Notes under the pieces: generated by a model | The model's input: the letters and a program-made list of their open reading frames with translations, nothing else | Told to the model about the DNA's origin: nothing | Databases searched by the model: none | Position numbers and translations under genes: made by a program | Shown here: positions 1-64,000 of the stretch, piece after piece | Layout: each line of letters opens with the position of its first letter | Numbering within the stretch: position 1 is the stretch's first letter | NCBI RefSeq assembly: GCF_003173775.1 | Contig: NZ_CP029552.1 | Span: 3,954,001 to 4,018,000, forward strand | Reading direction: 5' to 3' | Length of the DNA: 64,000 nt | DNA from: Methylobacterium sp. 17Sr1-1 | Lineage (GTDB): Bacteria; Pseudomonadota; Alphaproteobacteria; Rhizobiales; Beijerinckiaceae

Positions 1-456
1 CAGCATCATCGAGCGGGCGCCGTCGCCGCCGACGTCGAAGCCGAGGGAGGGGCCCTGCCAGAACACCTTGCGCTGGCCGGCATTGCGGGTGAACAGCGTG
101 CCCTCGCCGAAGCGCACGCCGCCGATGATCGCGCCGGAGGCCTCCTGGCCGAGGATGTAGCCGTTGGGCTCGCCCCAGCGCCGCGTCGCCTCCTGCACCG
201 TCAGGGCGAGGCCGCGCGAGACCGAGCCGAAGAACTGGTGGCCCGAATCGATGATCTCCCGCGGCTGGAAGGTGCCGGGGTCGCCGGGGCCGCGCCCCTG
301 CGCCGCGGCGGGACCGGGCAGGGCGGCGAGCAGCGCGGGCGCGGCGAGGAGGAAAGCCGCGAGGGCGCGCCGGCGCGAGACGCCGGTCTTCTCCCGACCC
401 GACGCGGCGGAGCCGGTCTTCTGCCGAGCCGGAAAGGCGGAGGGTGCTGAGAGCAT
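1..456 (-). CDS. DUF1134 (EipA-like) envelope protein, partial
   Basis: The reading frame enters from the left edge and begins at ATG 456, so only the first 152 residues are present. The N-terminus is basic with a twin arginine (SRRRALAAFLL) and a hydrophobic stretch ending in AAAQG, an export signal. The mature part (GYILGQEASGAIIGG, GEGTLFTRNAGQ, KVFWQGPSLGFDVGGDG) matches the DUF1134 family, whose Brucella member EipA is a periplasmic protein needed for envelope integrity. The C-terminal part lies outside the window. I see an oddly repeated KTGSAASGREKTG-type stretch before the signal, so a start further inside cannot be excluded. Recognition is from memory of the conserved family block. 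Confidence 0.82.
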   Translation of the reverse strand, partial: MLSAPSAFPARQKTGSAASGREKTGVSRRRALAAFLLAAPALLAALPGPAAAQGRGPGDPGTFQPREIIDSGHQFFGSVSRGLALTVQEATRRWGEPNGYILGQEASGAIIGGVRFGEGTLFTRNAGQRKVFWQGPSLGFDVGGDGARSMML

Positions 457-561
457 TCGTTAGGCATCCCGGCTTAATGTGGTCTCTGCCGGTGTCCCCG
501 GGGCGTCGAGCCCAGGGGAGCCGGCGCGGACGGGCGGCGGGATGCCACAGATGCTGCGAAT

Positions 562-1062
562 ATGGGTAAGATCCGGTTAACGCGGCGCGGCCTGCTGTCG
601 CTTCTGCCCGCAGGGGCGATCGTGCCTGTCTCCTTCGCCCTGCCGGCCCGCGGCGAGACGCCGCTCGGCGTGCCCGGCCTCTACGCCGCCGATCCCCTGA
701 CCGCGCTCGCCCTGCGCGGCTTCGATCCGGTCTCCTACCGGCTCGGATCCGCGCCGCTGCCCGGCGCGGAGGCGCATGAATTCACCTGGGCGGGCCTGGT
801 CTGGCGCTTCGCGTCCGCGTCGAATCGCGGCGCCTTCGCCCGGACGCCGGAGGCCTATGCGCCGCGCCTCGGCGGCTTCGATCCGGAGGGCATGGCCGCC
901 GGGCGGCTCGTCGAGGCCGATCCCCTCGTCGCGGCCCTGCGCGACGACCGACTCTACCTGTTCCGGGATGCGGAGCGCCGCGCGCGGACCGGCATGACGC
1001 TCATCGACGCCGCGGAGGCGCGCTGGCCGGAGCTGCGGCCCGAGGCCGTGATCGGCGGCTGA
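562..1062 (+). CDS. exported YHS-like domain protein
   Basis: 166 residues. Residues 1-32 look like a Tat signal (TRRGLLSLL followed by a hydrophobic run and an Ala-rich cleavage region). The rest follows the pattern of exported YHS-domain proteins: ALRGFDPVSYRLG, then FTWAGLVWRFASASNRGAF, then PEAYAPRLGGF. In related proteins the last block usually continues with a cysteine (GGYC); here it reads GGFDPEG, so the potential metal-binding cysteine is missing. The function of such proteins is not established; they are usually guessed to bind metal or heme. It stands alone, divergent from the DUF1134 gene and convergent with cysQ. Confidence 0.6.
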   Translation: MGKIRLTRRGLLSLLPAGAIVPVSFALPARGETPLGVPGLYAADPLTALALRGFDPVSYRLGSAPLPGAEAHEFTWAGLVWRFASASNRGAFARTPEAYAPRLGGFDPEGMAAGRLVEADPLVAALRDDRLYLFRDAERRARTGMTLIDAAEARWPELRPEAVIGG

Positions 1063-1072
1063 GCCCGCCGGC

Positions 1073-1921
1073 TCAGCCCCGCATGGGGCAAGCCGCCGGC
1101 AGCACCGCGCGGCCGGCCTGCGCCGGGTCGCCGAAGGCCGCGAACGGGCCGTTCCGGTACTGGCCCGGCCGGCGGCCGTAACCGAGGCGCCGGCCGTCCG
1201 GACCGACGAGGCAGCCGCCGGCCCGGGTCAGGATGTGGTCGCCCGCGGCGGTGTCCCACTCCATGGTCGGGCCGCAGCGGACGTAGACGTCGCCCTCGCC
1301 GCAGGCGATGAGCCCGAACTTCAGGGCCGACGAGACCCCGCGCCGCGCGCCGATCGGCAGTGCGGCGAGGCAGGCCTCGTCCGCCGCCTCGCCGTGGCTG
1401 CGGCTGACCAAAGCCGTCATTCCCTCCGCCGGGGCGGGCCGCGCCGCAATCGGCCAAAAGGCGCCCGGCACGCCGTCGACGATCGGCGCCTCGACGGCGT
1501 GGTCCCCGGCAGCCCAGACCCGCCCGAGGGCGGGGGCGGCGAGCGCCGCCGCGACCGGCCGCTCGCCGGCGACGAGCGCGATGTTGACCGTGTACTCGCC
1601 GGTGCCCTTCAGGAAGTCCCTGGTGCCGTCGAGGGGATCGACGAGGAAGAACAGGGCGGCCGGGGCGGCCTCGGCGGCGGTCTCCTCGGCGATGACCGGG
1701 ATGCCGGGCCAGGTCCGGTTGAGCGCCGCGACGATCTGCGCCTCGGCCGCGAGGTCCGCCTGGCTCGTCGGCGAGCCGTCCGCCTTGAGGTGATGGCGGC
1801 AGCCGCCGAGCTCGAAGCGCCGCAGGATCACCCCGGCCGCCGCGGCGATCCCGGCGAGCCCGCTCGCGATGGCGTCGCGCTCGGGCGGCTCGGGCGGGCG
1901 GTCGAAGGAGAGGGCTGGCAT
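1073..1921 (-). CDS. cysQ: 3'(2'),5'-bisphosphate nucleotidase CysQ
   Basis: A phosphatase of the inositol monophosphatase superfamily that removes the 3'-phosphate from PAP/PAPS, recycling the by-product of sulfate assimilation. The Mg2+-binding motifs are all visible: acidic pair EE at residues 79-80 (IPVIAEETAAEA), DPLDGT at 95-100, and WDTAAGDHI at 222-230. Length (282 residues from ATG 1921) is normal for CysQ (about 250-280). ATG 1939 (MTSALTM) is an alternative start six codons upstream. It converges on the YHS gene with only 10 bp between stops and is divergent from chpT. A plain inositol-1-monophosphatase is the main alternative; the DPLDGTRDFLKGTGEYTVNIALV-type block favours CysQ. 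Confidence 0.88.
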   Translation of the reverse strand: MPALSFDRPPEPPERDAIASGLAGIAAAAGVILRRFELGGCRHHLKADGSPTSQADLAAEAQIVAALNRTWPGIPVIAEETAAEAAPAALFFLVDPLDGTRDFLKGTGEYTVNIALVAGERPVAAALAAPALGRVWAAGDHAVEAPIVDGVPGAFWPIAARPAPAEGMTALVSRSHGEAADEACLAALPIGARRGVSSALKFGLIACGEGDVYVRCGPTMEWDTAAGDHILTRAGGCLVGPDGRRLGYGRRPGQYRNGPFAAFGDPAQAGRAVLPAACPMRG

Positions 1922-2103
1922 CGTGAGCGCGGATGTCATCCCTCCGTCATGCCCGGCGCCGGCGGGTTTGTCGATCGATCCGTGCGCGTGACGACGCGCC
2001 GGTCGCCTTTTCAAATTGCCGCGCGACGGCTATCCGTGCCGGCAAACCGTGGCGGGAGCCGCCGCGACCTCGACACCATCTGCCGGCCCCGCGGAGCGCC
2101 CCC

Positions 2104-2799
2104 ATGACCACCGTCACCCTCGACGCCCTCGACCTCTCGGCGCTGCTCTGCTCGCGGGTCTGCCACGACGTCATCAGCCCCGTCGGCGCCATCGTGAACG
2201 GCCTCGAGGTGCTGGAGGACGAGGACAGCGCCGAGATGCGCGACTTCGCCCTCGACCTGATCCGCAAGAGCGCCCGGCAGGCCTCGGCCCGCCTGCAATT
2301 CGCCCGCATCGCCTTCGGGGCGGCGGGCTCGGCCGGAGCCAGCATCGACCTCGCCGATGCCGAGAACGTCTCGCGCGGCATGTTCGGCGACGAGAAGACC
2401 CAGCTGTCCTGGAGCGCGCCCCGGGCGCTGTTCCCGAAGAACAAGGTCAAGCTGCTCCTGAACCTCGTGGTCATCGCCGTCACGGCGATCCCCCGCGGCG
2501 GCGTGATCGACGTCAAGGTCACCGGCGAGGCCGAGGCCCCGCTCTTCGTCCTGACCGCCAAGGGCGCCTATGCCCGTATCCCGCCCCACGTCGAGGCGCT
2601 GATCGCCGGCACGCCGGCGAGCGGCACCGTCGACGCCCACGCGATCCAGCCGTTCTATGCCGGCCTCGTCGCCCGGGCCGCCGAGATGGGCGTGCGGTTC
2701 TCGATCGAGGGCGACACGGTCACGATCCGGGCCGAGCCCGCGGCCCCGGCCGAGCCCGAAGTCGAGCCCGAGGTCGACGGCGACGGTAACGGCATCTAA
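2104..2799 (+). CDS. chpT: histidine phosphotransferase ChpT
   Basis: 231 residues. ChpT is the dimeric phosphotransfer protein that passes phosphate from the hybrid kinase CckA to CtrA and CpdR in alphaproteobacteria. The N-terminal helix carries the phospho-accepting histidine in SRVCHDVISPVGAIVNGLE (H21), followed by the degenerate ATPase-like domain (LFPKNKVKLLLNLVVIA, residues about 115-135) typical of ChpT. The C-terminus is an acidic Pro/Glu tail (AEPEVEPEVDGDG). Its partners ctrA (9.6 kb) and cpdR (22.9 kb) are also in this window; cckA is not. It sits just upstream of cheA. The start ATG 2104 was preferred because the upstream in-frame extension has no family character. Confidence 0.88.
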   Translation: MTTVTLDALDLSALLCSRVCHDVISPVGAIVNGLEVLEDEDSAEMRDFALDLIRKSARQASARLQFARIAFGAAGSAGASIDLADAENVSRGMFGDEKTQLSWSAPRALFPKNKVKLLLNLVVIAVTAIPRGGVIDVKVTGEAEAPLFVLTAKGAYARIPPHVEALIAGTPASGTVDAHAIQPFYAGLVARAAEMGVRFSIEGDTVTIRAEPAAPAEPEVEPEVDGDGNGI

Positions 2800-2981
2800 C
2801 CCCCGCGGCCGGACCCCGGGGCAGGGCGTTTCCCCGCCCGCGCCCCGAGGTTTTCCCCGATCCCGGTGCGAACAACGACCGGGACCGGCCAGTGTGAGGA
2901 TTTCCGGCAACGGATCATAAAGGCTCCCATGGCAGCGTAGAGACTGCGCAGAGATCCTGCGTGGATCGACGAGTGGCTGCG

Positions 2982-5780
2982 ATGGACGATTTGTTGCGTG
3001 AGTTCCTGACGGAATCCGGGGAGCACCTGGACACTGTCGATCTCGAACTCGTCCGGTTCGAGCAGGATCCCAACAACCAGACGATCCTGCGGAACATCTT
3101 CCGGCTGGTGCACACCATCAAGGGCACCTGCGGGTTCCTCGGCCTGCCGCGCCTCGAGGCGCTGGCCCATGCGGCCGAGACCCTGATGGGCAAGTTCCGC
3201 GACGGGATGCCGGTGACGAGCCCGGCCGTCAGCCTGATCCTGCAGACCCTCGACCGGATCAAGCTGATCCTGGCCGAGCTGGAGCGCACCGGCGGCGAGC
3301 CGGCCGGGGTCGACGAAGACCTGATCGGCGCCCTCGAGCGTATGTCCGAGGGACCGATCCCGGAGCCCGAGCCGGTGCCCGTCGCCCCCCCGTCGGCCTC
3401 CGGCACCCTGGTGCTGCAGGTGCTGGAGCGGGCGCTCAAGCCCGGCGAGGTCTCCCTCGACGACCTCGAGCGCGCCTTCCGCGACACGCCCGGCCCGGAG
3501 GCCGAGGTCGAGCCCCTCGCGCCGTTGCCGGCACCCGAGCCCGTCCGGCAGGAAGCCGCTCGTCCCGAGCCTGTTCGCCAAGAGTCCGTTCGCCAAGAGC
3601 CCGTTCGCCAAGAGCCCGTTCGGCAAGAGCCGGTCCGTCAGGAGGTCGCCGCGCCGGCGTCCGAGCCCCGCCGGGCCGACCCCGCGCGGACCGAGCCGGC
3701 CGCCGAGGCTGAGAGCGGCCCGGTCAGCAAGGTGCAGACGATCCGGGTGAACGTCGACACCCTCGAGCACCTGATGACCATGGTCTCGGAGCTGGTGCTG
3801 ACCCGCAACCAGCTGCTCGAGATCGCCCGCCGGCACGAGGACGGCAACTACAAGGTGCCGCTGCAGCGCCTGTCCCACGTCACCGCCGAGCTGCAGGAAG
3901 GGGTGATGAAGACCCGCATGCAGCCGATCGGCTCGGCCTGGCAGAAGCTGCCGCGGGTGGTGCGCGACCTCTCGTCGGAACTCGGCAAGAAGATCGACCT
4001 GGTGATGCAGGGGGCCGAGACCGAGCTGGACCGCCAAGTCCTCGAGGTCATCAAGGACCCGCTCACCCACATGGTGCGCAACTCGGCCGATCACGGCATC
4101 GAGTCGGGCGCGGAGCGCAAGGCCGCCGGCAAGCCCGACAAGGGCACGATCCGCCTCAACGCCTTCCACGAGGGCGGCACGATCACGATCGAGATCGCCG
4201 ACGACGGCAAGGGCCTCGACCTGCAGGCGATCCGCCGCAAGGCGGTCGAGCGCGGCGTCGCCACGGAGGCCGAGGTCGAGCGGATGACCGACGCCCAGGT
4301 GGCGAAGTTCATCTTCCACGCCGGCTTCTCCACCGCCAAGGCGGTCACCTCGGTCTCCGGCCGCGGCGTCGGCATGGACGTGGTGAAGACCAACATCGAG
4401 CTGATCGGCGGCACGATCGACATCCAGACCCAGCTCGGCCGCGGCACCACCTTCACGATCAAGATCCCGCTGACCCTCGCCATCGTGGCGGCGCTGATCG
4501 TTTCGGCCCGCGAGCAGCGCTTCGCGATCCCGCAGGTCTCGGTGCTGGAACTGGTGCGGGTGCAGCCCGGCACCGACCACACGGTGGAGCGCATCAACGG
4601 CTCGCCGGTCCTGCGCCTGCGCGACCGCCTGCTGCCGATCGTGCCGGTGGCGGCGATGCTCGGCCTCGACGCCCCCGACGCCCCGGCCTCGACCGACGAG
4701 GGCTTCGTGGTGGTGAGCCAGGTCGGGCGCCAGCGCTTCGGCATCCTGGTCGACGGCGTCTTCCACACGGAAGAGATCGTCGTGAAGCCGATGTCCTCGA
4801 AGCTGCGGCACATCCCGCTCTTCTCGGGCAACACCATCCTCGGCGACGGCGCGGTGGTGCTGATCATCGATCCGAACGGCGTCGCCAAGATGGTCGGCTC
4901 GGGCACGGCGAGCGGCCAGCCCGGCGAGGTGGAGGCCGAGGCCGAGGGCGACGAGAACGGGGCGGATCAGGCGGTGACGCTCCTGGTGTTCAAGGGCGGC
5001 GGCGACTCGCTGAAGGCGGTGCCGCTCTCCCTGGTCACGCGCCTCGAGGAGATCGACGCGGCCAAGATCGAGTGGGTCGGCGGGCGCCCGCTGATCCAGT
5101 ATCGCGGCCGCCTGATGCCGCTCGTCCCGGCCGATCCGTCGCAGGCGCTCAAGCGCGAGGGCGCCCAGGCCCTGGTGGTGTTCTCCGACGGCGAGCGGTC
5201 GATGGGCCTCGTGGTCGACGAGATCGTCGACATCGTCGACGAGGTGCTGGACGTCGAACTGGTCACCGAGCGCTCCGACCTGATCGGCTCGGCGGTGGTG
5301 CGCAACCGGGCGACCGAGATCGTCAACATCGCCCATTACCTGCCGCTCGCCCACGACGATTGGGGCCAGACGGCACACCGCGCGGTGCCCAAGGCGCCGA
5401 GCCTGCTCCTCGTCGACGACTCGGCCTTCTTCCGCGAGATGCTGACCCCGGTGCTCAAGGCGGCCGGCTTCCGTGTGACGCAGGCCGGCGATGCCGAGGA
5501 GGCCATGCGCCATCTCGGCGGCGAGGCGAAGCTGGATCTCGTGGTCTGCGACCTCGAGATGCCGGGCCGCTCGGGGTTCGACCTGATCGAGGCGATGCGC
5601 AAGAGCGGCGGACGACTCGCCGCGATGCCGGTGGTGGCGCTCGCCGGCACGATGGCGCCGGACTCGCTCGCCCGGGCGCGTGCCCTCGGCGTCGCCGATT
5701 GCGTGGCGAAGTTCGACCGCTCCGGCCTGGTGGCGGCGGTGAACGAGATCACCAGCGCCCCCCTCGACGCCGCGGCATGA
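2982..5780 (+). CDS. cheA: hybrid chemotaxis histidine kinase CheA with C-terminal receiver
   Basis: 932 residues. Order of domains: HPt domain with phospho-histidine H44 (LVHTIKGTCGFLGL), a Pro/Glu linker with PVRQE pentapeptide repeats, the dimerisation and HATPase region (LTHMVRNSADHGIE N-box, DDGKGLD G1 box, GRGVGMDVV G2 box), two successive CheW-like domains (from about 505, and a second one around 670-790), and a receiver domain from about 805 (LLLVDDSAFFR, acceptor D in VVCDLEMPGRSG). CheA autophosphorylates in complex with CheW and receptors and donates to CheY and CheB. First gene of cheA-W-Y-B-R. ATG 2982 is chosen over the upstream GTG 2961 because MDDLLREFLTESGEH is the usual CheA N-terminus. 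Confidence 0.95.
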   Translation: MDDLLREFLTESGEHLDTVDLELVRFEQDPNNQTILRNIFRLVHTIKGTCGFLGLPRLEALAHAAETLMGKFRDGMPVTSPAVSLILQTLDRIKLILAELERTGGEPAGVDEDLIGALERMSEGPIPEPEPVPVAPPSASGTLVLQVLERALKPGEVSLDDLERAFRDTPGPEAEVEPLAPLPAPEPVRQEAARPEPVRQESVRQEPVRQEPVRQEPVRQEVAAPASEPRRADPARTEPAAEAESGPVSKVQTIRVNVDTLEHLMTMVSELVLTRNQLLEIARRHEDGNYKVPLQRLSHVTAELQEGVMKTRMQPIGSAWQKLPRVVRDLSSELGKKIDLVMQGAETELDRQVLEVIKDPLTHMVRNSADHGIESGAERKAAGKPDKGTIRLNAFHEGGTITIEIADDGKGLDLQAIRRKAVERGVATEAEVERMTDAQVAKFIFHAGFSTAKAVTSVSGRGVGMDVVKTNIELIGGTIDIQTQLGRGTTFTIKIPLTLAIVAALIVSAREQRFAIPQVSVLELVRVQPGTDHTVERINGSPVLRLRDRLLPIVPVAAMLGLDAPDAPASTDEGFVVVSQVGRQRFGILVDGVFHTEEIVVKPMSSKLRHIPLFSGNTILGDGAVVLIIDPNGVAKMVGSGTASGQPGEVEAEAEGDENGADQAVTLLVFKGGGDSLKAVPLSLVTRLEEIDAAKIEWVGGRPLIQYRGRLMPLVPADPSQALKREGAQALVVFSDGERSMGLVVDEIVDIVDEVLDVELVTERSDLIGSAVVRNRATEIVNIAHYLPLAHDDWGQTAHRAVPKAPSLLLVDDSAFFREMLTPVLKAAGFRVTQAGDAEEAMRHLGGEAKLDLVVCDLEMPGRSGFDLIEAMRKSGGRLAAMPVVALAGTMAPDSLARARALGVADCVAKFDRSGLVAAVNEITSAPLDAAA
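3540..3645 (+). repeat. 15-bp tandem repeats in the CheA linker
   Basis: Tandem copies of a 15-bp unit (about GAGCCCGTTCGCCAA) encode successive PVRQE pentapeptides in the flexible linker between the CheA HPt and dimerisation domains. The clearest part is five adjoining VRQE units. The tract is in frame, so copy number could vary without breaking the gene. Confidence 0.85.
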
Positions 5781-5853
5781 TCCGCTGACGCGATCGTCCG
5801 GGCGCGCTTGCCTGCGTCCGGACCGACCTTCCTCCTACGCCCGAGCCCCGCCC

Positions 5854-6354
5854 ATGATGGCCGCCAACACTAACACCGCCGGCACGACCGCGCCGTCCAC
5901 CGGCGAGACCACCGACTACGTGACCGTGCTCCTCGGCGACGAGCTGTTCGGCCTGCCGATCGACCGGGTGCACGACGTCTTCATCGCCACCAATCTCACC
6001 GACGTCCCGCTGGCGCCGCCGGAGATCAAGGGCCTGCTCAACCTGCGCGGCCGCGTCGTCACGGCGCTCTGCCTGCGCCGCCGCCTCGGCCTGCCGGACC
6101 GTACCGGCGACGGCCGTAACATGGCGGTGGGCCTGGAGCATGGCGGCGAGGCCTACGGGCTCCTCGTCGACCAGGTCGGCGAGGTGATGAAGCTCTCGGC
6201 CGACACCTACGAGCCGAACCCGGTCCATCTCCACAACCGCTGGCGCGCCGTCTCGCGCGGGGTGCACCGCCTCGACGGCCGCCTGCTGATGATCCTCGAC
6301 GTCGAGGCGGTCCTCGCCTTCGGCGACGAGCGCCAAGCGGCCAGCGCGGCGTGA
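5854..6354 (+). CDS. cheW: chemotaxis coupling protein CheW
   Basis: 166 residues, a single CheW domain preceded by a Thr-rich N-terminus (MAANTNTAGTT). The coupling protein bridges receptors and CheA. Family features are visible: VTVLLGDELFGLPIDRVHDVF at the start of the fold, PEIKGLLNLRGRVV (the highly conserved NLRG loop) and YGLLVDQVGEVMKLS. It follows cheA after 73 bp and its end is 17 bp before cheY, so it belongs to the same operon. MMAANT allows ATG 5854 or 5857. Confidence 0.94.
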   Translation: MMAANTNTAGTTAPSTGETTDYVTVLLGDELFGLPIDRVHDVFIATNLTDVPLAPPEIKGLLNLRGRVVTALCLRRRLGLPDRTGDGRNMAVGLEHGGEAYGLLVDQVGEVMKLSADTYEPNPVHLHNRWRAVSRGVHRLDGRLLMILDVEAVLAFGDERQAASAA

Positions 6355-6371
6355 TCCCCGGGGGCGGCCGG

Positions 6372-6737
6372 ATGAGAACCTTCCTGATCGTCGACGACTC
6401 GGCGGTGATCCGCAAGGTGGCGCGCCGGATCATCGAGGGCCTCGGCTTCCGGGTCGCGGAGGCCGAGGACGGCCGCGAGGCGGTCGAGCAGTGCCGCTCG
6501 CACATGCCGGACGCCGTTCTGCTCGACTGGAACATGCCGCACATGGACGGTTACGACGTCCTGCGCGCCCTGCGCCGGCTGCCCGAGGGCGACCACCCGA
6601 AGGTGCTGTTCTGCACCATCGAGAACGACGTCGCGTCGATCGCCCGCGCGCTCCAGGCCGGCGCCGACGAGTACATCATGAAGCCCTTCGACAAGGACAT
6701 CATGACCGCCAAGCTCCAGGCGGTCGGTCTCGCTTGA
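6372..6737 (+). CDS. cheY: single-domain response regulator CheY
   Basis: 121 residues, only a receiver domain. DD at 8-9 binds Mg2+, D52 (VLLDWNMPHMDGYDVL) is the acceptor aspartate, T in FCTIEN and K in IMKPFDKD complete the active site. Position between cheW and cheB supports the CheY assignment rather than a DivK-like regulator. The operon context suggests phosphorylation by the upstream CheA and action on the flagellar motor. The start ATG 6372 is preceded by a purine-rich GGGGGCGG stretch; a longer in-frame start at 6351 overlaps cheW and adds residues that are not part of the fold. Confidence 0.9.
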   Translation: MRTFLIVDDSAVIRKVARRIIEGLGFRVAEAEDGREAVEQCRSHMPDAVLLDWNMPHMDGYDVLRALRRLPEGDHPKVLFCTIENDVASIARALQAGADEYIMKPFDKDIMTAKLQAVGLA

Positions 6738-6886
6738 GGCCGACCGCGCGGCGGGCCTTGACCGAGGCCCGCCGCGCCGTGAGCCGCTCCCGGCGGCCCG
6801 CGAACGACGAGACGACCGAGACGCCCCGGCTACGCACTGGGGCCCGATCCCCCGGCCGCCCCGTGGCGCGCCCACCGAGATCCGCC

Positions 6887-8071
6887 ATGGCCGCATCCGC
6901 CGCGCCCTCCACCCCATCACCGAGCGCCGGACCGCGCATCCGCGTCCTCGTCGCCGACGATTCCGTCGTGGTCCGCGGCTTGGTCTCGCGCTGGCTCGAA
7001 GAAGCCGGCTGCGAGGTCGTCGGTACCGCCTCGAACGGCCGCATCGCCCTCGACGCCCTCGACCGGGTCCAGCCCGACATCGTGCTCCTCGACATCGAGA
7101 TGCCGGAGCTCGATGGCACCCAGGCGCTGCCCCGGATGCTGGCCAAGCGCCCCGGGCTCCAGGTCGTGATGATGTCGACCCTGACGCAACGCAACGCGGA
7201 GATCTCGCTCCGCTGCCTGGCGCTCGGTGCGATCGACTACCTGCCCAAGCCCGAGGGCAACCGCGGCGTCACCACCCAGGCGAGTTTCCGCGAGGATCTG
7301 GTCCAGAAGATCCGGATGCTCGGGACCGACCTGCGCAACCGGCCGCGGGCGCGCCCGGCCGCGATGCCCGAGCGGCCGGGCCCGGTCGGCCTGCCGGAGC
7401 GCCCGGCCATCGCCGCCCCGGCCCCGGCGCCGCGCCCGGCCGCGGCGGCCGTCCCGGTGAGCGTGCGCCCGCGCCCGCTGCGGGTCACGCCGCCGCGCTG
7501 CCTGCTCATCGGATCCTCGACCGGCGGCCCGCGGGCAGTCGGGGAGGTGCTCGAGGGCATCGGCGCCGCGACGCTGCGGCGCGTGCCGGTCCTGATCGTC
7601 CAGCACATGCCGCCGGTCTTCACCGCGGTCTTCGCCGAGCATCTCGGCGCCCGGATCGGCCTGCCGGCGGCGGAGGCCAAGCACGGCGAGGCGGTGCGCC
7701 CGGGCGTCGTCTACGTCGCCCCCGGCGGACGCCACATGGGGCTCACCGGCACCGCCGCCGAGGCGGTGATCCAGCTCAACGACGGTCCGCCGGTCAATTT
7801 CTGCCGCCCGGCGGTCGACGTGATGTTCCGCGACGCGGCCGAGGTCTATGGCGCCGCCACCCTGTCGGTGATTCTCACCGGCATGGGCTCGGACGGCACC
7901 AAGGGCGCCAAGGCCCTGGTCGATGCCGGCGGGGTCATGCTCGCCCAGGACGAGGCGACCTCGACCGTCTGGGGCATGCCCGGCAGCCTGGTGAAGGCCG
8001 GCTACGCCCACGAGATCCTGCCGCTGCCGGCGATCGGCCCGGCGCTCCGCACCGCCATCGGCGGTCACTGA
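6887..8071 (+). CDS. cheB: protein-glutamate methylesterase/deamidase CheB
   Basis: 394 residues. N-terminal receiver (RVLVADDSVVVRG, acceptor D69 in VLLDIEMPELDG), a Pro/Ala-rich linker about 150-200, and the C-terminal methylesterase domain with the catalytic triad in view: serine in GSSTGGPRA (S210/S211), H240 in IVQHMP and D336 in GMGSDGTKG. It demethylates receptor glutamates for adaptation. It is separated from cheY by about 150 bp of non-coding, GC-rich sequence. ATG 6887 begins just before the receiver; in-frame extensions upstream have low-complexity, out-of-frame character. Confidence 0.95.
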   Translation: MAASAAPSTPSPSAGPRIRVLVADDSVVVRGLVSRWLEEAGCEVVGTASNGRIALDALDRVQPDIVLLDIEMPELDGTQALPRMLAKRPGLQVVMMSTLTQRNAEISLRCLALGAIDYLPKPEGNRGVTTQASFREDLVQKIRMLGTDLRNRPRARPAAMPERPGPVGLPERPAIAAPAPAPRPAAAAVPVSVRPRPLRVTPPRCLLIGSSTGGPRAVGEVLEGIGAATLRRVPVLIVQHMPPVFTAVFAEHLGARIGLPAAEAKHGEAVRPGVVYVAPGGRHMGLTGTAAEAVIQLNDGPPVNFCRPAVDVMFRDAAEVYGAATLSVILTGMGSDGTKGAKALVDAGGVMLAQDEATSTVWGMPGSLVKAGYAHEILPLPAIGPALRTAIGGH

Positions 8072-8111
8072 TGGATATCCTGCCACGGATCCGGGGGAGG
8101 ATGCCGCGTCG

Positions 8112-9035
8112 ATGACCGAAACCGAGTTCGATTTCCTCCGCCTCTATCTCAAGCAGCGCTCCGGCCTCGCCCTCACGGCGGAGAAGCGCTACCTGGTCGA
8201 GAGCCGCCTGTCGCCGGTCTGCCGGCGCTTCAACCTCGCCGGGCTGACCGAGCTGATCGGCTGCCTGCGGCTCGCCCGCGACGGCGCCATCGAGCGCGCG
8301 GTGGTCGAGGCGATGACCACCAACGAGACCTTCTTCTTCCGCGACCGCACGCCGTTCGACCTGTTTCGCGACGTGCTGCTGCCCGGCGCGCTGACGGCCC
8401 GGGCCGGCCAGCGCCGCCTGCGGATCTGGTGCGCCGCCGCCTCGACCGGCCAGGAGCCGTACTCGCTGGCGATGCTGCTCGCGGAAGCGGCCCCCCGGCT
8501 CGCCGGCTGGCGGGTCGAGATCGTCGCCACCGACCTCTCGACCGAGGTGCTGGAGAAGGCCAGGCTCGGCCTGTACAACCAGTTCGAGGTCCAGCGCGGC
8601 CTGCCCGTGCAGCTGATGCTCAAGCACTTCACGCAGGTGGGCGAGCAGTGGCGCATCGCGGAAGGTCTGCGCCAGATGGTCGATTTCCGCCCGCTCAACC
8701 TGCTGCAGCCGTTCGAGCAGCTCGGCACCTTCGACATCGTCTATTGCCGCAACGTGCTGATCTACTTCGACACGGTGACCAAGGCCGACGTGCTGCGCCG
8801 CATCGCCGACCAGCTCGCCCCCGACGGCGCGGTGCTGCTCGGCGCCGCCGAGACGGTGATCGGCATCACCGAATCGCTGATGCCCGATCCCGAGCATCGC
8901 GGCCTCTACCGGCACGCCAGGGCCGGGACGAGCGCGACGGTCCCGGTGCCGAGCCTGGCGGTGCCGAGCGCCGCGGCACCGACCGCCTCTGTGGCGGCCA
9001 CGGCCGCGGCCGGCCTGCGCTGGGCGACCCGCTGA
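8112..9035 (+). CDS. cheR: chemotaxis protein methyltransferase CheR
   Basis: 307 residues. CheR uses S-adenosylmethionine to methylate receptor glutamates. The N-terminal helical domain (MTETEFDFLRLYLKQRSGLAL) is followed by MTTNETFFFRD, the SAM-binding core RIWCAAASTGQEPYSLAM and FDIVYCRNVLIYFD, all typical. The C-terminal 40 residues are an Ala/Val/Pro tail (VPSLAVPSAAAPTASV) outside the fold. Last gene of the che operon, 40 bp after cheB, and followed by a GC-rich hairpin. Confidence 0.94.
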   Translation: MTETEFDFLRLYLKQRSGLALTAEKRYLVESRLSPVCRRFNLAGLTELIGCLRLARDGAIERAVVEAMTTNETFFFRDRTPFDLFRDVLLPGALTARAGQRRLRIWCAAASTGQEPYSLAMLLAEAAPRLAGWRVEIVATDLSTEVLEKARLGLYNQFEVQRGLPVQLMLKHFTQVGEQWRIAEGLRQMVDFRPLNLLQPFEQLGTFDIVYCRNVLIYFDTVTKADVLRRIADQLAPDGAVLLGAAETVIGITESLMPDPEHRGLYRHARAGTSATVPVPSLAVPSAAAPTASVAATAAAGLRWATR

Positions 9036-9081
9036 GATCCCAGGGGCAGGGCCGCCTCGCCCGATCTCGTGCGCGAAGAGG

Positions 9082-9106
9082 GGCCGGCTTCCGCGGGAAG
9101 CCGGCC
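9082..9106 (+). terminator. hairpin downstream of cheR
   Basis: Perfect 11-bp stem GGCCGGCTTCC / GGAAGCCGGCC with a 3-nt loop, 46 bp after the cheR stop, followed by TTCGGGC rather than a true T-run. Probable transcript end of the che operon. Confidence 0.6.
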
Positions 9107-9272
9107 TTCGGGCGTGCGGCCGTCGTCCGCACCGCCCCACGGCCACAGCCCTGCGCAAGGCGGGCGGAGGAGGATGTTGGCGATCCCGGGCGAGGCCCCC
9201 AAAGCCCGGTGCCTGACATCCTGCAAGCTTCGGAGACTTTGCGGTCTCTTCACCTGAAGTGAAACCCTCAGG

Positions 9273-9413
9273 GTCATCCCGGGACCCGGCGCAGCCGAGA
9301 ACCCGGGATCCATGACCGCTCACGACTCAGGAAGAGGTGGAACGCGATCCGCCTCGTTCGTCGACCTCGGCGATTATGGCTCCCGGGGTCCGCTCCGCGG
9401 CCCCGGAATGACG
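9273..9413. repeat. dispersed palindromic intergenic element, copy 1
   Basis: Begins TCATCCCGGGACCCGG and ends CCCCGGAATGACG, so the ends are imperfect inverted repeats; each end itself contains a smaller palindrome (CCCGGG...CCCGGG). Related elements of similar length and arrangement are at 19969-20112 and 27455-27606. It resembles a REP doublet or MITE; no coding capacity. Confidence 0.7.
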
Positions 9414-9556
9414 CGGAGGGTCTGAAGAGCGTCTGCGGAATCTGATCCGTTGGACAACCTGGACGAAATCCCGCAGCCGGCCGGGTGCGATCACGACCGT
9501 CATGCCCGGCCTGTGCGTCGTCCGTCGACCGCTCGACAAACCCTCCACCCACCAAC

Positions 9557-9585
9557 GAAAAAACCCCGCCGGAGCGGGGTTCTTT
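9557..9585 (-). terminator. rho-independent terminator of ctrA
   Basis: On the minus strand an 8-bp stem AACCCCGC / GCGGGGTT with a 4-nt loop is followed by a run of T (GGGGTTTTTTCG). It lies about 30 bp beyond the ctrA stop codon. Confidence 0.88.
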
Positions 9586-9611
9586 CGTCCGTCCGGCCCG
9601 AGGGCCGGTCG

Positions 9612-10313
9612 TCAGACCGCGATACGGTCCTCGTCCTCGGTCGGCTCGCGCAGCACGTAGCCGCGGCCCCACACCGTCTCGATGTAGTTCTTGCCGTGGC
9701 TGGCATTCGCCAGCTTCTTGCGCAGCTTGCAGATGAACACGTCGATGATCTTCAGCTCGGGCTCGTCCATGCCGCCGTAGAGATGGTTCAGGAACATCTC
9801 CTTGGTGAGCGTGGTGCCCTTGCGCAGGCTGAGGAGCTCCAGCATCTGGTACTCCTTGCCGGTGAGGTGCACCCGGGCGCTCGCCACCTCGACCGTCTTC
9901 TGGTCGAGGTTCACGACCAGGTCGCCGGTGGTGATCACCGACTGCGCGTGGCCCTTCGACCGGCGCACGATCGCGTGGATTCTCGCGACCAGTTCATCTT
10001 TGTGGAAAGGTTTGGTGAGGTAATCATCGGCGCCGAAGCCGAGGCCCTTCACCTTGTCCTCGATCCCGGCCATGCCGGAGAGGATCAGGATCGGGGTCTT
10101 GACCTTCGCCACCCGCAGCGAGCGCAGAACCTCGTAGCCCGACATGTCGGGCAGGTTCAGGTCGAGCAGAATGATGTCGTAGTCGTACAGCTTGCCGAGA
10201 TCGACACCCTCCTCGCCGAGGTCGGTCGTATAGGTGTTGAAGTTCTCGGACTTGAGCATCAACTCGATGCTCTGCGCCGTCGCGCTGTCGTCCTCGATCA
10301 GAAGTACCCGCAT
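9612..10313 (-). CDS. ctrA: cell-cycle response regulator CtrA
   Basis: 233 residues, OmpR-type. Receiver domain with acceptor D51 ([19 protein letters not shown]) and the nearly invariant alphaproteobacterial stretch [31 protein letters not shown]-terminal winged helix ([47 protein letters not shown]). CtrA controls cell-cycle, flagellar and chemotaxis genes in this class and receives phosphate from ChpT. It lies between the che operon and fliIJ. ATG 10313 (MRVLLIEDD) is the conserved N-terminus. A strong terminator follows. Confidence 0.97.
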
Positions 10314-10757
10314 CTCAGGTCCCCAAGCCCTGGCCCTCAAGGGTTAAGGCAAGCCCCCGCCGCCCGTCTCCCACCGGCCCGTGGGGGACGCCCGTTATCT
10401 TCCGAACCGCGACGCTATGCCCGAACGGTTAACAAACCCTGTTCCTGTCCCGCAAGCGGTTAGGAAACCGCCGACGGTCCGGACGCTTGCGGGTTGGCGT
10501 TCCGTTCCGGCCGAATCGCGGTAGCATACCTGCATCGCGCTCCTGCCGGGCCGCCTAAATGACTCGCATCATTGAGGCCCGCCCCTGATGTTGCGCCCGC
10601 GCCACGCCCCCGGAGAACCTCCGGGCACCCGAAGCGGATCCCATCTGCCTCAGTGTTAAGGAGAGGGGTAAATGGATCGTTGATGGAATCCGGCAATGGC
10701 AGCGTCACGGTTCGGGAAACCGCCTCGTATCAACAGGATGGTGCCGGGAGAGGGTTT
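10314..10757. other. ctrA-fliI divergent intergenic region
   Basis: Carries the promoters of the divergent ctrA and fliI genes. Two TTAA-containing stretches are seen: TTAACAAACCCTGTT at 10429-10443 and GTTAAGGAGAGGGGTAA at 10655-10671; both resemble half-conserved CtrA boxes (TTAA-N7-TTAA) but neither is full. No further gene is evident. Confidence 0.5.
10429..10443. promoter_or_regulatory. possible CtrA-box-like site upstream of ctrA
   Basis: TTAA-N7-TGTT, compared with the known CtrA consensus TTAA-N7-TTAA. The first half is perfect, the second weak. Located about 115 bp upstream of the ctrA start, where autoregulation would be expected. Weak evidence. Confidence 0.3.
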
Positions 10758-12110
10758 ATGAGCGGGTCCGCGGCCGGGGGGGGGCGTTTCGAGGTCGCCC
10801 ACGCGGCGCTCGCCGGCATCGAGGAGGTCGAGACCTTCGGCCGGGTGGTGGCGGTGCGCGGCCTCCTGATCGAGGTCGCCGGCCCGGTGGCGGCGATGCG
10901 GCTCGGCGGCCGTCTCGATGTCGTGGTGAACGAGGCCGCGGGCACCGCCGTGCCCTGCGAGATCATCGGCTTCTCCGGGCCCCACGCCCTGGCGATGCCG
11001 TTCGGCTCGCTCCAGGGGGTGCGCCGCGGCTGCCCGGCCCGGGTGCGGGCGGAGGGCGCGGGCGCGATCCGCCCGAGCCGCGCCTGGCTCGGCCGCGTCG
11101 TCGACGCGCTGGGCCGCCCGATCGACGGCAAGGGGCCGCTGCCGCCGGGGCCCGCGGCGTACGGCCTCCAGGCCGATCCGCCGCCCGCCCATGCCCGCCG
11201 CCGGGTCGGCCCGCCCCTCGACCTCGGGGTCCGCTGCATCAACACCTTCCTGACGATGTGCGCCGGCCAGCGCATGGGCATCTTCGCCGGCTCCGGCGTC
11301 GGCAAGTCGGTGCTGCTCTCGATGCTGGCGCGCTACACCGCCGCCGACGTCGCGGTGATCGGCCTCGTCGGCGAGCGCGGTCGCGAGGTGCAGGAATTCC
11401 TCCAGGACGACCTCGGGGAGGAGGGCCTCGCCCGCTCCGTCGTGGTGGTCGCCACCTCCGACGAGCCGGCCTTGATGCGCCGCAACGCCGCCTACGTCAC
11501 CTTCGCCCTCGCCGAGTATTTTCGCGATTGCGGCGCGCAGGTCCTGTGCATGGTCGATTCGATCACCCGCTTCGCCATGGCCCAGCGCGACATCGGGCTC
11601 GCCGCCGGCGAGCCGCCGACCGCCAAGGGCTACACGCCGACCGTCTTCTCCGAATTGCCGCGCCTGCTCGAGCGGGCAGGGCCCGGGACCGGCGAGGGGG
11701 CGATCACCGGCCTGTTCACCGTGCTGGTCGAGGGCGACGACCACAACGAGCCGGTGGCGGACGCGGTGCGGGGCATCCTCGACGGGCACATCGTGATGGA
11801 GCGGGCCATCGCCGAGCGCGGGCGCTACCCGGCGATCAACGTGCTGCGCTCGGTCTCCCGCACCATGCCGCGGGCCTGCGACCCGGATTTCCTTCCCGTG
11901 GTGCGCCGCGCCCGCCGGGTGCTCTCGACCTATGCCGACATGGAGGAGCTGATCCGGCTCGGCGCCTACCGCCCGGGCAGCTCGCCGGAAGTCGACGAGG
12001 CGATCGGCCTGATGCCGGATCTGGAGGCTTTTCTGGGGCAGGGTAAGGAAGAAGCAACCTCCATCCGCGAGGGTTACGAACGCCTCGCCGCGATCGTCGG
12101 CGGGCCGTGA
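10758..12110 (+). CDS. fliI: flagellar type III secretion ATPase FliI
   Basis: 450 residues from ATG 10758, the usual FliI length. It energises export of flagellar subunits. Walker A GSGVGKS (178-184), [18 protein letters not shown], Walker [22 protein letters not shown] and the [23 protein letters not shown] block distinguish it as a FliI/YscN-type ATPase related to the F1 beta subunit. ATG 10758 follows GGGAGAGGGTTT, a good ribosome site; ATG 10683 would add 25 residues lacking family character. fliJ follows 92 bp downstream. The gene lies next to ctrA, in keeping with CtrA control of flagellar genes. Confidence 0.93.
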
Positions 12111-12202
12111 GGGCCGGTCGCGCGGTCCGCCGACGCGGCCGCGTGACGGCGCGTGGCGGGCTCACAGCTCGGCCGCAAGCCGCTGTCGGGAGTAGAGTAC
12201 CA

Positions 12203-12610
12203 ATGAAGTCGCGGGACACGCTCATCCGGCTGCGCCGCTTCCAGGCCGACGAGAAGCGCCGCAAAGTCGCGCAAATCGAGGCGATGATCGCCGATTTCGC
12301 CCGTATGGCCGCCGATCTCGACCGCGAGATCGGCCAGGAGGAGCAGCGGGCCGGGATCTCCGATCCGGCCCATTTCGCCTACCCGACCTATGCCCGCGCG
12401 GCCGCGCAGCGCCGCGACAACATCCGCCGCTCGGCCGAGGACCTCGACGTCCAGCTCGCCGCCGCGAAGGCGGCGCTCGCCGAGGCCTTCGAGGAATTGA
12501 AGAAGGTCGAGATCCTCGATGACCGCGAGCGCTCGGGCGAGCGCGCCGCCGAGAACGCCCGCGACCAAGCCAGCATGGACGCGATCGGCCTGGGCCGCGC
12601 CCGGGGCTGA
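12203..12610 (+). CDS. fliJ: flagellar export chaperone FliJ
   Basis: 135 residues, almost wholly alpha-helical coiled coil (KSRDTLIRLRRFQADEKRRKVAQIEAMIADF ... RRSAEDLDVQLAAAKAALAEAFEELKKVEILDDRE), the usual character and size of FliJ, which sits in the FliI hexamer as a central stalk. Position directly after fliI supports the call. ATG 12203 begins the heptad pattern; an upstream GTG overlapping the fliI stop would add 32 residues of unlikely composition. Confidence 0.88.
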   Translation: MKSRDTLIRLRRFQADEKRRKVAQIEAMIADFARMAADLDREIGQEEQRAGISDPAHFAYPTYARAAAQRRDNIRRSAEDLDVQLAAAKAALAEAFEELKKVEILDDRERSGERAAENARDQASMDAIGLGRARG

Positions 12611-12614
12611 CGAA

Positions 12615-13229
12615 TTACCCCGCCAACAGGGGGATCTGCCCGGCAGCCATGCGGGGCAGGTCGCCGGTGAGCCGCGGATCCGGCGCGACCTCGATCGCTC
12701 GTGCGTAAGCGCGGAAGCCGGAGCGGCGGTAGAAATCGACCGCACCGGGATGGTCGAGGGTGCAGGTATGCACCCAGAACCGGTCGATCGGCCGCGAGAA
12801 CGCCCGGGCCACGGCCTCGTCCATCAGCCGCCGCCCGAAGCCCCGGCCGACCGCCCCCGGCACGAGGCCGAAATAGGCGAGCTGCACCTCTCCCGGCCGG
12901 CGCCGGTCGAGCTCGAGAAGGCCGATATCGCCGTCCTCCCCGACGAGGGCCAGGGTCTCGACGTCCGGATCACCCAGGATTGCCGACAGCGCGTCGTCGC
13001 TCATCCGGGCCCGGCCGAACCACAGCCAGGGCGTCCCGATCGCCGCGTAGAGCGCCCGGTAGCGGGCGACATCCGCGCCGATCGCCGCGAGCCGCACGGG
13101 CTCGCGCGGTCCCGGGGGAGGGGGCTCGCGCATCTCCAGGTAGGTCACCACGGCGGCGACGTGGGTCGGCGGCAGAGCGGTGTAGCCGTCGAGGTTCAGG
13201 CGCGGTCCGTCGGTCGGGTGGTCGCTCAC
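12615..13229 (-). CDS. GNAT family N-acetyltransferase
   Basis: 204 residues. The acetyl-CoA-binding motif A of GNAT proteins is visible (LAYFGLVPGAVGRGFGRRLMDEAVARAF, with the G-x-G-x-G/R loop), as is the terminal YRRSGF strand (VDFYRRSGFRAYAR). The N-terminal 60 residues contain YLEM and PWLWFGRARMSDD, seen in some uncharacterised alphaproteobacterial acetyltransferases. The substrate is not predictable. It converges on fliJ with 4 bp between the ends. Confidence 0.75.
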   Translation of the reverse strand: MSDHPTDGPRLNLDGYTALPPTHVAAVVTYLEMREPPPPGPREPVRLAAIGADVARYRALYAAIGTPWLWFGRARMSDDALSAILGDPDVETLALVGEDGDIGLLELDRRRPGEVQLAYFGLVPGAVGRGFGRRLMDEAVARAFSRPIDRFWVHTCTLDHPGAVDFYRRSGFRAYARAIEVAPDPRLTGDLPRMAAGQIPLLAG

Positions 13230-13412
13230 GGCGCGGATGTCTCCTGTCGGGAGGGCGGGCCCCGAGGGGGCCGGGCCGTTTCCCTTGTGTCAAGCTTTCC
13301 CGTGCCACGCTGTCGCGATGCAGGCTCCGCACCGTCCGGACGACTGGCCGAACGGGGCTTGGCCATTAGATGACGAATCGGGCCGGCCGCCGGACCGTTG
13401 AGAGGCACGACC

Positions 13413-14300
13413 ATGCACGACGCCCACGCGCGGGACCGGCGCCGCTTCACGGTCGTCACCGAACCGCGCGCGCAAGTCACACGGCGCATGATCGAGCGCG
13501 GCGACGGACCCGCCCTCGAATGGATCGAGGCCGAGCCCGCCGGCGAGCCCCGCGGCGCGCCGCTCCTGTTCGTGCACGGCGCCTTCGGGGGCGCCTGGAT
13601 GTTCGAGGAGATCTTCCTGCCCCACCTCGCCCGGCGCGGCCGCCGCGCGGCGGCGGTCAGCCTGCGCGGCCACGGCCGCAGCGGGGGCGGGCGCGACCTG
13701 CGCGCCGCCTCGCTCGCCGATTACCTCGCCGACCTGACGCTCGCCCTGGCGCAGTGGGACGAGCCGCCGGTACTGGTCGGGCACTCGCTCGGCGGATTGC
13801 TGGCCCAGCGCGTCCTCGGCCACGTGCCACTGCGCGGCCTCGTCCTGATGGCCTCCCTGCCGCCGGAGGGCCTCGGCCTCGTCGGCCCGCGCATCGCGAT
13901 GACCGATGCGGGCTTCTGGGTCGAGGCGCTGGCAGGCTCGCTCCTGCCCGGCCGCGAGCCGGCGGTGGCGCTCGCGCGGCACTGGCTGTTCTCGGAGGGC
14001 CTGCCGCTGGAGCGGGCGCAGAACTACGCCGCCCGGATGTCGGCCGAGAGCCCGGTGGCGCTCGCCGAGGCCCACGTGCCGGTCCTGCCGCTCTCGGCGG
14101 CCTTCGCGGGCGTGCCGGCCCTGGTCCTCGGCGGCGCCGACGACCGCATGATCTGGCCGGCGACGACGTGGCGCACCGCGCTCTATCACGGCGCTCAGCA
14201 CCGCACCGTGCCGGGCATCGCCCACTTCCTGCAGCTCGATCTCGGCTCGGAGGGCGTCGCCCGCCTGCTCCTCGACTGGCTCGACGCCAGAGGGGCCTGA
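13413..14300 (+). CDS. alpha/beta hydrolase
   Basis: 295 residues. Alpha/beta hydrolase fold with oxyanion segment FVHGAFGGAWMF, nucleophile elbow GHSLGG (Ser), acid in VLGGADDRMIWP and catalytic His in GIAHFLQLD. Such proteins hydrolyse esters, lactones or amides; nothing here fixes the substrate. Monocistronic, divergent from the GNAT gene. ATG 13413 is preceded by GAGAGGCACGACC. Confidence 0.8.
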   Translation: MHDAHARDRRRFTVVTEPRAQVTRRMIERGDGPALEWIEAEPAGEPRGAPLLFVHGAFGGAWMFEEIFLPHLARRGRRAAAVSLRGHGRSGGGRDLRAASLADYLADLTLALAQWDEPPVLVGHSLGGLLAQRVLGHVPLRGLVLMASLPPEGLGLVGPRIAMTDAGFWVEALAGSLLPGREPAVALARHWLFSEGLPLERAQNYAARMSAESPVALAEAHVPVLPLSAAFAGVPALVLGGADDRMIWPATTWRTALYHGAQHRTVPGIAHFLQLDLGSEGVARLLLDWLDARGA

Positions 14301-14477
14301 ACGGGAGAGCCTAAACGGGGCCCGCGGACCGGCGCGCCCCGGCCGGTAGCATCGCGGAAGCGGCACGAAACCGTCACGATCCCATGAAAGGAGGGGCCCG
14401 CCGCGACGGGCCGTCCTTGCGGTCGCCCGCAGGGTCGGGCAGAAGCGCGCGCGAGAATTGGGGACGCGACGACCGCG

Positions 14478-15527
14478 ATGAAGAAGATCAAGGATTTCAT
14501 CTGGCCGGTCATCGGCCTCGGGGCCGTCGTGGTCTCGGTCTACCTGCTGTGGCACCTGCTGAAGGGCCTGTCCTTCGCCGACGTGAAGGCGAGCCTGGCG
14601 GCGATCCCGCCGCACCGCTACGCCCTGGCGGTCCTCTCGACCCTGGTCGCCTACGGCGCGCTCGCCTGGTACGACCGGATCGCGCTCCTGCATCTCGGCG
14701 TGAAGGGCATCTCCTGGCTCTTCGTGTCGGTCTGCTCCTTCACCACCTACGCGCTGTCGCACAATATCGGCGCCTCGGTGTTCTCCGGCGCCGTGGTGCG
14801 CTACCGCGCCTACACGTCGAAGGGGCTCTCGCCCGCCCAGGTGGCGGTGCTGGTGGCGCTCTGCTCCTTCACCTTCGGCCTCGGCACGGCATTCCTCGGC
14901 GGCCTGGTGCTGGTGCTGGAGCCCGAGCTGCTGCAGCGCGTCGCGAGCCTGCTGCCGCCGGTGCTCGCGAGCCCGACCACGGCCCGCCTCGTCGGCTTCG
15001 GCCTGCTCGGCTTCGTCGCCCTCTACGTCATCGGCTCGATCCTGCACTTCCGGCCGCTGCACATCCGCTCGTTCAAGATCGAGTATCCGCGCCCCAACAT
15101 CATGGGCCGCCAGCTGATCGCCGCGCCGCTCGAGCTGCTGGGCGCTGCCGGCATCATCTACTTCGCCCTGCCCGAGGTCGGGAATCCGGGCTTCCTCGTG
15201 GTGCTCGCGGTGTTCCTCGCCTCGTTCTCGGTGGCGCTGGTCTCCAACGCGCCGGGCGGCATCGGGGTGTTCGAGCTCGTCTTCATCACGGCGATGCCGG
15301 ACCTGCCGAAGACCGACGTGCTCGCCGCCGTCCTGATCTTCCGCCTGTTCTACCTGCTCGTGCCCTTCGCCCTGGCGATCGGCGTGGTGCTGCTGTTCGA
15401 GCGCGGCCGCCTCGCCGACGCGCTGCGCAACAAGGCGAAGTCGCCGGCCACCGTGCCGCCGCCGCCGGTCGACGGCCCCGGCATCACCCCTGACCTGCGC
15501 GACGTTCCGGTGCGCAAGGCGGTATGA
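14478..15527 (+). CDS. YbhN/MprF-like lysylphosphatidylglycerol synthase transmembrane family protein
   Basis: 349 residues with about eight membrane segments. The stretch SVCSFTTYALSHNIGASVFSGAVVRYRAYTSKGLS and the later SVALVSNAPGGIGVFELVF are hallmarks of the flippase-type domain also found in MprF and YbhN. Family members move or modify membrane lipids or are of unknown role; no C-terminal synthetase domain is present, so lipid lysylation itself is not expected. The stop overlaps the next start by 4 bp, so the methyltransferase gene is probably translated from the same message. Confidence 0.75.
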   Translation: MKKIKDFIWPVIGLGAVVVSVYLLWHLLKGLSFADVKASLAAIPPHRYALAVLSTLVAYGALAWYDRIALLHLGVKGISWLFVSVCSFTTYALSHNIGASVFSGAVVRYRAYTSKGLSPAQVAVLVALCSFTFGLGTAFLGGLVLVLEPELLQRVASLLPPVLASPTTARLVGFGLLGFVALYVIGSILHFRPLHIRSFKIEYPRPNIMGRQLIAAPLELLGAAGIIYFALPEVGNPGFLVVLAVFLASFSVALVSNAPGGIGVFELVFITAMPDLPKTDVLAAVLIFRLFYLLVPFALAIGVVLLFERGRLADALRNKAKSPATVPPPPVDGPGITPDLRDVPVRKAV

Positions 15528-16369
15528 GCCGCACCCGCCTGCGCCGCGCCGGGCTCGGTCTCCGCGCCCTGCTCGGCCTGCCGGCGGGCGGTTTCCTGAT
15601 CCCGTACCGGCATGCCGGTACGGCGCGGGCGGAGGGCTACCCGGCCCTCCGCCCGATCTTTTTGAGGGCCGAGCCCGCATTCCGGGCGGTCCTGGCGGCG
15701 ATCGAAGCGCATGCCCCCGATCTCGACCGCATCGCCGCCGGCGGTCCGAGCCTCATCGGCGAGCGGCCGGCGCGCTTCGCCCAGGACTGGTTCCCGCGCC
15801 TCGACGCCGCCGCTGCCTATGCCCTGGTGCGGCGCGAGCGGCCCCGCCGCATCGTCGAGATCGGCTCGGGCCACTCGACCCGCTTCCTCGCGCAAGCCGT
15901 CCGCGACGGCGGCCTCTCGACCGCGATCACCTGCATCGACCCGGAGCCCCGCGCGCCGCTCGCCGGCCTCGGCCTGCGCCACGAGGCGCGCCTGTTCGGG
16001 CCGGCGGATGCGGAGGCGGCGGCGGCGCTCGAACCCGGCGACGTGCTGTTCATCGATTCGAGCCACGTCGCGATGCCGGGGACCGACGTCGACCGTCTCC
16101 TCCTCGACGTGCTGCCGCGTCTCGCCTCCGGCGTGCTCGTGCACCTGCACGACATCTTCCTGCCGGACGCCTATCCCGACGCGTGGGCCTGGCGCGGCTA
16201 CAACGAGCAAGTGCCGGTCGGCACGCTGCTCCAGGGCGGCGCCTACGCCCCGCTCTTCGCCAGCCGCTACGTGGCGATCCGGACCGGCTGGCCCCTCGAC
16301 GGCGTCCTCGCGCGGCTGCCCCTGCCGCCGGGAGCCTTCGAGACCAGCCTGTGGCTGCGCAAGGCGTGA
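15524..16369 (+). CDS. class I SAM-dependent methyltransferase-like protein
   Basis: 281 residues. SAM-binding motif I is seen in RRIVEIGSGHSTRFLAQAV, motif II in TAITCIDPEPRAPLAGL and an acidic post-motif in DVLFIDSSHVAMPGTDVDRLL; this arrangement is that of the Methyltransf_24-like group. The LVHLHDIFLPDAYP stretch is typical of these and of sugar- or O-methyltransferases. The start ATG overlaps the stop of the YbhN-like gene (ATGA), implying coupled translation and perhaps a shared role in envelope lipid or polysaccharide modification. Substrate unknown. Confidence 0.7.
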   Translation: MSRTRLRRAGLGLRALLGLPAGGFLIPYRHAGTARAEGYPALRPIFLRAEPAFRAVLAAIEAHAPDLDRIAAGGPSLIGERPARFAQDWFPRLDAAAAYALVRRERPRRIVEIGSGHSTRFLAQAVRDGGLSTAITCIDPEPRAPLAGLGLRHEARLFGPADAEAAAALEPGDVLFIDSSHVAMPGTDVDRLLLDVLPRLASGVLVHLHDIFLPDAYPDAWAWRGYNEQVPVGTLLQGGAYAPLFASRYVAIRTGWPLDGVLARLPLPPGAFETSLWLRKA

Positions 16370-16486
16370 GATTTTCAGTCGAATCGCTCGAATGCCACCA
16401 ATCGGGTGTGATGCCGGATTAACGCCGGACGCCCATCGTGGTCCCCGCATCCGGCCTGACGTCGCGGCCGCGAGGGGGATACGGGC

Positions 16487-16825
16487 ATGCATGCGGGTCT
16501 GACGGTCGGGCTGGTCGCCCTCGGAATCCTGGCGGCGGTGGCGCCCGCGGAGGCGCGGGGCCGGCGCGGCGGTGGCGGCGTGTTCTTCGTCTCGGGCCGG
16601 AGCCATGCCGCCCCGGCGGAGAGGTCGACCGGCCGGGCTCCGGCGCAGGAGCCTCGGACGCGCACGGCGGCGGCCGAGGCCGGCGGGCCGGAGCCGATGA
16701 CCACCGGTGCCACTCTGCCGGTCGTCCCGCGCGAGGCTGCTCCCGCGCCCGTTCCCGCCCCGGCGCGGCCCTGGTGCACCGGTCGGGTGTTCGGGTCCGG
16801 CGAAGGCTTCTGCGCCATCAACTAG
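16487..16825 (+). CDS. small exported Ala/Pro-rich protein
   Basis: 112 residues, not recognised. A clean signal peptide (MHAGLTVGLVALGILAAVAPAEARG) precedes a Gly/Arg-rich stretch, an Ala/Pro-rich middle and a short C-terminal block with two cysteines (PWCTGRVFGSGEGFCAIN) that could form a disulfide. Start supported by GAGGGGG 12 bp upstream. Function unknown. Confidence 0.55.
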   Translation: MHAGLTVGLVALGILAAVAPAEARGRRGGGGVFFVSGRSHAAPAERSTGRAPAQEPRTRTAAAEAGGPEPMTTGATLPVVPREAAPAPVPAPARPWCTGRVFGSGEGFCAIN

Positions 16826-16884
16826 GGCATTGTCCGACCAAGTGGCCGCCGGCCGGGCGGAGAAAATGATGCAAAAACAAGAAT

Positions 16885-16955
16885 CTAAGCAGAGTTGCCC
16901 CGTGCAACTCTGCTTAGAGCAGCGCTTGATGGCACCGTGATCGGGTGCTGCTCTA
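16885..16955. repeat. two adjoining perfect inverted repeats
   Basis: CTAAGCAGAGTTGC (16885-16898) pairs perfectly with 16904-16917 across a 5-nt loop, and TAGAGCAGC (16915-16923) pairs with GCTGCTCTA (16947-16955). The arms overlap by three bases, so only one hairpin can form at a time. There is no T-run of note. It lies between a secreted-protein gene and the end of a convergent gene, so termination for both strands is possible. Confidence 0.7.
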
Positions 16956-16996
16956 GCGCGAGGAGAGCCGGTCGCGCGGGAGAGACCGGCGGTGTC

Positions 16997-17263
16997 TCAG
17001 TGACCGCTGGTGCGGGCCGGCGCGGAGAGGCGCTCGACGTTGTTGCGCACGTGCTCGCGGTAGCGGTCAATCACCGCTTCCGGCGTGCCGCCGCCGAGCA
17101 GGGTGCCGGTCGCCTCGAGGGCCGCGCCGATCTTCTCGCTCACCATCCGCTGCGCCTCGACCTGGCCGGCCAGCCCGCCCCAGGCGAGCTTGACCAGGCG
17201 GAGCTCGATGACCCTCTGGGATTCCATGGCGAGCATCGCCGTCGCGTACCAAGCGTCCAACAT
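16997..17263 (-). CDS. small phasin-like protein
   Basis: 88 residues, helical: MLDAWYATAMLAMESQRVIELRLVKLAWGG, then EAQRMVSEKIGAALEATGTLL and a terminal YREHVRNNVERLS. The pattern (Arg-Val-Ile-x-Leu-Arg ... Lys-Leu-Ala-x-Gly-Gly) occurs in small proteins encoded next to polyhydroxyalkanoate genes in alphaproteobacteria, and two further phasin-type genes follow here. I infer association with storage granules; a direct family assignment is uncertain. Confidence 0.6.
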   Translation of the reverse strand: MLDAWYATAMLAMESQRVIELRLVKLAWGGLAGQVEAQRMVSEKIGAALEATGTLLGGGTPEAVIDRYREHVRNNVERLSAPARTSGH

Positions 17264-17339
17264 CCCGATTTCCTTCGCGTTTTGCAAAAACTGCAGGCGG
17301 CCCGGGCCGGCTCCGTGAGGAGACCGGCCCGGGAATGGA

Positions 17340-18110
17340 TCAGGCAGCGCGGGCGCGGGGCACCTTGAACGCCGGGAGACGCTCCATCCGGCGGGCGAGG
17401 TCCTGCCAGCAGGCGAGCGCCGCATCGACGGCCCGGGTCATCTCGGCGGCCTGGAGCTGCGCGAGGTCGCCCGGCGTGCGGACCGTCAGCGCGGCCTTCC
17501 AGAAGGCGAGGGCCGCCTGGCTCTCGCCCTGGAGGAAGGCCACGAGCCGGCCGTTGATCTCGATGAAGCCCTGCATGGCGGCGAGCGGGACCTCGTCCCG
17601 GCCCTTCGCGCCGGGCTGCCCGGGCGCCGCTTCCGGCGCGTCCGCGGTCGCGGCGGGGGCCTCGTCCGCGACCGGCTCGGCGACGGGCGCCTCGGCGGTC
17701 GCCGGAGCAGCGTCCCGACCGTCCGGATCCTGCGCCAAGGCCGGCTCGGGCTCGGGGGCGACGGCTTCGGCCGCCTCGGCCGTGGGCTCCTCGGCGACGG
17801 GCACCTCGATCGAGGCATCCGGCGACGCGTCGTCGACCTTGGACTCCTCGATCTCGGCGTCGTCCTGCTCGGCCTCGTCGATGGCCTCGGCGATGGGCGC
17901 ATCGGCCGCCTGTTCCGGCTCGGCGGCCTCCGCCGGCGCCCCCCCGGCCTCGGCGGTCGGCGCGGTGTCGGGCTGCTCGGCCTCGGCCTGCTCCGTCCCG
18001 GCCGGGGCCTCGATCTCGGCGGTCACGTCCATCATCGCCTCGTCGGACATCGGCTCGCCGGCGGTCGTCTCGCTCGCGGTCAGTTCGCTCGACTTGGCAG
18101 GATCGTCCAT
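17340..18110 (-). CDS. phasin-like protein with long acidic N-terminal region
   Basis: 256 residues from ATG 18110. Residues 1-170 are low-complexity, rich in Ala, Glu, Pro and Asp (for instance AEAIDEAEQDDAEIEESK), while the C-terminal 80 residues form amphipathic helices of phasin type (MQGFIEINGRLVAFLQGESQAALAFWKAAL, LAQLQAAEMTRAVDAALACWQDLARRM). It could coat granules and use the acidic part to bind DNA-binding or other proteins, as larger phasins do, but that is conjecture. The reading frame stays open upstream to 18518 but with Arg/Pro-rich content that does not look coding, so the start is uncertain. Confidence 0.65.
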   Translation of the reverse strand: MDDPAKSSELTASETTAGEPMSDEAMMDVTAEIEAPAGTEQAEAEQPDTAPTAEAGGAPAEAAEPEQAADAPIAEAIDEAEQDDAEIEESKVDDASPDASIEVPVAEEPTAEAAEAVAPEPEPALAQDPDGRDAAPATAEAPVAEPVADEAPAATADAPEAAPGQPGAKGRDEVPLAAMQGFIEINGRLVAFLQGESQAALAFWKAALTVRTPGDLAQLQAAEMTRAVDAALACWQDLARRMERLPAFKVPRARAA

Positions 18111-18625
18111 CCGCGCCGCCGTCCGGACGGGGGGCGGCGGGGGGGCTTGCGGGTTCTGTCGCTGCGGCGCGTCGTGGTCATGGCTCGGCCTCCTCGGAGT
18201 AGCGGGCGCCGCGTCCCTGGCGCGTCGCCCGGCGGGCGGCCGCCCTCGCCCGATGCGGGGGCGGACGCGCGGAGCCGGCGCGCCGGCAGGCTCGTCCGGG
18301 GCACCGGCAGGTCGGCGCGGATCGAATCCGCGCGGCCGATCGGCGGCGCGACAGGACGCGCCGTCGGTCACATTCCCTGGGCCGCGGACCGTCGGTGGAT
18401 CGCGGGCCTGCCGTCCGCGATCGTCGCGACGGCCGGATCGGGAATGGCGTTCGGCCCGGCCTTCGTGACGAGGCGGAGCCTCGTTCCCGACGGGCCCGGG
18501 CCTCGGCCGGGTTGTCATCGCGCCTTATCGACGAAGCGGATCCCGGTTCGTCGAAGATCTGCGGCAAGATCAGTGATCCGAGCCTCCGCCGATCGTGCTG
18601 CGATCGGTGGAAGCTCCAGGCGTGA
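18111..18625. other. intergenic region between phasin-type genes
   Basis: GC-rich, with several overlapping open frames on both strands but none with plausible protein character or a ribosome site. I see no repeat or RNA gene in it. It should hold the promoter of the acidic phasin-like gene. Confidence 0.4.
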
Positions 18626-19012
18626 TTACGCCTTGGCCTGGGCCTTGCTCAGGTCGGCCTTGATCGCCTCGGACAGGGTGGCGAACTCTTTCGCCTGGCC
18701 CTGCAGCGCGCTCATCTGGTTGCGCATGTACTCGCCCTGGAGCTCGAGCGCCTCCTTGACGTCGCGGCTGCGCACCAGCTTCTCGGCGAGATCGAAGGTC
18801 GCCGTGGCGTGCTGCTCGGTATAGTCGAAGCCGCGGGCCACGGCGGCGCCCATGCCGGTCTGCGAGGTCTGGGTCGAGGACTGCACGGTCTCGGCGAGCT
18901 TGCGGGCGGAGCCGAGGAAGGTGCCGAACGCCGTGCGGGCGTTCTGGACGCCCTTCTCGGCGAAGTCGCGCATCTCGGACGGGATCTCGAAGGGCTTCTG
19001 GGTGCTGCTCAT
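18626..19012 (-). CDS. phasin
   Basis: 128 residues, helical throughout. The features MSSTQKPFEIPSEMRDFAEKGVQNARTAF, LAETVQSSTQTSQTGMGA and YTEQHATATFDLAEKLVRSRDVKEALELQGEYMRNQMSALQGQAKEF are those of the alphaproteobacterial phasin family (Phasin_2), which coat polyhydroxybutyrate granules. It is the clearest of the three phasin-type genes here. The 5' region upstream contains AT-rich elements suitable for a promoter. Confidence 0.88.
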   Translation of the reverse strand: MSSTQKPFEIPSEMRDFAEKGVQNARTAFGTFLGSARKLAETVQSSTQTSQTGMGAAVARGFDYTEQHATATFDLAEKLVRSRDVKEALELQGEYMRNQMSALQGQAKEFATLSEAIKADLSKAQAKA

Positions 19013-19481
19013 GGGCGTTGCCTCTGGCTGTCGCTACGCGCGCCGCCCGTGAGGATTTGTGCGACGCAGCAATTACGATGCTGCAATGCAGCGCGAGAGT
19101 CAACGGGTCGCGCAGGGGGGAGGGCTTGCGGCGGCGCGAAACAGCGCTAGGACCGCGACCCCTCCCCGCGGCTCCGCTAGAGACGACGGATGATCAATCG
19201 CGCCCGGATCGGACGAAGGATCTCCCCTCGCCAGCCGAATCCGTCGATCGATCTCCGCTTTGCTCTAACAAGTCGGCGCCGATGCGGCAGCGGACGGGCT
19301 CGATGCCCGGATCGCGCTCGCTCAGCCTTCACACGTCACGTTTCGTTAAGGTTTTCGGCGCCGAATCGCGGCAATCTGGCGTTAACGAAACAGCGTGATA
19401 CTCACGGACAATCGTGATCCCGGGTTCGGGACATCCTCGGCTGCCGCCGGCAGCCCTACGAGTACCTGACGAGGACTGCCG
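19013..19481. other. divergent intergenic region upstream of phasin
   Basis: Non-coding space between the phasin and a divergent coiled-coil protein gene. It contains TGCGACGCAGCA-type short repeats near 19060-19090, and TTAA-containing stretches (CGTTAAGG at about 19345, GCGTTAACG at about 19380) that do not form a full CtrA box. No gene seen. Confidence 0.4.
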
Positions 19482-19889
19482 ATGCGTGCCCTGCGGTTCC
19501 GCCCCCATCCCGCCATCCTCGCGGCCGGCATCCTCGGCCTCGGCACCCTGTCGGGCTGGGGCGCCTACGCCGTCTCCTCCTCGGGCAGGAGCGCGCTGCG
19601 CGCCCAGCTGGCGGAGACCGAGGGCCAGCGCGACGCGCTCGCCGCGCGCTTCAAGCAGTTCCAGGACGTCGAGGCCGAGCTGCGCGACCGCCAGGCCAAG
19701 ATCGCCGCGACGCGGGACGAGATCGCCCAGCTCGGCGCGACCCGCGACAAGGCCAAGGCGCAGCTCACCGCCACCCAGCGCGACCTCGCCTCGCTGACCA
19801 AGCGCCTCGACCAGGCGAAGGACAAGGTGACCCAGACCGGCAGCATCACGCCGCCCGCCGCCGACGCGGCCAAGAAGCCGGCGCGGTGA
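19482..19889 (+). CDS. membrane-anchored coiled-coil protein
   Basis: 135 residues, not recognised. One N-terminal membrane segment (HPAILAAGILGLGTLSGWGAYAV) then about 90 residues of coiled coil (LRAQLAETEGQRDALAARFKQFQDVEAEL ... LTKRLDQAKDKV) and a short Ala/Pro/Lys tail. The stop codon lies inside the first copy of a 19-bp tandem repeat. A ribosome site GAGGA is 11 bp before the ATG. Role unknown; similar proteins act as envelope scaffolds. Confidence 0.6.
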   Translation: MRALRFRPHPAILAAGILGLGTLSGWGAYAVSSSGRSALRAQLAETEGQRDALAARFKQFQDVEAELRDRQAKIAATRDEIAQLGATRDKAKAQLTATQRDLASLTKRLDQAKDKVTQTGSITPPAADAAKKPAR

Positions 19890-19926
19890 AATGAAGCCGG
19901 CGCGGTGAAATGAAGCCGGCGCGGTC
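19875..19926. repeat. 19-bp tandem repeat spanning a stop codon
   Basis: Two full and one partial copy of AAGCCGGCGCGGTGAAATG (19875-19893, 19894-19912, 19913-19926). Each full copy contains the in-frame-looking CCG GCG CGG TGA that ends the coiled-coil protein, so duplication occurred over the 3' end of the gene without lengthening it. Confidence 0.9.
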
Positions 19927-19968
19927 GGTCGCGCGTCGAAGAGAGGACGATCGATTGTCCAGTCTCGA

Positions 19969-20112
19969 CGTCGTCCCGGGGCCGCGCAGCGGAACCCGGG
20001 ATCCATAATCGCTGACAGCGCAGGATGAGGCGGAATACCCTCCGCTTTCATCTTCGACCGCAGCGTTGATGGATCCCGGGTTCTCGCCGTTCGGCGAGCT
20101 CCGGGATGACGC
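19969..20112. repeat. dispersed palindromic intergenic element, copy 2
   Basis: Starts with CGTCGTCCCGGGGCCGCG and ends with CTCCGGGATGACGC; inner parts carry AACCCGGGATCCAT and its inverted counterpart ATGGATCCCGGGTT. Same layout and length as the element at 9273-9413. Confidence 0.7.
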
Positions 20113-20193
20113 AGAGAGGTGTCGCCGTCGATGCCGGATCGATCGACTCGCCGATCAGGCAGGCTTCTGGGCGGGAAGAACTCGAAAACAGGC

Positions 20194-20547
20194 TCAGGCC
20201 GGAACGAGCTCCGCGGCCTGCCGCGGGGATTGCAGCACCGTCTCGGCCTCGCGGCGCGACAGGCTCTCGACCAGGGCGGCCCAGCGCATGCCGACTTCGT
20301 GGCCGAGGGTGAGCTGGCCGGCCTCGTCGTAGCGGCGCCAGCCGCAGCGCGGCGCGCCGTCCGCCCCGATCTCGTCGTAGGTCTCGTAGCGCGCGACCAG
20401 GCGGTCGTCGCGGTCGTATTCCCGGTGGAACCAGCACATCCCGAACACCCGGCCGCCGCGGCCGAGCATCCCGGCGCTTTCGAGCCGGTGCTCGCCAGGG
20501 ATGCGGAAGATGGTCTCGAAGGCGGGAGGCGCGTAGCGCATGGGCAT
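20194..20547 (-). CDS. conserved hypothetical protein
   Basis: 117 residues from ATG 20547 (or 115 from 20541), not recognised. No signal or membrane segment. The sequence is balanced and protein-like, rich in aromatic and charged residues (GRVFGMCWFHREYDRDDRLVARYETYDEIG, CGWRRYDEAGQLTLGHEVG), which suggests a soluble beta-rich cytoplasmic protein. The Tyr-Asp repeats (REYD, YETYDE, RRYDEAG) hint at a duplicated hairpin. An AT-rich upstream region (20651-20680) includes a CtrA-box-like sequence. Confidence 0.55.
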   Translation of the reverse strand: MPMRYAPPAFETIFRIPGEHRLESAGMLGRGGRVFGMCWFHREYDRDDRLVARYETYDEIGADGAPRCGWRRYDEAGQLTLGHEVGMRWAALVESLSRREAETVLQSPRQAAELVPA

Positions 20548-20655
20548 CTCCGTCGCGAATCTGTCGAGGGAGCGGCGCCGACACGGACGGGGCGCCAAGT
20601 CGGGCCCGGCGGCGCCGGGCGGCGCGGCTCCGGGAGCGCCCCCGGAGATCACGCG

Positions 20656-20671
20656 TTAATTATTCCTAAAC
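20656..20671. promoter_or_regulatory. CtrA-box-like sequence
   Basis: TTAA-TTATTCC-TAAAC compared with the CtrA consensus TTAA-N7-TTAAC: one mismatch in the second half. It lies about 110 bp upstream of the hypothetical gene ending at 20194, in a locally AT-rich patch. ctrA itself is in the window, but single boxes arise by chance, so this is tentative. Confidence 0.35.
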
Positions 20672-20733
20672 AATTTGTGCGCCGCAACCATCCGTGCGTC
20701 AAGCCTGGATGATTCGGCTCGCAAGCGAAAGAA

Positions 20734-21618
20734 CTACTGACCTTTCGCAGCGATCGCCTCGGCCCATGCCACCGAGCGGCGGGCCATCGGGATATGCTGG
20801 CGCTCGAACATGCGGCCGTTGATCTGGATCGCGCCGCGCTTGGCGTTCTCGGGGCGCTCGTAGACCGCGATCACCGTGCGGGCGACCGCGACCTCCTCCT
20901 CGGTCGGCGCGAAGGCGGCGTTGGCGAGGGGGACCTGGTTCGGATGGATCAGGGTCTTGCCGTCGAAGCCGAGGATGCGGGCCTGCTCGCATTCCTGGCG
21001 GCAGCCGTCAGTGTCGGAGAAGTTGTTGTAGACGCCGTCCAGGATGGTCAGTCCCTCGGCACGAGCGCCGGCGAGCGCCGTCATCAGCCAGGGCATCATC
21101 GGGGCCCGGCCGGGCACGATCTGCGTCCAGGTGTCCTTGGCGAGGTCGTTGGTACCGAGCACGAAGCAGGTGAGCCGGGTGCCGGGATTGCGCCGGGCCG
21201 CGGCGATCGCCTGGATGTTGAGGATCGAGGCCGGGGTCTCGATCATCGCCCAGATCTTGATCTCCGGCGGCGCGTCGAGGGCTTCCAGCCGGTCGGCGAT
21301 GTTCTCGAGCACCGCCGGGGAGGAGACCTTCGGCATCAGGATCGCGTCGGGCTTCGCCTCGATCGCCGCGCGCAGGTCGGCCTCGCCCCAGGGGGTCTGG
21401 GGGGCGTTGACCCGGATGATCAGCTCGCGCTCGCCGTAGCCGCCCTGGCGCACCGCGGCGCAGACCTGCTCGCGCGCCGTCTCCTTGGCGTCGGGCGCTA
21501 CCGCGTCTTCGAGGTCGAGGATCAGGGCGTCGGCCGCCAGCGTCCGCGCCTTCTCCAGCGCGCGCTGGTTGGAGCCCGGCATATAGAGCACGCTGCGGCG
21601 GAGGCGGAGGTCGATCAT
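20734..21618 (-). CDS. HpcH/HpaI aldolase-citrate lyase beta (CitE-like) CoA-ester lyase or thioesterase
   Basis: 294 residues. A TIM barrel of the CitE/malyl-CoA family: RRSVLYMPGSNQRALEKA, the acidic DLEDAVAPDAKE metal site, RVNAPQTPWGEADL, IWAMIETPASILNIQAI and GFDGKTLIHPNQV are all typical. Members cleave citryl-CoA or malyl-CoA, or hydrolyse (3S)-malyl-CoA; methylotrophic alphaproteobacteria with the serine and ethylmalonyl-CoA pathways encode several. Which reaction applies here cannot be told from the sequence; the ~295-residue size fits a malyl-CoA lyase/thioesterase-type paralogue. Monocistronic, with no pathway neighbours. Confidence 0.8.
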   Translation of the reverse strand: MIDLRLRRSVLYMPGSNQRALEKARTLAADALILDLEDAVAPDAKETAREQVCAAVRQGGYGERELIIRVNAPQTPWGEADLRAAIEAKPDAILMPKVSSPAVLENIADRLEALDAPPEIKIWAMIETPASILNIQAIAAARRNPGTRLTCFVLGTNDLAKDTWTQIVPGRAPMMPWLMTALAGARAEGLTILDGVYNNFSDTDGCRQECEQARILGFDGKTLIHPNQVPLANAAFAPTEEEVAVARTVIAVYERPENAKRGAIQINGRMFERQHIPMARRSVAWAEAIAAKGQ

Positions 21619-21739
21619 CGAAGGCGTTCCCTTGCGGTCGATCCCTGCTTACGGCAGCGCGCGATTGCGTTGCAACATGCCCGGCGGATTCCGCCACCCT
21701 GCGGTCCACGCTCCAGGCGAACAGGGCGCCTCCCACGAC

Positions 21740-22630
21740 CTACTCGGCGGCGATGCGCCGGGGCCGGAGATCGAGGGAGGCGTGGCCGAGCGTCTCCGCC
21801 ACCGCCGTCAGGGTCCGCGACAGGGCGTCGAAGCCGGGGCGCGGCACGAGCTTGCGCTCGTCCATGTAGAGGGCGCGGTTGACCTCGATCTGCAGGGCGT
21901 GGCGGCCGAGCGCCGGCTCGCCGTAATGCTCGGTGATGAAGGCGCCCGCATAGGGCTTGTTGCGCACCACCCGCAGGCCGTGGCCGCGGAAGGCCGCTTC
22001 GGCGCAGTCGACCAGATCGGGCGCACAGGAGGTGCCGAAACGGTCGCCGAGCACCACGTCGACCGCGGGCCCCTCGTCGCGGGCGAGGCTGGTCGAGGGC
22101 ATCGAATGGCAGTCGATCAGGACGGCGTGGCCGAAGGTCCGGGCGGTGCGCGCCACCAGCTCCTTCAGGGTGCGGTGATAGGGCTTGTACAGCTCCTCGA
22201 TCCGCGCCATCGCCTCCTCGACCGGCAGGCGGGCGCGGTAGATCTCCTGGCCGTCCGCCACCACCCGCGGCACCGTGCCGAGGCCGCCGGCCACCCGCAT
22301 CGAGCGCACGTTGACGAAGGGCGGCAGCCGCCCGTCGAACATCCGCGGGTCGAGCTCGTAGGGCTCGCGGTTCACGTCGAGATAGGCCCGCGGGAAGGCG
22401 GCCCGCATCAGCGGCGCGCCCAGAGACACGACGGGCGCGTAGAGCCGGTCGACGAAGGCGTCCTCCGAGCGGCGCAACGCCACCGCGTCGAGCCGCGACG
22501 CCGCCACAAACGAGGCCGGGTAGACCGCTCCCGAATGGCCGGTGTTGTAGACGAACGGCAGGGTCTGCCGCTCCGGCTCGTCCACCCGGAAGGGCGGCGT
22601 GAACAGGCTGGCGGGAGAGACCCTGCTCAT
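21740..22630 (-). CDS. N-formylglutamate amidohydrolase family protein
   Basis: 296 residues. The family hydrolyses N-formyl-L-glutamate to glutamate and formate at the end of one histidine degradation route, although many paralogues are uncharacterised. Recognisable stretches are FVYNTGHSGAVYPASF (zinc-binding), AYLDVNREPYELDPRMF, AVLIDCHSMPS (zinc-binding Asp-Cys-His) and GRHALQIEVNRALYMDE. No other hut gene is near, so the physiological role is uncertain. It is divergent from cpdR. Confidence 0.85.
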   Translation of the reverse strand: MSRVSPASLFTPPFRVDEPERQTLPFVYNTGHSGAVYPASFVAASRLDAVALRRSEDAFVDRLYAPVVSLGAPLMRAAFPRAYLDVNREPYELDPRMFDGRLPPFVNVRSMRVAGGLGTVPRVVADGQEIYRARLPVEEAMARIEELYKPYHRTLKELVARTARTFGHAVLIDCHSMPSTSLARDEGPAVDVVLGDRFGTSCAPDLVDCAEAAFRGHGLRVVRNKPYAGAFITEHYGEPALGRHALQIEVNRALYMDERKLVPRPGFDALSRTLTAVAETLGHASLDLRPRRIAAE

Positions 22631-22852
22631 CCGGCCGTCCGGAGGAGGAGGGTGGGGACGGGACGCGATCGCACCTTCATCCGGCTAATCTGGCGCCCCT
22701 TCCCCGGCCTGTCCACTGCGGCGACGGGGCCGACGCAGCGTCAGAATTCCGCCGGGGGAAACCGGCCCGGACGGCCCGGCGTCAACACTCTGTTTACCAC
22801 GCGGCCGCTTTATGGAATGAACGCACCGAATCGGTATCCGGGACTTTCGTTC

Positions 22853-23209
22853 ATGAAGATCCTCCTCGCGGAAGACGACAACGACATGCGTCGCTTCCTC
22901 GCCAAGGCGCTCCAGAACGCGGGCTACGACGTGGCCTCGTTCGACAACGGGCTCTCGGCCTACAACCGCCTGCGCGAGGAGCCGTTCGAGCTCCTGCTCA
23001 CCGACATCGTGATGCCCGAGATGGACGGCATCGAGCTGGCGCGCCGCGCCACCGAGCTCGACCCCGACATCAAGGTGATGTTCATCACCGGCTTCGCCGC
23101 GGTGGCGCTCAACCCGGATTCGAAAGCTCCGAAGGACGCCAAGGTCCTGTCGAAGCCGTTCCACCTGCGCGAGCTGGTGACGGAAGTCGAGAAGCTGATG
23201 GCGGCCTGA
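22853..23209 (+). CDS. cpdR: single-domain response regulator CpdR
   Basis: 118 residues, a lone receiver domain with acceptor D51 (LLLTDIVMPEMDGIELARR). The stretch KVMFITGFAAVAL and the ending KVLSKPFHLRELVTEVEKLM are almost diagnostic of CpdR, the adaptor that in its unphosphorylated form directs ClpXP to CtrA and other substrates. Phosphate comes from CckA through ChpT, whose gene is also in this window. ATG 22853 follows a purine-poor stretch; the upstream in-frame MNAPNRYPGLSF is an alternative N-terminal extension. Confidence 0.92.
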   Translation: MKILLAEDDNDMRRFLAKALQNAGYDVASFDNGLSAYNRLREEPFELLLTDIVMPEMDGIELARRATELDPDIKVMFITGFAAVALNPDSKAPKDAKVLSKPFHLRELVTEVEKLMAA

Positions 23210-23279
23210 GGCCGCGGCTGGCGCAGCTGTCCGCGGGCCCCTATATCGGGGTCCTCCCCAGCAGCGCGCGAGCGGACGG

Positions 23280-23537
23280 ATGCAGCCGGTCACGATCTAC
23301 ACCACCAGCTGGTGCCCCTATTGCGCGGCGGCGAAGTCGCTGCTGCAGGAGAAGGGCGCCGCCTTCACCGAGATCGACGTCGAGGCCAAGGCTGGCGCCC
23401 GGCGCGAGATGATCGACAAGGCCGGCGGCCGCACCAGCGTGCCGCAGATCTTCGTCGGCACGACCCATATCGGCGGCTGCGACGACCTCTACGCCCTCGA
23501 CCGCTCCGGCAAGCTCGATCCGCTCCTCGCCGGCTGA
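23280..23537 (+). CDS. grxC: glutaredoxin 3
   Basis: 85 residues. Dithiol glutaredoxin with active site CPYC at residues 12-15 and the glutathione-binding TSVPQIFVGTTHIGGCDDL. It reduces disulfides with glutathione. Its position in front of a nitrilase-family gene and a DUF1178 gene is a common alphaproteobacterial arrangement, supporting the call. Spacing to the next gene is about 80 bp. Confidence 0.95.
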   Translation: MQPVTIYTTSWCPYCAAAKSLLQEKGAAFTEIDVEAKAGARREMIDKAGGRTSVPQIFVGTTHIGGCDDLYALDRSGKLDPLLAG

Positions 23538-23616
23538 CGCGCCTTACGACGTCGCGCCCCTGGCGGGGCGGTGGCGTTCCGGCGTAAGCTTTTCGGAGTC
23601 TTCCGGAGTCGCCCCC

Positions 23617-24456
23617 ATGACCGCTCCCCGCTTCGTCGCCGCCTGCGTGCAGATGCGCTCCGGCCGCGACCCCGCGCAGAACCGCGACGCCGCGGTGGCG
23701 GGCATCCGCGAGGCGGCGGAACGCGGGGCGCACTACGTCCAGACGCCGGAGATGACCTCGCTCCTCGAGCGCGACCGGCCGAGCCTGTTTCAGAAGATCC
23801 GCGCGCCGGACGACGACTCGACCCTCGGCGCGCTGCGCGACGTCGCCCGCGAGCGCGGGGTCGTGGTCCATGTCGGGTCGCTGGCGGTGAAGAACGGCGA
23901 CAAGGTCGCCAACCGCGCCTTCGTGATCGACCGCGAGGGCGCGATCATAGCTGCCTACGACAAGCTCCACCTCTACGATGTCGACCTGCCGAACGGCGAG
24001 AGCTACCGCGAGTCGGCGACCTATACCGGCGGAGCCCGGGCCGTCGTCGCCGACCTGCCCTGGGGCCGGCTCGGCGTCGCGATCTGCTACGACGTGCGCT
24101 TCCCCGCCCTCTACCGGGCCCTGGCGGAAGCGGGCGCCGAGATCCTGTCGGCGCCCGCCGCCTTCACCCGCCAGACCGGCGAGGCGCATTGGCACGTGCT
24201 CCAGCGCGCCCGGGCGATCGAGACCGGCTCGTTCATGATCTCGGCCGCGCAGGGCGGCCGACACGAGGACGGGCGCGAGACCTACGGCCACTCGCTCATC
24301 GTCGACCCCTGGGGCCGCGTGCTCGCCGAGGCCGACGGGAACGAGCCCGGCGTGATCCTGGCCGAGATCGACATGGCCCTCGTCGCCGATGCGCGCGCCC
24401 GCATCCCGGCCCTGCGCCACGCGAAGCCCGTGGTGGTCGAGGCCGCCCGGGCCTGA
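23617..24456 (+). CDS. carbon-nitrogen hydrolase (nitrilase superfamily, Nit/omega-amidase-like)
   Basis: 279 residues. The Glu-Lys-Cys triad is present: E45 (VQTPEMTS), K116 (YDKLHLYDVDLP) and C157 (GVAICYDVRFP). The KLHLYDVDLPNGESYRES and later RQTGEAHWHVLQRARAIET blocks match the Nit1/Nit2 branch, which acts on deaminated glutathione or as omega-amidase. The neighbouring glutaredoxin fits a glutathione repair role, but this remains inference. Middle gene of grxC-nit-DUF1178. Confidence 0.85.
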   Translation: MTAPRFVAACVQMRSGRDPAQNRDAAVAGIREAAERGAHYVQTPEMTSLLERDRPSLFQKIRAPDDDSTLGALRDVARERGVVVHVGSLAVKNGDKVANRAFVIDREGAIIAAYDKLHLYDVDLPNGESYRESATYTGGARAVVADLPWGRLGVAICYDVRFPALYRALAEAGAEILSAPAAFTRQTGEAHWHVLQRARAIETGSFMISAAQGGRHEDGRETYGHSLIVDPWGRVLAEADGNEPGVILAEIDMALVADARARIPALRHAKPVVVEAARA

Positions 24457-24568
24457 TGGACGGGCTACGGCCGCGCGGCATTCCCTTGGTGTCGGATTTC
24501 CGCCACAAGGGGGCCTTCGCGCATCGCAGCCCCTCGCAACCGCGCGCCCGCCCCCCGATATTCCGGTC

Positions 24569-25042
24569 ATGATCCGCTACGCCCTGTCCTGCGATTCCGG
24601 CCACAGCTTCGAGAGCTGGTTCCCGTCGAGCGAGTCCTACGACGAGCAGGCGCGGGCCGGCTTCGTGACCTGCCCGTTCTGCAACAGCCCGAAAGTGGCC
24701 AAGCAGATCATGGCGCCGTCCCTCGGCCGCGCCGCGAACCTGCCCGCTCCCGTCGAGGCGCCGAGCGCGCCTGCGGCCCCGGCCCCTGCCGAGGCGCCGG
24801 TCAGCCTGGTCTCCGAGCCCGAGCGGCAGCTGCGCGCGATGATCCGCGCCCTGCACGAGCACGTCGCCCGCACCGCCGACCATGTCGGCGAGAACTTCGC
24901 GTCGGAAGCCCGCCGGATGCATTACGGCGAGACCGAGCAGCGGGCGATCTACGGCGAGGCGAGCCTCACCGAGGCGCGCTCGCTCCTGGAGGAGGGGATC
25001 GCGGTGCAGCCCCTGCCGTCGCTGCCGGACGATCGGAACTGA
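24569..25042 (+). CDS. DUF1178 family protein
   Basis: 157 residues. The N-terminus MIRYALSCDSGHSFESWFPSSESYDEQ and the pair VTCPFCNSPKVAKQIMAPS are the defining features of DUF1178; the cysteines C8 and CPFC probably bind a metal in a small zinc-ribbon-like fold. An Ala/Pro linker is followed by a helical part (RALHEHVARTADHVGENFASEARRMHYGE) also conserved. Function unknown. It follows the nitrilase gene, as in many related genomes, and converges on the antiporter gene. Confidence 0.88.
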   Translation: MIRYALSCDSGHSFESWFPSSESYDEQARAGFVTCPFCNSPKVAKQIMAPSLGRAANLPAPVEAPSAPAAPAPAEAPVSLVSEPERQLRAMIRALHEHVARTADHVGENFASEARRMHYGETEQRAIYGEASLTEARSLLEEGIAVQPLPSLPDDRN

Positions 25043-25045
25043 GCG

Positions 25046-27247
25046 TCAGCTTGCCAGGAACAGCACGGAGCGGTCCGAGGCCTCCAGCACCGTCTCGGCC
25101 AGCGGCCCGAAGGCCGCGCCGTCTCCGGCGCGGCGCGTGACGCCCATCACGATCAGGTCGCGATTCCCGGCCCGGGCCCGGCGCAGGATCTCCCGCTCCG
25201 GCGCCCGCGTGGCCCGCACCTCCGTCCGTACCCGCAGGCCCGCCTGCTCGGCGAGGTCGAGCACGTCGCGCAAGGCCGCCGCATCGCCTTGGCCCAGGCC
25301 GGTGGCCAACCCGGTGAGGCGGCGCGGGCCGGCGCCCTGCGACAAAAAAAGCACCGTCAGCGGCGCGCCGGCGCCGCGGGCGAGCGTCACGGCGACCTCG
25401 GCGCCGCGTCTCGCGGCCCGGGTGCCGTCGACCACCGCCAGGATCGAGAGCGCGGCGCGCTCCGGGTCCTCGCGATGGGCGCCCCGCGCCGCCGCGATGG
25501 AGAGCGGACCGTCGAACCGCTCGGCCGCGTCGGCCACCGCGTCGGCGAGGCCGCCCTCGGGCGCCACGGTCGGGTCGATACCGACGATCAGGAGGTCGTA
25601 GCCCTTGGCGGCCTCCTCGGCCACGGCCTCCGCCGCCGGCGCGTCGCGGACGAGCTCGGTCACCTCGACCGCCCCGGCCTCCTCGTCGCGCGCGCCGTGG
25701 GCGGCCTCCGCCACGGCGCCGGACAGGACGGCGCCCTCATTGTCAGGCCCGAGCCGCACCACCGTCACCGGCATGCCGCGCGAGCCGGCGACGAGGCCGG
25801 CGATCCGGGCGGCGAAGCGTCCCTTCGCGCCGTCATCGGCGGCGACGAGCAGGCGTTCGAGATTGGCGACGAAGCCGCGCTCCTCCGCCGCCTCGCGCTC
25901 CAGCCGCTCCTTCTCCTCGCCCCTCAGCGGCAGGCGGTGGAGCGCCCAGCGTAAGGTGGGCGGCATCGCCAGGGTGGTGATCAGCGCCATCGCGACGATC
26001 ATCGTGAACAGGTCCTGGCTCAGCGCCCCCATGCCGAGCCCGATCGAGGCGACGATCACCTCGGTCGAGCCGCGGGCATTCATGCCGCAGGCGAGGGCCA
26101 GCGATTCCGGCCGCCTCAAGCCCCCGAGCAGCCCGCCCGCGAAGGCGCCGGCGAACTTGCCGAGGCTCGCGATGGCGATGAGCCCGAGGGTGAGGAGCAG
26201 CAGGCGCGGGTCGCGCAGGATGGTGAGGTCGGCGCTCAGGCCCGCGAGCCCGAAGAAGATCGGCGCGAACAGGGCGGTGACGACGCCGCGCAGCTGCTCG
26301 TCGATGCGCTTCGTCAGGATCGGCGACTGGCCGACGAGGAGGCCGGCCACGAAGGCGCCGAGCACCGTATGCACGCCGATGGCTTGCGTGATCAGCGCCA
26401 GCACGCCCATCAGCACCAGGATCGCGGTGATCACCGCGGCCTCGCTCTGCAGCGCGTCGTTCGCCCAGCGGATCAGCAGGAAGACGAGGCGCCGCCCGAC
26501 CGTGAGGCTGAGGCCGAGGAACACCAGGGTCCCGGCGAGACTGCGCCCGACCTCCCACGGGTCGATGGTGCCTCCTTGGGCCAGGCTGAAGATCACCGCG
26601 ATGATCACCCAGCCGATCGTGTCGTCGATGATCGCCGAGGCGACGATGACCTGGCCGACGTTGCGGCGCAGGAAATCCATCTCCCGCACCACCATCGCGA
26701 CGATCTTGACCGACGAGATCGCCAGTGCCGTGCCGAGGAAGAGCGCGGTGACGAGGCGCAGTTCCGGGTGCGGCAGCATCGTCTCGGGCAGGAACCAGCC
26801 GAGGAGGAAGCCGCAGCCGAACGGCACCGCGACGCCGGTGACCGAGACGCTGAGCGCCGCGCGCCGGACCTTGCGCACCAGGGCGAGATCTGTCTCCATG
26901 CCGGTCATCAGCAGGAGGAGCAGGATGCCGAGCTGGGCGATGCCGTCCAGGAGCGCCTTCTGGTCGCGGCCCGGCGGAAACAGCCAGTGTTGCGCCTCCG
27001 GCCAGACCGCCCCGAGGAAAGACGGCCCGAGCAGGATGCCGGCGAGCAGCTGGCCCATCACCGCCGGCTGACCGACGCGCAGCATCGCCTCGCCGAGCAG
27101 GCGCCCGACGGTGAGGAGCAGCACGATCTGCACGACCAGCACGACCTCGGACGGGCCGCCGCCCGAGCCGATCCCGGCGGCCTGCGCGGCGCCGGCGGCG
27201 AGGATTGCCAGAACCGGGAGGGCCGGGACGAGGAACGCCGGCCTCAC
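25046..27247 (-). CDS. CPA2-type cation:proton antiporter with C-terminal UspA-like region
   Basis: 733 residues. An N-terminal hydrophobic segment that may be a signal or first helix is followed by 12 or so membrane segments of the Kef/NapA type (GQPAVMGQLLAGILLGPSFLG, then ASAIIDDTIGWVIIAVIFS with the paired Asp of the ion site, GLAGLSADLTIL, ACGMNARGSTEVIVASIGLGMGALS). The last 290 residues are soluble and have two segments of universal-stress-protein character (LSILAVVDGTRAARRGAEVAVTLARGAG, DLIVMGVTRRAGDGAAFGPLAETVL, with a GxxxxG(S)-type ending). Exchange of Na+ or K+ for H+ is expected, with the tail as a possible nucleotide sensor. Confidence 0.85.
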   Translation of the reverse strand: MRPAFLVPALPVLAILAAGAAQAAGIGSGGGPSEVVLVVQIVLLLTVGRLLGEAMLRVGQPAVMGQLLAGILLGPSFLGAVWPEAQHWLFPPGRDQKALLDGIAQLGILLLLLMTGMETDLALVRKVRRAALSVSVTGVAVPFGCGFLLGWFLPETMLPHPELRLVTALFLGTALAISSVKIVAMVVREMDFLRRNVGQVIVASAIIDDTIGWVIIAVIFSLAQGGTIDPWEVGRSLAGTLVFLGLSLTVGRRLVFLLIRWANDALQSEAAVITAILVLMGVLALITQAIGVHTVLGAFVAGLLVGQSPILTKRIDEQLRGVVTALFAPIFFGLAGLSADLTILRDPRLLLLTLGLIAIASLGKFAGAFAGGLLGGLRRPESLALACGMNARGSTEVIVASIGLGMGALSQDLFTMIVAMALITTLAMPPTLRWALHRLPLRGEEKERLEREAAEERGFVANLERLLVAADDGAKGRFAARIAGLVAGSRGMPVTVVRLGPDNEGAVLSGAVAEAAHGARDEEAGAVEVTELVRDAPAAEAVAEEAAKGYDLLIVGIDPTVAPEGGLADAVADAAERFDGPLSIAAARGAHREDPERAALSILAVVDGTRAARRGAEVAVTLARGAGAPLTVLFLSQGAGPRRLTGLATGLGQGDAAALRDVLDLAEQAGLRVRTEVRATRAPEREILRRARAGNRDLIVMGVTRRAGDGAAFGPLAETVLEASDRSVLFLAS

Positions 27248-27663
27248 GCGGCGGGCCCGCCGGACGGGGCCGGAGGGGAGGGCGGAGGGGCGCTGGTCTC
27301 TCGCACGCGGTCTCTCGTGTCCTCTCGCTTCGAGCGAGCGTCAACCGAGGGACACTTGGGCGGTTCCGGGCGGCGCGACGTCGCTCGGACGCTATCGGTA
27401 CACCGTCCTTCTCGCCGCCCGCCTTCGGTGACCGCGACGAGATCGATTGCACCTCGTCATTCCGGGGCTGCGTAGCGGAGCCCGGAATCCAGACACACAG
27501 GTCGTTTCAGAACGAGGTGGTAAGCAGGCCGCTTGATCCTGAACCATCCGCGGTTCTGGGCGTGCCTGCAACACTCCGGGCTCCGCTGCCCGGCCCCGGA
27601 ATGACAGGGAGGATCTCAGTCTCGCGCAAGCCCATCGAACGGACGCTCGAATGCGCGAAACCG
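27248..27663. other. intergenic region with repeat
   Basis: No credible gene between the antiporter start and the radical SAM gene end. Contains copy 3 of the dispersed palindromic element at 27455-27606; the remainder shows nothing else I can name. Confidence 0.5.
27455..27606. repeat. dispersed palindromic intergenic element, copy 3
   Basis: Starts CGTCATTCCGGGGCTGCG and ends GGCCCCGGAATGACAG, inverted relative to each other, with inner GAGCCCGGAATCCAG and CTCCGGGCTCCGCTGC. It has the same organisation as the elements at 9273-9413 and 19969-20112 but uses a CCGGAATGAC rather than CCGGGATGAC end. Confidence 0.7.
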
Positions 27664-29730
<2,067 letters not shown>

Positions 29731-30094
29731 GGGGCCGATGCATAGGCCGCCGCGACCGCGCCGCCAAGACCATCGAACACAGAAAGACCGCCGAACAAAG
29801 AACCTGAAGATCAACGACGGGTGAGCGGAGCGGTTCTTCGTCGGTGCCAGAGAATGGCCGAGCTTTGCTTTCTCGCCTGCCGCATGGTCGCGCCGGCGGG
29901 CGGCCTCGTCCCATCGGACGGGGTGAGCCGTGCGACGCGCGGAGGTCGTCGGTGCGTGAAATCGGCGAAGCCGGGCCGTCGCGCTCGTCCGGCTTGGTGA
30001 GCCGATCCCGAACGGCGCCCCCGGCGATCCGAGGAGATCGTTAAGGGTCGGCGCCTAGGCTCGCGGATGGTCAACCGTTCCCGAGTATCCGACC
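29731..30094. other. divergent intergenic region
   Basis: Space between the radical SAM gene and a divergent small exported-protein gene; no gene, repeat or RNA seen. An AAAGACCGCCGAACAAAGAACCTGAAG-type purine-rich patch near 29785 is the least GC-rich part and may hold the radical SAM promoter. Confidence 0.35.
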
Positions 30095-30418
30095 GTGTCC
30101 CTGCGTACCAACCTCACCCTCGCGACGATCGCGGGCCTCGGCTTCGCCATGGTCTGCGCCGTCTGCTCGGCGCAGCTCGACCGCGAGCCGCAGCGCCCGC
30201 CCCAGCTCGTCGCCGCCGTCAAGGCCGTGCCGCTGGACGAGCCGGTCACCACCGGCTCGATCGTGCCGACCCCGGCCGCCGCCAAGGTGGCCCGGCTGGC
30301 GAGGCCCGAGCCGAAGCCGGAGCCCAGGAAGGAGGTCAAGAAGGCCGAGCCGGCCCTCGATTCCGAGCGCCTCGCGGCGCTGCTGGCCGAGCCGACGGTG
30401 ATGAAGCCGAAGCGCTGA
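30095..30418 (+). CDS. small exported or membrane-anchored protein, GTG start
   Basis: 107 residues, not recognised. Residues 1-27 form a signal or anchor (SLRTNLTLATIAGLGFAMVCAVCSAQL). The rest is Pro/Lys/Glu-rich (ARPEPKPEPRKEVKKAEPAL) with a short helical end. The start must be GTG 30095; the nearby ATG 30067 is in another frame. It converges with dsbB, only 5 bp between the stops. Function unknown. Confidence 0.5.
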   Translation: MSLRTNLTLATIAGLGFAMVCAVCSAQLDREPQRPPQLVAAVKAVPLDEPVTTGSIVPTPAAAKVARLARPEPKPEPRKEVKKAEPALDSERLAALLAEPTVMKPKR

Positions 30419-30423
30419 CGGGT

Positions 30424-30933
30424 TCAGCCCCGGCGCAGGGCCCGCGCCGCGGCGGTGCCGGCGAACGCCGCCAGCCCGAGGGCGATCAGGGCGTTGTAGC
30501 CGGCGAGCGAGATCCCGAAGAAGCGCCAGGCCGCCGCGGTGCAATCCACCGGGCGGGTGGTCTCGAGAGTCTTGAGGAAGTCGCCGACGCCGGCCGGCGC
30601 GGGGCCGGCGCCGCCGCCGCAATCGCTCGGTCCGGGCCAGAACCCCCACTCGGCCCCGGCATGGTAGGCGCCGAGCCCGGCCCCGACCAGGAAGATCAGC
30701 GCCACCAGGGCCAGCAGCCAGGCCGCGAGGCGCCGCGGCAGCAGCAGCGCGGCCGCCAGCAGCGGCAGGGCGAGGTAGTAGGGCTGGCGCTCGGTCAGGC
30801 ACAGCTTGCACGGCACGTAGCCGAGGACGTGCTGGAAGATCAGCGCGCCGCCCACGGTCGCGGCGGCGCCGACCAGCACCAGCAGGGCCGCCGGCCGGGG
30901 AGCGGTGAGCTGCGCGGCGAGGGCGTGAGCCAT
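30424..30933 (-). CDS. dsbB: disulfide bond formation protein B (DsbB family)
   Basis: 169 residues with four membrane segments. Quinone-linked oxidase that reoxidises DsbA in the periplasm. The first cysteine pair CKLC in the YVPCKLCLTERQPYY loop and the second pair (C in GPSDCGGG and C in TRPVDCTAAAW) are in place. It follows the YqaA-type gene by 10 bp, so the two are probably cotranscribed. Confidence 0.9.
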   Translation of the reverse strand: MAHALAAQLTAPRPAALLVLVGAAATVGGALIFQHVLGYVPCKLCLTERQPYYLALPLLAAALLLPRRLAAWLLALVALIFLVGAGLGAYHAGAEWGFWPGPSDCGGGAGPAPAGVGDFLKTLETTRPVDCTAAAWRFFGISLAGYNALIALGLAAFAGTAAARALRRG

Positions 30934-30943
30934 GGAAAGACCC

Positions 30944-31525
30944 TCAGAACAGGTAGCGGAAGCCGACGAAGCCGAGCACGCAGACCGCCGCGAAGACCGC
31001 CGCCACCGCGTTCAGGTGCCGGTCGAGCACCGCGCGGATGCCGACGCCGTAGCGGCCGACGAGGCCCGCCAGGATGAAGAACCGCGCGCCGCGGGTGATC
31101 AGCGACAGCACGATGAACCAGAACAGGTCGTAGCCGGCGAAGCCCGAGGTGATGGTGACGAGCTTGTAGGGAATCGGGGTGAGACCCTTCAGCAGGATCA
31201 ACCAGTGGCCGTAATGGGCGTAGGCCTCCCGGAAGGCGTCGGCGCCCTTGTCGAGCCCGTAGAGGTGGAAGAGCCAGGCGCCGAGCGAATCGTAGAGCAG
31301 CGCTCCGATGGCGTAGCCGGCGATCCCGCCGAGGACCGAGGTCAGGGTCGCGATCAGCGCGTAGGTCCAGGCCTTCTCCGGCCGGGTCACCGCCATCGGT
31401 ACCAGCATCACGTCCGGCGGGATCGGGAAGAACGAGCTCTCGGCGAAGGACACCGCGCCGAGCGCGTAGGGAGCCGACGGACGCGCGGCGAGCGCGAGGA
31501 TCCACTCGTAGAGGCGGCGCAGCAT
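30944..31525 (-). CDS. YqaA/DedA-family membrane protein
   Basis: 193 residues from ATG 31525. SFAESSFFPIPPDVMLVPMAVTRPEKAW is the re-entrant loop typical of the YqaA branch of the DedA (SNARE-associated) family, and LILLKGLTPIPYKLVTITSGFAGYDLFWF is the second conserved loop. DedA proteins are lipid scramblases or flippases for carriers such as undecaprenyl phosphate. dsbB follows closely. The in-frame extension to 31597 lacks hydrophobic character. Confidence 0.85.
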   Translation of the reverse strand: MLRRLYEWILALAARPSAPYALGAVSFAESSFFPIPPDVMLVPMAVTRPEKAWTYALIATLTSVLGGIAGYAIGALLYDSLGAWLFHLYGLDKGADAFREAYAHYGHWLILLKGLTPIPYKLVTITSGFAGYDLFWFIVLSLITRGARFFILAGLVGRYGVGIRAVLDRHLNAVAAVFAAVCVLGFVGFRYLF

Positions 31526-31868
31526 TGGTCTGGGAGAGCCCGTCTGGCAAGAGGTCCGGCAGGAGGTCCGGGGATGAGACCCGCGCCCTTTGAGCACAGG
31601 ATTGCGGCGCTGGCGAGGGCGTCCGCGGCACAGGTCCGGTGGCCTCCGCGGTCGGCCGATGCGACGTCCGGGGACCGCGCCGCTCCGACCGGTCGCGGTG
31701 GCGGTGCAGTCCGGAACCGCCAGAATACTCGACCGAAAGGATTAATCCTGATGGCAGGAAGCGGTTTCTGCTTGACGGGACTGTGTGAATCCGTCCGATC
31801 ACCGCCATGATCGACGCTTATTCGTCATCCTGCATCGATCGTCCTGCACTCCACCGAAGGCCCGCGTG
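31526..31868. other. divergent intergenic region
   Basis: Promoter space for the YqaA-dsbB genes and the divergent small exported protein. It contains a perfect 12-bp palindrome AGGATTAATCCT at 31738-31749. No gene is evident. Confidence 0.4.
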
Positions 31869-32168
31869 ATGCCGTCCCTGCGTTCGCTCCTCGTCCTCGC
31901 CCTGATGACCGCCTCCACCGTCCCCGCCCTCGCCGCGGACGACGCGGTCGCGCGCTGGCAGCGGGCGGACGCGGCCTGCGCCCTGCCGGCTTCGCCGCTG
32001 GCCAACCAGGCTTGCGAGGATCGCGACCGCTACGCCGCGGCGTTGCGCCGCCAGGGCTGGTGCGAGGCGCGCGCCACCACTGCCTACGACCATTGGGGCT
32101 GGCAGCGTTGCGCCCCGTCCGCGACGGCGCGGGCGATGCCGCGGCGCCGGGCGCGCCCGCACGCCTGA
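31869..32168 (+). CDS. small exported cysteine-containing protein
   Basis: 99 residues, not recognised. Signal peptide (MPSLRSLLVLALMTASTVPALAADD) followed by a short mature domain with four cysteines (ADAACALP, NQACEDRDRYAAALRRQGWCEARA, WGWQRCAPS) likely paired as disulfides, and a basic tail. Such proteins are common in Methylobacterium and unassigned. A convergent terminator follows. Confidence 0.55.
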   Translation: MPSLRSLLVLALMTASTVPALAADDAVARWQRADAACALPASPLANQACEDRDRYAAALRRQGWCEARATTAYDHWGWQRCAPSATARAMPRRRARPHA

Positions 32169-32240
32169 TCCGTCCCGCAAATGGAGGATGCGCCGGCCCC
32201 GGGACCGGCGCTAACCTTCCGATCTCTGGACCTCGACTTC

Positions 32241-32271
32241 AGCCCCGCCCGGCCCCCGCCACGGCGGGGCT
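32241..32271. terminator. bidirectional terminator-like hairpin
   Basis: AGCCCCGCC (32241-32249) pairs perfectly with GGCGGGGCT (32263-32271) over a 13-nt loop, between two convergent genes. Neither side has a long T-run. Confidence 0.6.
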
Positions 32272-32294
32272 GCTCTCGTTGACGGGTCGTCGCT

Positions 32295-32807
32295 TCACGC
32301 GTCCGCCCGTGCCTCCGGCAGGGCGAACGGCGTCACCTCGTGGCCGGCGTCCCGCAGGGCCGCGACGAGGTCGCCCGGGGCCAGGGTGAGGGTCCGGGTA
32401 TTCACCATGGGGTGGACGTTGATCCGGACCGCGTCGAGCAGGCTGTCCTGGAGAAAGACCTTCACGCTCCCGGGCGCGGCGTTGAGGGCGGCCAGGGCCG
32501 AGACGGCGCCGCTCTCGACCCCGAGCTGCTCGCGCAACGCCTCGGCGCTGGCGAAGGACAGCCCGCCCCGCGCACCGAGCACCGATCGGAACGCCTTGAG
32601 GTCGACGCCGGCATCGTGCCGCAGCGTGACGAGGAAGTAGGACTTCTTGCCGTCGCGCAGGAACAGGTTCTTGGTGTGGGCGCCGGCGATGCCGCCGCAC
32701 GCGGCCATCATCGCCTCGACCGTCAGGACCGGCGGATGCTCGTGCAGCGCGTAAGCAATGCCGCGCTCGCGCAAGCGGGCCAGGAGGTCGTCGGAGCTCA
32801 GGGGCAT
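32295..32807 (-). CDS. prolyl-tRNA editing protein of the YbaK/PrdX (ProXp) family
   Basis: 170 residues from ATG 32807. These free-standing editing domains deacylate mischarged tRNAs (commonly Ala-tRNAPro). The family signature is clear: ALHEHPPVLTVEAMMAACGGIAGAHTKNLFLRDGKKSYFLV, VDLKAFRSVLGARGGLSFASAEALREQLGVESGAVS and RINVHPMVNTRTLTLAPGDLVAAL. The lysine in HTKNLFL is the expected catalytic residue. The frame remains open upstream over 250 codons, into a different gene remnant, so ATG 32807 is the natural start. Confidence 0.9.
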   Translation of the reverse strand: MPLSSDDLLARLRERGIAYALHEHPPVLTVEAMMAACGGIAGAHTKNLFLRDGKKSYFLVTLRHDAGVDLKAFRSVLGARGGLSFASAEALREQLGVESGAVSALAALNAAPGSVKVFLQDSLLDAVRINVHPMVNTRTLTLAPGDLVAALRDAGHEVTPFALPEARADA

Positions 32808-32809
32808 GG

Positions 32810-33069
32810 GTTCCTCGGGGAGAAGGGACGACTCGCGGGTGCGGACGGGCGGCGCGACGACGCCGATCCGGCGCAGATAGGCCAGCCTCTCCCGCGCCGT
32901 CTCCTCGGGGTCCGGATGCACCAGGAGGCGCCCGCCCGCGGCCGCGCCGGATTCGCCCGTCGCGGCCTTCGGGCGCTCCGCCGCCGAGCCGCCGGCGGGC
33001 GCGCCGTTCGCGAGCTTGGGACGGCGGCGAGAGGGCCGCTCCTCGACTTGGGTCGGTATCGGGGCCGGC
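32810..33069 (-). other. coding-like stretch of unknown origin upstream of the ProXp gene
   Basis: In the same frame as the ProXp gene and upstream of its ATG, the translation looks protein-like rather than like an out-of-frame shadow (PIPTQVEERPSRRRPKLANG, GGRLLVHPDPEETARERLAY, RRIGVVAPPVRT). It has no own start or stop of note. It may be the displaced C-terminus of a disrupted gene; I do not recognise it. Confidence 0.3.
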
Positions 33070-33510
33070 TCAGCCTCGACCCGGTCGACCGCGCCGGGCC
33101 TGCCCGAAGGCGTAGGCGAGGGGCGGGGGTGCCTCCCCCTCGACCGCGTCCTTGTGCACCAGCCACTTGGTGCGCAGGTGCGAGCGCCCGGCCTCGAGCG
33201 ACAGTACCGAGAAGGTGACGATGTGGTCGCCGAGAAAGTGGTGCCAGGAATTCGGCTGCGTCCAGACCGACAGCCCGCCGGGCTGAGGCTTGGTGAAGGC
33301 GCCGAGGAGCTTCGTGCAGGCGGCCTTGGTGTCGAGGATGTGCGACTCGCCCTCGCCGTCGAGCGGCAGGCGCTCGGTGCGAAACCCCGCCACCACCGTG
33401 TCGAGCTCGTCGATTTCCACGGAGGGCAGCCCCTCGGCCTCCCACCCGGCGTGGCGGGTCGTGCGCAGGCAGGCGTAGCGCGCGGTCTCGGCCCGGTCGC
33501 GCTCGCCCAT
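33070..33510 (-). pseudogene. remnant of a Rieske-type ring-hydroxylating oxygenase (C-terminal part)
   Basis: About 145 residues resemble the catalytic-domain end of GbcA/vanillate-demethylase-type Rieske oxygenase alpha subunits: RAETARYACLRTTRHAGWEAEGLP, SHILDTKAACTKLLG, PNSWHHFLGDHIVTFSVLSLEAGRSHLRTKWLVHKDAVEG. The N-terminal Rieske [2Fe-2S] domain (two Cys, two His) and the iron-site region are absent, and after VEGE the reading frame breaks into low-complexity sequence. The original gene was about three times longer. This is a truncated gene rather than a functional one. Confidence 0.65.
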
Positions 33511-33669
33511 CTCCTCCGGCACTTCCCCCTCACCCTCGCTCCGGCGGCGCCTGCGCTCACTCCACCCCCGACAAGGGGGGGTGAAGTCTTCTCCCCGCCC
33601 GCGGGGAGAGGAGGGAATCCGCGCCCGCAATTCCGCTGGACAACCCCACGTCAGGGAATGCGGCTCACC

Positions 33670-34302
33670 TCAATCCTCAGGGATCTCCCCCGGCGGCAGC
33701 AGGGCCGGTCCCGGCGCCGCCTCCCGCCGCGGCGCAGGCGACGGCGCCACTGGCGCTGGACGCGGGGCCCGGGCCACCGGCAGCGCCGGCGCCCGGTCGA
33801 CGATGTCCTCCGGCGCCGCCAGCTCGACCATCCGCGAAGCCGTCGCGGGCACGCGGTAGCCGAGCGAGGTGGCGGTGCCGCGCAGGTCGCGCACCGCCTG
33901 CCGGGCGACGTCCGGGCCGTGGCAGATCGCGAAGTACATGGCGACGAAATTGGCGTTCTTGCGGATCGTCTCGCTGCTGTCCTCGGTGGCGAAGGGCGCC
34001 AGCATGAAGGCGGCCGTGCGGGTCTTGCCCTGCGCCATCACGGCGGGCTTGGTCGGCGAGCAGTAGACGTAGCCGCCCTCCGCCTCGCGCTCGCTGCGGC
34101 CGGCATGGCTGGCGTGAAACGTCTTCACCTGCGTGCGCTTGAGGCTGCCGGTGGTGCCGGTCATCATCGGCTCGACACGCAGGACCTGGAACTCGTCGCA
34201 GCCGTCCTTGTGGCAGAGGCCGCGCACCAGGTCGGCGCGGTTGTAGTCCTGCGCGAGGGCGGAACCGGCGAGGAGGAGGAGCGCGGCTGTACGGGCGAGC
34301 AT
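33670..34302 (-). CDS. exported protein of unknown function
   Basis: 210 residues. Signal peptide MLARTAALLLLAGSALAQ; mature part contains VRGLCHKDGCDEFQVL, GGYVYCSPTKPAVM and YFAICHGPDVARQAVRDLRGTATSLGYRV, with four cysteines suggesting two disulfides; C-terminal 45 residues are Pro/Ala-rich (PAPVAPSPAPRREAAPGPAL). Not assignable to a known family from memory. It follows no clear operon. Balanced amino-acid content makes it a secure coding gene. Confidence 0.65.
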   Translation of the reverse strand: MLARTAALLLLAGSALAQDYNRADLVRGLCHKDGCDEFQVLRVEPMMTGTTGSLKRTQVKTFHASHAGRSEREAEGGYVYCSPTKPAVMAQGKTRTAAFMLAPFATEDSSETIRKNANFVAMYFAICHGPDVARQAVRDLRGTATSLGYRVPATASRMVELAAPEDIVDRAPALPVARAPRPAPVAPSPAPRREAAPGPALLPPGEIPED

Positions 34303-34399
34303 CGACGATCGGCTGGCTGTGGAGGGGAGGCGGATCCTCTACCACGCGTTCCTGGCGGGAGCATGACCGCGGCCCCGGGCTCGTCGCCGGTCGACACCG

Positions 34400-35317
34400 T
34401 CAGGATCGGGCCTTGCGCTTCTCGGCCTCGAAGTCCGCCCGGCGGCGCGCGATCTCCTCGCCCGAGAGACGGTGCAGGCTCGCGTAATCCGCCTTCCAGG
34501 TCGGATCGGCGCTCCAGCGTTGAGGCGATTGCACCGTCGTGCGCGGCGCCACGGCCGATTCGAGGAGGGCGAGCGCGAGTTCGAGCGTCGCCGATTGCGA
34601 GCCCCGGTCGTGCGGCCGGCCGGCGGCGTTGCCGAGGGGAAAATCGCTGAACAGGAAGCGCGGCACCCCGCAATGCTCGACCACGTCCTTGGCGCAGCCC
34701 ATCAGCACGGTCGCGATGCCGGCTTCCTCCAGCGCCCGGGCGGCGAGCGCCAGCGATTGGTGGCAGACCGGGCAGTTCGCCACCAGGATCACCGCATCCG
34801 CCCCGTCGGCGCGCACGCGCCGCACGATCTCCGGCGCGTCGGTCTCGATCGTGACGCGCTGGCTGCGGTTCGTCGGCAATCCATGGAGGCGGGACGCGAG
34901 GCGCCCGATCCGCCCGGCCTCCGCCGCCGCGCGCAAGGGCGCGAGTGGCAGCCAGGTGCCGGGATCCTCCGCCCGCGTGTGGTCGCGGTCGTAGGCAATA
35001 TGGGCGATGCGCAGGTCCGGGTCGGCGTCCGTCGGGGCGGAATAGACGGAGAAAAACTTGGCCGCGCCGTTATAGGGCGCGCCGGGCCCCTGGTCGCCCC
35101 TGTCCGGCTGGTAGGGCGCGGCCGTGGTGACGAGGGCGAGGCAGGCCTCCGCCAGGGGCTTTCGCAGCGGGGCGAAGGGCACGTCGCCGAAATGCGCCCA
35201 GCGATAGGGCGGGTAGCCGAGGGCGCCGTAATAGGCCCGCGTGCGCGCCCTATACGGGATGGGCTCGTCCAGGTCGGCGGCTGAATCCATCGTCTTGCTC
35301 CCGTCCCGCTCAGGCAT
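34400..35317 (-). CDS. glycine/sarcosine/betaine (or D-proline) reductase component B-like protein
   Basis: 305 residues from ATG 35317. The start overlaps the LysR stop (TGATG), so translation is probably coupled. Family blocks include YRARTRAYYGALGYPPYRWAHF, LVTTAAPYQPDRG, VILVANCPVCHQSLALAARALEEAGIATVLMGCAKDVVEHCGVPRFLFSDFPLGNAAG. In the true reductases a selenocysteine sits in this region; here the motif is CPVC, ordinary cysteine. Aerobic proteobacterial homologues have no established function. Divergent from the RLP operon, whose catabolism it may serve; ATG 35290 is an alternative start. Confidence 0.7.
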   Translation of the reverse strand: MPERDGSKTMDSAADLDEPIPYRARTRAYYGALGYPPYRWAHFGDVPFAPLRKPLAEACLALVTTAAPYQPDRGDQGPGAPYNGAAKFFSVYSAPTDADPDLRIAHIAYDRDHTRAEDPGTWLPLAPLRAAAEAGRIGRLASRLHGLPTNRSQRVTIETDAPEIVRRVRADGADAVILVANCPVCHQSLALAARALEEAGIATVLMGCAKDVVEHCGVPRFLFSDFPLGNAAGRPHDRGSQSATLELALALLESAVAPRTTVQSPQRWSADPTWKADYASLHRLSGEEIARRRADFEAEKRKARS

Positions 35318-36198
35318 CAACGCGTCCCGGCCATCTCGCGCCGCAGCCACTCCGCCACGAGGCGCAGGTCGGGCCGATGGCGCAGGTGCGCGGCGGTCCA
35401 GAGCTGCATGTCGTGCGGGCCGGGCACGAAGCCCAGGGGCGCGACGAGGTGGCCGGCGGCGATCTCGTCCTCGACCAGGAGGCGCGGGGCCAGCGCGAAG
35501 CCGAGGCCGCAGGCCGCCGCCTGGATCACCAGGTAGAAATGCCCGAACACCTCGTCGGGCGCGATGCCGAGATCCGGCCGTCCGATCGTCCGGGCCCACT
35601 CGGCCCAGGCCTCCGGTCGCGTCGCGGTGCCGAGGATGCGGGCCCGCGCTGCGAGCGCGTCCGGCCCGTCGGCAATCACCCGCGAGGCGTAGTCGGGGTG
35701 GCAGACCGGCCCGATCTCCTCGCGGATCAGGGTCTCGGCCAGCGCGGTCGGCGGGGCACGGACCATGCTGTTGCGGATCGCGAGGCCGATCTCGTCGCGG
35801 ATGAAGTCGACCTCGCCGTAGCTGACGGTCAGCCGCAGCTCGATCGACGGATGGGCCCGCTTGAAGCGATCGAGCCGCGGCAGCAGCCAGCGCATCATCA
35901 CGGTCGCCGAGGAGGAGAGGGTCAAGGGACCCGGCCGCACCCGCGCCACCGCGGCCTGCATCCGTTCGAAGCTCTGGGCCAGCTCGGCGGCGAGCCGCGC
36001 CCCCTCCGGCGTCGGCGCGACGGCGCGCGCACCGCGATCGAGGAGCGGCAGGCCGAGCTGCGCCTCGAGCGCCCGCACCTGCCGGCTCACCGCTCCGTGG
36101 GTGACGCCGAGCTCCAGAGCCGCGGCGCTCATGCTGCCGAGGCGGGAAGCGGCCTCGAAGGCGCGCAGCGCGTTGAGGGGCAGGCGCGACTTGGGCAG
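35317..36198 (-). CDS. LysR family transcriptional regulator (GcvA-like), apparent CTG start
   Basis: 293 residues. Winged helix at the N-terminus (LPLNALRAFEAASRLGSMSAAALELGVTHGAVSRQVRALEAQLGLPLLDR) and a periplasmic-binding-like effector domain (RPGPLTLSSSATVMMRWLLPRLDRF, FGHFYLVIQAAACGLGFALAPRLLVEDE). No ATG, GTG or TTG lies near the conserved N-terminus in this frame; the only codon with a ribosome site (GGAGGACAGCC) is CTG 36198, giving the usual length. It is divergently oriented to the RLP operon about 140 bp away, the classical arrangement for its regulator. A frame error near the start is the alternative. Confidence 0.75.
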   Translation of the reverse strand: MPKSRLPLNALRAFEAASRLGSMSAAALELGVTHGAVSRQVRALEAQLGLPLLDRGARAVAPTPEGARLAAELAQSFERMQAAVARVRPGPLTLSSSATVMMRWLLPRLDRFKRAHPSIELRLTVSYGEVDFIRDEIGLAIRNSMVRAPPTALAETLIREEIGPVCHPDYASRVIADGPDALAARARILGTATRPEAWAEWARTIGRPDLGIAPDEVFGHFYLVIQAAACGLGFALAPRLLVEDEIAAGHLVAPLGFVPGPHDMQLWTAAHLRHRPDLRLVAEWLRREMAGTR

Positions 36199-36341
36199 GG
36201 CTGTCCTCCGGCATCCGGGCTCCGCAGTGGCCTGGGAGTTTTTCTCACAGGTCGCTGCGCCGAACTCAAGTTCTCCTGCATCCGGGGCTTCGCTAGGTTC
36301 CGCGTCCCGCGGCAGCGCCGCGATCCTCCGGAGCCGAGTGA

Positions 36342-37616
36342 ATGAACCAGCGCCGCGCCGCGCCCCCGATCCGGATCGAGGCCGACTACCTGCTCGAGAC
36401 CGCGAGCGATCCGAGCCGGGTGGCGGAGACGATGGCCGGCGAGCAATCGAGCGGCACCTTCGTGCCGGTGCCGGGCGAGACGCCGGAGCTGAAGGCCCGC
36501 TCGGCCGCCCGGGTCGAGCGCCTGGAGATCCTGGACGAGGTCGTCGCGGCCCCGTCGCTGCCGACCACCGCCGCGGTCGATCCGGCACGCTTGCGGCGTG
36601 CGCACGTCACCCTGTCCTGGCCGATCGAGAATCTCGGCCCCTCGCTGCCCAACCTGCTGGCCACCGTCGCCGGCAACCTGTTCGAGCTGCGCCCGATCAC
36701 CGGCCTGCGCCTCCTCGACATCCGGTTGCCGCAGGCCTTCGCCGACGCCTATCCGGGCCCGCGCTTCGGGATCGACGGCACCCGCCGCCTCGCGGGCGTC
36801 GAGGGGCGGCCGATCATCGGCACCATCATCAAGCCGAGCGTCGGCTTCGGCCCGGAGGAGACCGCCGCCCTGGTGCGCACCCTGTGCGAGGGCGGAATCG
36901 ACTTCATCAAGGACGACGAGCTGCAGGCCGACGGGCCGCATTGCCCGTTCGACGTCCGTGCGCGCGCCGTGATGCGCGTCGTCAACGACCATGCCGAGCG
37001 CACCGGCAAGAAGGTGATGGTCGCCTTCAACCTCACCGGCGAGATCGACCAGATGCGCCGGCGCCACGACCTCGTGCGCGATCTCGGCGGCACCTGCGTG
37101 ATGGCGAGCCTCAACTCGGTCGGCCTCGTCGGGATGATCGAGCTGGCGCGGATGAGCGAATTGCCAATCCACGCCCACCGCAACGGCTGGGGCGCTCTCA
37201 CGCGCCACCCGCTGCTCGGCTGGTCCTACGTCGCCTGGCAGAAGATCTGGCGGCTCGCCGGCGCCGACCACATGCACGTCAACGGCCTCGACAACAAGTT
37301 TTTCGAGGACGACGACAGCGTCGTCGCCTCGGCCCGCACCTGCCTCACCCCGCTGTTTCCCGACAAGCCCTGCCTCGCCATGCCGGTCTTCTCCTCGGGC
37401 CAGACGGTGCGGCAGGCGCCCGGCACCTTCGCGGCCCTCGGCTCGACCGACCTCATCGTCACGGCGGGCGGCGGCATCGTCGCCCATCCGGGGGGCCCAA
37501 GCGAGGGGGTGGCGGCGCTGCGGCAAGCCTGGGAGGCGGCGGTGGCGGGCATTCCGCTGGCCGACCACGCCCGCACCCATCCGGCCCTCGCCCAGGCGCT
37601 GGAGGGCGCCGCGTGA
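36342..37616 (+). CDS. RuBisCO-like protein (RLP), possible 3-oxo-isoapionate-4-phosphate decarboxylase
   Basis: 424 residues. A form of RuBisCO large-subunit family without carbon fixation role. Active-site signs: K164 in IIKPSVGFGPEET, the carbamylation lysine K190 with metal ligands D192 and E193 (GGIDFIKDDELQ), AHRNGWG, HMHVNGLDNKF and the phosphate loop GGGIVAHPGGPSEGVAALRQAW. The neighbouring DUF1537 kinase and SDR match acid-sugar (apionate-like) pathways in which an RLP decarboxylates or cleaves a phosphorylated oxo-sugar acid (OiaX, OiaT). I infer that role; other RLPs act in methionine salvage, for which no partner gene is here. Stop overlaps the next start by 4 bp. Confidence 0.85.
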   Translation: MNQRRAAPPIRIEADYLLETASDPSRVAETMAGEQSSGTFVPVPGETPELKARSAARVERLEILDEVVAAPSLPTTAAVDPARLRRAHVTLSWPIENLGPSLPNLLATVAGNLFELRPITGLRLLDIRLPQAFADAYPGPRFGIDGTRRLAGVEGRPIIGTIIKPSVGFGPEETAALVRTLCEGGIDFIKDDELQADGPHCPFDVRARAVMRVVNDHAERTGKKVMVAFNLTGEIDQMRRRHDLVRDLGGTCVMASLNSVGLVGMIELARMSELPIHAHRNGWGALTRHPLLGWSYVAWQKIWRLAGADHMHVNGLDNKFFEDDDSVVASARTCLTPLFPDKPCLAMPVFSSGQTVRQAPGTFAALGSTDLIVTAGGGIVAHPGGPSEGVAALRQAWEAAVAGIPLADHARTHPALAQALEGAA

Positions 37617-38989
37617 GCGCGCGCCCGCTCCCCGACGGTCCCCTCGTCGCCTTCTACGGCGACGACTTCACCGGCTCCTCGGCAGCGATGGAGGTGCTGG
37701 CCTTCGCCGGGCTCGAGACCGTGCTGTTCCTCTCGATCCCCAGTGAGGCCCGCCTCGAAACCTTCTCGGGCGCCCGCGCCATCGGCATCGCCGGGGTGGC
37801 GCGCTCGCAGCCGCCGGCCTGGATGGACCGGGAGCTGCCCCCCGCCTTCCGGCTCCTCGCCTCGCTCAAGGCTCCGATCGCGCATTACAAGGTCTGCTCG
37901 ACCTTCGATTCGGCGCCGCATGTCGGCTCGATCGGCCGGGCCGCCGAGATCGGCCGCGAGATGTTGTCCGGCGGCTGGACCCCGTTGGTCGTGGCCGATC
38001 CGGGGATGGGACGCTTCCAGAGCTTCGGCCATCTGTTCGCGATGGCCCATGGTCAGGGCTACCGCCTCGACCGCCACCCGACCATGGCCCGCCACCCGGT
38101 CACGCCGATGGACGAGGCCGATCTCGGCCGTCACCTCGCGCACCAGACGGCGCTCCCGGTCGGCCTCGTCGACTTCGTGGCGATGAAGCGCGGCGAGGGC
38201 GACGCCGCCCTCGACCGGGCCCTGGCCGAAGGCGCAAAAATCGTCTCACTCGACGTGCTCGATGCCGAGACCCTGGCCGAGGCGGGCCGGCTGATCTGGG
38301 AGCGCGGCGGCCATCCCGTCTTCGCCATCGGCTCGCAGGGGGTCGAGGCCGCCCTCGTCGCGCATTGGCGCGCCGCCGGCCTGCTGCCGCCGGAGCCGCC
38401 GGCCCCGCGATGCGCCCCCGTCGAGCGGATCGCGGTGGTGTCCGGTTCGGTCTCGCCGGCGACGGCCGGCCAGATCGCCCACGCCCTCGACCACGGCTTC
38501 TCCGGCATCCGGCTCGACGCGCGATCCGTCGTCGACGAAGGCGCCTTCGTGCAGGAGATCGGCCGGGCGGTCGAGGCGGCGCGATGCGCGCTCGACGAGG
38601 GCCGCGCTCCCCTGGTCTACAGCGCCACCGGCCCGGACGATCCGGCCGTGGCAGCCTTGCGCGAGGCGGTGGCGGTGGCGGGCCTCGATCCGGTCCTGGC
38701 GAACGAGCGGCTCGGGGCCGGGCTCGGGCGGGCCTTGCGCGAGATCGTGCTCGGCGCCGGCCTGACCCGGGCGGTGATCGCCGGCGGCGACACCTCCGGC
38801 CACGCCGCTCTCCAACTCGGGATCGACGCGCTGACCGCGCTCGCCCCCCTCGATCCCGGCTCGCCGCTCTGCCGCGCCCACGGCGCCGACACGCCCCTCG
38901 ACGGGCTCGAACTGGCGCTCAAGGGCGGCCAGGTCGGCCGGCCCGACTTCTTTTCCGCCGTCAGGCAGGGCGGCCGCGATCCCGCGTGA
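37613..38989 (+). CDS. DUF1537 (four-carbon acid sugar kinase) family protein
   Basis: 458 residues from GTG 37613, which overlaps the RLP stop (GTGA). The N-terminal domain carries LVAFYGDDFTGSSAAMEVLAFAGL, the conserved start of this kinase family; the C-terminal nucleotide-binding domain has VVSGSVSPATAGQI, VYSATGPDDPAV and VIAGGDTSGHAALQLGI. Members phosphorylate D-threonate, D-erythronate, 3-oxo-isoapionate or related acids. Coupling with an RLP suggests the 3-oxo-isoapionate kinase (OiaK) type, so the product would be the RLP substrate. Substrate specificity remains inference. Confidence 0.85.
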   Translation: MSARPLPDGPLVAFYGDDFTGSSAAMEVLAFAGLETVLFLSIPSEARLETFSGARAIGIAGVARSQPPAWMDRELPPAFRLLASLKAPIAHYKVCSTFDSAPHVGSIGRAAEIGREMLSGGWTPLVVADPGMGRFQSFGHLFAMAHGQGYRLDRHPTMARHPVTPMDEADLGRHLAHQTALPVGLVDFVAMKRGEGDAALDRALAEGAKIVSLDVLDAETLAEAGRLIWERGGHPVFAIGSQGVEAALVAHWRAAGLLPPEPPAPRCAPVERIAVVSGSVSPATAGQIAHALDHGFSGIRLDARSVVDEGAFVQEIGRAVEAARCALDEGRAPLVYSATGPDDPAVAALREAVAVAGLDPVLANERLGAGLGRALREIVLGAGLTRAVIAGGDTSGHAALQLGIDALTALAPLDPGSPLCRAHGADTPLDGLELALKGGQVGRPDFFSAVRQGGRDPA

Positions 38990-38999
38990 GGAGATGGAC

Positions 39000-39770
39000 A
39001 TGACCCAGCGGCTGGCCGGCAAGGTCGCCCTCGTGACCGGGGCTGCGCGGGGCATCGGCTTCGCCGTCGCGACCGCCTTCGTGCGCGAGGGCGCGAGGGT
39101 CGTCGTCGCGGACCTGAACGGGGAGGGCGCGGCGGAGGCCGCCACTCGCTTAGGGAAGGCGGCGATGCCCGTCGCCGTCGACGTCGCCGACCCGGATTCC
39201 GTCGCCGCGATGATGGCGGCGATCCTCTCCGCCCACGGCCGCGTCGACATCCTGGTCAACAATGCGGGGATCGGCGCCAACACGCCGTTCCTGGAGACCA
39301 GCCTCGCCGAGTGGAACCGCATCATCGGCGTCAACCTGACGGGGGCCTTCATGGTGGCGCAGGCCTGCGCCCGCGAGATGGTGCGGGTCGGCGGCGGCAA
39401 GATCGTCAACATCGCCTCGCTGTCGGGCCAGCGCGGCGGCAACGGACGGGCGGCCTACGGCTCGGCCAAGGCGGGGCTCGAATTGCTGACCAAGGTGATG
39501 GCGGTGGAGCTCGCAAAGGCCAACATCAACGTCAACAACATCGCGCCGGGCGCGATCGAGACCGAGATCGCCAAGGCCATGCACGACCGGGCGACGCGCG
39601 CCGCCTACGCCGCCCGCATCCCGATGACCCGCTACGGCACGCCGGAGGAGATCGCCGATGCCGCAGTGTTCCTGTGCTCGGACGAGGCCCGATACATCCA
39701 CGGCCACACCCTCAACGTCGACGGCGGCTTTCGCGAGGCCGGGCTGATGTTCGAGCGCGATCCGGGGTGA
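39000..39770 (+). CDS. short-chain dehydrogenase/reductase
   Basis: 256 residues. NAD(P)-binding TGAARGIGFAVA, NNAG motif (DILVNNAGIGANTPF), catalytic Ser in IVNIASLSGQRGGNG and the Tyr-x-x-x-Lys pair in AAYGSAKAGLELL. ATG 39000 (MTQRLAGKVALVTG) is chosen over ATG 38994 because it lies at proper distance from GAGGAG. Third gene of the RLP operon (10 bp after the kinase); it would oxidise a sugar alcohol or acid, producing the oxo compound phosphorylated by the kinase. This is consistent with an apionate-type pathway but not proven. Confidence 0.88.
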   Translation: MTQRLAGKVALVTGAARGIGFAVATAFVREGARVVVADLNGEGAAEAATRLGKAAMPVAVDVADPDSVAAMMAAILSAHGRVDILVNNAGIGANTPFLETSLAEWNRIIGVNLTGAFMVAQACAREMVRVGGGKIVNIASLSGQRGGNGRAAYGSAKAGLELLTKVMAVELAKANINVNNIAPGAIETEIAKAMHDRATRAAYAARIPMTRYGTPEEIADAAVFLCSDEARYIHGHTLNVDGGFREAGLMFERDPG

Positions 39771-39881
39771 CCGGCGGAAGCGAGGCGGAAAGCGGCGATA
39801 CGACACCGGGATCACGTCCCGCCGGCTCCGGAGCGCCGCCGCCGGCCGGGCCCGACGGCCCTCGCGGCGTCGCCGCGCTCC

Positions 39882-40379
39882 TCATTCCTCGGCAGCGGCC
39901 TCGGACTTCCGCGGGCGGCCGCGGCGCGCCGGGGCGGCGGGCTCGGCCTGCGCCTTGCGCGCCGCGGCGCGCTCGCGCCGGATCTGGCCGAGGCCGAGGC
40001 TCTTGGCGAGTTCGGAGCGCTGGGCCGCATAGGTGGCGGCGACCATCGGGTAGTCGAAGGGCAGGCCGAACTTCTGGCGGTACTCGTCCGGCGTGTAGCC
40101 GCGGGTCGTGAGGTGCCGCTTCAGGCTCTTGTACGGCTTGCCGTCGAGGAAGCTCGTGATGTGGTCCGGCGTCACGGATTTCCGGATCTGGGCGGCGGTG
40201 ACCTTATGATCCTCCTCGGGTTCCGCGGCCGGCTGGCCGAGGCCGACCAGCGTTGCGTGTATCGATGCAATCAGGCCGGGCAGATCTGCCGCACGAACGT
40301 TGTTGTTCGAGACGTAGGCGCCGACGATGTCGCTCGTCAGCTCGATCATCGGAGGGGTGAGGGAGGTCGCGTCGTCCAT
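39882..40379 (-). CDS. MucR/Ros family transcriptional regulator with degenerate zinc site
   Basis: 165 residues from ATG 40379. The conserved core DHITSFLDGKPYKSLKRHLTTRGYTPDEYRQKFGLPFDYPMVAATYAAQRSELAKSLGLG clearly belongs to the MucR/Ros family of alphaproteobacterial regulators. In the canonical protein the start of this region carries the zinc-finger cysteines (I-x-C-L-E-D-G) and two histidines; here there is no cysteine (ITSFLDG), KRH is kept, and the second histidine position reads TTRG. The C-terminus is a basic AT-hook-like GRPRK segment. It probably still regulates surface polysaccharide or motility genes through DNA binding, perhaps without zinc. Confidence 0.85.
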   Translation of the reverse strand: MDDATSLTPPMIELTSDIVGAYVSNNNVRAADLPGLIASIHATLVGLGQPAAEPEEDHKVTAAQIRKSVTPDHITSFLDGKPYKSLKRHLTTRGYTPDEYRQKFGLPFDYPMVAATYAAQRSELAKSLGLGQIRRERAAARKAQAEPAAPARRGRPRKSEAAAEE

Positions 40380-40675
40380 TTTTTCTTCCAAATATCCAAC
40401 CGCTCCCGTGATGGGCGTCCGCCGGTCCAGGGTCAATCGGCAAGACCGAACAATCGGCGACCAAATTCACCCATCAGGCCGATCTCATGGGGATTAAGCT
40501 TGCGAACCACGGATATCGGACGGTCACGCGGAGCCGACATATACAGAAACGCAGTATCGGGACGGTGAGCGGGCGCGCCCGTCGGCGGACCCCGCGCCAC
40601 CGTCCCGTACGGCTCCGCTCGAACCCGAGGCCCGGAACGGCGTTCGCAGACGGATGCAGTGCGGGAGCAGCAGCC

Positions 40676-40894
40676 ATGGATGTCGGGCGCATGGATGTCG
40701 GGCGGAAGTCGAGTCGCCTCGGACGGGTGGTCGAGGTCGGGATTCGCGGGCAGGCCCGCTATGCCCGGATGGCGAGCGGCGAGACGATCTGGTGGGGCTC
40801 CGAGGAGGATGTCCCCGACCGGGTCGCCCTGGCGGCGGCATCCTCGGGCGACTCCGTCGAGCGTGCGCGCGCGGGCGGCAGGGTGACGGCCTGA
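40676..40894 (+). CDS. small hypothetical protein
   Basis: 72 residues, not recognised. MDVGRMDVGRKSSRLGRVVEVGIRGQARYARMASGETIWWGSEED has plausible soluble-protein character, and GGGAG lies 10 bp upstream. A short direct repeat (ATGGATGTCGGGC twice) covers the first codons, so the second ATG at 40691 could equally start the protein. Moderate to low support. Confidence 0.4.
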   Translation: MDVGRMDVGRKSSRLGRVVEVGIRGQARYARMASGETIWWGSEEDVPDRVALAAASSGDSVERARAGGRVTA

Positions 40895-41042
40895 TCCGCT
40901 GGCGGGCCTTCGTCACCTGCGGGCCGACGAAGGCCCCGCCTTCGACGGGCATGGCGGAGCGCGTCAGGGAGCGCGTCATGTCGGAAGCGCCGAATTGGGT
41001 CATGTCGGGGACGGCCCGTGGCGGCGGCCGGTCGTCCGGGGC

Positions 41043-41801
41043 TCAGCGGTAGAAGAACACCGTCCGGTAGCCCTTCACCGTCACCACCTCGACGTCGATC
41101 CCGTAGACCGCGCGCAGGACCCCTGGCGTCACGATCTCCTCCGGCGGCCCCATCGCCACCACCCGGCCGTCGCGCATCGCCACGATGATGTCCGAGTAGC
41201 AGGAGGCGAAGTTGATGTCGTGCAGCACCGCCACGATGGTGCGGCCGCGCTCGTCGACCGCCCGGCGCAGCAGGCCCATCATCGACGCGGCGTGGCGCAT
41301 GTCGAGGTTGTTCAGGGGCTCGTCGAGGAGGATGCAGTCGGTGTCCTGGGCCAGCACCATGGCGATGTAGGCGCGCTGGCGCTGCCCGCCCGAGACCTCG
41401 TCGAGGAAGCGGTCGGCGAGGGGCTCGAGGTCGAGGAAGGCGAGCGCGTCGGCGATGTGGGCACGGTCGGCCGTGGTCAGCCGGCCCTTCGAATGCGGGT
41501 AACGTCCGAAGGCGACGAGGTCGCGGATCGTCACGCGCGCGGCGACGCCGTGCTCCTGGCGCAGGATGCCGAGGCGGCGCGCCAGGACGTCGCCGGGGGT
41601 TGTGCCGACGTCGAGCCCGTCGACGAAGGCGCGGCCGGCGCTCGGCGGCAGGAGCCGGCTGACCATCGAGAGAAAGGTCGACTTGCCGGCGCCGTTCGCC
41701 CCGATCACCGAGACGAAGGCGCGCTCGGCTAAGCGCAGCGAGACGCCGTCCACCACCACGGTGTCGCCGTAGCGGCGCGTGAGGTCTCTCGTCTCGATCA
41801 T
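41043..41801 (-). CDS. siderophore/metallophore ABC transporter ATP-binding protein (YclP/FatE-like)
   Basis: 252 residues. Walker A GANGAGKST (35-43), the ABC signature VSGGQRQRAYIAMVLAQDTDCILLDEPLNNLDMRH with Walker B, and the H-loop VLHDINFASCYSDIIVAM, all typical of the FecCDE/FepC class. The VTIRDLVAFGRYPHSKGRLT stretch is shared with iron-siderophore ATPases of the YclP type. Last gene of the four-gene importer; its start overlaps the permease stop by 4 bp. Cytoplasmic, drives uptake of the loaded metallophore. Confidence 0.92.
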   Translation of the reverse strand: MIETRDLTRRYGDTVVVDGVSLRLAERAFVSVIGANGAGKSTFLSMVSRLLPPSAGRAFVDGLDVGTTPGDVLARRLGILRQEHGVAARVTIRDLVAFGRYPHSKGRLTTADRAHIADALAFLDLEPLADRFLDEVSGGQRQRAYIAMVLAQDTDCILLDEPLNNLDMRHAASMMGLLRRAVDERGRTIVAVLHDINFASCYSDIIVAMRDGRVVAMGPPEEIVTPGVLRAVYGIDVEVVTVKGYRTVFFYR

Positions 41802-42763
41802 TGGGCGCGTCTCGCGAGGAGGACCAGGAGGGTGAGGCCGCCCAGGAACTCGATCACGATCGACAGGGCGGCGTTGAGCGAGAAGACCCGCTCCAGCACG
41901 AGCTGGCCGCCGACGAGCGTGATCGCGGCGACCAGCGCGGCGGCCGGCAGCACGACGGCGTGGCGGTAGCTCGGCATCATCCGGTAGGCGAGGTTGGCGA
42001 CGAGGAGGCCGAGGAAGGTCACCGGCCCGACGAGCGCCGTCGAGACCGACACCAGGATCGCGACGAGGACCAGCACGAGGGTGAGGGTTTTCCGATAGTC
42101 GATTCCGAGCGCGACGGCCTCGTCCCGGCCGAGCAGCAGCACGTCGAGCCGGCCCGACAGCCGCCACGCCGCGACCCCGGCCGCGACGAGGCCGAGGGCG
42201 GCGAGCATGAGCAGGTCCGGGCGGACGGCGTTGAAGTTGGCGAAGTAGCTCGATTGCAGCACGACGAACTGGTTCGGGTCGAGCAGGCGTTGCAGGAACT
42301 GCGACAGGCTGCGGAAGAGCACGCCGCAGACGACGCCGACGAGCAGCAGCCGATGCAGGTTGCCCCCGTTCCGGTTCAGGAGCCAGCGGTAGAGCAGGAG
42401 CGCGAACAGCACCATCGCGCCGGTCTCGGCGAGGAAGCGCAGCCGCGGATCACCGAGGCCTCCCGTCCCGGCCGCGACGACGATCCCGGTCTGGATCAGG
42501 CGGTAGAGCTCGTCGAAGCCCATGATCGCCGGCGTCAGGATGCGGTTGCCCGATACCGTCTGGAACAGCACGGTCGCGGTGGCGACGGCGCCGGCGACGA
42601 GCAGCAGCGAGGCGAGCTTGGTGCCGCGGAACGGCAGCACGAAGCCCCAGCGGCCGTTGGCTCCGACCGTCATGAAGGCGATCGCCAGCCCCAGGGTCGC
42701 GAGGGCGAGGAGTGCGAGCACGGATGCCGGGCTCACGCGCCCCTGCGTCAGGGGACTACGCAT
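41798..42763 (-). CDS. metallophore ABC transporter permease, FecCD family (YclO-like)
   Basis: 321 residues with about nine membrane segments. Features of FecCD permeases: VGANGRWGFVLPFRGTKL, GFDELYRLIQTG, LLGRDEAVALGIDYRKTLTLVLVLVAILVSVSTALVGPVTFLGLLVANLAYRMM. The ABC-ATPase-coupling region is the VALGID segment. It overlaps the upstream permease end by 8 bp. Within the YclN/YclO pair this is the YclO-like member, from position and from its N-terminus. Confidence 0.9.
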   Translation of the reverse strand: MRSPLTQGRVSPASVLALLALATLGLAIAFMTVGANGRWGFVLPFRGTKLASLLLVAGAVATATVLFQTVSGNRILTPAIMGFDELYRLIQTGIVVAAGTGGLGDPRLRFLAETGAMVLFALLLYRWLLNRNGGNLHRLLLVGVVCGVLFRSLSQFLQRLLDPNQFVVLQSSYFANFNAVRPDLLMLAALGLVAAGVAAWRLSGRLDVLLLGRDEAVALGIDYRKTLTLVLVLVAILVSVSTALVGPVTFLGLLVANLAYRMMPSYRHAVVLPAAALVAAITLVGGQLVLERVFSLNAALSIVIEFLGGLTLLVLLARRAQ

Positions 42764-43709
42764 GGCGGGAATCCCGGCGCAGCAGCAGGACGAGGAAGAG
42801 GGCGCTGCCGACGACACCCATCACCGTGCCGACCGGGATCTCGTAGGGGTAGCGGACCACCCGCCCGAGCACGTCGCAGAGGAGGAGCAGCCCGGCGCCC
42901 GAGGCCGCGACGAGCGGCAGGGAGCGGCGCAGGTTGTCGCCCGCCGCCATGGCGACGAGGTTCGGCACCACGAGGCCGAGGAACGGGATCGCCCCCACCG
43001 TGGCGATCGTCACGGCGGTGATGGTCGCCACGATGGCGACGGCGCCCGCGACGGTGCGGCGGTGGTCGAGCCCCAGATTGATCGCGGCGTCGCGGCCGAG
43101 GCCCGCGATGGTGATGCGGTCGGCGAGCCCGTAGGCGACGAGGGTGAGGATGGCCGCGAGCCAGAGCAACTCGTAGCGCCCGCGCAGGACCGTCGAGAAG
43201 TCGCCGGCCTGCCAGGTGCCGAGGAATTGCAGCATGTCGGTACGGTAGGCGATGAAGGTCGAGGCCGATCCGACCACGCCCCCCAGCATGATCCCGACGA
43301 GCGGCACCGTCAGCCGGTCGCGCAGGGGCATGGCGCGCAGCACCCGCAGGAACAGGATGGTGCCGGCAAGTGCGCTCGCGGTCGCCGCCAGCATCTTCAC
43401 CATCACCGGTGCATCGGGGGCGAGGAGCGTGACGAGCAGCATGCCGAGCGTCGCCGACTCGGCGGTGCCCGCGGTGGAGGGCTCGACGAAGCGGTTCTGC
43501 GCCACGAGCTGCATGATGACCCCCGCCACCGCCATGCCGGCCCCGGCGAGGACCAGCGCGAGGGTGCGCGGCACCCGGCTCGCCAGCAGGATGTCCGGCG
43601 CGCCCACGTCGCCGACGCCGACGAGGAGGCTGGCGGCGGCCAGCACCAGGAGCGCGAGGCCCAAGACGAGGCCGACTGGGAGGACGCCGCGGAGGGAGGG
43701 CGGGGCCAT
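42756..43709 (-). CDS. metallophore ABC transporter permease, FecCD family (YclN-like)
   Basis: 317 residues, about nine membrane segments. Typical FecCD blocks: SRVPRTLALVLAGAGMAVAGVIMQLVAQNRFVEPSTAGTAESATLGML, then AGDFSTVLRGRYELLW and AINLGLDHRRTVAG, AIPFLGLVVPNLV. The pattern VAQNRFVEPSTAGTAESA is that of the catecholate/petrobactin-type permeases rather than ferrichrome. Starts 3 bp before the end of the substrate-binding protein gene, so coupled translation is expected. Confidence 0.9.
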   Translation of the reverse strand: MAPPSLRGVLPVGLVLGLALLVLAAASLLVGVGDVGAPDILLASRVPRTLALVLAGAGMAVAGVIMQLVAQNRFVEPSTAGTAESATLGMLLVTLLAPDAPVMVKMLAATASALAGTILFLRVLRAMPLRDRLTVPLVGIMLGGVVGSASTFIAYRTDMLQFLGTWQAGDFSTVLRGRYELLWLAAILTLVAYGLADRITIAGLGRDAAINLGLDHRRTVAGAVAIVATITAVTIATVGAIPFLGLVVPNLVAMAAGDNLRRSLPLVAASGAGLLLLCDVLGRVVRYPYEIPVGTVMGVVGSALFLVLLLRRDSRHA

Positions 43710-43711
43710 GC

Positions 43712-44671
43712 TCAGCGCCGGCCGTCGAGGGCGGCGGCGATCTGGTCGACCGTGGTCTGGAGCGCCCGCAGGCCCCCGGCGGCGAGGTACCAGCTGGCGG
43801 CGTCAACGGACACGACCTGCCCTTTGCGCCAGGCGCTCGTCTGTCGCACCAGCTCGTTGTCGAGGAGCTGGCGCGCCGGCTGGCCGCGCACCCCGATCGC
43901 CGCGTCCCGGTCGAGCACGAACAGCCAGTCCGGGTCGGTCCTGGCGATGAACTCGAACGCGATCGGCTGGCCGTGGATGCCGGCCCCGAGCTCGGTCGCG
44001 GCCGGCCGGAAGCCGAGGGCGCCGTGGATCAGGCCGAAGCGCGAGCCCGGCCCGAAGGCGCTCAGGCGCCCGCCGGTCGAGAGCACGAACAGGGCCGTGC
44101 CGGCCTGCGGGGCCCTGGCGTGGATCGACGCGATGCCGACCTGGATCCGGCCGATTCGCGCCTCGGCCTCCGCCTCCTTGCCGAACAGGCGGGCGAGCGA
44201 GCGGATGTTGCGCAACTCGCTGCCGAGGGGATCGGCGGGGTCGCTCGAGAGATCGATGGTCGGCGCCATCTTCGCCAGCGCCTCGTAGCGCGGCCCCGAG
44301 CGGCCGCCGACGACGACAAGGTCGGGCTCGGCCGCGTTGATCGCCTCGTAATCGGGCTCCCACAGCGTGCCCATCGGGCGGTAGCGCGGCGCGTTGTACT
44401 GCGCGAGGGAGGGCGGCTTCGCCCCGGCCGCGACGCCGAAGACCGGGACGCCGAGGGCGTCGAGGGTATCGAGGGCGGCGAGGTCGAACACGACGATTTT
44501 TTTGGGCGTGGCCGGCAGGGTGGTCTGGCCGCGGGTGTGCTGCACCACGATCTCGGCGGTCGCGGGGGCGGCGCACAACATGGCGAGCAGGAGAGCCATG
44601 AGGTGGCGCCGGGTCGTCTTGAGAGACGGCAAGGTGGGTGTCCTCTGAGGGGCTTGATTGTTGTTTACCAT
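43712..44671 (-). CDS. metallophore-binding periplasmic protein (FatB/YclQ-like)
   Basis: 319 residues. A long N-region and hydrophobic segment (TTRRHLMALLLAMLCAAPATAEI) form a signal; the mature protein has the two-lobe helical-backbone fold: PATPKKIVVFDLAALDTLDALGVPVFGV, then DYEAINAAEPDLVVVGGRSGPRYEAL, LFVLSTGGRLSAFGPGSRFGLIHGALG, and the conserved WRKGQVVSVDAASWYLAAGGL. This is the FatB/YclQ group that binds catecholate siderophores such as petrobactin or their precursors. First gene of the importer and separated from the biosynthetic genes upstream only by a palindromic element (44721-44891). No lipobox cysteine is evident. Confidence 0.88.
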   Translation of the reverse strand: MVNNNQAPQRTPTLPSLKTTRRHLMALLLAMLCAAPATAEIVVQHTRGQTTLPATPKKIVVFDLAALDTLDALGVPVFGVAAGAKPPSLAQYNAPRYRPMGTLWEPDYEAINAAEPDLVVVGGRSGPRYEALAKMAPTIDLSSDPADPLGSELRNIRSLARLFGKEAEAEARIGRIQVGIASIHARAPQAGTALFVLSTGGRLSAFGPGSRFGLIHGALGFRPAATELGAGIHGQPIAFEFIARTDPDWLFVLDRDAAIGVRGQPARQLLDNELVRQTSAWRKGQVVSVDAASWYLAAGGLRALQTTVDQIAAALDGRR

Positions 44672-44720
44672 CGAAATCTGATCGCGAGACCGGCGATCGG
44701 ACGACGATCATGACCCGCTA

Positions 44721-44891
44721 CCCTTTCCCGGACGACTGCAACGAAGTGGAAGGAGATCCGGGATCCAGCGCAAGAAGCCGCGAAGCGCCCGCTTGTCTGC
44801 AACGGTTCAGCATAGAGAGCTGCTTCGCGGCGAGTCCTTCTGCTGGATCCCGGATCTCCGTCCGCTGACGCTGCAGTCGTCCGGGAAAGGG
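44721..44891. repeat. 171-bp palindromic element inside the metallophore island
   Basis: The outer 20 bp are perfect inverted repeats (44721-44740 CCCTTTCCCGGACGACTGCA; 44872-44891), and an inner 18-bp pair is also perfect (44752-44769 GGAGATCCGGGATCCAGC; 44842-44859). The middle 70 bp is unpaired. It shares the GATCC-GGGATCC core with the dispersed elements at 9.3, 20.0 and 27.5 kb but has its own terminal sequences. Confidence 0.9.
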
Positions 44892-44941
44892 TTCAGGCTT
44901 GCAAGTCACTGACAGCCCGGTCGGATCAGGACGCGCACCCC

Positions 44942-45463
44942 TCACCGCACACCCCCCGGCCGCAGCCGCGCCATGCAGTGCACGTCCACGAACGCCCCGT
45001 CCCGAAAACTGGCGGCCCGGTGCGTACCCTCGATCTCGAACCCGAACCGCTCGTAGAGCGCGATCGCCCGGAAATTGTCGACGAAGACCGTCATCTCGAT
45101 CCGGGTGACGTTGAGCCAGTTCTCGGCGGTGTCGATGATCGCCGCCAGCAGCCGCGAGCCGATGCCGCGCCCGGCATAGCCCTCGTTCACGCCGAGCCAG
45201 AACTCCGCCGCGTGGGCGCGCCGGCCGTAGAACGGCCGCAGGGCCGCCGCGCCGACCGCGCGGCCGTCCGCCTCCGCCACCAGGTGCAGGTCCCGCGGAG
45301 AGCGCGGCGTCGCCCAGGCCTTGACCGCCTCGAACGATTCGTAAGGAAGGGCCAGCGTGCCGGAGCGGAAGGCGGGCTGGTTGTACAGCTCGAAGAGGTC
45401 CGGCATGTCGGCCTCGCGCATCGCCCGCACGGTCACGTCCAGGGTCGCCGTCATGCCGGTCAC
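44942..45463 (-). CDS. GNAT acetyltransferase in metallophore operon
   Basis: 173 residues. The acetyl-CoA site is seen in LGVNEGYAGRGIGSRLLAAIIDTAENWLNVTRIEMTVFVDNFRAIALYERFGFEIEGTHR, typical of the RimJ/RimL-like branch. Its ATG overlaps the DUF2218 stop (ATGA), so it belongs to the biosynthetic operon. Rhodopetrobactin and methylolanthanin carry N-acetylated polyamine ends, so this enzyme is a natural candidate for that acetylation; in gene content the operon matches the mll cluster of Methylorubrum extorquens as I remember it. Acetylation is inference. Confidence 0.8.
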   Translation of the reverse strand: MTGMTATLDVTVRAMREADMPDLFELYNQPAFRSGTLALPYESFEAVKAWATPRSPRDLHLVAEADGRAVGAAALRPFYGRRAHAAEFWLGVNEGYAGRGIGSRLLAAIIDTAENWLNVTRIEMTVFVDNFRAIALYERFGFEIEGTHRAASFRDGAFVDVHCMARLRPGGVR

Positions 45464-45738
45464 GCCCAGTCGATCCGCAGCGTCTCGCGGAAGGCGAAGC
45501 GTTCGAGGTGGCGCACGATCACGGCGTGGAAGTCGGGCAACGTCGCCGGATCGGCGACGGTGAGGTCGATCGTCAGCGCCTCGGCATCGGCGGCGAGCCG
45601 GGCTTCGCCCAGGGGCAGGGCGATCCGGGCGGTCGTTGGGTCGAACTCGGTCTCGAACCGGTGCGACCAGTGCTTGGCGAGCTGCTGCAGGTAGCGGCTC
45701 GCATGCGCGGTGCCGACGACGGCGCGGGACTGGATCAT
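45460..45738 (-). CDS. DUF2218 family protein
   Basis: 92 residues. The family, named after proteins such as those beside siderophore-interacting reductases, has the pattern SRYLQQLAKHWSHRFETEFDPTTARI, then LGEARLAADAEALTIDLTVADPATLPDFHAVIVRHLERFAFRE. The start overlaps the AsbDE-like stop (ATGA). Precise function unknown; occurrence with siderophore genes suggests a role in the metallophore pathway or metal release. Confidence 0.85.
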   Translation of the reverse strand: MIQSRAVVGTAHASRYLQQLAKHWSHRFETEFDPTTARIALPLGEARLAADAEALTIDLTVADPATLPDFHAVIVRHLERFAFRETLRIDWA

Positions 45739-47048
45739 GGGAGGCATCCTTCCTCGGCGAGGCTGCGATGGTCGGGGAGGCGGGCCGTCCGCCAGGCCCG
45801 GTAGGCCTCGGACAGCCGGTGCTTGAGCGCGAACTCGGCCGCGTCGAGCGCGTCGAGGCGGGCCATCACCCCGGCGACCTGCGCCGGGTCGGCCGACCGG
45901 GCGAGCTTGAGCACCGCGTAGTGCAGGGCGGTGAGACCGTTCACCAGCGCCTCGATGTCGTCGCAGATCCGCTGGAATTCTGCGTCGGGCCAGGCGAGGG
46001 CGCGCCAGAAAAAGGCGAAGCCGTGCTCGTAGGCCCATTTGCGGATGGTGATGACCGGCAGTTCGCGCAACGCCTCGCCGATGGCGGCGAGCGTCAGCCC
46101 GCCGCGTCCCTCGGCATGGGCCGCCACGATTGCCCGAACCGCGTCGATCAGCGGGTTGGCGTCGAGGACGAAGCAGGCCTCGAAGAAGGCGTCGAGATCG
46201 GCGTCCGCCGGCGGGTGCGCGAGCGAGGGATCGAACCGGTATCCGCCGGCGACGCTGGGCTGGCGGATGGCGTTCAGCATCCGGTCCCGCGCGATTCCGC
46301 CCTCCCAGCGGAAGTCGGGATCGCGCACCTGCCAGGTCTCGGGATCGTCGGTAAGGCTCACCAGCAGGTAGTGCGGGAAAGGGTTCTGGTTGAACTTGTT
46401 CTCCCGCTCCGGCAGGTGGAACATGTCCAGCATCACCATCACGCATTCCTCCGGGCGCCGCCGCGCCAGCAGGTCGATGAGGGTCGCGACGTTCTCGTCC
46501 TTCGACCGGGAAGGGTCGTACCAGGCATGGAGCGGCACGCCGTAGAGCCGCTCGAACCAGTAGCGAAACACCTCGTGGTCCTGGGCATCCGAGTGATAGG
46601 CGAGGCGGAATTCGTCGGTGATGGCGAAGTCGGCGTCCCAGATCAGGGCGTAGAACGGACGGTGGTCGATCCCGCGCGCCTTCAGCCCGTCGCAGACGCA
46701 GCTGACGAAGCAGTGGATCTTCAGGTCGTAGGCCAGCGCGCCGTGGACGCCCTCGGACGGTGCCGCCGCTACGACCGGGGCCTCCGCCGCGGGTTCGCGC
46801 ACGAGCAGCCCGGCAAGGTCGGAGACCGTCGCGAGGTCGCTCCGCGCGATCGCCTCCTCGGGGATCGCGAGGCCGAGGCTCATCTCCAGCGAGAGGACGA
46901 GCTGCAGCACCTGGACCGAATCGAGATAGAGATCCTCGTTGAGCCGCGCCCGCGGCCCGAAACGGTCGAGATGCGGGTGGTGCATCTCGTCGCGCAGGAC
47001 CGTGCCGATGGCCGCGACCGCGTCGTCGCGGGTCAGGGTGGAGATCAC
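45735..47048 (-). CDS. aryl-carrier protein fused to DUF6005 (AsbD + AsbE-like)
   Basis: 437 residues from GTG 47048, overlapping the ligase stop by 4 bp. Residues 1-80 are an acyl-carrier domain with phosphopantetheine serine S44 (LNEDLYLDSVQVLQLVLSLE). The rest (from about 105: HGALAYDLKIHCFVSCVCDGLKARGIDHRPFYALIWDADF to LRELPVITIRKWAYEHGFAFFWRAL) is DUF6005, the AsbE family, which transfers the carrier-bound aryl acid to a polyamine. In the petrobactin pathway AsbD and AsbE are separate; here they are fused, so the aryl group would pass within one protein. Confidence 0.88.
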   Translation of the reverse strand: MISTLTRDDAVAAIGTVLRDEMHHPHLDRFGPRARLNEDLYLDSVQVLQLVLSLEMSLGLAIPEEAIARSDLATVSDLAGLLVREPAAEAPVVAAAPSEGVHGALAYDLKIHCFVSCVCDGLKARGIDHRPFYALIWDADFAITDEFRLAYHSDAQDHEVFRYWFERLYGVPLHAWYDPSRSKDENVATLIDLLARRRPEECVMVMLDMFHLPERENKFNQNPFPHYLLVSLTDDPETWQVRDPDFRWEGGIARDRMLNAIRQPSVAGGYRFDPSLAHPPADADLDAFFEACFVLDANPLIDAVRAIVAAHAEGRGGLTLAAIGEALRELPVITIRKWAYEHGFAFFWRALAWPDAEFQRICDDIEALVNGLTALHYAVLKLARSADPAQVAGVMARLDALDAAEFALKHRLSEAYRAWRTARLPDHRSLAEEGCLP

Positions 47049-48310
47049 GACACCGCCTCCAGGGCGCCGCTGCGGTAGCGCTCGGCGGCTTCGCGGCGGG
47101 AGATCTTGCCGTTGGCCTGGCGCGGGATGGCGGCGACCTGCAAGGCCTCGACCGGGACCTGATGGCCGGCGAGGAAGCGGCGGCACCAGTCCTGGAGCGC
47201 GCGCGGCGGCACCGGCGCCTCGGCGCTGAACAGGAGCGTCACCCGTTCGCCCGCGAAGGGATCGGCCCGGGCGAAGGCCACCGCATCGGTGATGCCCGGC
47301 ATCGCCATCACCACGTCCTCGACCTCGCCCGGATAGACGTTGAGGCCCGAGACGTTGATCGTGTCGCTCCGGCGGGACACGAAGATCAGCATGCCGTCGG
47401 GCAGCCGGTAGCCGAGGTCGCCGGTGCGGACCGTGGCGCCGCCGCTGCCGACCACGATCTCCTCGGGCGCGCCGGCGCTCACGCCCGCCTGGACGCGATG
47501 ATGCGGCAGGGGATAGCCGATCGCGTCCGCCCGTCGCAGGTCGGGGTTCACCGCGATGCAGCCGGCCTCCGAGCAGCCGTATTGCTGGAAGAGGTGCTCC
47601 ACCCGGGCCCGGATGGCGGCGAACCAGGGCGCGGGCAAAAGCGTGCCGGACGTCATCGCCGCATGGAGGCGCTCGCCCTCCGGCATCAGCCGCGCGAGCG
47701 TGTGCAGCATGGCGGGCGAGGTGTAGAGCAGCGGTCGCTCGGTCTCGCGCAGGCGGCGCAGCAGGTACTTCGGGTTGCCGGTATCGAGCACCAGGGGCGC
47801 CCGGCCGCGGCGCAGGCCCACGAGCAGGCCGCAGATCAGCCCGTAGGAATGGGTGATCGGGCAGGCGATGACGGGCGTCATCCCCTCCGGCTCGGCGAAG
47901 GCCGCGACGTAGCTCTCGATCTCGCGCTCGACCGCGCTCCAGGGGCGGGCGATGCATTTCGGCTCCCCGGTCGTGCCGGAGCTCATCTGGAGCAGGTGGC
48001 CCTCGCCCGGCACCGGGGGCGGGGCGTCGTCGAGGCTCTCGCCGTCGAGATCGTCGAGGAAGACCCGGTGGCAGCCGGCCCGGGCGGCGAGCCGCCGGGC
48101 GCCGTCATCCGGCAGGGCCGGATGGATCGGCAGCACGGTCGCGCCGGCCCGGCGGGCGGCCAGGATGAAGGCGAGGCTCGACGCGGTGTCGCGGAACCGC
48201 GCGGCGACCCGTTCGCCGCTGCCGGCCCGCAGGCGGGCGCGCTCGGTGACATGCGCGAGCGTCGCCGCCATCTCTTCCGCCGCGAGGATGCGTCCGTCGA
48301 TCTCGATCAT
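47045..48310 (-). CDS. aryl acid-AMP ligase (AsbC-like)
   Basis: 421 residues. Adenylate-forming enzyme: P-loop MSSGTTGEPKC (about 109-119), ITHSYGLICGLLVGL, FQQYGCSEAGCIAVN (A5 region), TGDLGYRLPDGMLIFVSRRSDTINVSGLNVYPGEVEDV (A7-A8) and the late lysine in PRQANGKISRRE. Size and lack of other domains match AsbC, which activates 3,4-dihydroxybenzoate and loads it onto AsbD. Whether the aryl acid here is 3,4-dihydroxybenzoate or 4-hydroxybenzoate cannot be read by eye. Start overlaps the upstream synthetase stop by 4 bp. Confidence 0.88.
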   Translation of the reverse strand: MIEIDGRILAAEEMAATLAHVTERARLRAGSGERVAARFRDTASSLAFILAARRAGATVLPIHPALPDDGARRLAARAGCHRVFLDDLDGESLDDAPPPVPGEGHLLQMSSGTTGEPKCIARPWSAVEREIESYVAAFAEPEGMTPVIACPITHSYGLICGLLVGLRRGRAPLVLDTGNPKYLLRRLRETERPLLYTSPAMLHTLARLMPEGERLHAAMTSGTLLPAPWFAAIRARVEHLFQQYGCSEAGCIAVNPDLRRADAIGYPLPHHRVQAGVSAGAPEEIVVGSGGATVRTGDLGYRLPDGMLIFVSRRSDTINVSGLNVYPGEVEDVVMAMPGITDAVAFARADPFAGERVTLLFSAEAPVPPRALQDWCRRFLAGHQVPVEALQVAAIPRQANGKISRREAAERYRSGALEAVS

Positions 48311-49995
48311 GAGCCTGTCCGCAGGAGGGGGGAGAGAGGAGGGAAGAGGGCATTGGGCGCGAGGTGGCTGCCATGCGCCTCGCCGAGGCCGAGCTTGCGG
48401 GCGAGCAGCGCCTCCACCCGCAGGCAGGGCACCGCCACTTCCAGCCGGGCGAGCCGGTCCTCCAGCCCGTGCTCGGCCGCGTGGCGGCGCAGGCACCGGC
48501 CGAGCCCGTCCCAGAATCCGGCCTCGTCGAGCCCGTGCCGGCGGGCGAGGAGATGGGTGATCTCGCTCAGGTTGAAGACGAACAGGCTGTCGGTCACCAA
48601 TTCGGCGAGGGTGGCGGCCGCCCGCATGGCGTGGAAGCGGTCGTCCGGCGGCCCGGCATGAGCCGGGTCGATGGCGCCGAGATCCGGCACCGGGGGCACG
48701 TCGCGGAGGAAGTCGGGCGCGTATTCGGCGCTCTCGTGGAAATCACGGCACATCACCCGCTCGGGCCAGCCGTCGCGGTGCACCAGGATCATGTTCTGGC
48801 CGTGCGCCTCGAGCGCCACGCCGTGCGCCACCAGGAGGTGCCAGACCGGCAGCACCGCCACCTCGACCAGCCGGTCGAGCCAGGGTGCGAGGCCGTAACG
48901 ATCGAGCCAGGGCGCCACGAAGGTGCGGCCGTCCGGCTCAAGGGCGCAGAGCGCGTTGAGCGGCAAGGCGGCCTCGCCGGGCGCCAGGACAGGGCTCTCG
49001 CGCCAGATCGCCGCCAGCCGGCCGTCCCGGTCGGCGATCATCGCGGCGTACTCGCGCAGGATCGTCATCCCGGAGAGAGACGGGTCGCCGGCGACGATCC
49101 GGGCGAGCCAGTCCGAGAGCGCCGGCGCGGTCGGGACGAAGGCGGGATCGAGGATCCGCAGGCTCGACGTGCTGACGACGCTCAGGGACAGCTTTACACT
49201 CGGCGCAAGCGGGTCGTCGCACGCGTGGAGCGTGCGCAGGGACTGGCTCGCCCGGTAGCGCGGACCGGCCGTCCCAAGCGCGACGGCCTCGCCCGCCGCC
49301 AGCCGGGAGCGCCAGGGTTCTTGTCCCGCGAGGTGGCGCATCTGCCAGGGATGGACCGGGATGATCGCGTGCGAGACCGGGGAATGGCCGGCCGCGCGCA
49401 GGCGCTCCACCAGCCCGTCCCAATCCGGCCCGAGTACCGCGCGCCAGAACCCGTCCTCGTCGCCCGGCAGCGAGGCGGTCACCAGGAAGCGGGGCAGGGC
49501 GAGCCAGTCGAGGCGGAAGGCGCGCCCGGCTTCCGGCCCGTATGCGGCATGGTCGTCGAGGCCGAAGCCGGTGCGGGCCTTGAAGCAGGGGTGATAGGGG
49601 TGGCCCTCCGAGAGGGCGCCGTCGAGCGCCGCGAAGGGCAGGGCGCGGCGCTCCTGCGCCGGCAGGGACTCGGCGTTCCAGCGGCAGAGCGCGACCGTCT
49701 GCCGGAGCTCCGCGAGCAGGCGCTCGCGGTGCTCCGGAGGGGCCGGCAGGGCCTCGACCAGGTCCGCGAGCCGGGCCGCCTGCCACCCGCCCTCCGCCGC
49801 GACCTCGACCGGCCCGGCGAGGCGGGGGCGGCCGAAGGGGCCGACGTCGCCGGGGGCACGGAAATTCCGCCCACCGAGGCGCCAGTGCAGGGGGCAAGCG
49901 CCGGGCGCGACCTCCGCCGGGGTGTCGCTCAGGCCCTCGAACAGGACCGCCTCCGCGAGCTGCCGCAGCACGCGGTCGTCCGGCGGCTCAAGCAT
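48307..49995 (-). CDS. IucA/IucC-type NIS synthetase (AsbB-like)
   Basis: 562 residues from ATG 49995 (568 from ATG 50013). NRPS-independent siderophore synthetases join citrate to an amine with ATP. Conserved parts: EGHPYHPCFKARTGF, IIPVHPWQM, KLSLSVVSTSSLRIL, and HGVALEAHGQNMILVHRDGWPERVMCRDFHES. It would add the second polyamine arm to the citrate core. It overlaps the preceding synthetase by a few bases. AsbB-like is assigned from order and family type; which reaction each synthetase does is inferred. Confidence 0.9.
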   Translation of the reverse strand: MLEPPDDRVLRQLAEAVLFEGLSDTPAEVAPGACPLHWRLGGRNFRAPGDVGPFGRPRLAGPVEVAAEGGWQAARLADLVEALPAPPEHRERLLAELRQTVALCRWNAESLPAQERRALPFAALDGALSEGHPYHPCFKARTGFGLDDHAAYGPEAGRAFRLDWLALPRFLVTASLPGDEDGFWRAVLGPDWDGLVERLRAAGHSPVSHAIIPVHPWQMRHLAGQEPWRSRLAAGEAVALGTAGPRYRASQSLRTLHACDDPLAPSVKLSLSVVSTSSLRILDPAFVPTAPALSDWLARIVAGDPSLSGMTILREYAAMIADRDGRLAAIWRESPVLAPGEAALPLNALCALEPDGRTFVAPWLDRYGLAPWLDRLVEVAVLPVWHLLVAHGVALEAHGQNMILVHRDGWPERVMCRDFHESAEYAPDFLRDVPPVPDLGAIDPAHAGPPDDRFHAMRAAATLAELVTDSLFVFNLSEITHLLARRHGLDEAGFWDGLGRCLRRHAAEHGLEDRLARLEVAVPCLRVEALLARKLGLGEAHGSHLAPNALFPPLSPLLRTGS

Positions 49996-51784
49996 GCCGG
50001 GACGCCGGAACACGGCCGGACGCGCCCTGCCGTGCCCAATGCCGGAGCGGGTTCGGCATGTCGATATAGGTGCCGGCGCCGTCGGCCGAGGCCAGCTCGT
50101 CGCGGTCGGCGAGGCGCACGCGCAGGTTCGCCTTGGTGCAGAGGGTCGGCCCGTCCAGGACCGAGCGGGCGAAGGCCCGGCCCGGACCGGTCATGCGCCG
50201 GGCGATCGTCTCCAGCCGGCGGGCGAGGTCGTCGAGGAGCACCTCCTCCCGGACGATCCCGTCATGGCCCATCCGGGCCACCACGGAGAAGACCTGGTTC
50301 ACCACGAGGTAATAGGCGAGGCGCCGGCGGATCTCGTCGTCGTCGAAGAAGAGCGACGGGATGGTGCCGGTCTCCGGTACCAGGCGCTGGATCCGCGGGC
50401 GGGCGTCCTCCGACAGGTAGAAGCCCTGGTTGTCGCGGTAGAAGCCCCGGCGCGGCCAGCCGGCGGCGACGTCGAGGAGCGCGTTCTGCTGGTGGGCCTC
50501 CAGGGCGATGCCGTGCCGGTCGTAGAGGGCGACGACCGGTTCCAGCATGCAATCGAGATAGAGGCTGAACCAGGTCCGGCCGGCATGGGCGAGATCCGCC
50601 TGGGCGAGGTCCGTGCCGCCGACCCGTCGCAGCAGGGTCGCGAGCCGCGAGGGACGGCCCGGTACCGGCTCGGCGGTCAGCGCCGCGACGGTCGCGACGC
50701 CGCGCTCCGCCCCGTCCCGGAACGGGTTTTCGCGATACACCGTCTCGAAGCCGCTCTCGGGGTGGCCGGGCAGGTCCAGCGTCATCCAGGCCGGGTCGGC
50801 GACGATCCGGAAGGCGGGATGCTCGGCGCCGCCGCTCCGCGCCAGCAGCCGCGCCACCGCGACCCCGGCCTCCAATTCGGCCTTCCGGTTCACCCGCAGC
50901 GAGTTGGTGAGGGTGACGGGCAGCGAGAACTTCGCCATCCAGTCGCTGTCCGGCGCATAGACCGTGCGCAGGGACGAGGTCGCGGTGAAACGCGGGCCGA
51001 AGGCGCCGAGCAGCCTCAGGTGGCCCGCCTCCACCAGCGCGGCGACGGCCGGCGTCAGCAGCAGCGCCTCGGCCTGGAGCGGATGCATCGGCAGGGCGAT
51101 CTCGCCGGGGCGCAGGGGCAGGCGCCCGGCCTCCGCCCCGAGGAGGTCGCGGGCGATCTCCGGAGCGGAGCGGGCCACCGCCGAATCGTGCCGCACCCGG
51201 GCGGCGTCGGCGGCGAAGACCGCGAGGCGGAACGTCCCGCCCTCCTCGGGCGCGTAGGCGCGGGCCTGCCAGGGTGTGAGGCCCTGGCGGCTCTTCGGCG
51301 TCGGGTGCAGCCAGTGGCCGAAGACGAGCGCGCGCTCGGCCGCGATGAAATCCTCCGTCCCGCCGGGGGCTTGCGCCGCGAGGTCGAGCTGGCGCGCGGT
51401 CTCGCGGTAGCTGTCGAGCACCCGCCCGAGCAGCTCCAGTTCGCGCGCGCGCGCCTTGGTCCCGCCGGCCTCGTCGCAGCGCGCATAGGCCTCGCCGAGC
51501 AGGTCCTGCAGCGCCCGCATCGGTGCGACCGGGCGCCAGCGCGGCTCGTGAAGGTGGCGGGTCCACAGCCGGCCGAAGCCTTGAGCGCCGCAGAGCGAGG
51601 GCGCGACGATCTCGGCCCGGATCGCGACGCGCTGGTCGCGCAGCTGCCACTCGACGCATGAGGCGGGCGGCCCGTCGGGCAGCGCATGGCGCACCGGGAT
51701 GCCGGGATCGATCTCGCGCAGGTAGCCGTTGGCGAAGCTGCGGAACGCCGCCGCCTCGGCGACGGCTTCAGACGGTTGCGGCAT
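49988..51784 (-). CDS. IucA/IucC-type NIS synthetase (AsbA-like)
   Basis: 598 residues from ATG 51784, close to AsbA (about 600). It forms the first amide between citrate and spermidine or a similar amine. Conserved blocks: FGHWLHPTPKSRQGL, IALPMHPLQ, FTATSSLRTVYAPDSDWMAKFSLPVTLTNSLRVNRKAELEAGV, YDRHGIALEAHQQNALLD. First gene of the biosynthetic operon; the promoter region upstream has a TTGACT element and two palindromes. The frame is open to 51922, but that part has no family character. Confidence 0.9.
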   Translation of the reverse strand: MPQPSEAVAEAAAFRSFANGYLREIDPGIPVRHALPDGPPASCVEWQLRDQRVAIRAEIVAPSLCGAQGFGRLWTRHLHEPRWRPVAPMRALQDLLGEAYARCDEAGGTKARARELELLGRVLDSYRETARQLDLAAQAPGGTEDFIAAERALVFGHWLHPTPKSRQGLTPWQARAYAPEEGGTFRLAVFAADAARVRHDSAVARSAPEIARDLLGAEAGRLPLRPGEIALPMHPLQAEALLLTPAVAALVEAGHLRLLGAFGPRFTATSSLRTVYAPDSDWMAKFSLPVTLTNSLRVNRKAELEAGVAVARLLARSGGAEHPAFRIVADPAWMTLDLPGHPESGFETVYRENPFRDGAERGVATVAALTAEPVPGRPSRLATLLRRVGGTDLAQADLAHAGRTWFSLYLDCMLEPVVALYDRHGIALEAHQQNALLDVAAGWPRRGFYRDNQGFYLSEDARPRIQRLVPETGTIPSLFFDDDEIRRRLAYYLVVNQVFSVVARMGHDGIVREEVLLDDLARRLETIARRMTGPGRAFARSVLDGPTLCTKANLRVRLADRDELASADGAGTYIDMPNPLRHWARQGASGRVPASRHA

Positions 51785-51900
51785 GTCGACCAAGCCTCGC
51801 TCCGGCCTCCGGTTGGGGAATTTCGGTGTGTGCAGGGGCGCCGATGCCCGGCGGAGCCGGATCGCCCGCTCGGATGCACCGGATCGCTTCGGGTCCGGGT

Positions 51901-51962
51901 CTATCGCTCGCACGACAGGCAAGAGTCAAGAAAATATGCCGATATTCCGTGCATAGATGCAC
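51901..51962 (-). promoter_or_regulatory. candidate promoter with two tandem palindromes
   Basis: Reading leftward, TTGACT (51929-51924) is followed after 18 bp by GATAGA (51905-51900), a fair -35/-10 pair. Just upstream are AATAT-N4-ATATT (51933-51946) and GTGCAT-AG-ATGCAC (51949-51962), two palindromes arranged head to tail and suited to binding a dimeric regulator. The asbA-like start is about 115 bp downstream. Confidence 0.55.
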
Positions 51963-52064
51963 AGATTTGAACTATTATGAAAACAAAAAAACTCGAAACG
52001 GCGGCCGTCACTCCGGATGTCGCAGATCGAATGCTGAGCGGCGCGCAGGCGTCATCGTGCAGGG

Positions 52065-52099
52065 AGGGGGGAAGGACCGCCTCCGGGTCGTTCCCCCCT
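52065..52099 (-). terminator. hairpin downstream of the TonB receptor gene
   Basis: AGGGGGGAA (52065-52073) pairs perfectly with TTCCCCCCT (52091-52099), 11 bp beyond the receptor stop. No clear T-run, so termination or stabilisation of the receptor message is possible. Confidence 0.55.
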
Positions 52100-52109
52100 G
52101 CCGTCTTAC

Positions 52110-54619
52110 TCAGAAATCCACTGTCGCCGAGACGATGACCGTGCGCGGCGCCCCCACCGCCAGGAAGCCGCGGGCGGCCGAGGCCCAGTAGGAATTGTCG
52201 AACACGTTCTCGACGATGGCCCGCACCGTCACGGGCTTCCCGGAGGCGCCCTCGAAGGTGTAGCGCAGGCCGGCATCGAAGCGCGTCCAGTCGGGTACCC
52301 GCTGCGTGTTGGCCTGGTTGTAGAACTGGCCGCTGGTGTAGATGGCCCGCCCCGTCAGCGTCAGGCCGGGGGCGAGCCACGGCGGCAGGTCGACCTCGCC
52401 GTAGAGGTTGAACGCCACGTCGGGGACGCCGGGGGCGACGTTGCCGTTGAATTGGCGGTTCGCGATGTTGACGAGCCGCCCGTCGAGGAAGGTGACCCCC
52501 CGAGCAGCCGCACCCCCGGGAGCGGCTCACCGAACACCGAGAGTTCGGCGCCGCGGTTGCGCTGCAGGCCGCTGACCGAGAAGCGCCGCGTGGCAGGGTC
52601 GGTGAAGGCGTTCGGCTGCTCGATCTCGAACAGCGACGCCGTGACCGCGAACGTACCGAAATCGTACTTGGCGCCGATCTCCTGCTGCCGGCTGACCGCG
52701 GGCGGGAAGACCTCGTTGGCGTTGATCGCCGCGACCGGTGCGGTCGCCGTCGGCTCCAGCGCCTCGATGTAGTTGCCGTAGAACGACAGGTTGTCGTTCG
52801 GGCGGAACACCGCCGCGATGGCGGGGCTGAACCGGCCGCGCTGGTAGTTCGAGGACAGGTTGCCCAGGCTCGGGCCCAGGGTGGTGTTGTAGCTCTGCTG
52901 ATCGATCTCCTGGAACCGGCCGCCCAGGGTCAGGAGGAAGCGGTCCTCGCCGAGCGACAGGGTGTCGGCGATGCCGACGCTGCGGGCGCTCAATTCCGTG
53001 AACAGCGGCCGGTTGTCGGAGCGCGGCAGCAGCCGGGTGTTCACTGAGCCGCGCGCCAGGTGGATCGGATCGTAGATGTTGGTCTGGAAGGGGGCCGGCA
53101 GGGCCGGCTGGACGAAGCCGCCGCGGTAGTTCCGGTTGTTTGCCTCGACCGCCGAGACGGTCAGGTAGTGGCCGAGCATGCCGGTCTGGAACTTCGTGCG
53201 CAGGCCGACTTCGCCGGTGAGCCCCTGGATCTCCTGCGGCTGGATCGAGAGGGTGTTGGTCGCCTGGCCGGTCAGGCTCGTCACCTGGTAGAACGAGGTG
53301 AGGAAGTCCTCGTTGTAGCGGCTCACGCCGCCGGCCGCGTAGATCGTCGTGTCGGGCAGAATGTCGTACTCGACCCGGCCCGCGGCCATGTTCTGGCGGG
53401 TGTCGATGTATTCGAGCGAGCTCGACGTGTTGAGGCGGTTGTTCGGCGCCCGCGGGATCGGGATGTTCGGGGAGACCGAGTTGAAGAGCGAGGTCGGCGC
53501 CGTGATGTTCTGGCTGTTGTGGACGAGGTCGAGCGAGGCGCGCAGGCGCTCGCCGCGGTAATCGAGGCCTAGCGTCGCGACGCCGACCTCGATGGCGTTC
53601 TTGTCCAGCGGCGTGCTGCCGTTGCGATAGGAGAGGTTGGTGCGCACGCCCCACTCCTTCGACGGGCCGAAGCGGCGGCCGAGATCGGCGTGGGTCCAGA
53701 CCTGCGAATCGCTGAGATACGTGGTGGTGAGACGCGTCAGCGGCTCGTCGTAGGCCCGCTTGGGAATCAGGTTGATCGTGCCGCCGACGCGGCCGGTGCC
53801 GCCGTTGAGGAAGGCGGACGGACCTTTCAGAATCTCGACCCGCTCCACGCCCTCGGTGAACACCCGCCGCGGATTGGCGAGGTAGAACAGGCCGTCGAAG
53901 CCCACGTCGAGGTTCACGACCGAGAAGCCGCGGATGAAGAACGAATCGCGCTCGCTGAACGGCGGCGCGTCGTTGCGCACCGAGGAATCGTTCAGAACCA
54001 CGTCGGCGAGCGAGCGCGACTGCTGGTCCTGGATCAGCTTCTCGGTGTAGCCGGTGACGTTGAACGGCGTCGTCAGCACCGAGCGGTTGCCGAGAAGGCC
54101 GACCCGGGCGCCGGTGGCGACCTGGCCGCCGGCGAAGGGGGGCAGGGGCTGCCCCACCGTCCCGGTCGGCGGCGGCAGGCCCCGCCCCCCGTCGCCGGCG
54201 GCCGCGGGCCCGCCCGCCGGGCGGCCCTCGACGACGATCTCGTCGAGCCGCACCGTCTCCTCGGGCTTTCCCCCGAGCTGGGCGTAGCGCGGATTGACCA
54301 GGGTGAGGGTGGACGGGCTCACCCGTCGATAGCTCAGGCCCGTTCCATCGAGGAGCCGGCCCAGCGCCTCGAGCGGCTGGAACGTGCCCTCGAGGCCGGT
54401 CGTCGTCAGGGCCTGGGTCAGGTCGGTCCCGTAGACGAGCTTGACCTTGGCCTGCTCGGTGAAGCGGACGAGGGCCGGTTCGAGCGGTCCGTTCGGGATC
54501 GACAGGGCGACGGCGTCGTCGGCCCGAGCCGCCGCTGTTGCCATCACCAGCACCGACGCGCCGGCGAGCGCCATCCCGGCCAACCGTCCGCACTGAACCC
54601 TACGCTTGCGCGCCACCAT
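52110..54619 (-). CDS. TonB-dependent outer-membrane receptor with STN domain, frameshifted
   Basis: About 836 residues if the frame is restored. Signal peptide, then an STN domain (residues about 35-110: AVALSIPNGPLEPALVRFTEQAKVKLVYG, LEALGRLLDGTGLSYRRVS) typical of transducers acting through FecR, then the plug (FNVTGYTEKLIQDQQSRSLADVVLNDSSV, RVEILKGPSAFLNGG) and beta-barrel. The main frame ends prematurely after GVRLLGG at six G (six C on the plus strand, 52496-52501); one extra base would join it to VTFLDGRLVNIANRQFNG and the proper C-terminal strand (ending SATVDF, final Phe) at 52110. It imports the loaded metallophore and signals its presence. Homologous neighbours FecR and FecI lie upstream. 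Confidence 0.88.
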
Positions 54620-54748
54620 GTCCGACCACCCCGTCCGTCTGCGCGAAGGGGGGCGGCGTGTTCGCGCGCTCTCGTCCCTTCATGGGCTTGAGATCAACGG
54701 GGCGGCGATCTCCTGACGTCGGATCGTGCATTTTCCGGAAAAAATTTT

Positions 54749-55702
54749 TCAGACGGGCGAGCCGACAAGGACCAGGAGCGGCGTGAGCCGGGTCACGCGC
54801 AGGGACAGGCCGGCAGCGAGGGCGTCGAGGGCCTCGTCGGTGTCGCGCAGGTCGAAGGCGCCGGTGACGCGCCGCTCGCCGGCCTGGCGGTCGAGCAGGA
54901 CGATGCGCCCGCGGCGGTAGCGCCCGAGTTCCGCCAGCACGTCGGACAGGCGCTCGCCGGAGACGGTCAGGCGCCCGTCGCGCCACGCCATCGCGCGGGC
55001 GACGTCCGCCTTTGCCACGTCCACGTTGGCGCCGCCGGCCGCCGGGCCCTCGCGAAACGCCTCGCCGGCCGACACCGCGACGTGCCGGCCTGCCGCCGCG
55101 ACATCGACCCGGCCCTCGGCGACGCCGACCGGCTGCGCGGCGCCGTCGACGCGGACGTAGAACACCGTGCCGACCGCCCGGACGCTGATGCCACCCCCCT
55201 CGACGACGAAGGGCCGGGCGGGATCGCGGGCGACGTCGAACACCGCCTCGCCGCGCAGGAGCGACACCCGGCGCTCGGTGCCGGAGAAATGCAGGGCGAG
55301 GGCGGTGCCGGTATTGAGGTCGACGCGGCTCCCGTCGGGCAGGGTCGCGTGGGCGATGTCGCCGATTCCGCTCCACAGGTCGGAGCGCAGCCAGTCGGCG
55401 AGCCCGGCCTGGAAGGCCAGGGCTCCTCCCAGCACGAGAATCGCGGCAAGGCCGGCAGGACCTTTCTGGCTCCGGCGGACGGAAGCCCGCTCCGGCAGGT
55501 GACCGAGCTGGCGCCACAGCGCATCCATCTCGGCAAAGGCCGCCGCGTGGACCGGATCGGCCGCGAGCCAGGCGTCGAACGCGGCGCGGTCCGCTTCGGT
55601 CGCGTCGGAGGAGGCGAGGCGCACGACCCAGCCGGCCGCCGCCTCGTCGATCGGATCCTCCTCGTCCGGATGATGCGCACCGGTCCCGTCGTCGATGGCC
55701 AA
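54749..55702 (-). CDS. FecR-type anti-sigma/transducer protein, TTG start
   Basis: 317 residues from TTG 55702 (GAGGGAG upstream). Cytoplasmic DUF4880-like N-terminus (DEAAAGWVVRLASSDATEADRAAFDAWLAADPVHAAAFAEMDALW), one membrane segment (GLAAILVLGGALAFQAGLADWL), and the periplasmic FecR domain (HATLPDGSRVDLNTGTALALHFSGTERRVSLLRGEAVFDVARDPARPFVVEG) with a C-terminal STN-binding part. It relays the signal from the STN domain of the receptor to the sigma factor. Lies between both partner genes. Confidence 0.88.
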   Translation of the reverse strand: MAIDDGTGAHHPDEEDPIDEAAAGWVVRLASSDATEADRAAFDAWLAADPVHAAAFAEMDALWRQLGHLPERASVRRSQKGPAGLAAILVLGGALAFQAGLADWLRSDLWSGIGDIAHATLPDGSRVDLNTGTALALHFSGTERRVSLLRGEAVFDVARDPARPFVVEGGGISVRAVGTVFYVRVDGAAQPVGVAEGRVDVAAAGRHVAVSAGEAFREGPAAGGANVDVAKADVARAMAWRDGRLTVSGERLSDVLAELGRYRRGRIVLLDRQAGERRVTGAFDLRDTDEALDALAAGLSLRVTRLTPLLVLVGSPV

Positions 55703-55800
55703 GGCCGGCTCCCTCGCGGGGCCCGCCGATCCCGGACGATCCGGGGATGCGAGCCTCGATCCCTTATGATCGACGGGGCGCCGGAATCCTGACGTGTTCT

Positions 55801-56310
55801 TTAGAAAAGATCGCCGCAGCGGCGGCGGCAATGCAGGAGCGCCTTGATCAGGTGCTTCTCGACCATGTTCCGGCTGACGCCGAGCCGCGCCGCCACCTCG
55901 CCGTTCGGCAGCCCTTCGATGCGCGCGAGGAGGAACGCCTCCCGGCAGCGCGGCGGCAATTCGTCGATGGCGGCAGCGAGCCGCCGAAGATCCTGGCGGG
56001 CCATCGCCTGCTGCTCCGGGAGAGCGTGGCCGTCGGCCAGGCTGGTCCAGTCCTCGTCGCTGACCGGCTGGAAGATCCGGCCCTCCAACCGCTGCCGGTT
56101 GCGCATCCGGCGCGCCACGTTGCTGGCGATCTGGAACAGGAAGGCGGAGGGCTGCTCGATGTTGGTCCGGGTGAGCGCCGCGAGCATCAGGAGGTAGGTT
56201 TCCTGATGGGCGTCAGCCGCGTCGGCCGGATTGCCGAGCCGGCGCGTCAGGAATCGCCGCAGCCTCGCACCGTCGCCCCGATGCAGCGCATCGATCGAGA
56301 CCGCCTGCAT
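55801..56310 (-). CDS. FecI-type ECF sigma factor
   Basis: 169 residues. Sigma-70 region 2 (LRRFLTRRLGNPADAADAHQETYLLMLAAL, then AFLFQIASNVARRMRNRQRLEG) and region 4 (IDELPPRCREAFLLARIEGLPNGEVAARLGVSRNMVEKHLIKALLHCRRR) of the FecI class. It directs transcription of the receptor gene when FecR is activated. Order sigma, FecR, receptor is the standard cell-surface-signalling cassette. Divergent from a DUF4126 gene. Confidence 0.92.
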   Translation of the reverse strand: MQAVSIDALHRGDGARLRRFLTRRLGNPADAADAHQETYLLMLAALTRTNIEQPSAFLFQIASNVARRMRNRQRLEGRIFQPVSDEDWTSLADGHALPEQQAMARQDLRRLAAAIDELPPRCREAFLLARIEGLPNGEVAARLGVSRNMVEKHLIKALLHCRRRCGDLF

Positions 56311-56629
56311 GCCCCAACTCCGAACTTATCTAAACTGGACCTTGATCAATCAATCATCTTGAATACGATCGCACAAGCGCTTGTCGTAGGGTGAGATCTT
56401 CATCGTATTACGTCCAGTTCTAAACTGCGGGAGGTGACTCGGCGCAAGCCGTTGTGTTTCTGCCGGAAATGTTCGGCAACGAAGCCCGCCCCGCCGGGCG
56501 GCCGGACGAAGACCGGCGCGGGAAAATCCTCGGCCTGGTGCAGGAATGCCACGATCGGCCTGGCCGTGACGGGAACACGCCGCGCCGGCGGCGCCTTGTC
56601 CCTCGCGGTACGAGAAGGGAGACGGCATC
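56311..56629. other. sigma factor/DUF4126 divergent intergenic region
   Basis: No gene. Contains the candidate sigma-factor promoter and repeated TCTAAACTG motifs described separately; the DUF4126 side is GC-rich and featureless. Confidence 0.45.
56325..56427 (-). promoter_or_regulatory. candidate promoter and operator of the FecI-type gene
   Basis: Reading leftward, TTGATT (56353-56348) and GATAAG (56330-56325) are 17 bp apart. The 9-mer TCTAAACTG occurs at 56329-56337, inside the spacer and -10, and again at 56419-56427; the upstream copy is part of the palindrome CAGTT-CTA-AACTG, and reads TTTAGAAC on the minus strand, similar to half of the Irr (ICE) motif as I remember it. Overlap with the promoter would suit repression under metal sufficiency. 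Confidence 0.45.
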
Positions 56630-57094
56630 ATGCGGGATCACGGCGCCTCGTTCGGAATCGGGTTCGTCGCGGGCCTGCGCAGCATGACGGCCTGCGCCGC
56701 ACTGACGGTCGCTTCCGCCGAGGGGCGGACCCGGGGCACCATCATCCCGTCCGGGCCCGCCGCACGGAGCCTCGCCGTCGCGGCGGCGCTCGCCGAGATC
56801 GCCGGCGACAAGATGCCGTTCGCGCCCGACCGGCGGATCCCGCCGTCCTTCGCGCTGCGGCTCGTCATCGGGGCCGTCGGCGGCTGGGCGCTGGCCGGGC
56901 GGCGCGCCGCGCCGGAGGCCGGTGCGCTGGCGGGCCTCGCCGGCGCGGCGGCCGGCACGCTCCTCGGCCGCGCCGCGCGCGGGCCGGATTCCCGCCATGC
57001 GGCCGGTCGCGCCTACGGTTTCGCCGAGGATGCGGCGGCGGTCGCGCTCGCGGCGGCCGTGGTGGCATCGGCCGAGCGACGGGAGGGTGCTTGA
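56630..57094 (+). CDS. DUF4126 family membrane protein
   Basis: 154 residues. FGIGFVAGLRSMTACAAL is the family's characteristic N-terminus, followed by small hydrophobic helices (RSLAVAAALAEIAGDKMPFAP, RLVIGAVGGWALAGRRA, AGALAGLAGAAAGTLLG). Function unknown. It converges with the cyclase gene, whose stop is 10 bp away. Start ATG 56630 has GGAGACGG upstream. Confidence 0.8.
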   Translation: MRDHGASFGIGFVAGLRSMTACAALTVASAEGRTRGTIIPSGPAARSLAVAAALAEIAGDKMPFAPDRRIPPSFALRLVIGAVGGWALAGRRAAPEAGALAGLAGAAAGTLLGRAARGPDSRHAAGRAYGFAEDAAAVALAAAVVASAERREGA

Positions 57095-57104
57095 GGAACA
57101 GTGT

Positions 57105-58199
57105 TCACCGCGCCGCCGCCCCGGCGCGCCCGGCCTCCCGCACCGCCGCGATCCGCAGCGGCTCCTTGCGGCCGCGCACCGGGCGCAGGCCGAGATCCGC
57201 CGCCCGGAGATCGCCGGGCAGGGTGCCCAAGCGGTCCAGAAGATCGCCCGAGACGATGACCGGCACGTCGAGTTCCTTCGCCAGCCCTTCGAGCCGGCTC
57301 GTCGTGTTCAGCGCGTCGCCGAAATAGGCGATCTTGCGCCGCTCCAGGCCGATCTCCGCGGTCACCACCGGGCCGCAATGCAGGGCGGCGCGGAAGGCCG
57401 GCACTGCGCCGAACCGCGCGACCCAGCTCTCCCTGTCGGCCTCGATCGTGCGGACGAAGTCGAACACGCAGCGCAGGCAGGCCGCGTCCCGCGTGCCCCT
57501 GTCCATCGACCAGCTCACCAGGGCCATGTCGCCGACGTAATCGTCGATCGAGCCGCGGGCGCGGTGCACCGGCAGGGCCAGAGCCGCGAAGATCGCCCCG
57601 AGCCAGCTCTGGGCCGCGAGGTCGCCGTGCTCCTCGGCGAAGCGCGTCGAGCCCGCGACGTCGAGGAACAGGAAGATGCGCTCCTCGGTGATCGGGCGGT
57701 GGTAGCGGCCGACGAGCAGGCTCGCGAAGACGCGCGGTCCCATCAGGTCGCGGACGCGGAACACGAAGGTGGCGAGCGCCGAGATCCCGAGCGCGTAGGC
57801 GAAGCCCGTCTCCGTCATCATCATCGCGCTGCGGGCATCGGTCATGACGCCGAAGCCGCGGTGGAGGACCGTGCCGGCGACGGCGTTGCCCAGCACGATC
57901 ATCGCGACGTAGGTCGCCAGCGTCGCGACGGCGAAGAGCGGGGTCGCGGCCCGGCGCGTCAGCGCGCGCCAGCGCCGGAGCATCAGGCCGCGCTCGTAGA
58001 GCATCAGGGGCGCGCCGATGAAGACGCCCCGGACCACCGCGACGAACGGCTCGACGCCGAAGGCCAGGCCGTAGAGCAGGCCGGCGAGCGCCCCGATGGC
58101 CGGCGCCACGAACCAGAACCGGGCCCGGAGCGGAGGCACGGCCGCGCCTTGCGGCACAGGGCGGGCCGGGGCCTCGGCGGGCGCAACGGGTGACGACAT
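57105..58199 (-). CDS. membrane-bound class III adenylate/guanylate cyclase
   Basis: 364 residues. About four membrane segments (FVAPAIGALAGLLYGLAFG, GVFIGAPLMLYERG, ATPLFAVATLATYVAMIVLGN, FAYALGISALATFVF) and a C-terminal cyclase domain: FLFLDVAGSTRFAEEHG (metal-binding Asp), then GDMALVSWS (second metal Asp), and KIAYFGDALNTTSRLEGLAKEL (transition-state Asn and Arg). Both metal aspartates and the N-x-x-x-R pair are retained, so it should be active. No substrate-specifying pair was securely identified. The cyclic nucleotide would be made in the cytoplasm. Confidence 0.85.
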   Translation of the reverse strand: MSSPVAPAEAPARPVPQGAAVPPLRARFWFVAPAIGALAGLLYGLAFGVEPFVAVVRGVFIGAPLMLYERGLMLRRWRALTRRAATPLFAVATLATYVAMIVLGNAVAGTVLHRGFGVMTDARSAMMMTETGFAYALGISALATFVFRVRDLMGPRVFASLLVGRYHRPITEERIFLFLDVAGSTRFAEEHGDLAAQSWLGAIFAALALPVHRARGSIDDYVGDMALVSWSMDRGTRDAACLRCVFDFVRTIEADRESWVARFGAVPAFRAALHCGPVVTAEIGLERRKIAYFGDALNTTSRLEGLAKELDVPVIVSGDLLDRLGTLPGDLRAADLGLRPVRGRKEPLRIAAVREAGRAGAAAR

Positions 58200-58375
58200 C
58201 GGGGCTCCTCGCTCGCGCCTCGCCGGCGAGAAATAGCAGGTCTCGCGCCCCGCCTCCTCCCGCTCACCGCGTAGTGCGGATCACATCGCCGTGCACGCCC
58301 CGGCCATGCAGTCCTCGCGCACCTCCCACCCGGTACGGGGTGGAAAGGGGGACGACCACGCCCTATATGGGGCTC

Positions 58376-58579
58376 ATGGCAGACAGCACTTCCACTCCCT
58401 ACACCATCGAAATCTCCCCCATCACGAAGCCCGCCGGGCAGTTCCAGTGGGCCATCCGCCGGAACGGCAAGCTGGTCGAGCGCTCTGACCGCCCGCATCC
58501 GACGGAAGCCAAGGCCGAGGCCAGCGCGCTCGCCGCGGTGGAGCGCAGCATGCACTCCGCGGGCAGCGGGCGCTGGTAA
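58376..58579 (+). CDS. small hypothetical protein
   Basis: 67 residues, not named. TPYTIEISPITKPAGQFQWAIRRNGKLVERSDRPHPTEAKAEASALAAVERSM looks like a compact beta-beta-alpha soluble protein and has balanced composition. ATG 58376 follows GGAAAGGGGGACG at some distance. A strong hairpin (58614-58650) ends the unit. Confidence 0.55.
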   Translation: MADSTSTPYTIEISPITKPAGQFQWAIRRNGKLVERSDRPHPTEAKAEASALAAVERSMHSAGSGRW

Positions 58580-58613
58580 GCGCCGGCACCACGTCACGTC
58601 TCAATCGGACGTC

Positions 58614-58650
58614 GAAAACGGGCGAGGCCGCACGGGCCTCGCCCGTTTTC
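58614..58650. terminator. perfect 16-bp stem hairpin
   Basis: GAAAACGGGCGAGGCC pairs perfectly with GGCCTCGCCCGTTTTC over a 5-nt loop, flanked by A-rich and T-rich arms, a bidirectional-type terminator after the small gene. It ends only 2 bp before the GTG of the following gene. Confidence 0.85.
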
Positions 58651-58652
58651 GC

Positions 58653-59642
58653 GTGAGCGATCCGATGCCGTTCGCCCCGCCGCCGCCCGATCCGCCCGCC
58701 CTGGTGCGTCACGCCGCGGCGGCGCCCTGCGAGGCGGCCACCCGCGCGCGCCTGCTGGCGCCGCCGATGCCCGGGGACGACGAGGTGCGGCTCACCTGCT
58801 CGGTGCGCCTCGCGCCGGGGGACCGGGTGCGCAAGCGCATCGTGATCGAGGGCGCGGCGGCGTCGGGCCTCACCCTCGACTGCGCCGGCGCCAGCCTCGG
58901 TCGCCCGGGCGAGGACGCGCATCTCGGTGCCTACACGATCGCGATCCGCTCCCGGCCGCCCTCCCGCCCGGGCGAAGGCTGGGATCGCCCGTCCGACATC
59001 CGCATCCGCGATTGCCAGGTCTTCGGCCACGTCCGGATCTGGGGCATGGCCGAGAACGGGCAGGGCCCGCTCCTGCGCGAATCCTCGCACAGCCTCGGCC
59101 ATACCGCGCGCGCGCAAGCCGCCAGCCCGACCGACGTGACGATCACCGACACGACCATCGTCGCCGCCGGACCGATCCCGCTCTACCTCGGCCCCGGCGT
59201 CACCCGAGTGACGTTGCGCGGCTCGCGGCTCGCCGGCCGCTCGGTCTCGACGGCGCTCTACCTCGACGCCGAGAGCGCCGAGAACCGCATCGAAGACAAC
59301 GATGTCGAGACCGAGACGGCGCGCGAGCTCGTCGCCGTCGACGGCTCGGCCCGCAACCGCATCACCGGCAACCGCTTCACCCTGCGCGGCCAGGGGGGGT
59401 TACGCCTCTACCGCAATTGCGGCGAGGGCGGCACGGTCCGCCACCAGACTCCTTCCGACAACGTCATCACCGGCAACACCTTCCGGACCAGCGGCTTCTT
59501 CCAGGCCGCGCCGATCGTGGTCAATTCCCGCAACGGCTGGCGGCTGACCTGCGGCGAGGATGCCGGCTATCCCTTCGGCAGCAGCCTCGACAATGCCGAC
59601 AACGGCACCGGCAACGTCGTCGCGCCCAACACGGTCGAGTGA
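58653..59642 (+). CDS. parallel beta-helix (pectate-lyase-like) protein
   Basis: 329 residues if GTG 58653 is the start; ATG 58665 is the next candidate. The sequence has repeated short turns of right-handed beta-helix: VRIWGMAENGQG, TDVTITDTTIVAAG, TRVTLRGSRLAG, ESAENRIEDNDVETET, SARNRITGNRFTL, SDNVITGNTFRTSG, GNVVAPNTVE (the N-x-I/V-x-x-N pattern). No catalytic residues are assignable. No signal peptide is visible at this start. It begins 2 bp after a terminator-like hairpin and has no ribosome site, so the true start or expression control is doubtful. Confidence 0.65.
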   Translation: MSDPMPFAPPPPDPPALVRHAAAAPCEAATRARLLAPPMPGDDEVRLTCSVRLAPGDRVRKRIVIEGAAASGLTLDCAGASLGRPGEDAHLGAYTIAIRSRPPSRPGEGWDRPSDIRIRDCQVFGHVRIWGMAENGQGPLLRESSHSLGHTARAQAASPTDVTITDTTIVAAGPIPLYLGPGVTRVTLRGSRLAGRSVSTALYLDAESAENRIEDNDVETETARELVAVDGSARNRITGNRFTLRGQGGLRLYRNCGEGGTVRHQTPSDNVITGNTFRTSGFFQAAPIVVNSRNGWRLTCGEDAGYPFGSSLDNADNGTGNVVAPNTVE

Positions 59643-59886
59643 TACGAACGGCCTAAGTGCACCTCACAAAACTCCCGCCGCGCTGACGCCGCCACAGCGA
59701 GCGACAACGGCGATCGGGAGTTTTGCGAGAGACACCAAGATGCTGACGCATCAAGGTCGATCTCGGGCAGGCCCGAGATCGACGAGGCCGTTGACCCATC
59801 TCGCATTCTCGACACCAGGTCAAAGGCTTGGCGAAAATTCGAGAACGGAACCAAAGGTCGTCTTCGACGACCGTTGGTATGAGCTC

Positions 59887-60381
59887 TCACGCGCGCGCGA
59901 CCAGAACCAGGATCGCCGCGAGGCTCGCGATCGCGACCGGCATCTGGACCGGGCGCAACCGCGCGAAGAACAGGGGCGCCTCGCCGCGCCGGGCGGCGAT
60001 CGGATCGAGCACCGCGACCGCGCCGTAGCCGGCGATCAGCAGCCCGGCGGCGAGTCCGGTGCGGCTCAGGGCCACCGCCAGCAGGGCTCCGAATCCGAGG
60101 ACGAACAGCGCCAGCATCGTGGCGATCTGCATCACGGTCGCCCCGCCCTCGGTGCGGAAGCTGACCCCGCGGCAGACCCCGGAGAAGAACAGCAGGATCG
60201 CGCAGGCCCAGAGCAGCGTCAGCGTGACCGCCGCCTCGCCCGGCTCGCCCCCGAGCGTCCAGGATGCGGCCGCGCCGGCCACGAAGGGCAGCATCGGTCC
60301 GAAGCCCAGGGCGACGCTGAGCCACGGCACCGCCCGGGGCTCGTGGATGGTGAGAATGCGCCCGGTCGAATCGTCCTGCAT
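59887..60381 (-). CDS. DUF3429 family membrane protein
   Basis: 164 residues from ATG 60381. Five membrane segments (VPWLSVALGFGPMLPFVAGAAASW, AVTLTLLWACAILLFFSGVCRGVSF, MQIATMLALFVLGFGALLAVAL, AAGLLIAGYGAVAVLDPI, VAIASLAAILVLVARA), with the family's usual WACAILLFFSGVCRGVSFR pattern. Function unknown. The frame is open further upstream but the residues before MQDDSTGRILTIHEP are not family-like. Confidence 0.75.
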   Translation of the reverse strand: MQDDSTGRILTIHEPRAVPWLSVALGFGPMLPFVAGAAASWTLGGEPGEAAVTLTLLWACAILLFFSGVCRGVSFRTEGGATVMQIATMLALFVLGFGALLAVALSRTGLAAGLLIAGYGAVAVLDPIAARRGEAPLFFARLRPVQMPVAIASLAAILVLVARA

Positions 60382-60526
60382 GGTCTTCCTGTCTCCCGCC
60401 GAACTCCTCCCTAACGGCGCGACGCGCCCGTCGCGACAGCATGGGACGACGATCGCCGCCGCCCGACCGTCTGGCCCATCGGCGTTCGCCCCTCTATGCT
60501 GCCTGCAAAAATCGGGAGGAACAGAG

Positions 60527-61816
60527 ATGGGTCGGACCGCGAAACGCGCTCTGTCTTGGCCGCTGGCGGCCGTGCTTCTGGCAAATGTTTGCTCGACGGG
60601 CGTCGCGCACGCCGCGGACGGGCCACCTGTGCAGGAAGGTTTCTCGACCGAGCGCCTGGCGCGCATCGCCCCGGCGATGACCCGGGAGATCGAGAAGGGC
60701 ACGGTCCCCGGCGCGGTGACGCTGATCGCCCGCAACGGCAGGATCGTCCACTTCGAGGCGCACGGGTTCCTCGATTCCGCGAAGACGAAGCCGATGACCC
60801 GCGACGCGGTGTTTCGCGGCTTCTCGATGACGAAGCCGTTCACGGCGGTCGCCGCGATCGCGCTGATCGAGCAGGGCCGGCTCGGCCTGCGCGATCCACT
60901 GTCGCAGTACTTCCCCGAATTCAAGGAGATGAAGGTCTACGCGGAGGTGCGCGACGAACGCGGGCGCACGAGCCGCGTCGCGGTGCCGGCCAAGCGCCCG
61001 ATCCTGGTCTGGGACCTGTTTCGCCACACCGCGGGCTTCACCTATGGCGGCTCGGCGCCGTTCCCGGAGATGAAGGAGGCCTACGAGAAGGCCGACATCG
61101 AGAGCCTGAACGGCGACCTCTCGAACGACGAGTTCGTCAAGCGGCTTGCCGCGATCCCGCTCGCCTACGAGCCGGGCACGCGCTGGGAATACTCGGTCGC
61201 CACCGACGTCCTCGGCCTCGTGGTCGAGAAGGTGTCGGGCCAGCGCCTCGACCGCTTCCTCGACGAGACCCTGTTCAAGCCCCTCCGCATGACGCAGACG
61301 AGCTTCCAGCTCCGGCCGGACCAGGCCGCCCGCTTCGCCGACGCCTACGATGCCGATCCGCTCAAGGCCGACCTGTGGAAGCTCGCCCGCAGCGAGCAGG
61401 ATCCGGGCAAGCGCTACCTCCACGGCGGGGCCGGCGCGGTCATCACGGCCGAGGATTACTTCCGCTTCGCCCAGATGGTGGCGAATGGCGGCGAGCTCGA
61501 CGGGGCGCGCATCCTGTCGCGCGAATCGGTCGAGTTCATGCTGTCGAACCACCTCCAGGGGCTCGAGGGCGCGCCGACCCCGACCACCGGCCCGGGCTAC
61601 GGCTTCGGCCTCGGCTGGGGCGTGCGCCTCGACGAGGGCGGGGCCTGGATCCCCGGCTCGAAGGGCGACGCGATGTGGGCCGGGGCCGGCGGCACCAGCT
61701 TCACGGTCGACCGCAAGGAGGGGATCGTCGGCGTCTTCCTCGCGGCCGGCCCGAGCACGCGCCAGCACACCCGCTTCCTGTTCAAGAACCTCCTCTACGG
61801 GGCGCTGGTGCAATAG
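60527..61816 (+). CDS. exported serine hydrolase (beta-lactamase class C/esterase family)
   Basis: 429 residues. Signal peptide (PLAAVLLANVCSTGVAHAADG), then the class C-type fold: Ser-x-x-Lys at S100-K103 (RGFSMTKPFTAVAAIAL), Tyr of the second motif in WEYSVATDVLGLVVEKVSG, and a late Gly-rich GGAGAVITAEDYFRFAQMV and GYGFGLGWGVRLD region. Such proteins are esterases, D-aminopeptidases or penicillin-binding-like; true beta-lactamase activity is not indicated. ATG 60527 is well placed after GGGAGGAACAG. Confidence 0.85.
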   Translation: MGRTAKRALSWPLAAVLLANVCSTGVAHAADGPPVQEGFSTERLARIAPAMTREIEKGTVPGAVTLIARNGRIVHFEAHGFLDSAKTKPMTRDAVFRGFSMTKPFTAVAAIALIEQGRLGLRDPLSQYFPEFKEMKVYAEVRDERGRTSRVAVPAKRPILVWDLFRHTAGFTYGGSAPFPEMKEAYEKADIESLNGDLSNDEFVKRLAAIPLAYEPGTRWEYSVATDVLGLVVEKVSGQRLDRFLDETLFKPLRMTQTSFQLRPDQAARFADAYDADPLKADLWKLARSEQDPGKRYLHGGAGAVITAEDYFRFAQMVANGGELDGARILSRESVEFMLSNHLQGLEGAPTPTTGPGYGFGLGWGVRLDEGGAWIPGSKGDAMWAGAGGTSFTVDRKEGIVGVFLAAGPSTRQHTRFLFKNLLYGALVQ

Positions 61817-61825
61817 GACCCCGCG

Positions 61826-63067
61826 TCAGGCGGCGCGGCGGTCGGCATAGAGGCGGCAATGCTGCAGGTAGCCGACCTCGTGCAGCCCGGCGAGCTCGAC
61901 CACGCTCGACCACAGCCAGGACGGGGCCTCGCCGTTGCAGCCGCGCGTGACCTCCGCCCGCCACGCCGCGCAGGCGTCGTCGTCCATCTGTCGGCCATGG
62001 GCCCGGCCGACCACGGTGGCGAGGTAGTGGGCAGCCCGCACCGCCTCCTCGCGGCTGAACTGGTCGACGTCGAGCTTCAGGTCCTGGGGCGCGAGCTCGC
62101 GCATCACCACGGGCCTGCCGAGGAGCTGCACCGGCAGCATCCGCTCGCCGAGATTCGGCGCGAGCGCCCGCGCCCCGGCGACGACCCGCTCGGCGGCGTC
62201 GGCGGGCATCCGGGCGCCGGGGGCCGGGGGCGCCGCGGGCGCGACCGCCTCCTTCAGGTCGACCAGGGCCAGCCGGCCCTTGCGGTGCCCCCCACCCTTG
62301 TCGTGCCCCTCATCCGGCTCCTCGATCCGCACCAGGGCGGCGTAGCGCAGGAAGCCGAGCGAGCTGCAGCCCTTCATCCAGTAGGCGGCGTCGATGAGGC
62401 GAAGATCCGCCGCCGCGTCGCGCCCGTTGAGGGCCAGCACGAGGCGGCGCACCGCGTCCTCGCCGAACACCTCGCGCAGGGCGTCGCGCTCCGCCGCGTC
62501 GAGGGCCCAGAACTTGCGCCCCAGGGGGATCCGCGGCTCGACGTCCTTCAGCCGCTCGCGGGCGAGCTGCTTCCAGTGCCGGCCCAGCGCCCGGCGGCGC
62601 ACCGTGCGCACCACCTCCGGCTCGGGCGGTGCCTCGCCGGCGCCGGGTTCGCCGAGTTCGCCTCCGCCGAGGCCCTGCGCGTAGCCGCGGATCATCTCCT
62701 CCAGCATCCGGGCCGTGACCACGCCGGGCAGGTCCGAGCCGCGCGCCGCGCTCGCCAGAGACAGACCGAGGCGGACGAGGTCGTGGGTCGGGTTGCCGAT
62801 CACCGTCTGGTCGAGGTCGCGGATCTGGATCTCGACCCGCCCATCGGCATCGGCGAGCGGCCCGAGATTGCCGAGATGGCAATCGCCGCAGATCCAGACC
62901 GCGGGCCCCTCCGGGAGGGTGCCGCGTGGCAGGCCGTCGAGCCACTCGTAGAATTTGAGGGTGTTGCCGCGTACGTAGGCATGCGCCGACCGCGCCATCT
63001 TCAGGGTGCGCTGACGTTCCAGCACCGCCGCGCGGTCCTGCGGGCCGAAGCTCCGGATCTCGGACAT
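61826..63067 (-). CDS. DUF2252 family protein
   Basis: 413 residues. Kinase-like fold family: RQRTLKMARSAHAYVRGNTLKFYEWL, VWICGDCHLGNLGPLADADGRVEIQIRDLDQTVIGNPTHDLVRLGLSL (HxxN and D pair like aminoglycoside kinases), GFLRYAALVRIE and ELAPQDLKLDVDQ, YLATVVGRAHGRQMD. No function is established. It stands between the serine hydrolase (convergent, 9 bp apart) and the acyl-CoA synthetase on the same strand. Confidence 0.85.
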   Translation of the reverse strand: MSEIRSFGPQDRAAVLERQRTLKMARSAHAYVRGNTLKFYEWLDGLPRGTLPEGPAVWICGDCHLGNLGPLADADGRVEIQIRDLDQTVIGNPTHDLVRLGLSLASAARGSDLPGVVTARMLEEMIRGYAQGLGGGELGEPGAGEAPPEPEVVRTVRRRALGRHWKQLARERLKDVEPRIPLGRKFWALDAAERDALREVFGEDAVRRLVLALNGRDAAADLRLIDAAYWMKGCSSLGFLRYAALVRIEEPDEGHDKGGGHRKGRLALVDLKEAVAPAAPPAPGARMPADAAERVVAGARALAPNLGERMLPVQLLGRPVVMRELAPQDLKLDVDQFSREEAVRAAHYLATVVGRAHGRQMDDDACAAWRAEVTRGCNGEAPSWLWSSVVELAGLHEVGYLQHCRLYADRRAA

Positions 63068-63317
63068 TCCATCACCTGCGTGAGCACGGCCGACACGCTA
63101 CCTTGGCCGCCCCGGTCAACGCACGAGAACAGGTGGGCAACGCGCGTCGTTTCGTCCCTGGTGTGGATGAAGATGGAGGCTCGGACGTAGCAGGGACGAA
63201 AGCGGCGGTCCGGTCGGCCGTCTCGCGGCCCGCAGCCGGTCGCGCGCATATCGGTGGCTGGCCGGTGAGGTCTCCCGGGGTGTGCACCTGGCAACCCCGG
63301 GTTGGGCCAAGACGCGC

Positions 63318-64000
63318 TCACGCGCTCCGCCCGTCCTCCCCCGGCCAGTCCAGCGCCGCATATTGCGTCCGCAGCTCGCGCTTGAGCAGCTTGCCGGCGG
63401 TGTTGCGGGGCAGGTCTTCCTGGAACAGGATGCGCTTGGGCACCTTGTACGGCGCGAGCCCGGTGCGGCAATGGGCGATCAGCTCCTCGGCCCCGGCACG
63501 CGCGCCCGGGCGCAGCACCACGACCGCCGTCACGGCCTCGATCCATTTCGGGTGGGGCAGGGCGATCACCGCCACCTCCGAGACGCTCGCGTGCGTGAAC
63601 AGCACCTCCTCGACCTCGCGGCTCGCCACGATGGTGCCGCCGGTCTTGATCACGTCCTTCACCCGGTCGACCACCGTGATGTAGCCCGCCTCGTCCATGA
63701 TCCCGACATCGCCCGAGTGGAACCAGCCGCCGCGAAACGCCTCGCGGGTCTCCTCCGGCTTGTCCCAGTAGCCGGCCATCAGCTGCGGCGAGCGGTGGAC
63801 GATCTCGCCGCGCTCGCCCGGGGCGACGTCGCGCATCGCGTCGTCGACGATCCGGGTCTCGACGTTGAAGACCGGGCGGCCGCAGGAGGCCGGGCGGGCA
63901 TCGTGCTCCTCGGGGCGCAGCACGGTGGCGAGCGGCGCGATCTCGCTCTGGCCGTAGCAATTGTAGGGTTTGGCGCCGGGCAGGCGGGCGCGCAGCTCCT
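63318..64000 (-). CDS. acyl-CoA synthetase (AMP-dependent), C-terminal part, partial
   Basis: The frame enters from the right edge. The last 227 residues or so are present: the YNCYGQSE A5-type motif near the edge, GEIVHRSPQLMAGYWDKPEETREAFRGGWFHSGDVGIMDEAGYITVVDRVKDVIKTGG (A7-A8), and the catalytic-lysine motif in DLPRNTAGKLLKREL (A10). This is a fatty-acyl- or related CoA ligase; the substrate-binding N-terminal half lies outside. Stop at 63318, with about 250 bp of non-coding sequence before the DUF2252 start. Confidence 0.88.
   Translation of the reverse strand, partial: ELRARLPGAKPYNCYGQSEIAPLATVLRPEEHDARPASCGRPVFNVETRIVDDAMRDVAPGERGEIVHRSPQLMAGYWDKPEETREAFRGGWFHSGDVGIMDEAGYITVVDRVKDVIKTGGTIVASREVEEVLFTHASVSEVAVIALPHPKWIEAVTAVVVLRPGARAGAEELIAHCRTGLAPYKVPKRILFQEDLPRNTAGKLLKRELRTQYAALDWPGEDGRSA

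Follow-up and report, generated by a model that had tools for sequence, protein, structure and literature searches.

A rhodopetrobactin/methylolanthanin-type metallophore locus without mllF/asbF in Methylobacterium sp. 17Sr1-1

The systems closest to the locus analysed here are the petrobactin cluster asbABCDEF, the rhodopetrobactin cluster of R. palustris, and the mll/mlu genes of M. extorquens AM1. The presence of asbF beside asbAB has been used as a genome-mining mark of petrobactin-like producers (PMC8776838). The R. palustris cluster, as tabulated in the methylolanthanin study, has separate asbB- and asbC-like genes, a DE fusion, a DUF2218 gene and a GNAT acetyltransferase gene, all shared with our locus, and it also carries the AsbF-like Rpa1_2628, while our locus and its genome are without AsbF (PMC11317620). 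In M. extorquens AM1 the homologous mll locus yields methylolanthanin (PMC11317620), which seems to precipitate lanthanides (PMC12780827), whereas M. extorquens PA1, with a highly similar cluster, produces rhodopetrobactin B (m/z 831.42), and more of it under iron limitation (PMC13251462). A search of open-licence papers returned none on AsbF-less clusters.

The metallophore island occupies 41043..56310 of the window (the whole stretch of DNA analysed, 64,000 nucleotides) of Methylobacterium sp. 17Sr1-1, whose genome is a single contig of 6.54 Mb; all genes and features of the island given below lie on the minus strand. An earlier note had proposed a complete locus of the rhodopetrobactin/methylolanthanin type, made with NIS synthetases and having its own importer and surface signalling. 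Pfam and profile matches confirmed the gene content, and the assignment was supported by the AsbB match and by the grouping with Methylorubrum clusters in the tree. The functions of asbA, B, C, D and E are all represented; by comparison with petrobactin, D and E are fused, asbF is missing, and an acetyltransferase and a DUF2218 protein are added. The features of the rhodopetrobactin/methylolanthanin subgroup (D-E fusion, DUF2218, GNAT and a FecI-FecR-TonB receptor set, the receptor with a broken frame) are present. The order A, B, C, DE, G, H, which the note had proposed to compare with mll, equals that of the AM1 table, and the mllA, mllDE, mllG and mllH types and the FecI-FecR-TonB receptor set are common to both. 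AM1, however, has an mllBC fusion, mllF and mllJ, whereas here B and C are separate, there is no mllF, and no mllJ was found (no DUF4142 among the block genes scanned with Pfam).

The signalling genes come first in the direction of reading. The FecI-type ECF sigma factor (55801..56310; Pfam Sigma70_r2 and r4_2) showed a dN/dS of 0.08-0.14 in three comparisons. It is followed by the FecR-type anti-sigma factor (54749..55831; PF04773, PF16220), the long reading of which is interrupted by stops in three of five relatives; its true start is uncertain and likely lies downstream of 55831, judging from these sequences. The TonB-dependent siderophore receptor (52110..54619; TIGR01783, 227 bits against a cut-off of 223.5) resembles FecA at its N-terminal end, consistent with a signalling domain. 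It is split over two frames: the first 708 residues belong to the frame open over 52361-54619, the last ~128 to another that ends at 52110, and the two meet near 52.5 kb. The FecI-FecR-receptor cassette thus stands as to its members, but because of the broken receptor frame the term "complete" was too strong. In a frame comparison the M. frigidaeris receptor was open throughout, and since the part beyond the break is 95% identical to it, the break is either recent or a sequence error. An alignment of six sequences revealed conserved blocks upstream of fecI and, in the intergenic region 51785..52109, 5' of asbA; these blocks did not point to a particular metal regulator.

The biosynthetic genes follow. 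Both synthetases carry PF04183 and PF06276, as expected from the note: an AsbA-like one of the IucA/AcsD type (49988..51784), with IucA (144 bits) and AcsD (118 bits) as its best solved matches, and an AsbB-like one (48307..49995), with petrobactin AsbB (3to3, 278 bits) as its own. The AsbC-like acyl-adenylating enzyme (47045..48310) scored 508 bits, just below the cut-off of 513, with NF006167, which we take to be the AsbC model, and its AlphaFold model (pLDDT 87) has the adenylating-enzyme fold, so the ligase was also recovered. The AsbD aryl carrier fused to AsbE (DUF6005) starts at a GTG (45735..47048); PF19468 gave 458 bits and the AsbD model NF005798 68 bits, under its cut-off of 100, and the best AsbDE match was that of Methylobacterium sp. 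174MFSha1.1 (97%). The MllG-like DUF2218 protein (45460..45738; PF09981, 106 bits), for which an alternative ATG at 45747 is possible, and the MllH-like GNAT acetyltransferase (44942..45463; PF00583), which shares 75-89% identity with its counterparts in 13 named loci of Methylobacterium/Methylorubrum, complete the six genes. They overlap by 8 bp at A/B and by 4 bp at B/C, C/DE, DE/DUF2218 and DUF2218/GNAT, in agreement with the short overlaps first described.

After the GNAT gene there is an importer, also as proposed, formed by a siderophore-type periplasmic binding protein (43712..44671; PF01497; YclQ 3gfv, 200 bits), two FecCD-type permeases (42756..43709 and 41798..42763; PF01032, 198 and 152 bits) and an ATPase (41043..41801; PF00005; FecE and FhuC models 233 and 213 bits, under their cut-offs). 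This importer is absent from the MllF-bearing Methylobacterium/Methylorubrum loci within the stretches compared. Regarding the island ends, BLASTN similarity ran from 56470 to 41036-41043 in three of five relatives (L017, L020, L031), for which only 142-367 bases of upstream flank were compared, and beyond both ends in the other two (L016, L019). A scan of the window found no tRNA and hence no tRNA-borne island boundary.

What matters most in this locus is that AsbF is missing. AsbF beside the synthetases has been used as diagnostic for a petrobactin-type cluster (PMC8776838), and here that neighbour is lacking. Its absence from the window, already pointed out in the note, extends to the whole genome, where the best MllF match reached 22 bits (27%) and the genus search gave none at E<=1e-8. 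In Methylorubrum and other Methylobacterium, mllF (asbF) is retained, flanked by mllDE on one side and by the DUF2218 gene on the other; in seven MllF-bearing Methylobacteriaceae loci it occupies a gap of ~0.86-1.0 kb, the place of which is taken here, by comparison of spacing, by the 4-bp overlap 45735..45738. Considering that mllF lies 18-78 bp after DE in all 58 of the 58 named loci that carry it, loss is the simpler reading. Among the 80 named loci (the best 80 of 208 found), 22 have no AsbF/MllF orthologue and retain the synthetase genes, although one of them (L018) ends just past DE; a genome-wide search found MllF in 0 of these 22 genomes. A FastTree tree of 81 clusters implied at least six changes of MllF state, five of them forced by well-supported (starred) branches. 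The MllF-less clade of the window (seven rows) has a support of 100 and joins, at 98, the Methylorubrum clade, which carries MllF. Because two long branches, L072 and L092, come together in the tree, the loss in Rhodopseudomonas is less sure as a separate event.

A possible source of the aryl acid was found in catabolism. QuiC is a catabolic 3-dehydroshikimate dehydratase that makes 3,4-dihydroxybenzoate, and PobA converts 4-hydroxybenzoate to the same acid. The genome-wide dehydratase search suggested by the note returned no MllF but a full-length QuiC homologue of 639 aa, with 821 bits to NF042435 (below the equivalog cut-off of 1200) and 729 bits to the catabolic dehydratase 5HMQ over residues 1-631. 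Its gene lies ~1.1 Mb from the cluster and adjoins a shikimate/quinate dehydrogenase gene and a shikimate-transporter-like gene; a PobA homologue is also present. The known role of QuiC/QsuB enzymes is quinate/shikimate breakdown, and metallophore supply is what we infer for this one. The catabolic dehydratases with measured kinetics, QsuB and Qa-4 but not QuiC, have Km values of 0.6-1 mM against ~0.04 mM for AsbF (PMC9324987), and enzymes of this kind may therefore depend on plentiful substrate. The acid could also come from a different enzyme or be imported.

The distribution of these genes was examined in 111 Methylobacterium genomes, 24 of which have a full AsbDE (a 25th match, G080 at 21 bits, was left out). 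MllF occurs in 15 of the 24, two matches of <=39 bits in AsbDE-negative genomes being disregarded. Full-length QuiC was present in 9/9 MllF-less carriers vs 0/15 MllF-bearing ones, and PobA in 9/9 vs 2/15; within the genus, this exclusion of QuiC and MllF is one phylogenetic event. Matches to the C-terminal (HPPD-like) half alone were not scored as QuiC, nor were those of five genomes of the genus that lack AsbDE and match over ~residues 5-262 alone, at 30-33%. Outside Methylobacterium, QuiC was no commoner without MllF (12/16 MllF-less vs 17/24 MllF-bearing, p=1.0), so the search for a general association of QuiC with the loss of MllF found none there; PobA (15/16 vs 17/24, p=0.11) and either gene (16/16 vs 21/24, p=0.26) did not differ significantly either. 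With five independent pairs, significance was unreachable by any test. QuiC or PobA was found in 25/25 MllF-less genomes tested, four of which (L068, L072, L083, L086) have no full QuiC. In these counts L044 and L055, MllF-bearing genomes whose QuiC frames are broken or split, were scored as QuiC-positive, and the L087 match to PobA (523 bits, under the family cut-off) as PobA. For the test on the tree, L018, L022-L024 and L026-L028 were given their QuiC state, and all named Methylobacterium/Methylorubrum rows their PobA state, from genome-search matches with identical contig coordinates.

Taking this together, we lean, with confidence somewhat above even, towards a locus of the rhodopetrobactin/methylolanthanin type, without mllF/asbF in cluster and genome, whose product is likely an iron chelator resembling rhodopetrobactin, its 3,4-dihydroxybenzoate being provided by QuiC and PobA. 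By analogy with petrobactin, rhodopetrobactin and the Fec family, QuiC would dehydrate 3-dehydroshikimate, or PobA would hydroxylate 4-hydroxybenzoate, to 3,4-dihydroxybenzoate; AsbC would put the acid on the AsbD carrier and AsbE would couple it to a polyamine, which the GNAT would acetylate. AsbA and AsbB would link two such arms to citrate, the TonB receptor together with the ABC importer would bring the loaded chelator back in, and FecI-FecR would boost expression of the receptor.

The note had read the missing AsbF as leaving room for 4-hydroxybenzoate, an idea that the QuiC and PobA homologues weaken. A rival reading, in which the locus makes a chelator of the methylolanthanin type whose arms are 4-hydroxybenzoate and whose main cargo is lanthanides, the loss of MllF having removed the source of 3,4-dihydroxybenzoate, seems unlikely to us. 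The AM1 product and two XoxF homologues in the genome (1111 and 897 bits to 6oc5) may be counted in its favour, but the presence of XoxF gives no information on which metal this locus handles. AM1 uses 4-hydroxybenzoate despite having MllF, so loss of MllF does not predict such arms, and the highly similar cluster of PA1 gives rhodopetrobactin B. PobA, moreover, would use up 4-hydroxybenzoate, and the same cluster is carried by M. nonmethylotrophicum (L031), which, judging from its name, presumably does not use methanol. The search for a chorismate lyase, also proposed in the note, covered one family and gave no UbiC (PF04345) match in the genome, a weak negative because, in a control set of 14 genomes, E. 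coli was the one that this model picked up (1/14). As for AsbC itself, seven of the ten best VIA-align rows of its model were aromatic-acid ligases (MenE, McbA, 4-coumarate and 4-chlorobenzoate) and three were malonyl- or prolyl-activating, a mix that does not decide the substrate; a profile search against solved structures returned NRPS alignments alone. AsbC appears to differ little from that of MllF-bearing relatives: between MllF-less and MllF-bearing Methylobacteriaceae, 10 columns have no shared residue, and two of these fall within residues 106 to 300. A lanthanide role of the locus is possible.

That the locus is decaying, with no working metallophore system left in the strain, could be read from the absent mllF together with the receptor break, and we find it improbable. 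The other block genes are open frames, the biosynthetic ones tightly overlapping, and dN/dS was 0.07-0.43, that is, purifying selection, for the 11 genes compared (fecR and the receptor being outside this set). The MllF-less arrangement is kept in 5/5 named clade relatives with a full-length locus (M. frigidaeris, M. tarhaniae and M. terricola are among the species in which the cluster occurs), and the recent or artefactual nature of the receptor break argues in the same direction. Replacement of AsbF by an unrecognised enzyme such as a non-QuiC PF01261 protein is very doubtful: six PF01261 matches exist in the genome, four above cut-off, and the 269-aa protein L004 gives 38 bits to the QuiC model, but of the two that were checked, one (L001) scores above cut-off as a 2-oxo-tetronate isomerase (362 bits) and the other (L004) is a weak single-domain match, and QuiC is already a full-length candidate.

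Returning to supply by QuiC and PobA, a highly speculative extension is that the loss of MllF ties the head group to the aromatic diet: with protocatechuate precursors (quinate, shikimate and others) a catecholate iron siderophore would result, and otherwise the same AsbC would load 4-hydroxybenzoate and give a lanthanide-binding chelator. Should the link of supply be true, plant-compound breakdown and metal uptake would be coupled in these bacteria, and one could then test what makes one strain produce rhodopetrobactin and another methylolanthanin from highly similar mll loci. AsbF-less producers would be overlooked, or called incomplete, by genome mining that requires asbF. And if the head group does depend on diet, plant compounds would set which metal the bacterium collects.

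Read on the minus strand from 56310 to 41043, the island carries fecI, fecR, a TonB receptor gene, asbA, asbB, asbC, an asbD-asbE fusion and a DUF2218 gene, followed by a GNAT gene, a periplasmic binding protein, two permeases and an ATPase. All the gene types listed in the earlier note were found between 41043 and 56310; only its description of the island as complete failed, the receptor being in two frames. In this gene (52110-54619, minus strand) the first 708 residues are read in one frame and the final ~128 in another, with the switch near 52.5 kb; the M. frigidaeris receptor is one open frame of 873 codons. Considering that the part beyond the break retains 95% identity to the M. frigidaeris sequence, the break is either recent or a sequence error. 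It sits in a single-contig genome, and the intact frame is present in relatives.

The six genes from asbA through the GNAT gene overlap successively by 8, 4, 4, 4 and 4 bp. The window AsbA is of the IucA/AcsD kind, and the top solved-structure match of the window AsbB was petrobactin AsbB (278 bits). The binding protein matched YclQ with 200 bits; higher scores came from 8bf6 at 244 bits, a chain titled simply ABC transporter, and from the siderophore-binding protein 8b7x at 208 bits. The genome is a single contig of 6,542,583 bases, with the window at 3954001-4018000. By the identities of the fusion protein, AsbDE, to named Methylobacterium (97% to Methylobacterium sp. 174MFSha1.1; 85-86% to M. 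aquaticum, M. currus, M. frigidaeris and M. terricola), the source organism is assigned to Methylobacterium. The dN/dS ratios, calculated by the Nei-Gojobori method for the window against two relatives and for two other relatives against each other, were 0.07-0.43 across the 11 genes compared (fecR and the receptor left out). Just beyond the island, on the same strand, there is a ROS/MUCR-type regulator gene (39882-40436), which might control the island. It was also possible to see, 5' of fecI (56290-56560), a CAGTTTAGAAC-like block and a second CAGTTTAGA-like copy, mostly kept across 6 sequences; these blocks may hold a site for a metal-responsive regulator.

The earlier note had reported no AsbF in the window. 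We confirmed that the island has none, and in the whole genome the best match to its orthologue MllF reached only 22 bits and 27% identity. In the 58 of 58 named loci having mllF, the gene starts 18-78 bp past the AsbDE match, and since this position is fixed, loss of mllF is a simpler reading than gain. The gap between the fusion and DUF2218 is ~862-1001 bp in seven MllF-bearing Methylobacterium/Methylorubrum loci, versus a 4-bp overlap in the window and about -3 to 60 bp in five relatives. The best-supported reading of these sequences is that a rhodopetrobactin-type pathway would have shed its aryl-acid gene.

Among named genomes the scan turned up 208 relatives; the best 80 loci were kept, so that the sample leans toward near kin. 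The MllF HMM had no match in 22 of these best 80; L096 and L097, re-fetched stretches outside this count, were also negative. A genome-wide MllF search of those 22 genomes gave nothing above 36 bits (controls: 309-418 bits in three genomes); for L018, a locus which stops right after the fusion, absence comes from this search alone. On a FastTree tree of 81 rows of concatenated AsbA-AsbB-AsbC-AsbDE, a minimum of 6 changes in MllF state is required, 5 of which starred branches make unavoidable. The window's clade (7 rows, support 100) is joined to an MllF-bearing Methylorubrum clade at support 98, and all other rows of the larger group around both are MllF-bearing; the tree by itself does not distinguish gain from loss. 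The absence of MllF is common to the window's clade and recurs elsewhere. In Rhodopseudomonas infernalis (L072, 11254-11311) the cluster lacks MllF and the fusion is followed directly by the importer; its genome has PobA, full-length QuiC was not found in it, and it is a natural comparison partner for R. palustris. Among the close Neorhizobium/Rhizobium clusters L042, L055, L062, L063, L066, L068 and L074, MllF is present in L055 and L063 and absent from the others; as close clusters differ in this state, loss or regain appears to be frequent there, and these loci offer good pairs for experiments.

A change of substrate in the AsbC ligase finds no clear sign in the alignments, taking into account that MllF-less Methylobacterium and MllF-bearing Methylobacteriaceae share no residue at 10 columns, of which two fall between positions 106 and 300, and that residues 105-256 of the former are 82-90% identical to seven of the latter. 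The fold alone, as modelled, does not settle the substrate.

Regarding the metal, two homologues of XoxF-type methanol dehydrogenase (contig positions 6185249-6186865 and 2628948-2630510) matched the lanthanide-dependent XoxF 6oc5, which we take to originate from M. extorquens, with 1111 and 897 bits, and given their presence the organism could use lanthanides. Two more PQQ alcohol dehydrogenases (L113, L114) were typed to family level. In M. extorquens AM1 an mll locus that includes mllF makes methylolanthanin, which carries 4-hydroxybenzoate (PMC11317620), and in strain PA1 a highly similar cluster yields rhodopetrobactin B, in larger amounts when iron is limiting, with methylolanthanin not seen (PMC13251462). 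Both chelators seemingly precipitate lanthanides under biologically relevant conditions, rhodopetrobactin B being the tighter iron binder, according to PMC12780827. The island binding protein resembles siderophore binders, and we infer that iron is the likelier cargo. According to PMC9301485, M. aquaticum 22A requires a staphyloferrin-B-like cluster to grow both when iron is scarce and on methanol; that cluster is different from the island.

The search of the genome for a 3-dehydroshikimate dehydratase, proposed earlier, yielded a homologue of the catabolic QuiC (contig positions 5105044-5106960) with 821 bits to the NCBI model, below its cut-off of 1200, and 729 bits to 5HMQ across residues 1-631 of 639. 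Its gene adjoins a shikimate/quinate dehydrogenase gene and a shikimate-transporter-like gene. PobA is also encoded (647 bits, above cut-off); UbiC had no match in the genome with a model that detected only 1 of 14 control genomes. Full AsbDE occurs in 24 of 111 genomes of the genus: the 9 MllF-less carriers all have QuiC and PobA, versus none and 2 of the 15 MllF-bearing ones, respectively. Full-length QuiC is also found in 14 of the 87 remaining genomes (8 at >=88% identity), so it is a clade trait rather than something tied to the cluster alone. The QuiC search covered 47 of the 80 named genomes, Methylobacterium among them, with hits in 17/21 MllF-less versus 17/26 MllF-bearing; PobA was searched in 64 genomes (the genus contributing 24, with a further 16 MllF-less and 24 MllF-bearing) and had hits in 24/25 versus 19/39. 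Over 55 tree rows, with kinship ignored, the MllF-less versus MllF-bearing counts were 19/23 and 17/32 for QuiC (Fisher 0.043), 22/23 and 17/32 for PobA (0.0007), and 23/23 and 21/32 for either enzyme (0.0014). Five independent pairs gave, for either enzyme, a mean of 2.4 in favour and 0 against, a number too small for significance. Without Methylobacteriaceae the either-enzyme counts were 16/16 and 21/24 (p 0.26), and the association is weaker outside the genus.

The abstract of PMC9324987 describes the catabolic dehydratases QsuB and Qa-4, QuiC not being among its enzymes, as faster and less product-inhibited than AsbF, with a Km above that of AsbF. It is likely that catabolic enzymes supply the 3,4-dihydroxybenzoate of the island, which is best read as a variant of the rhodopetrobactin-type pathway that would operate without its own aryl-acid gene.
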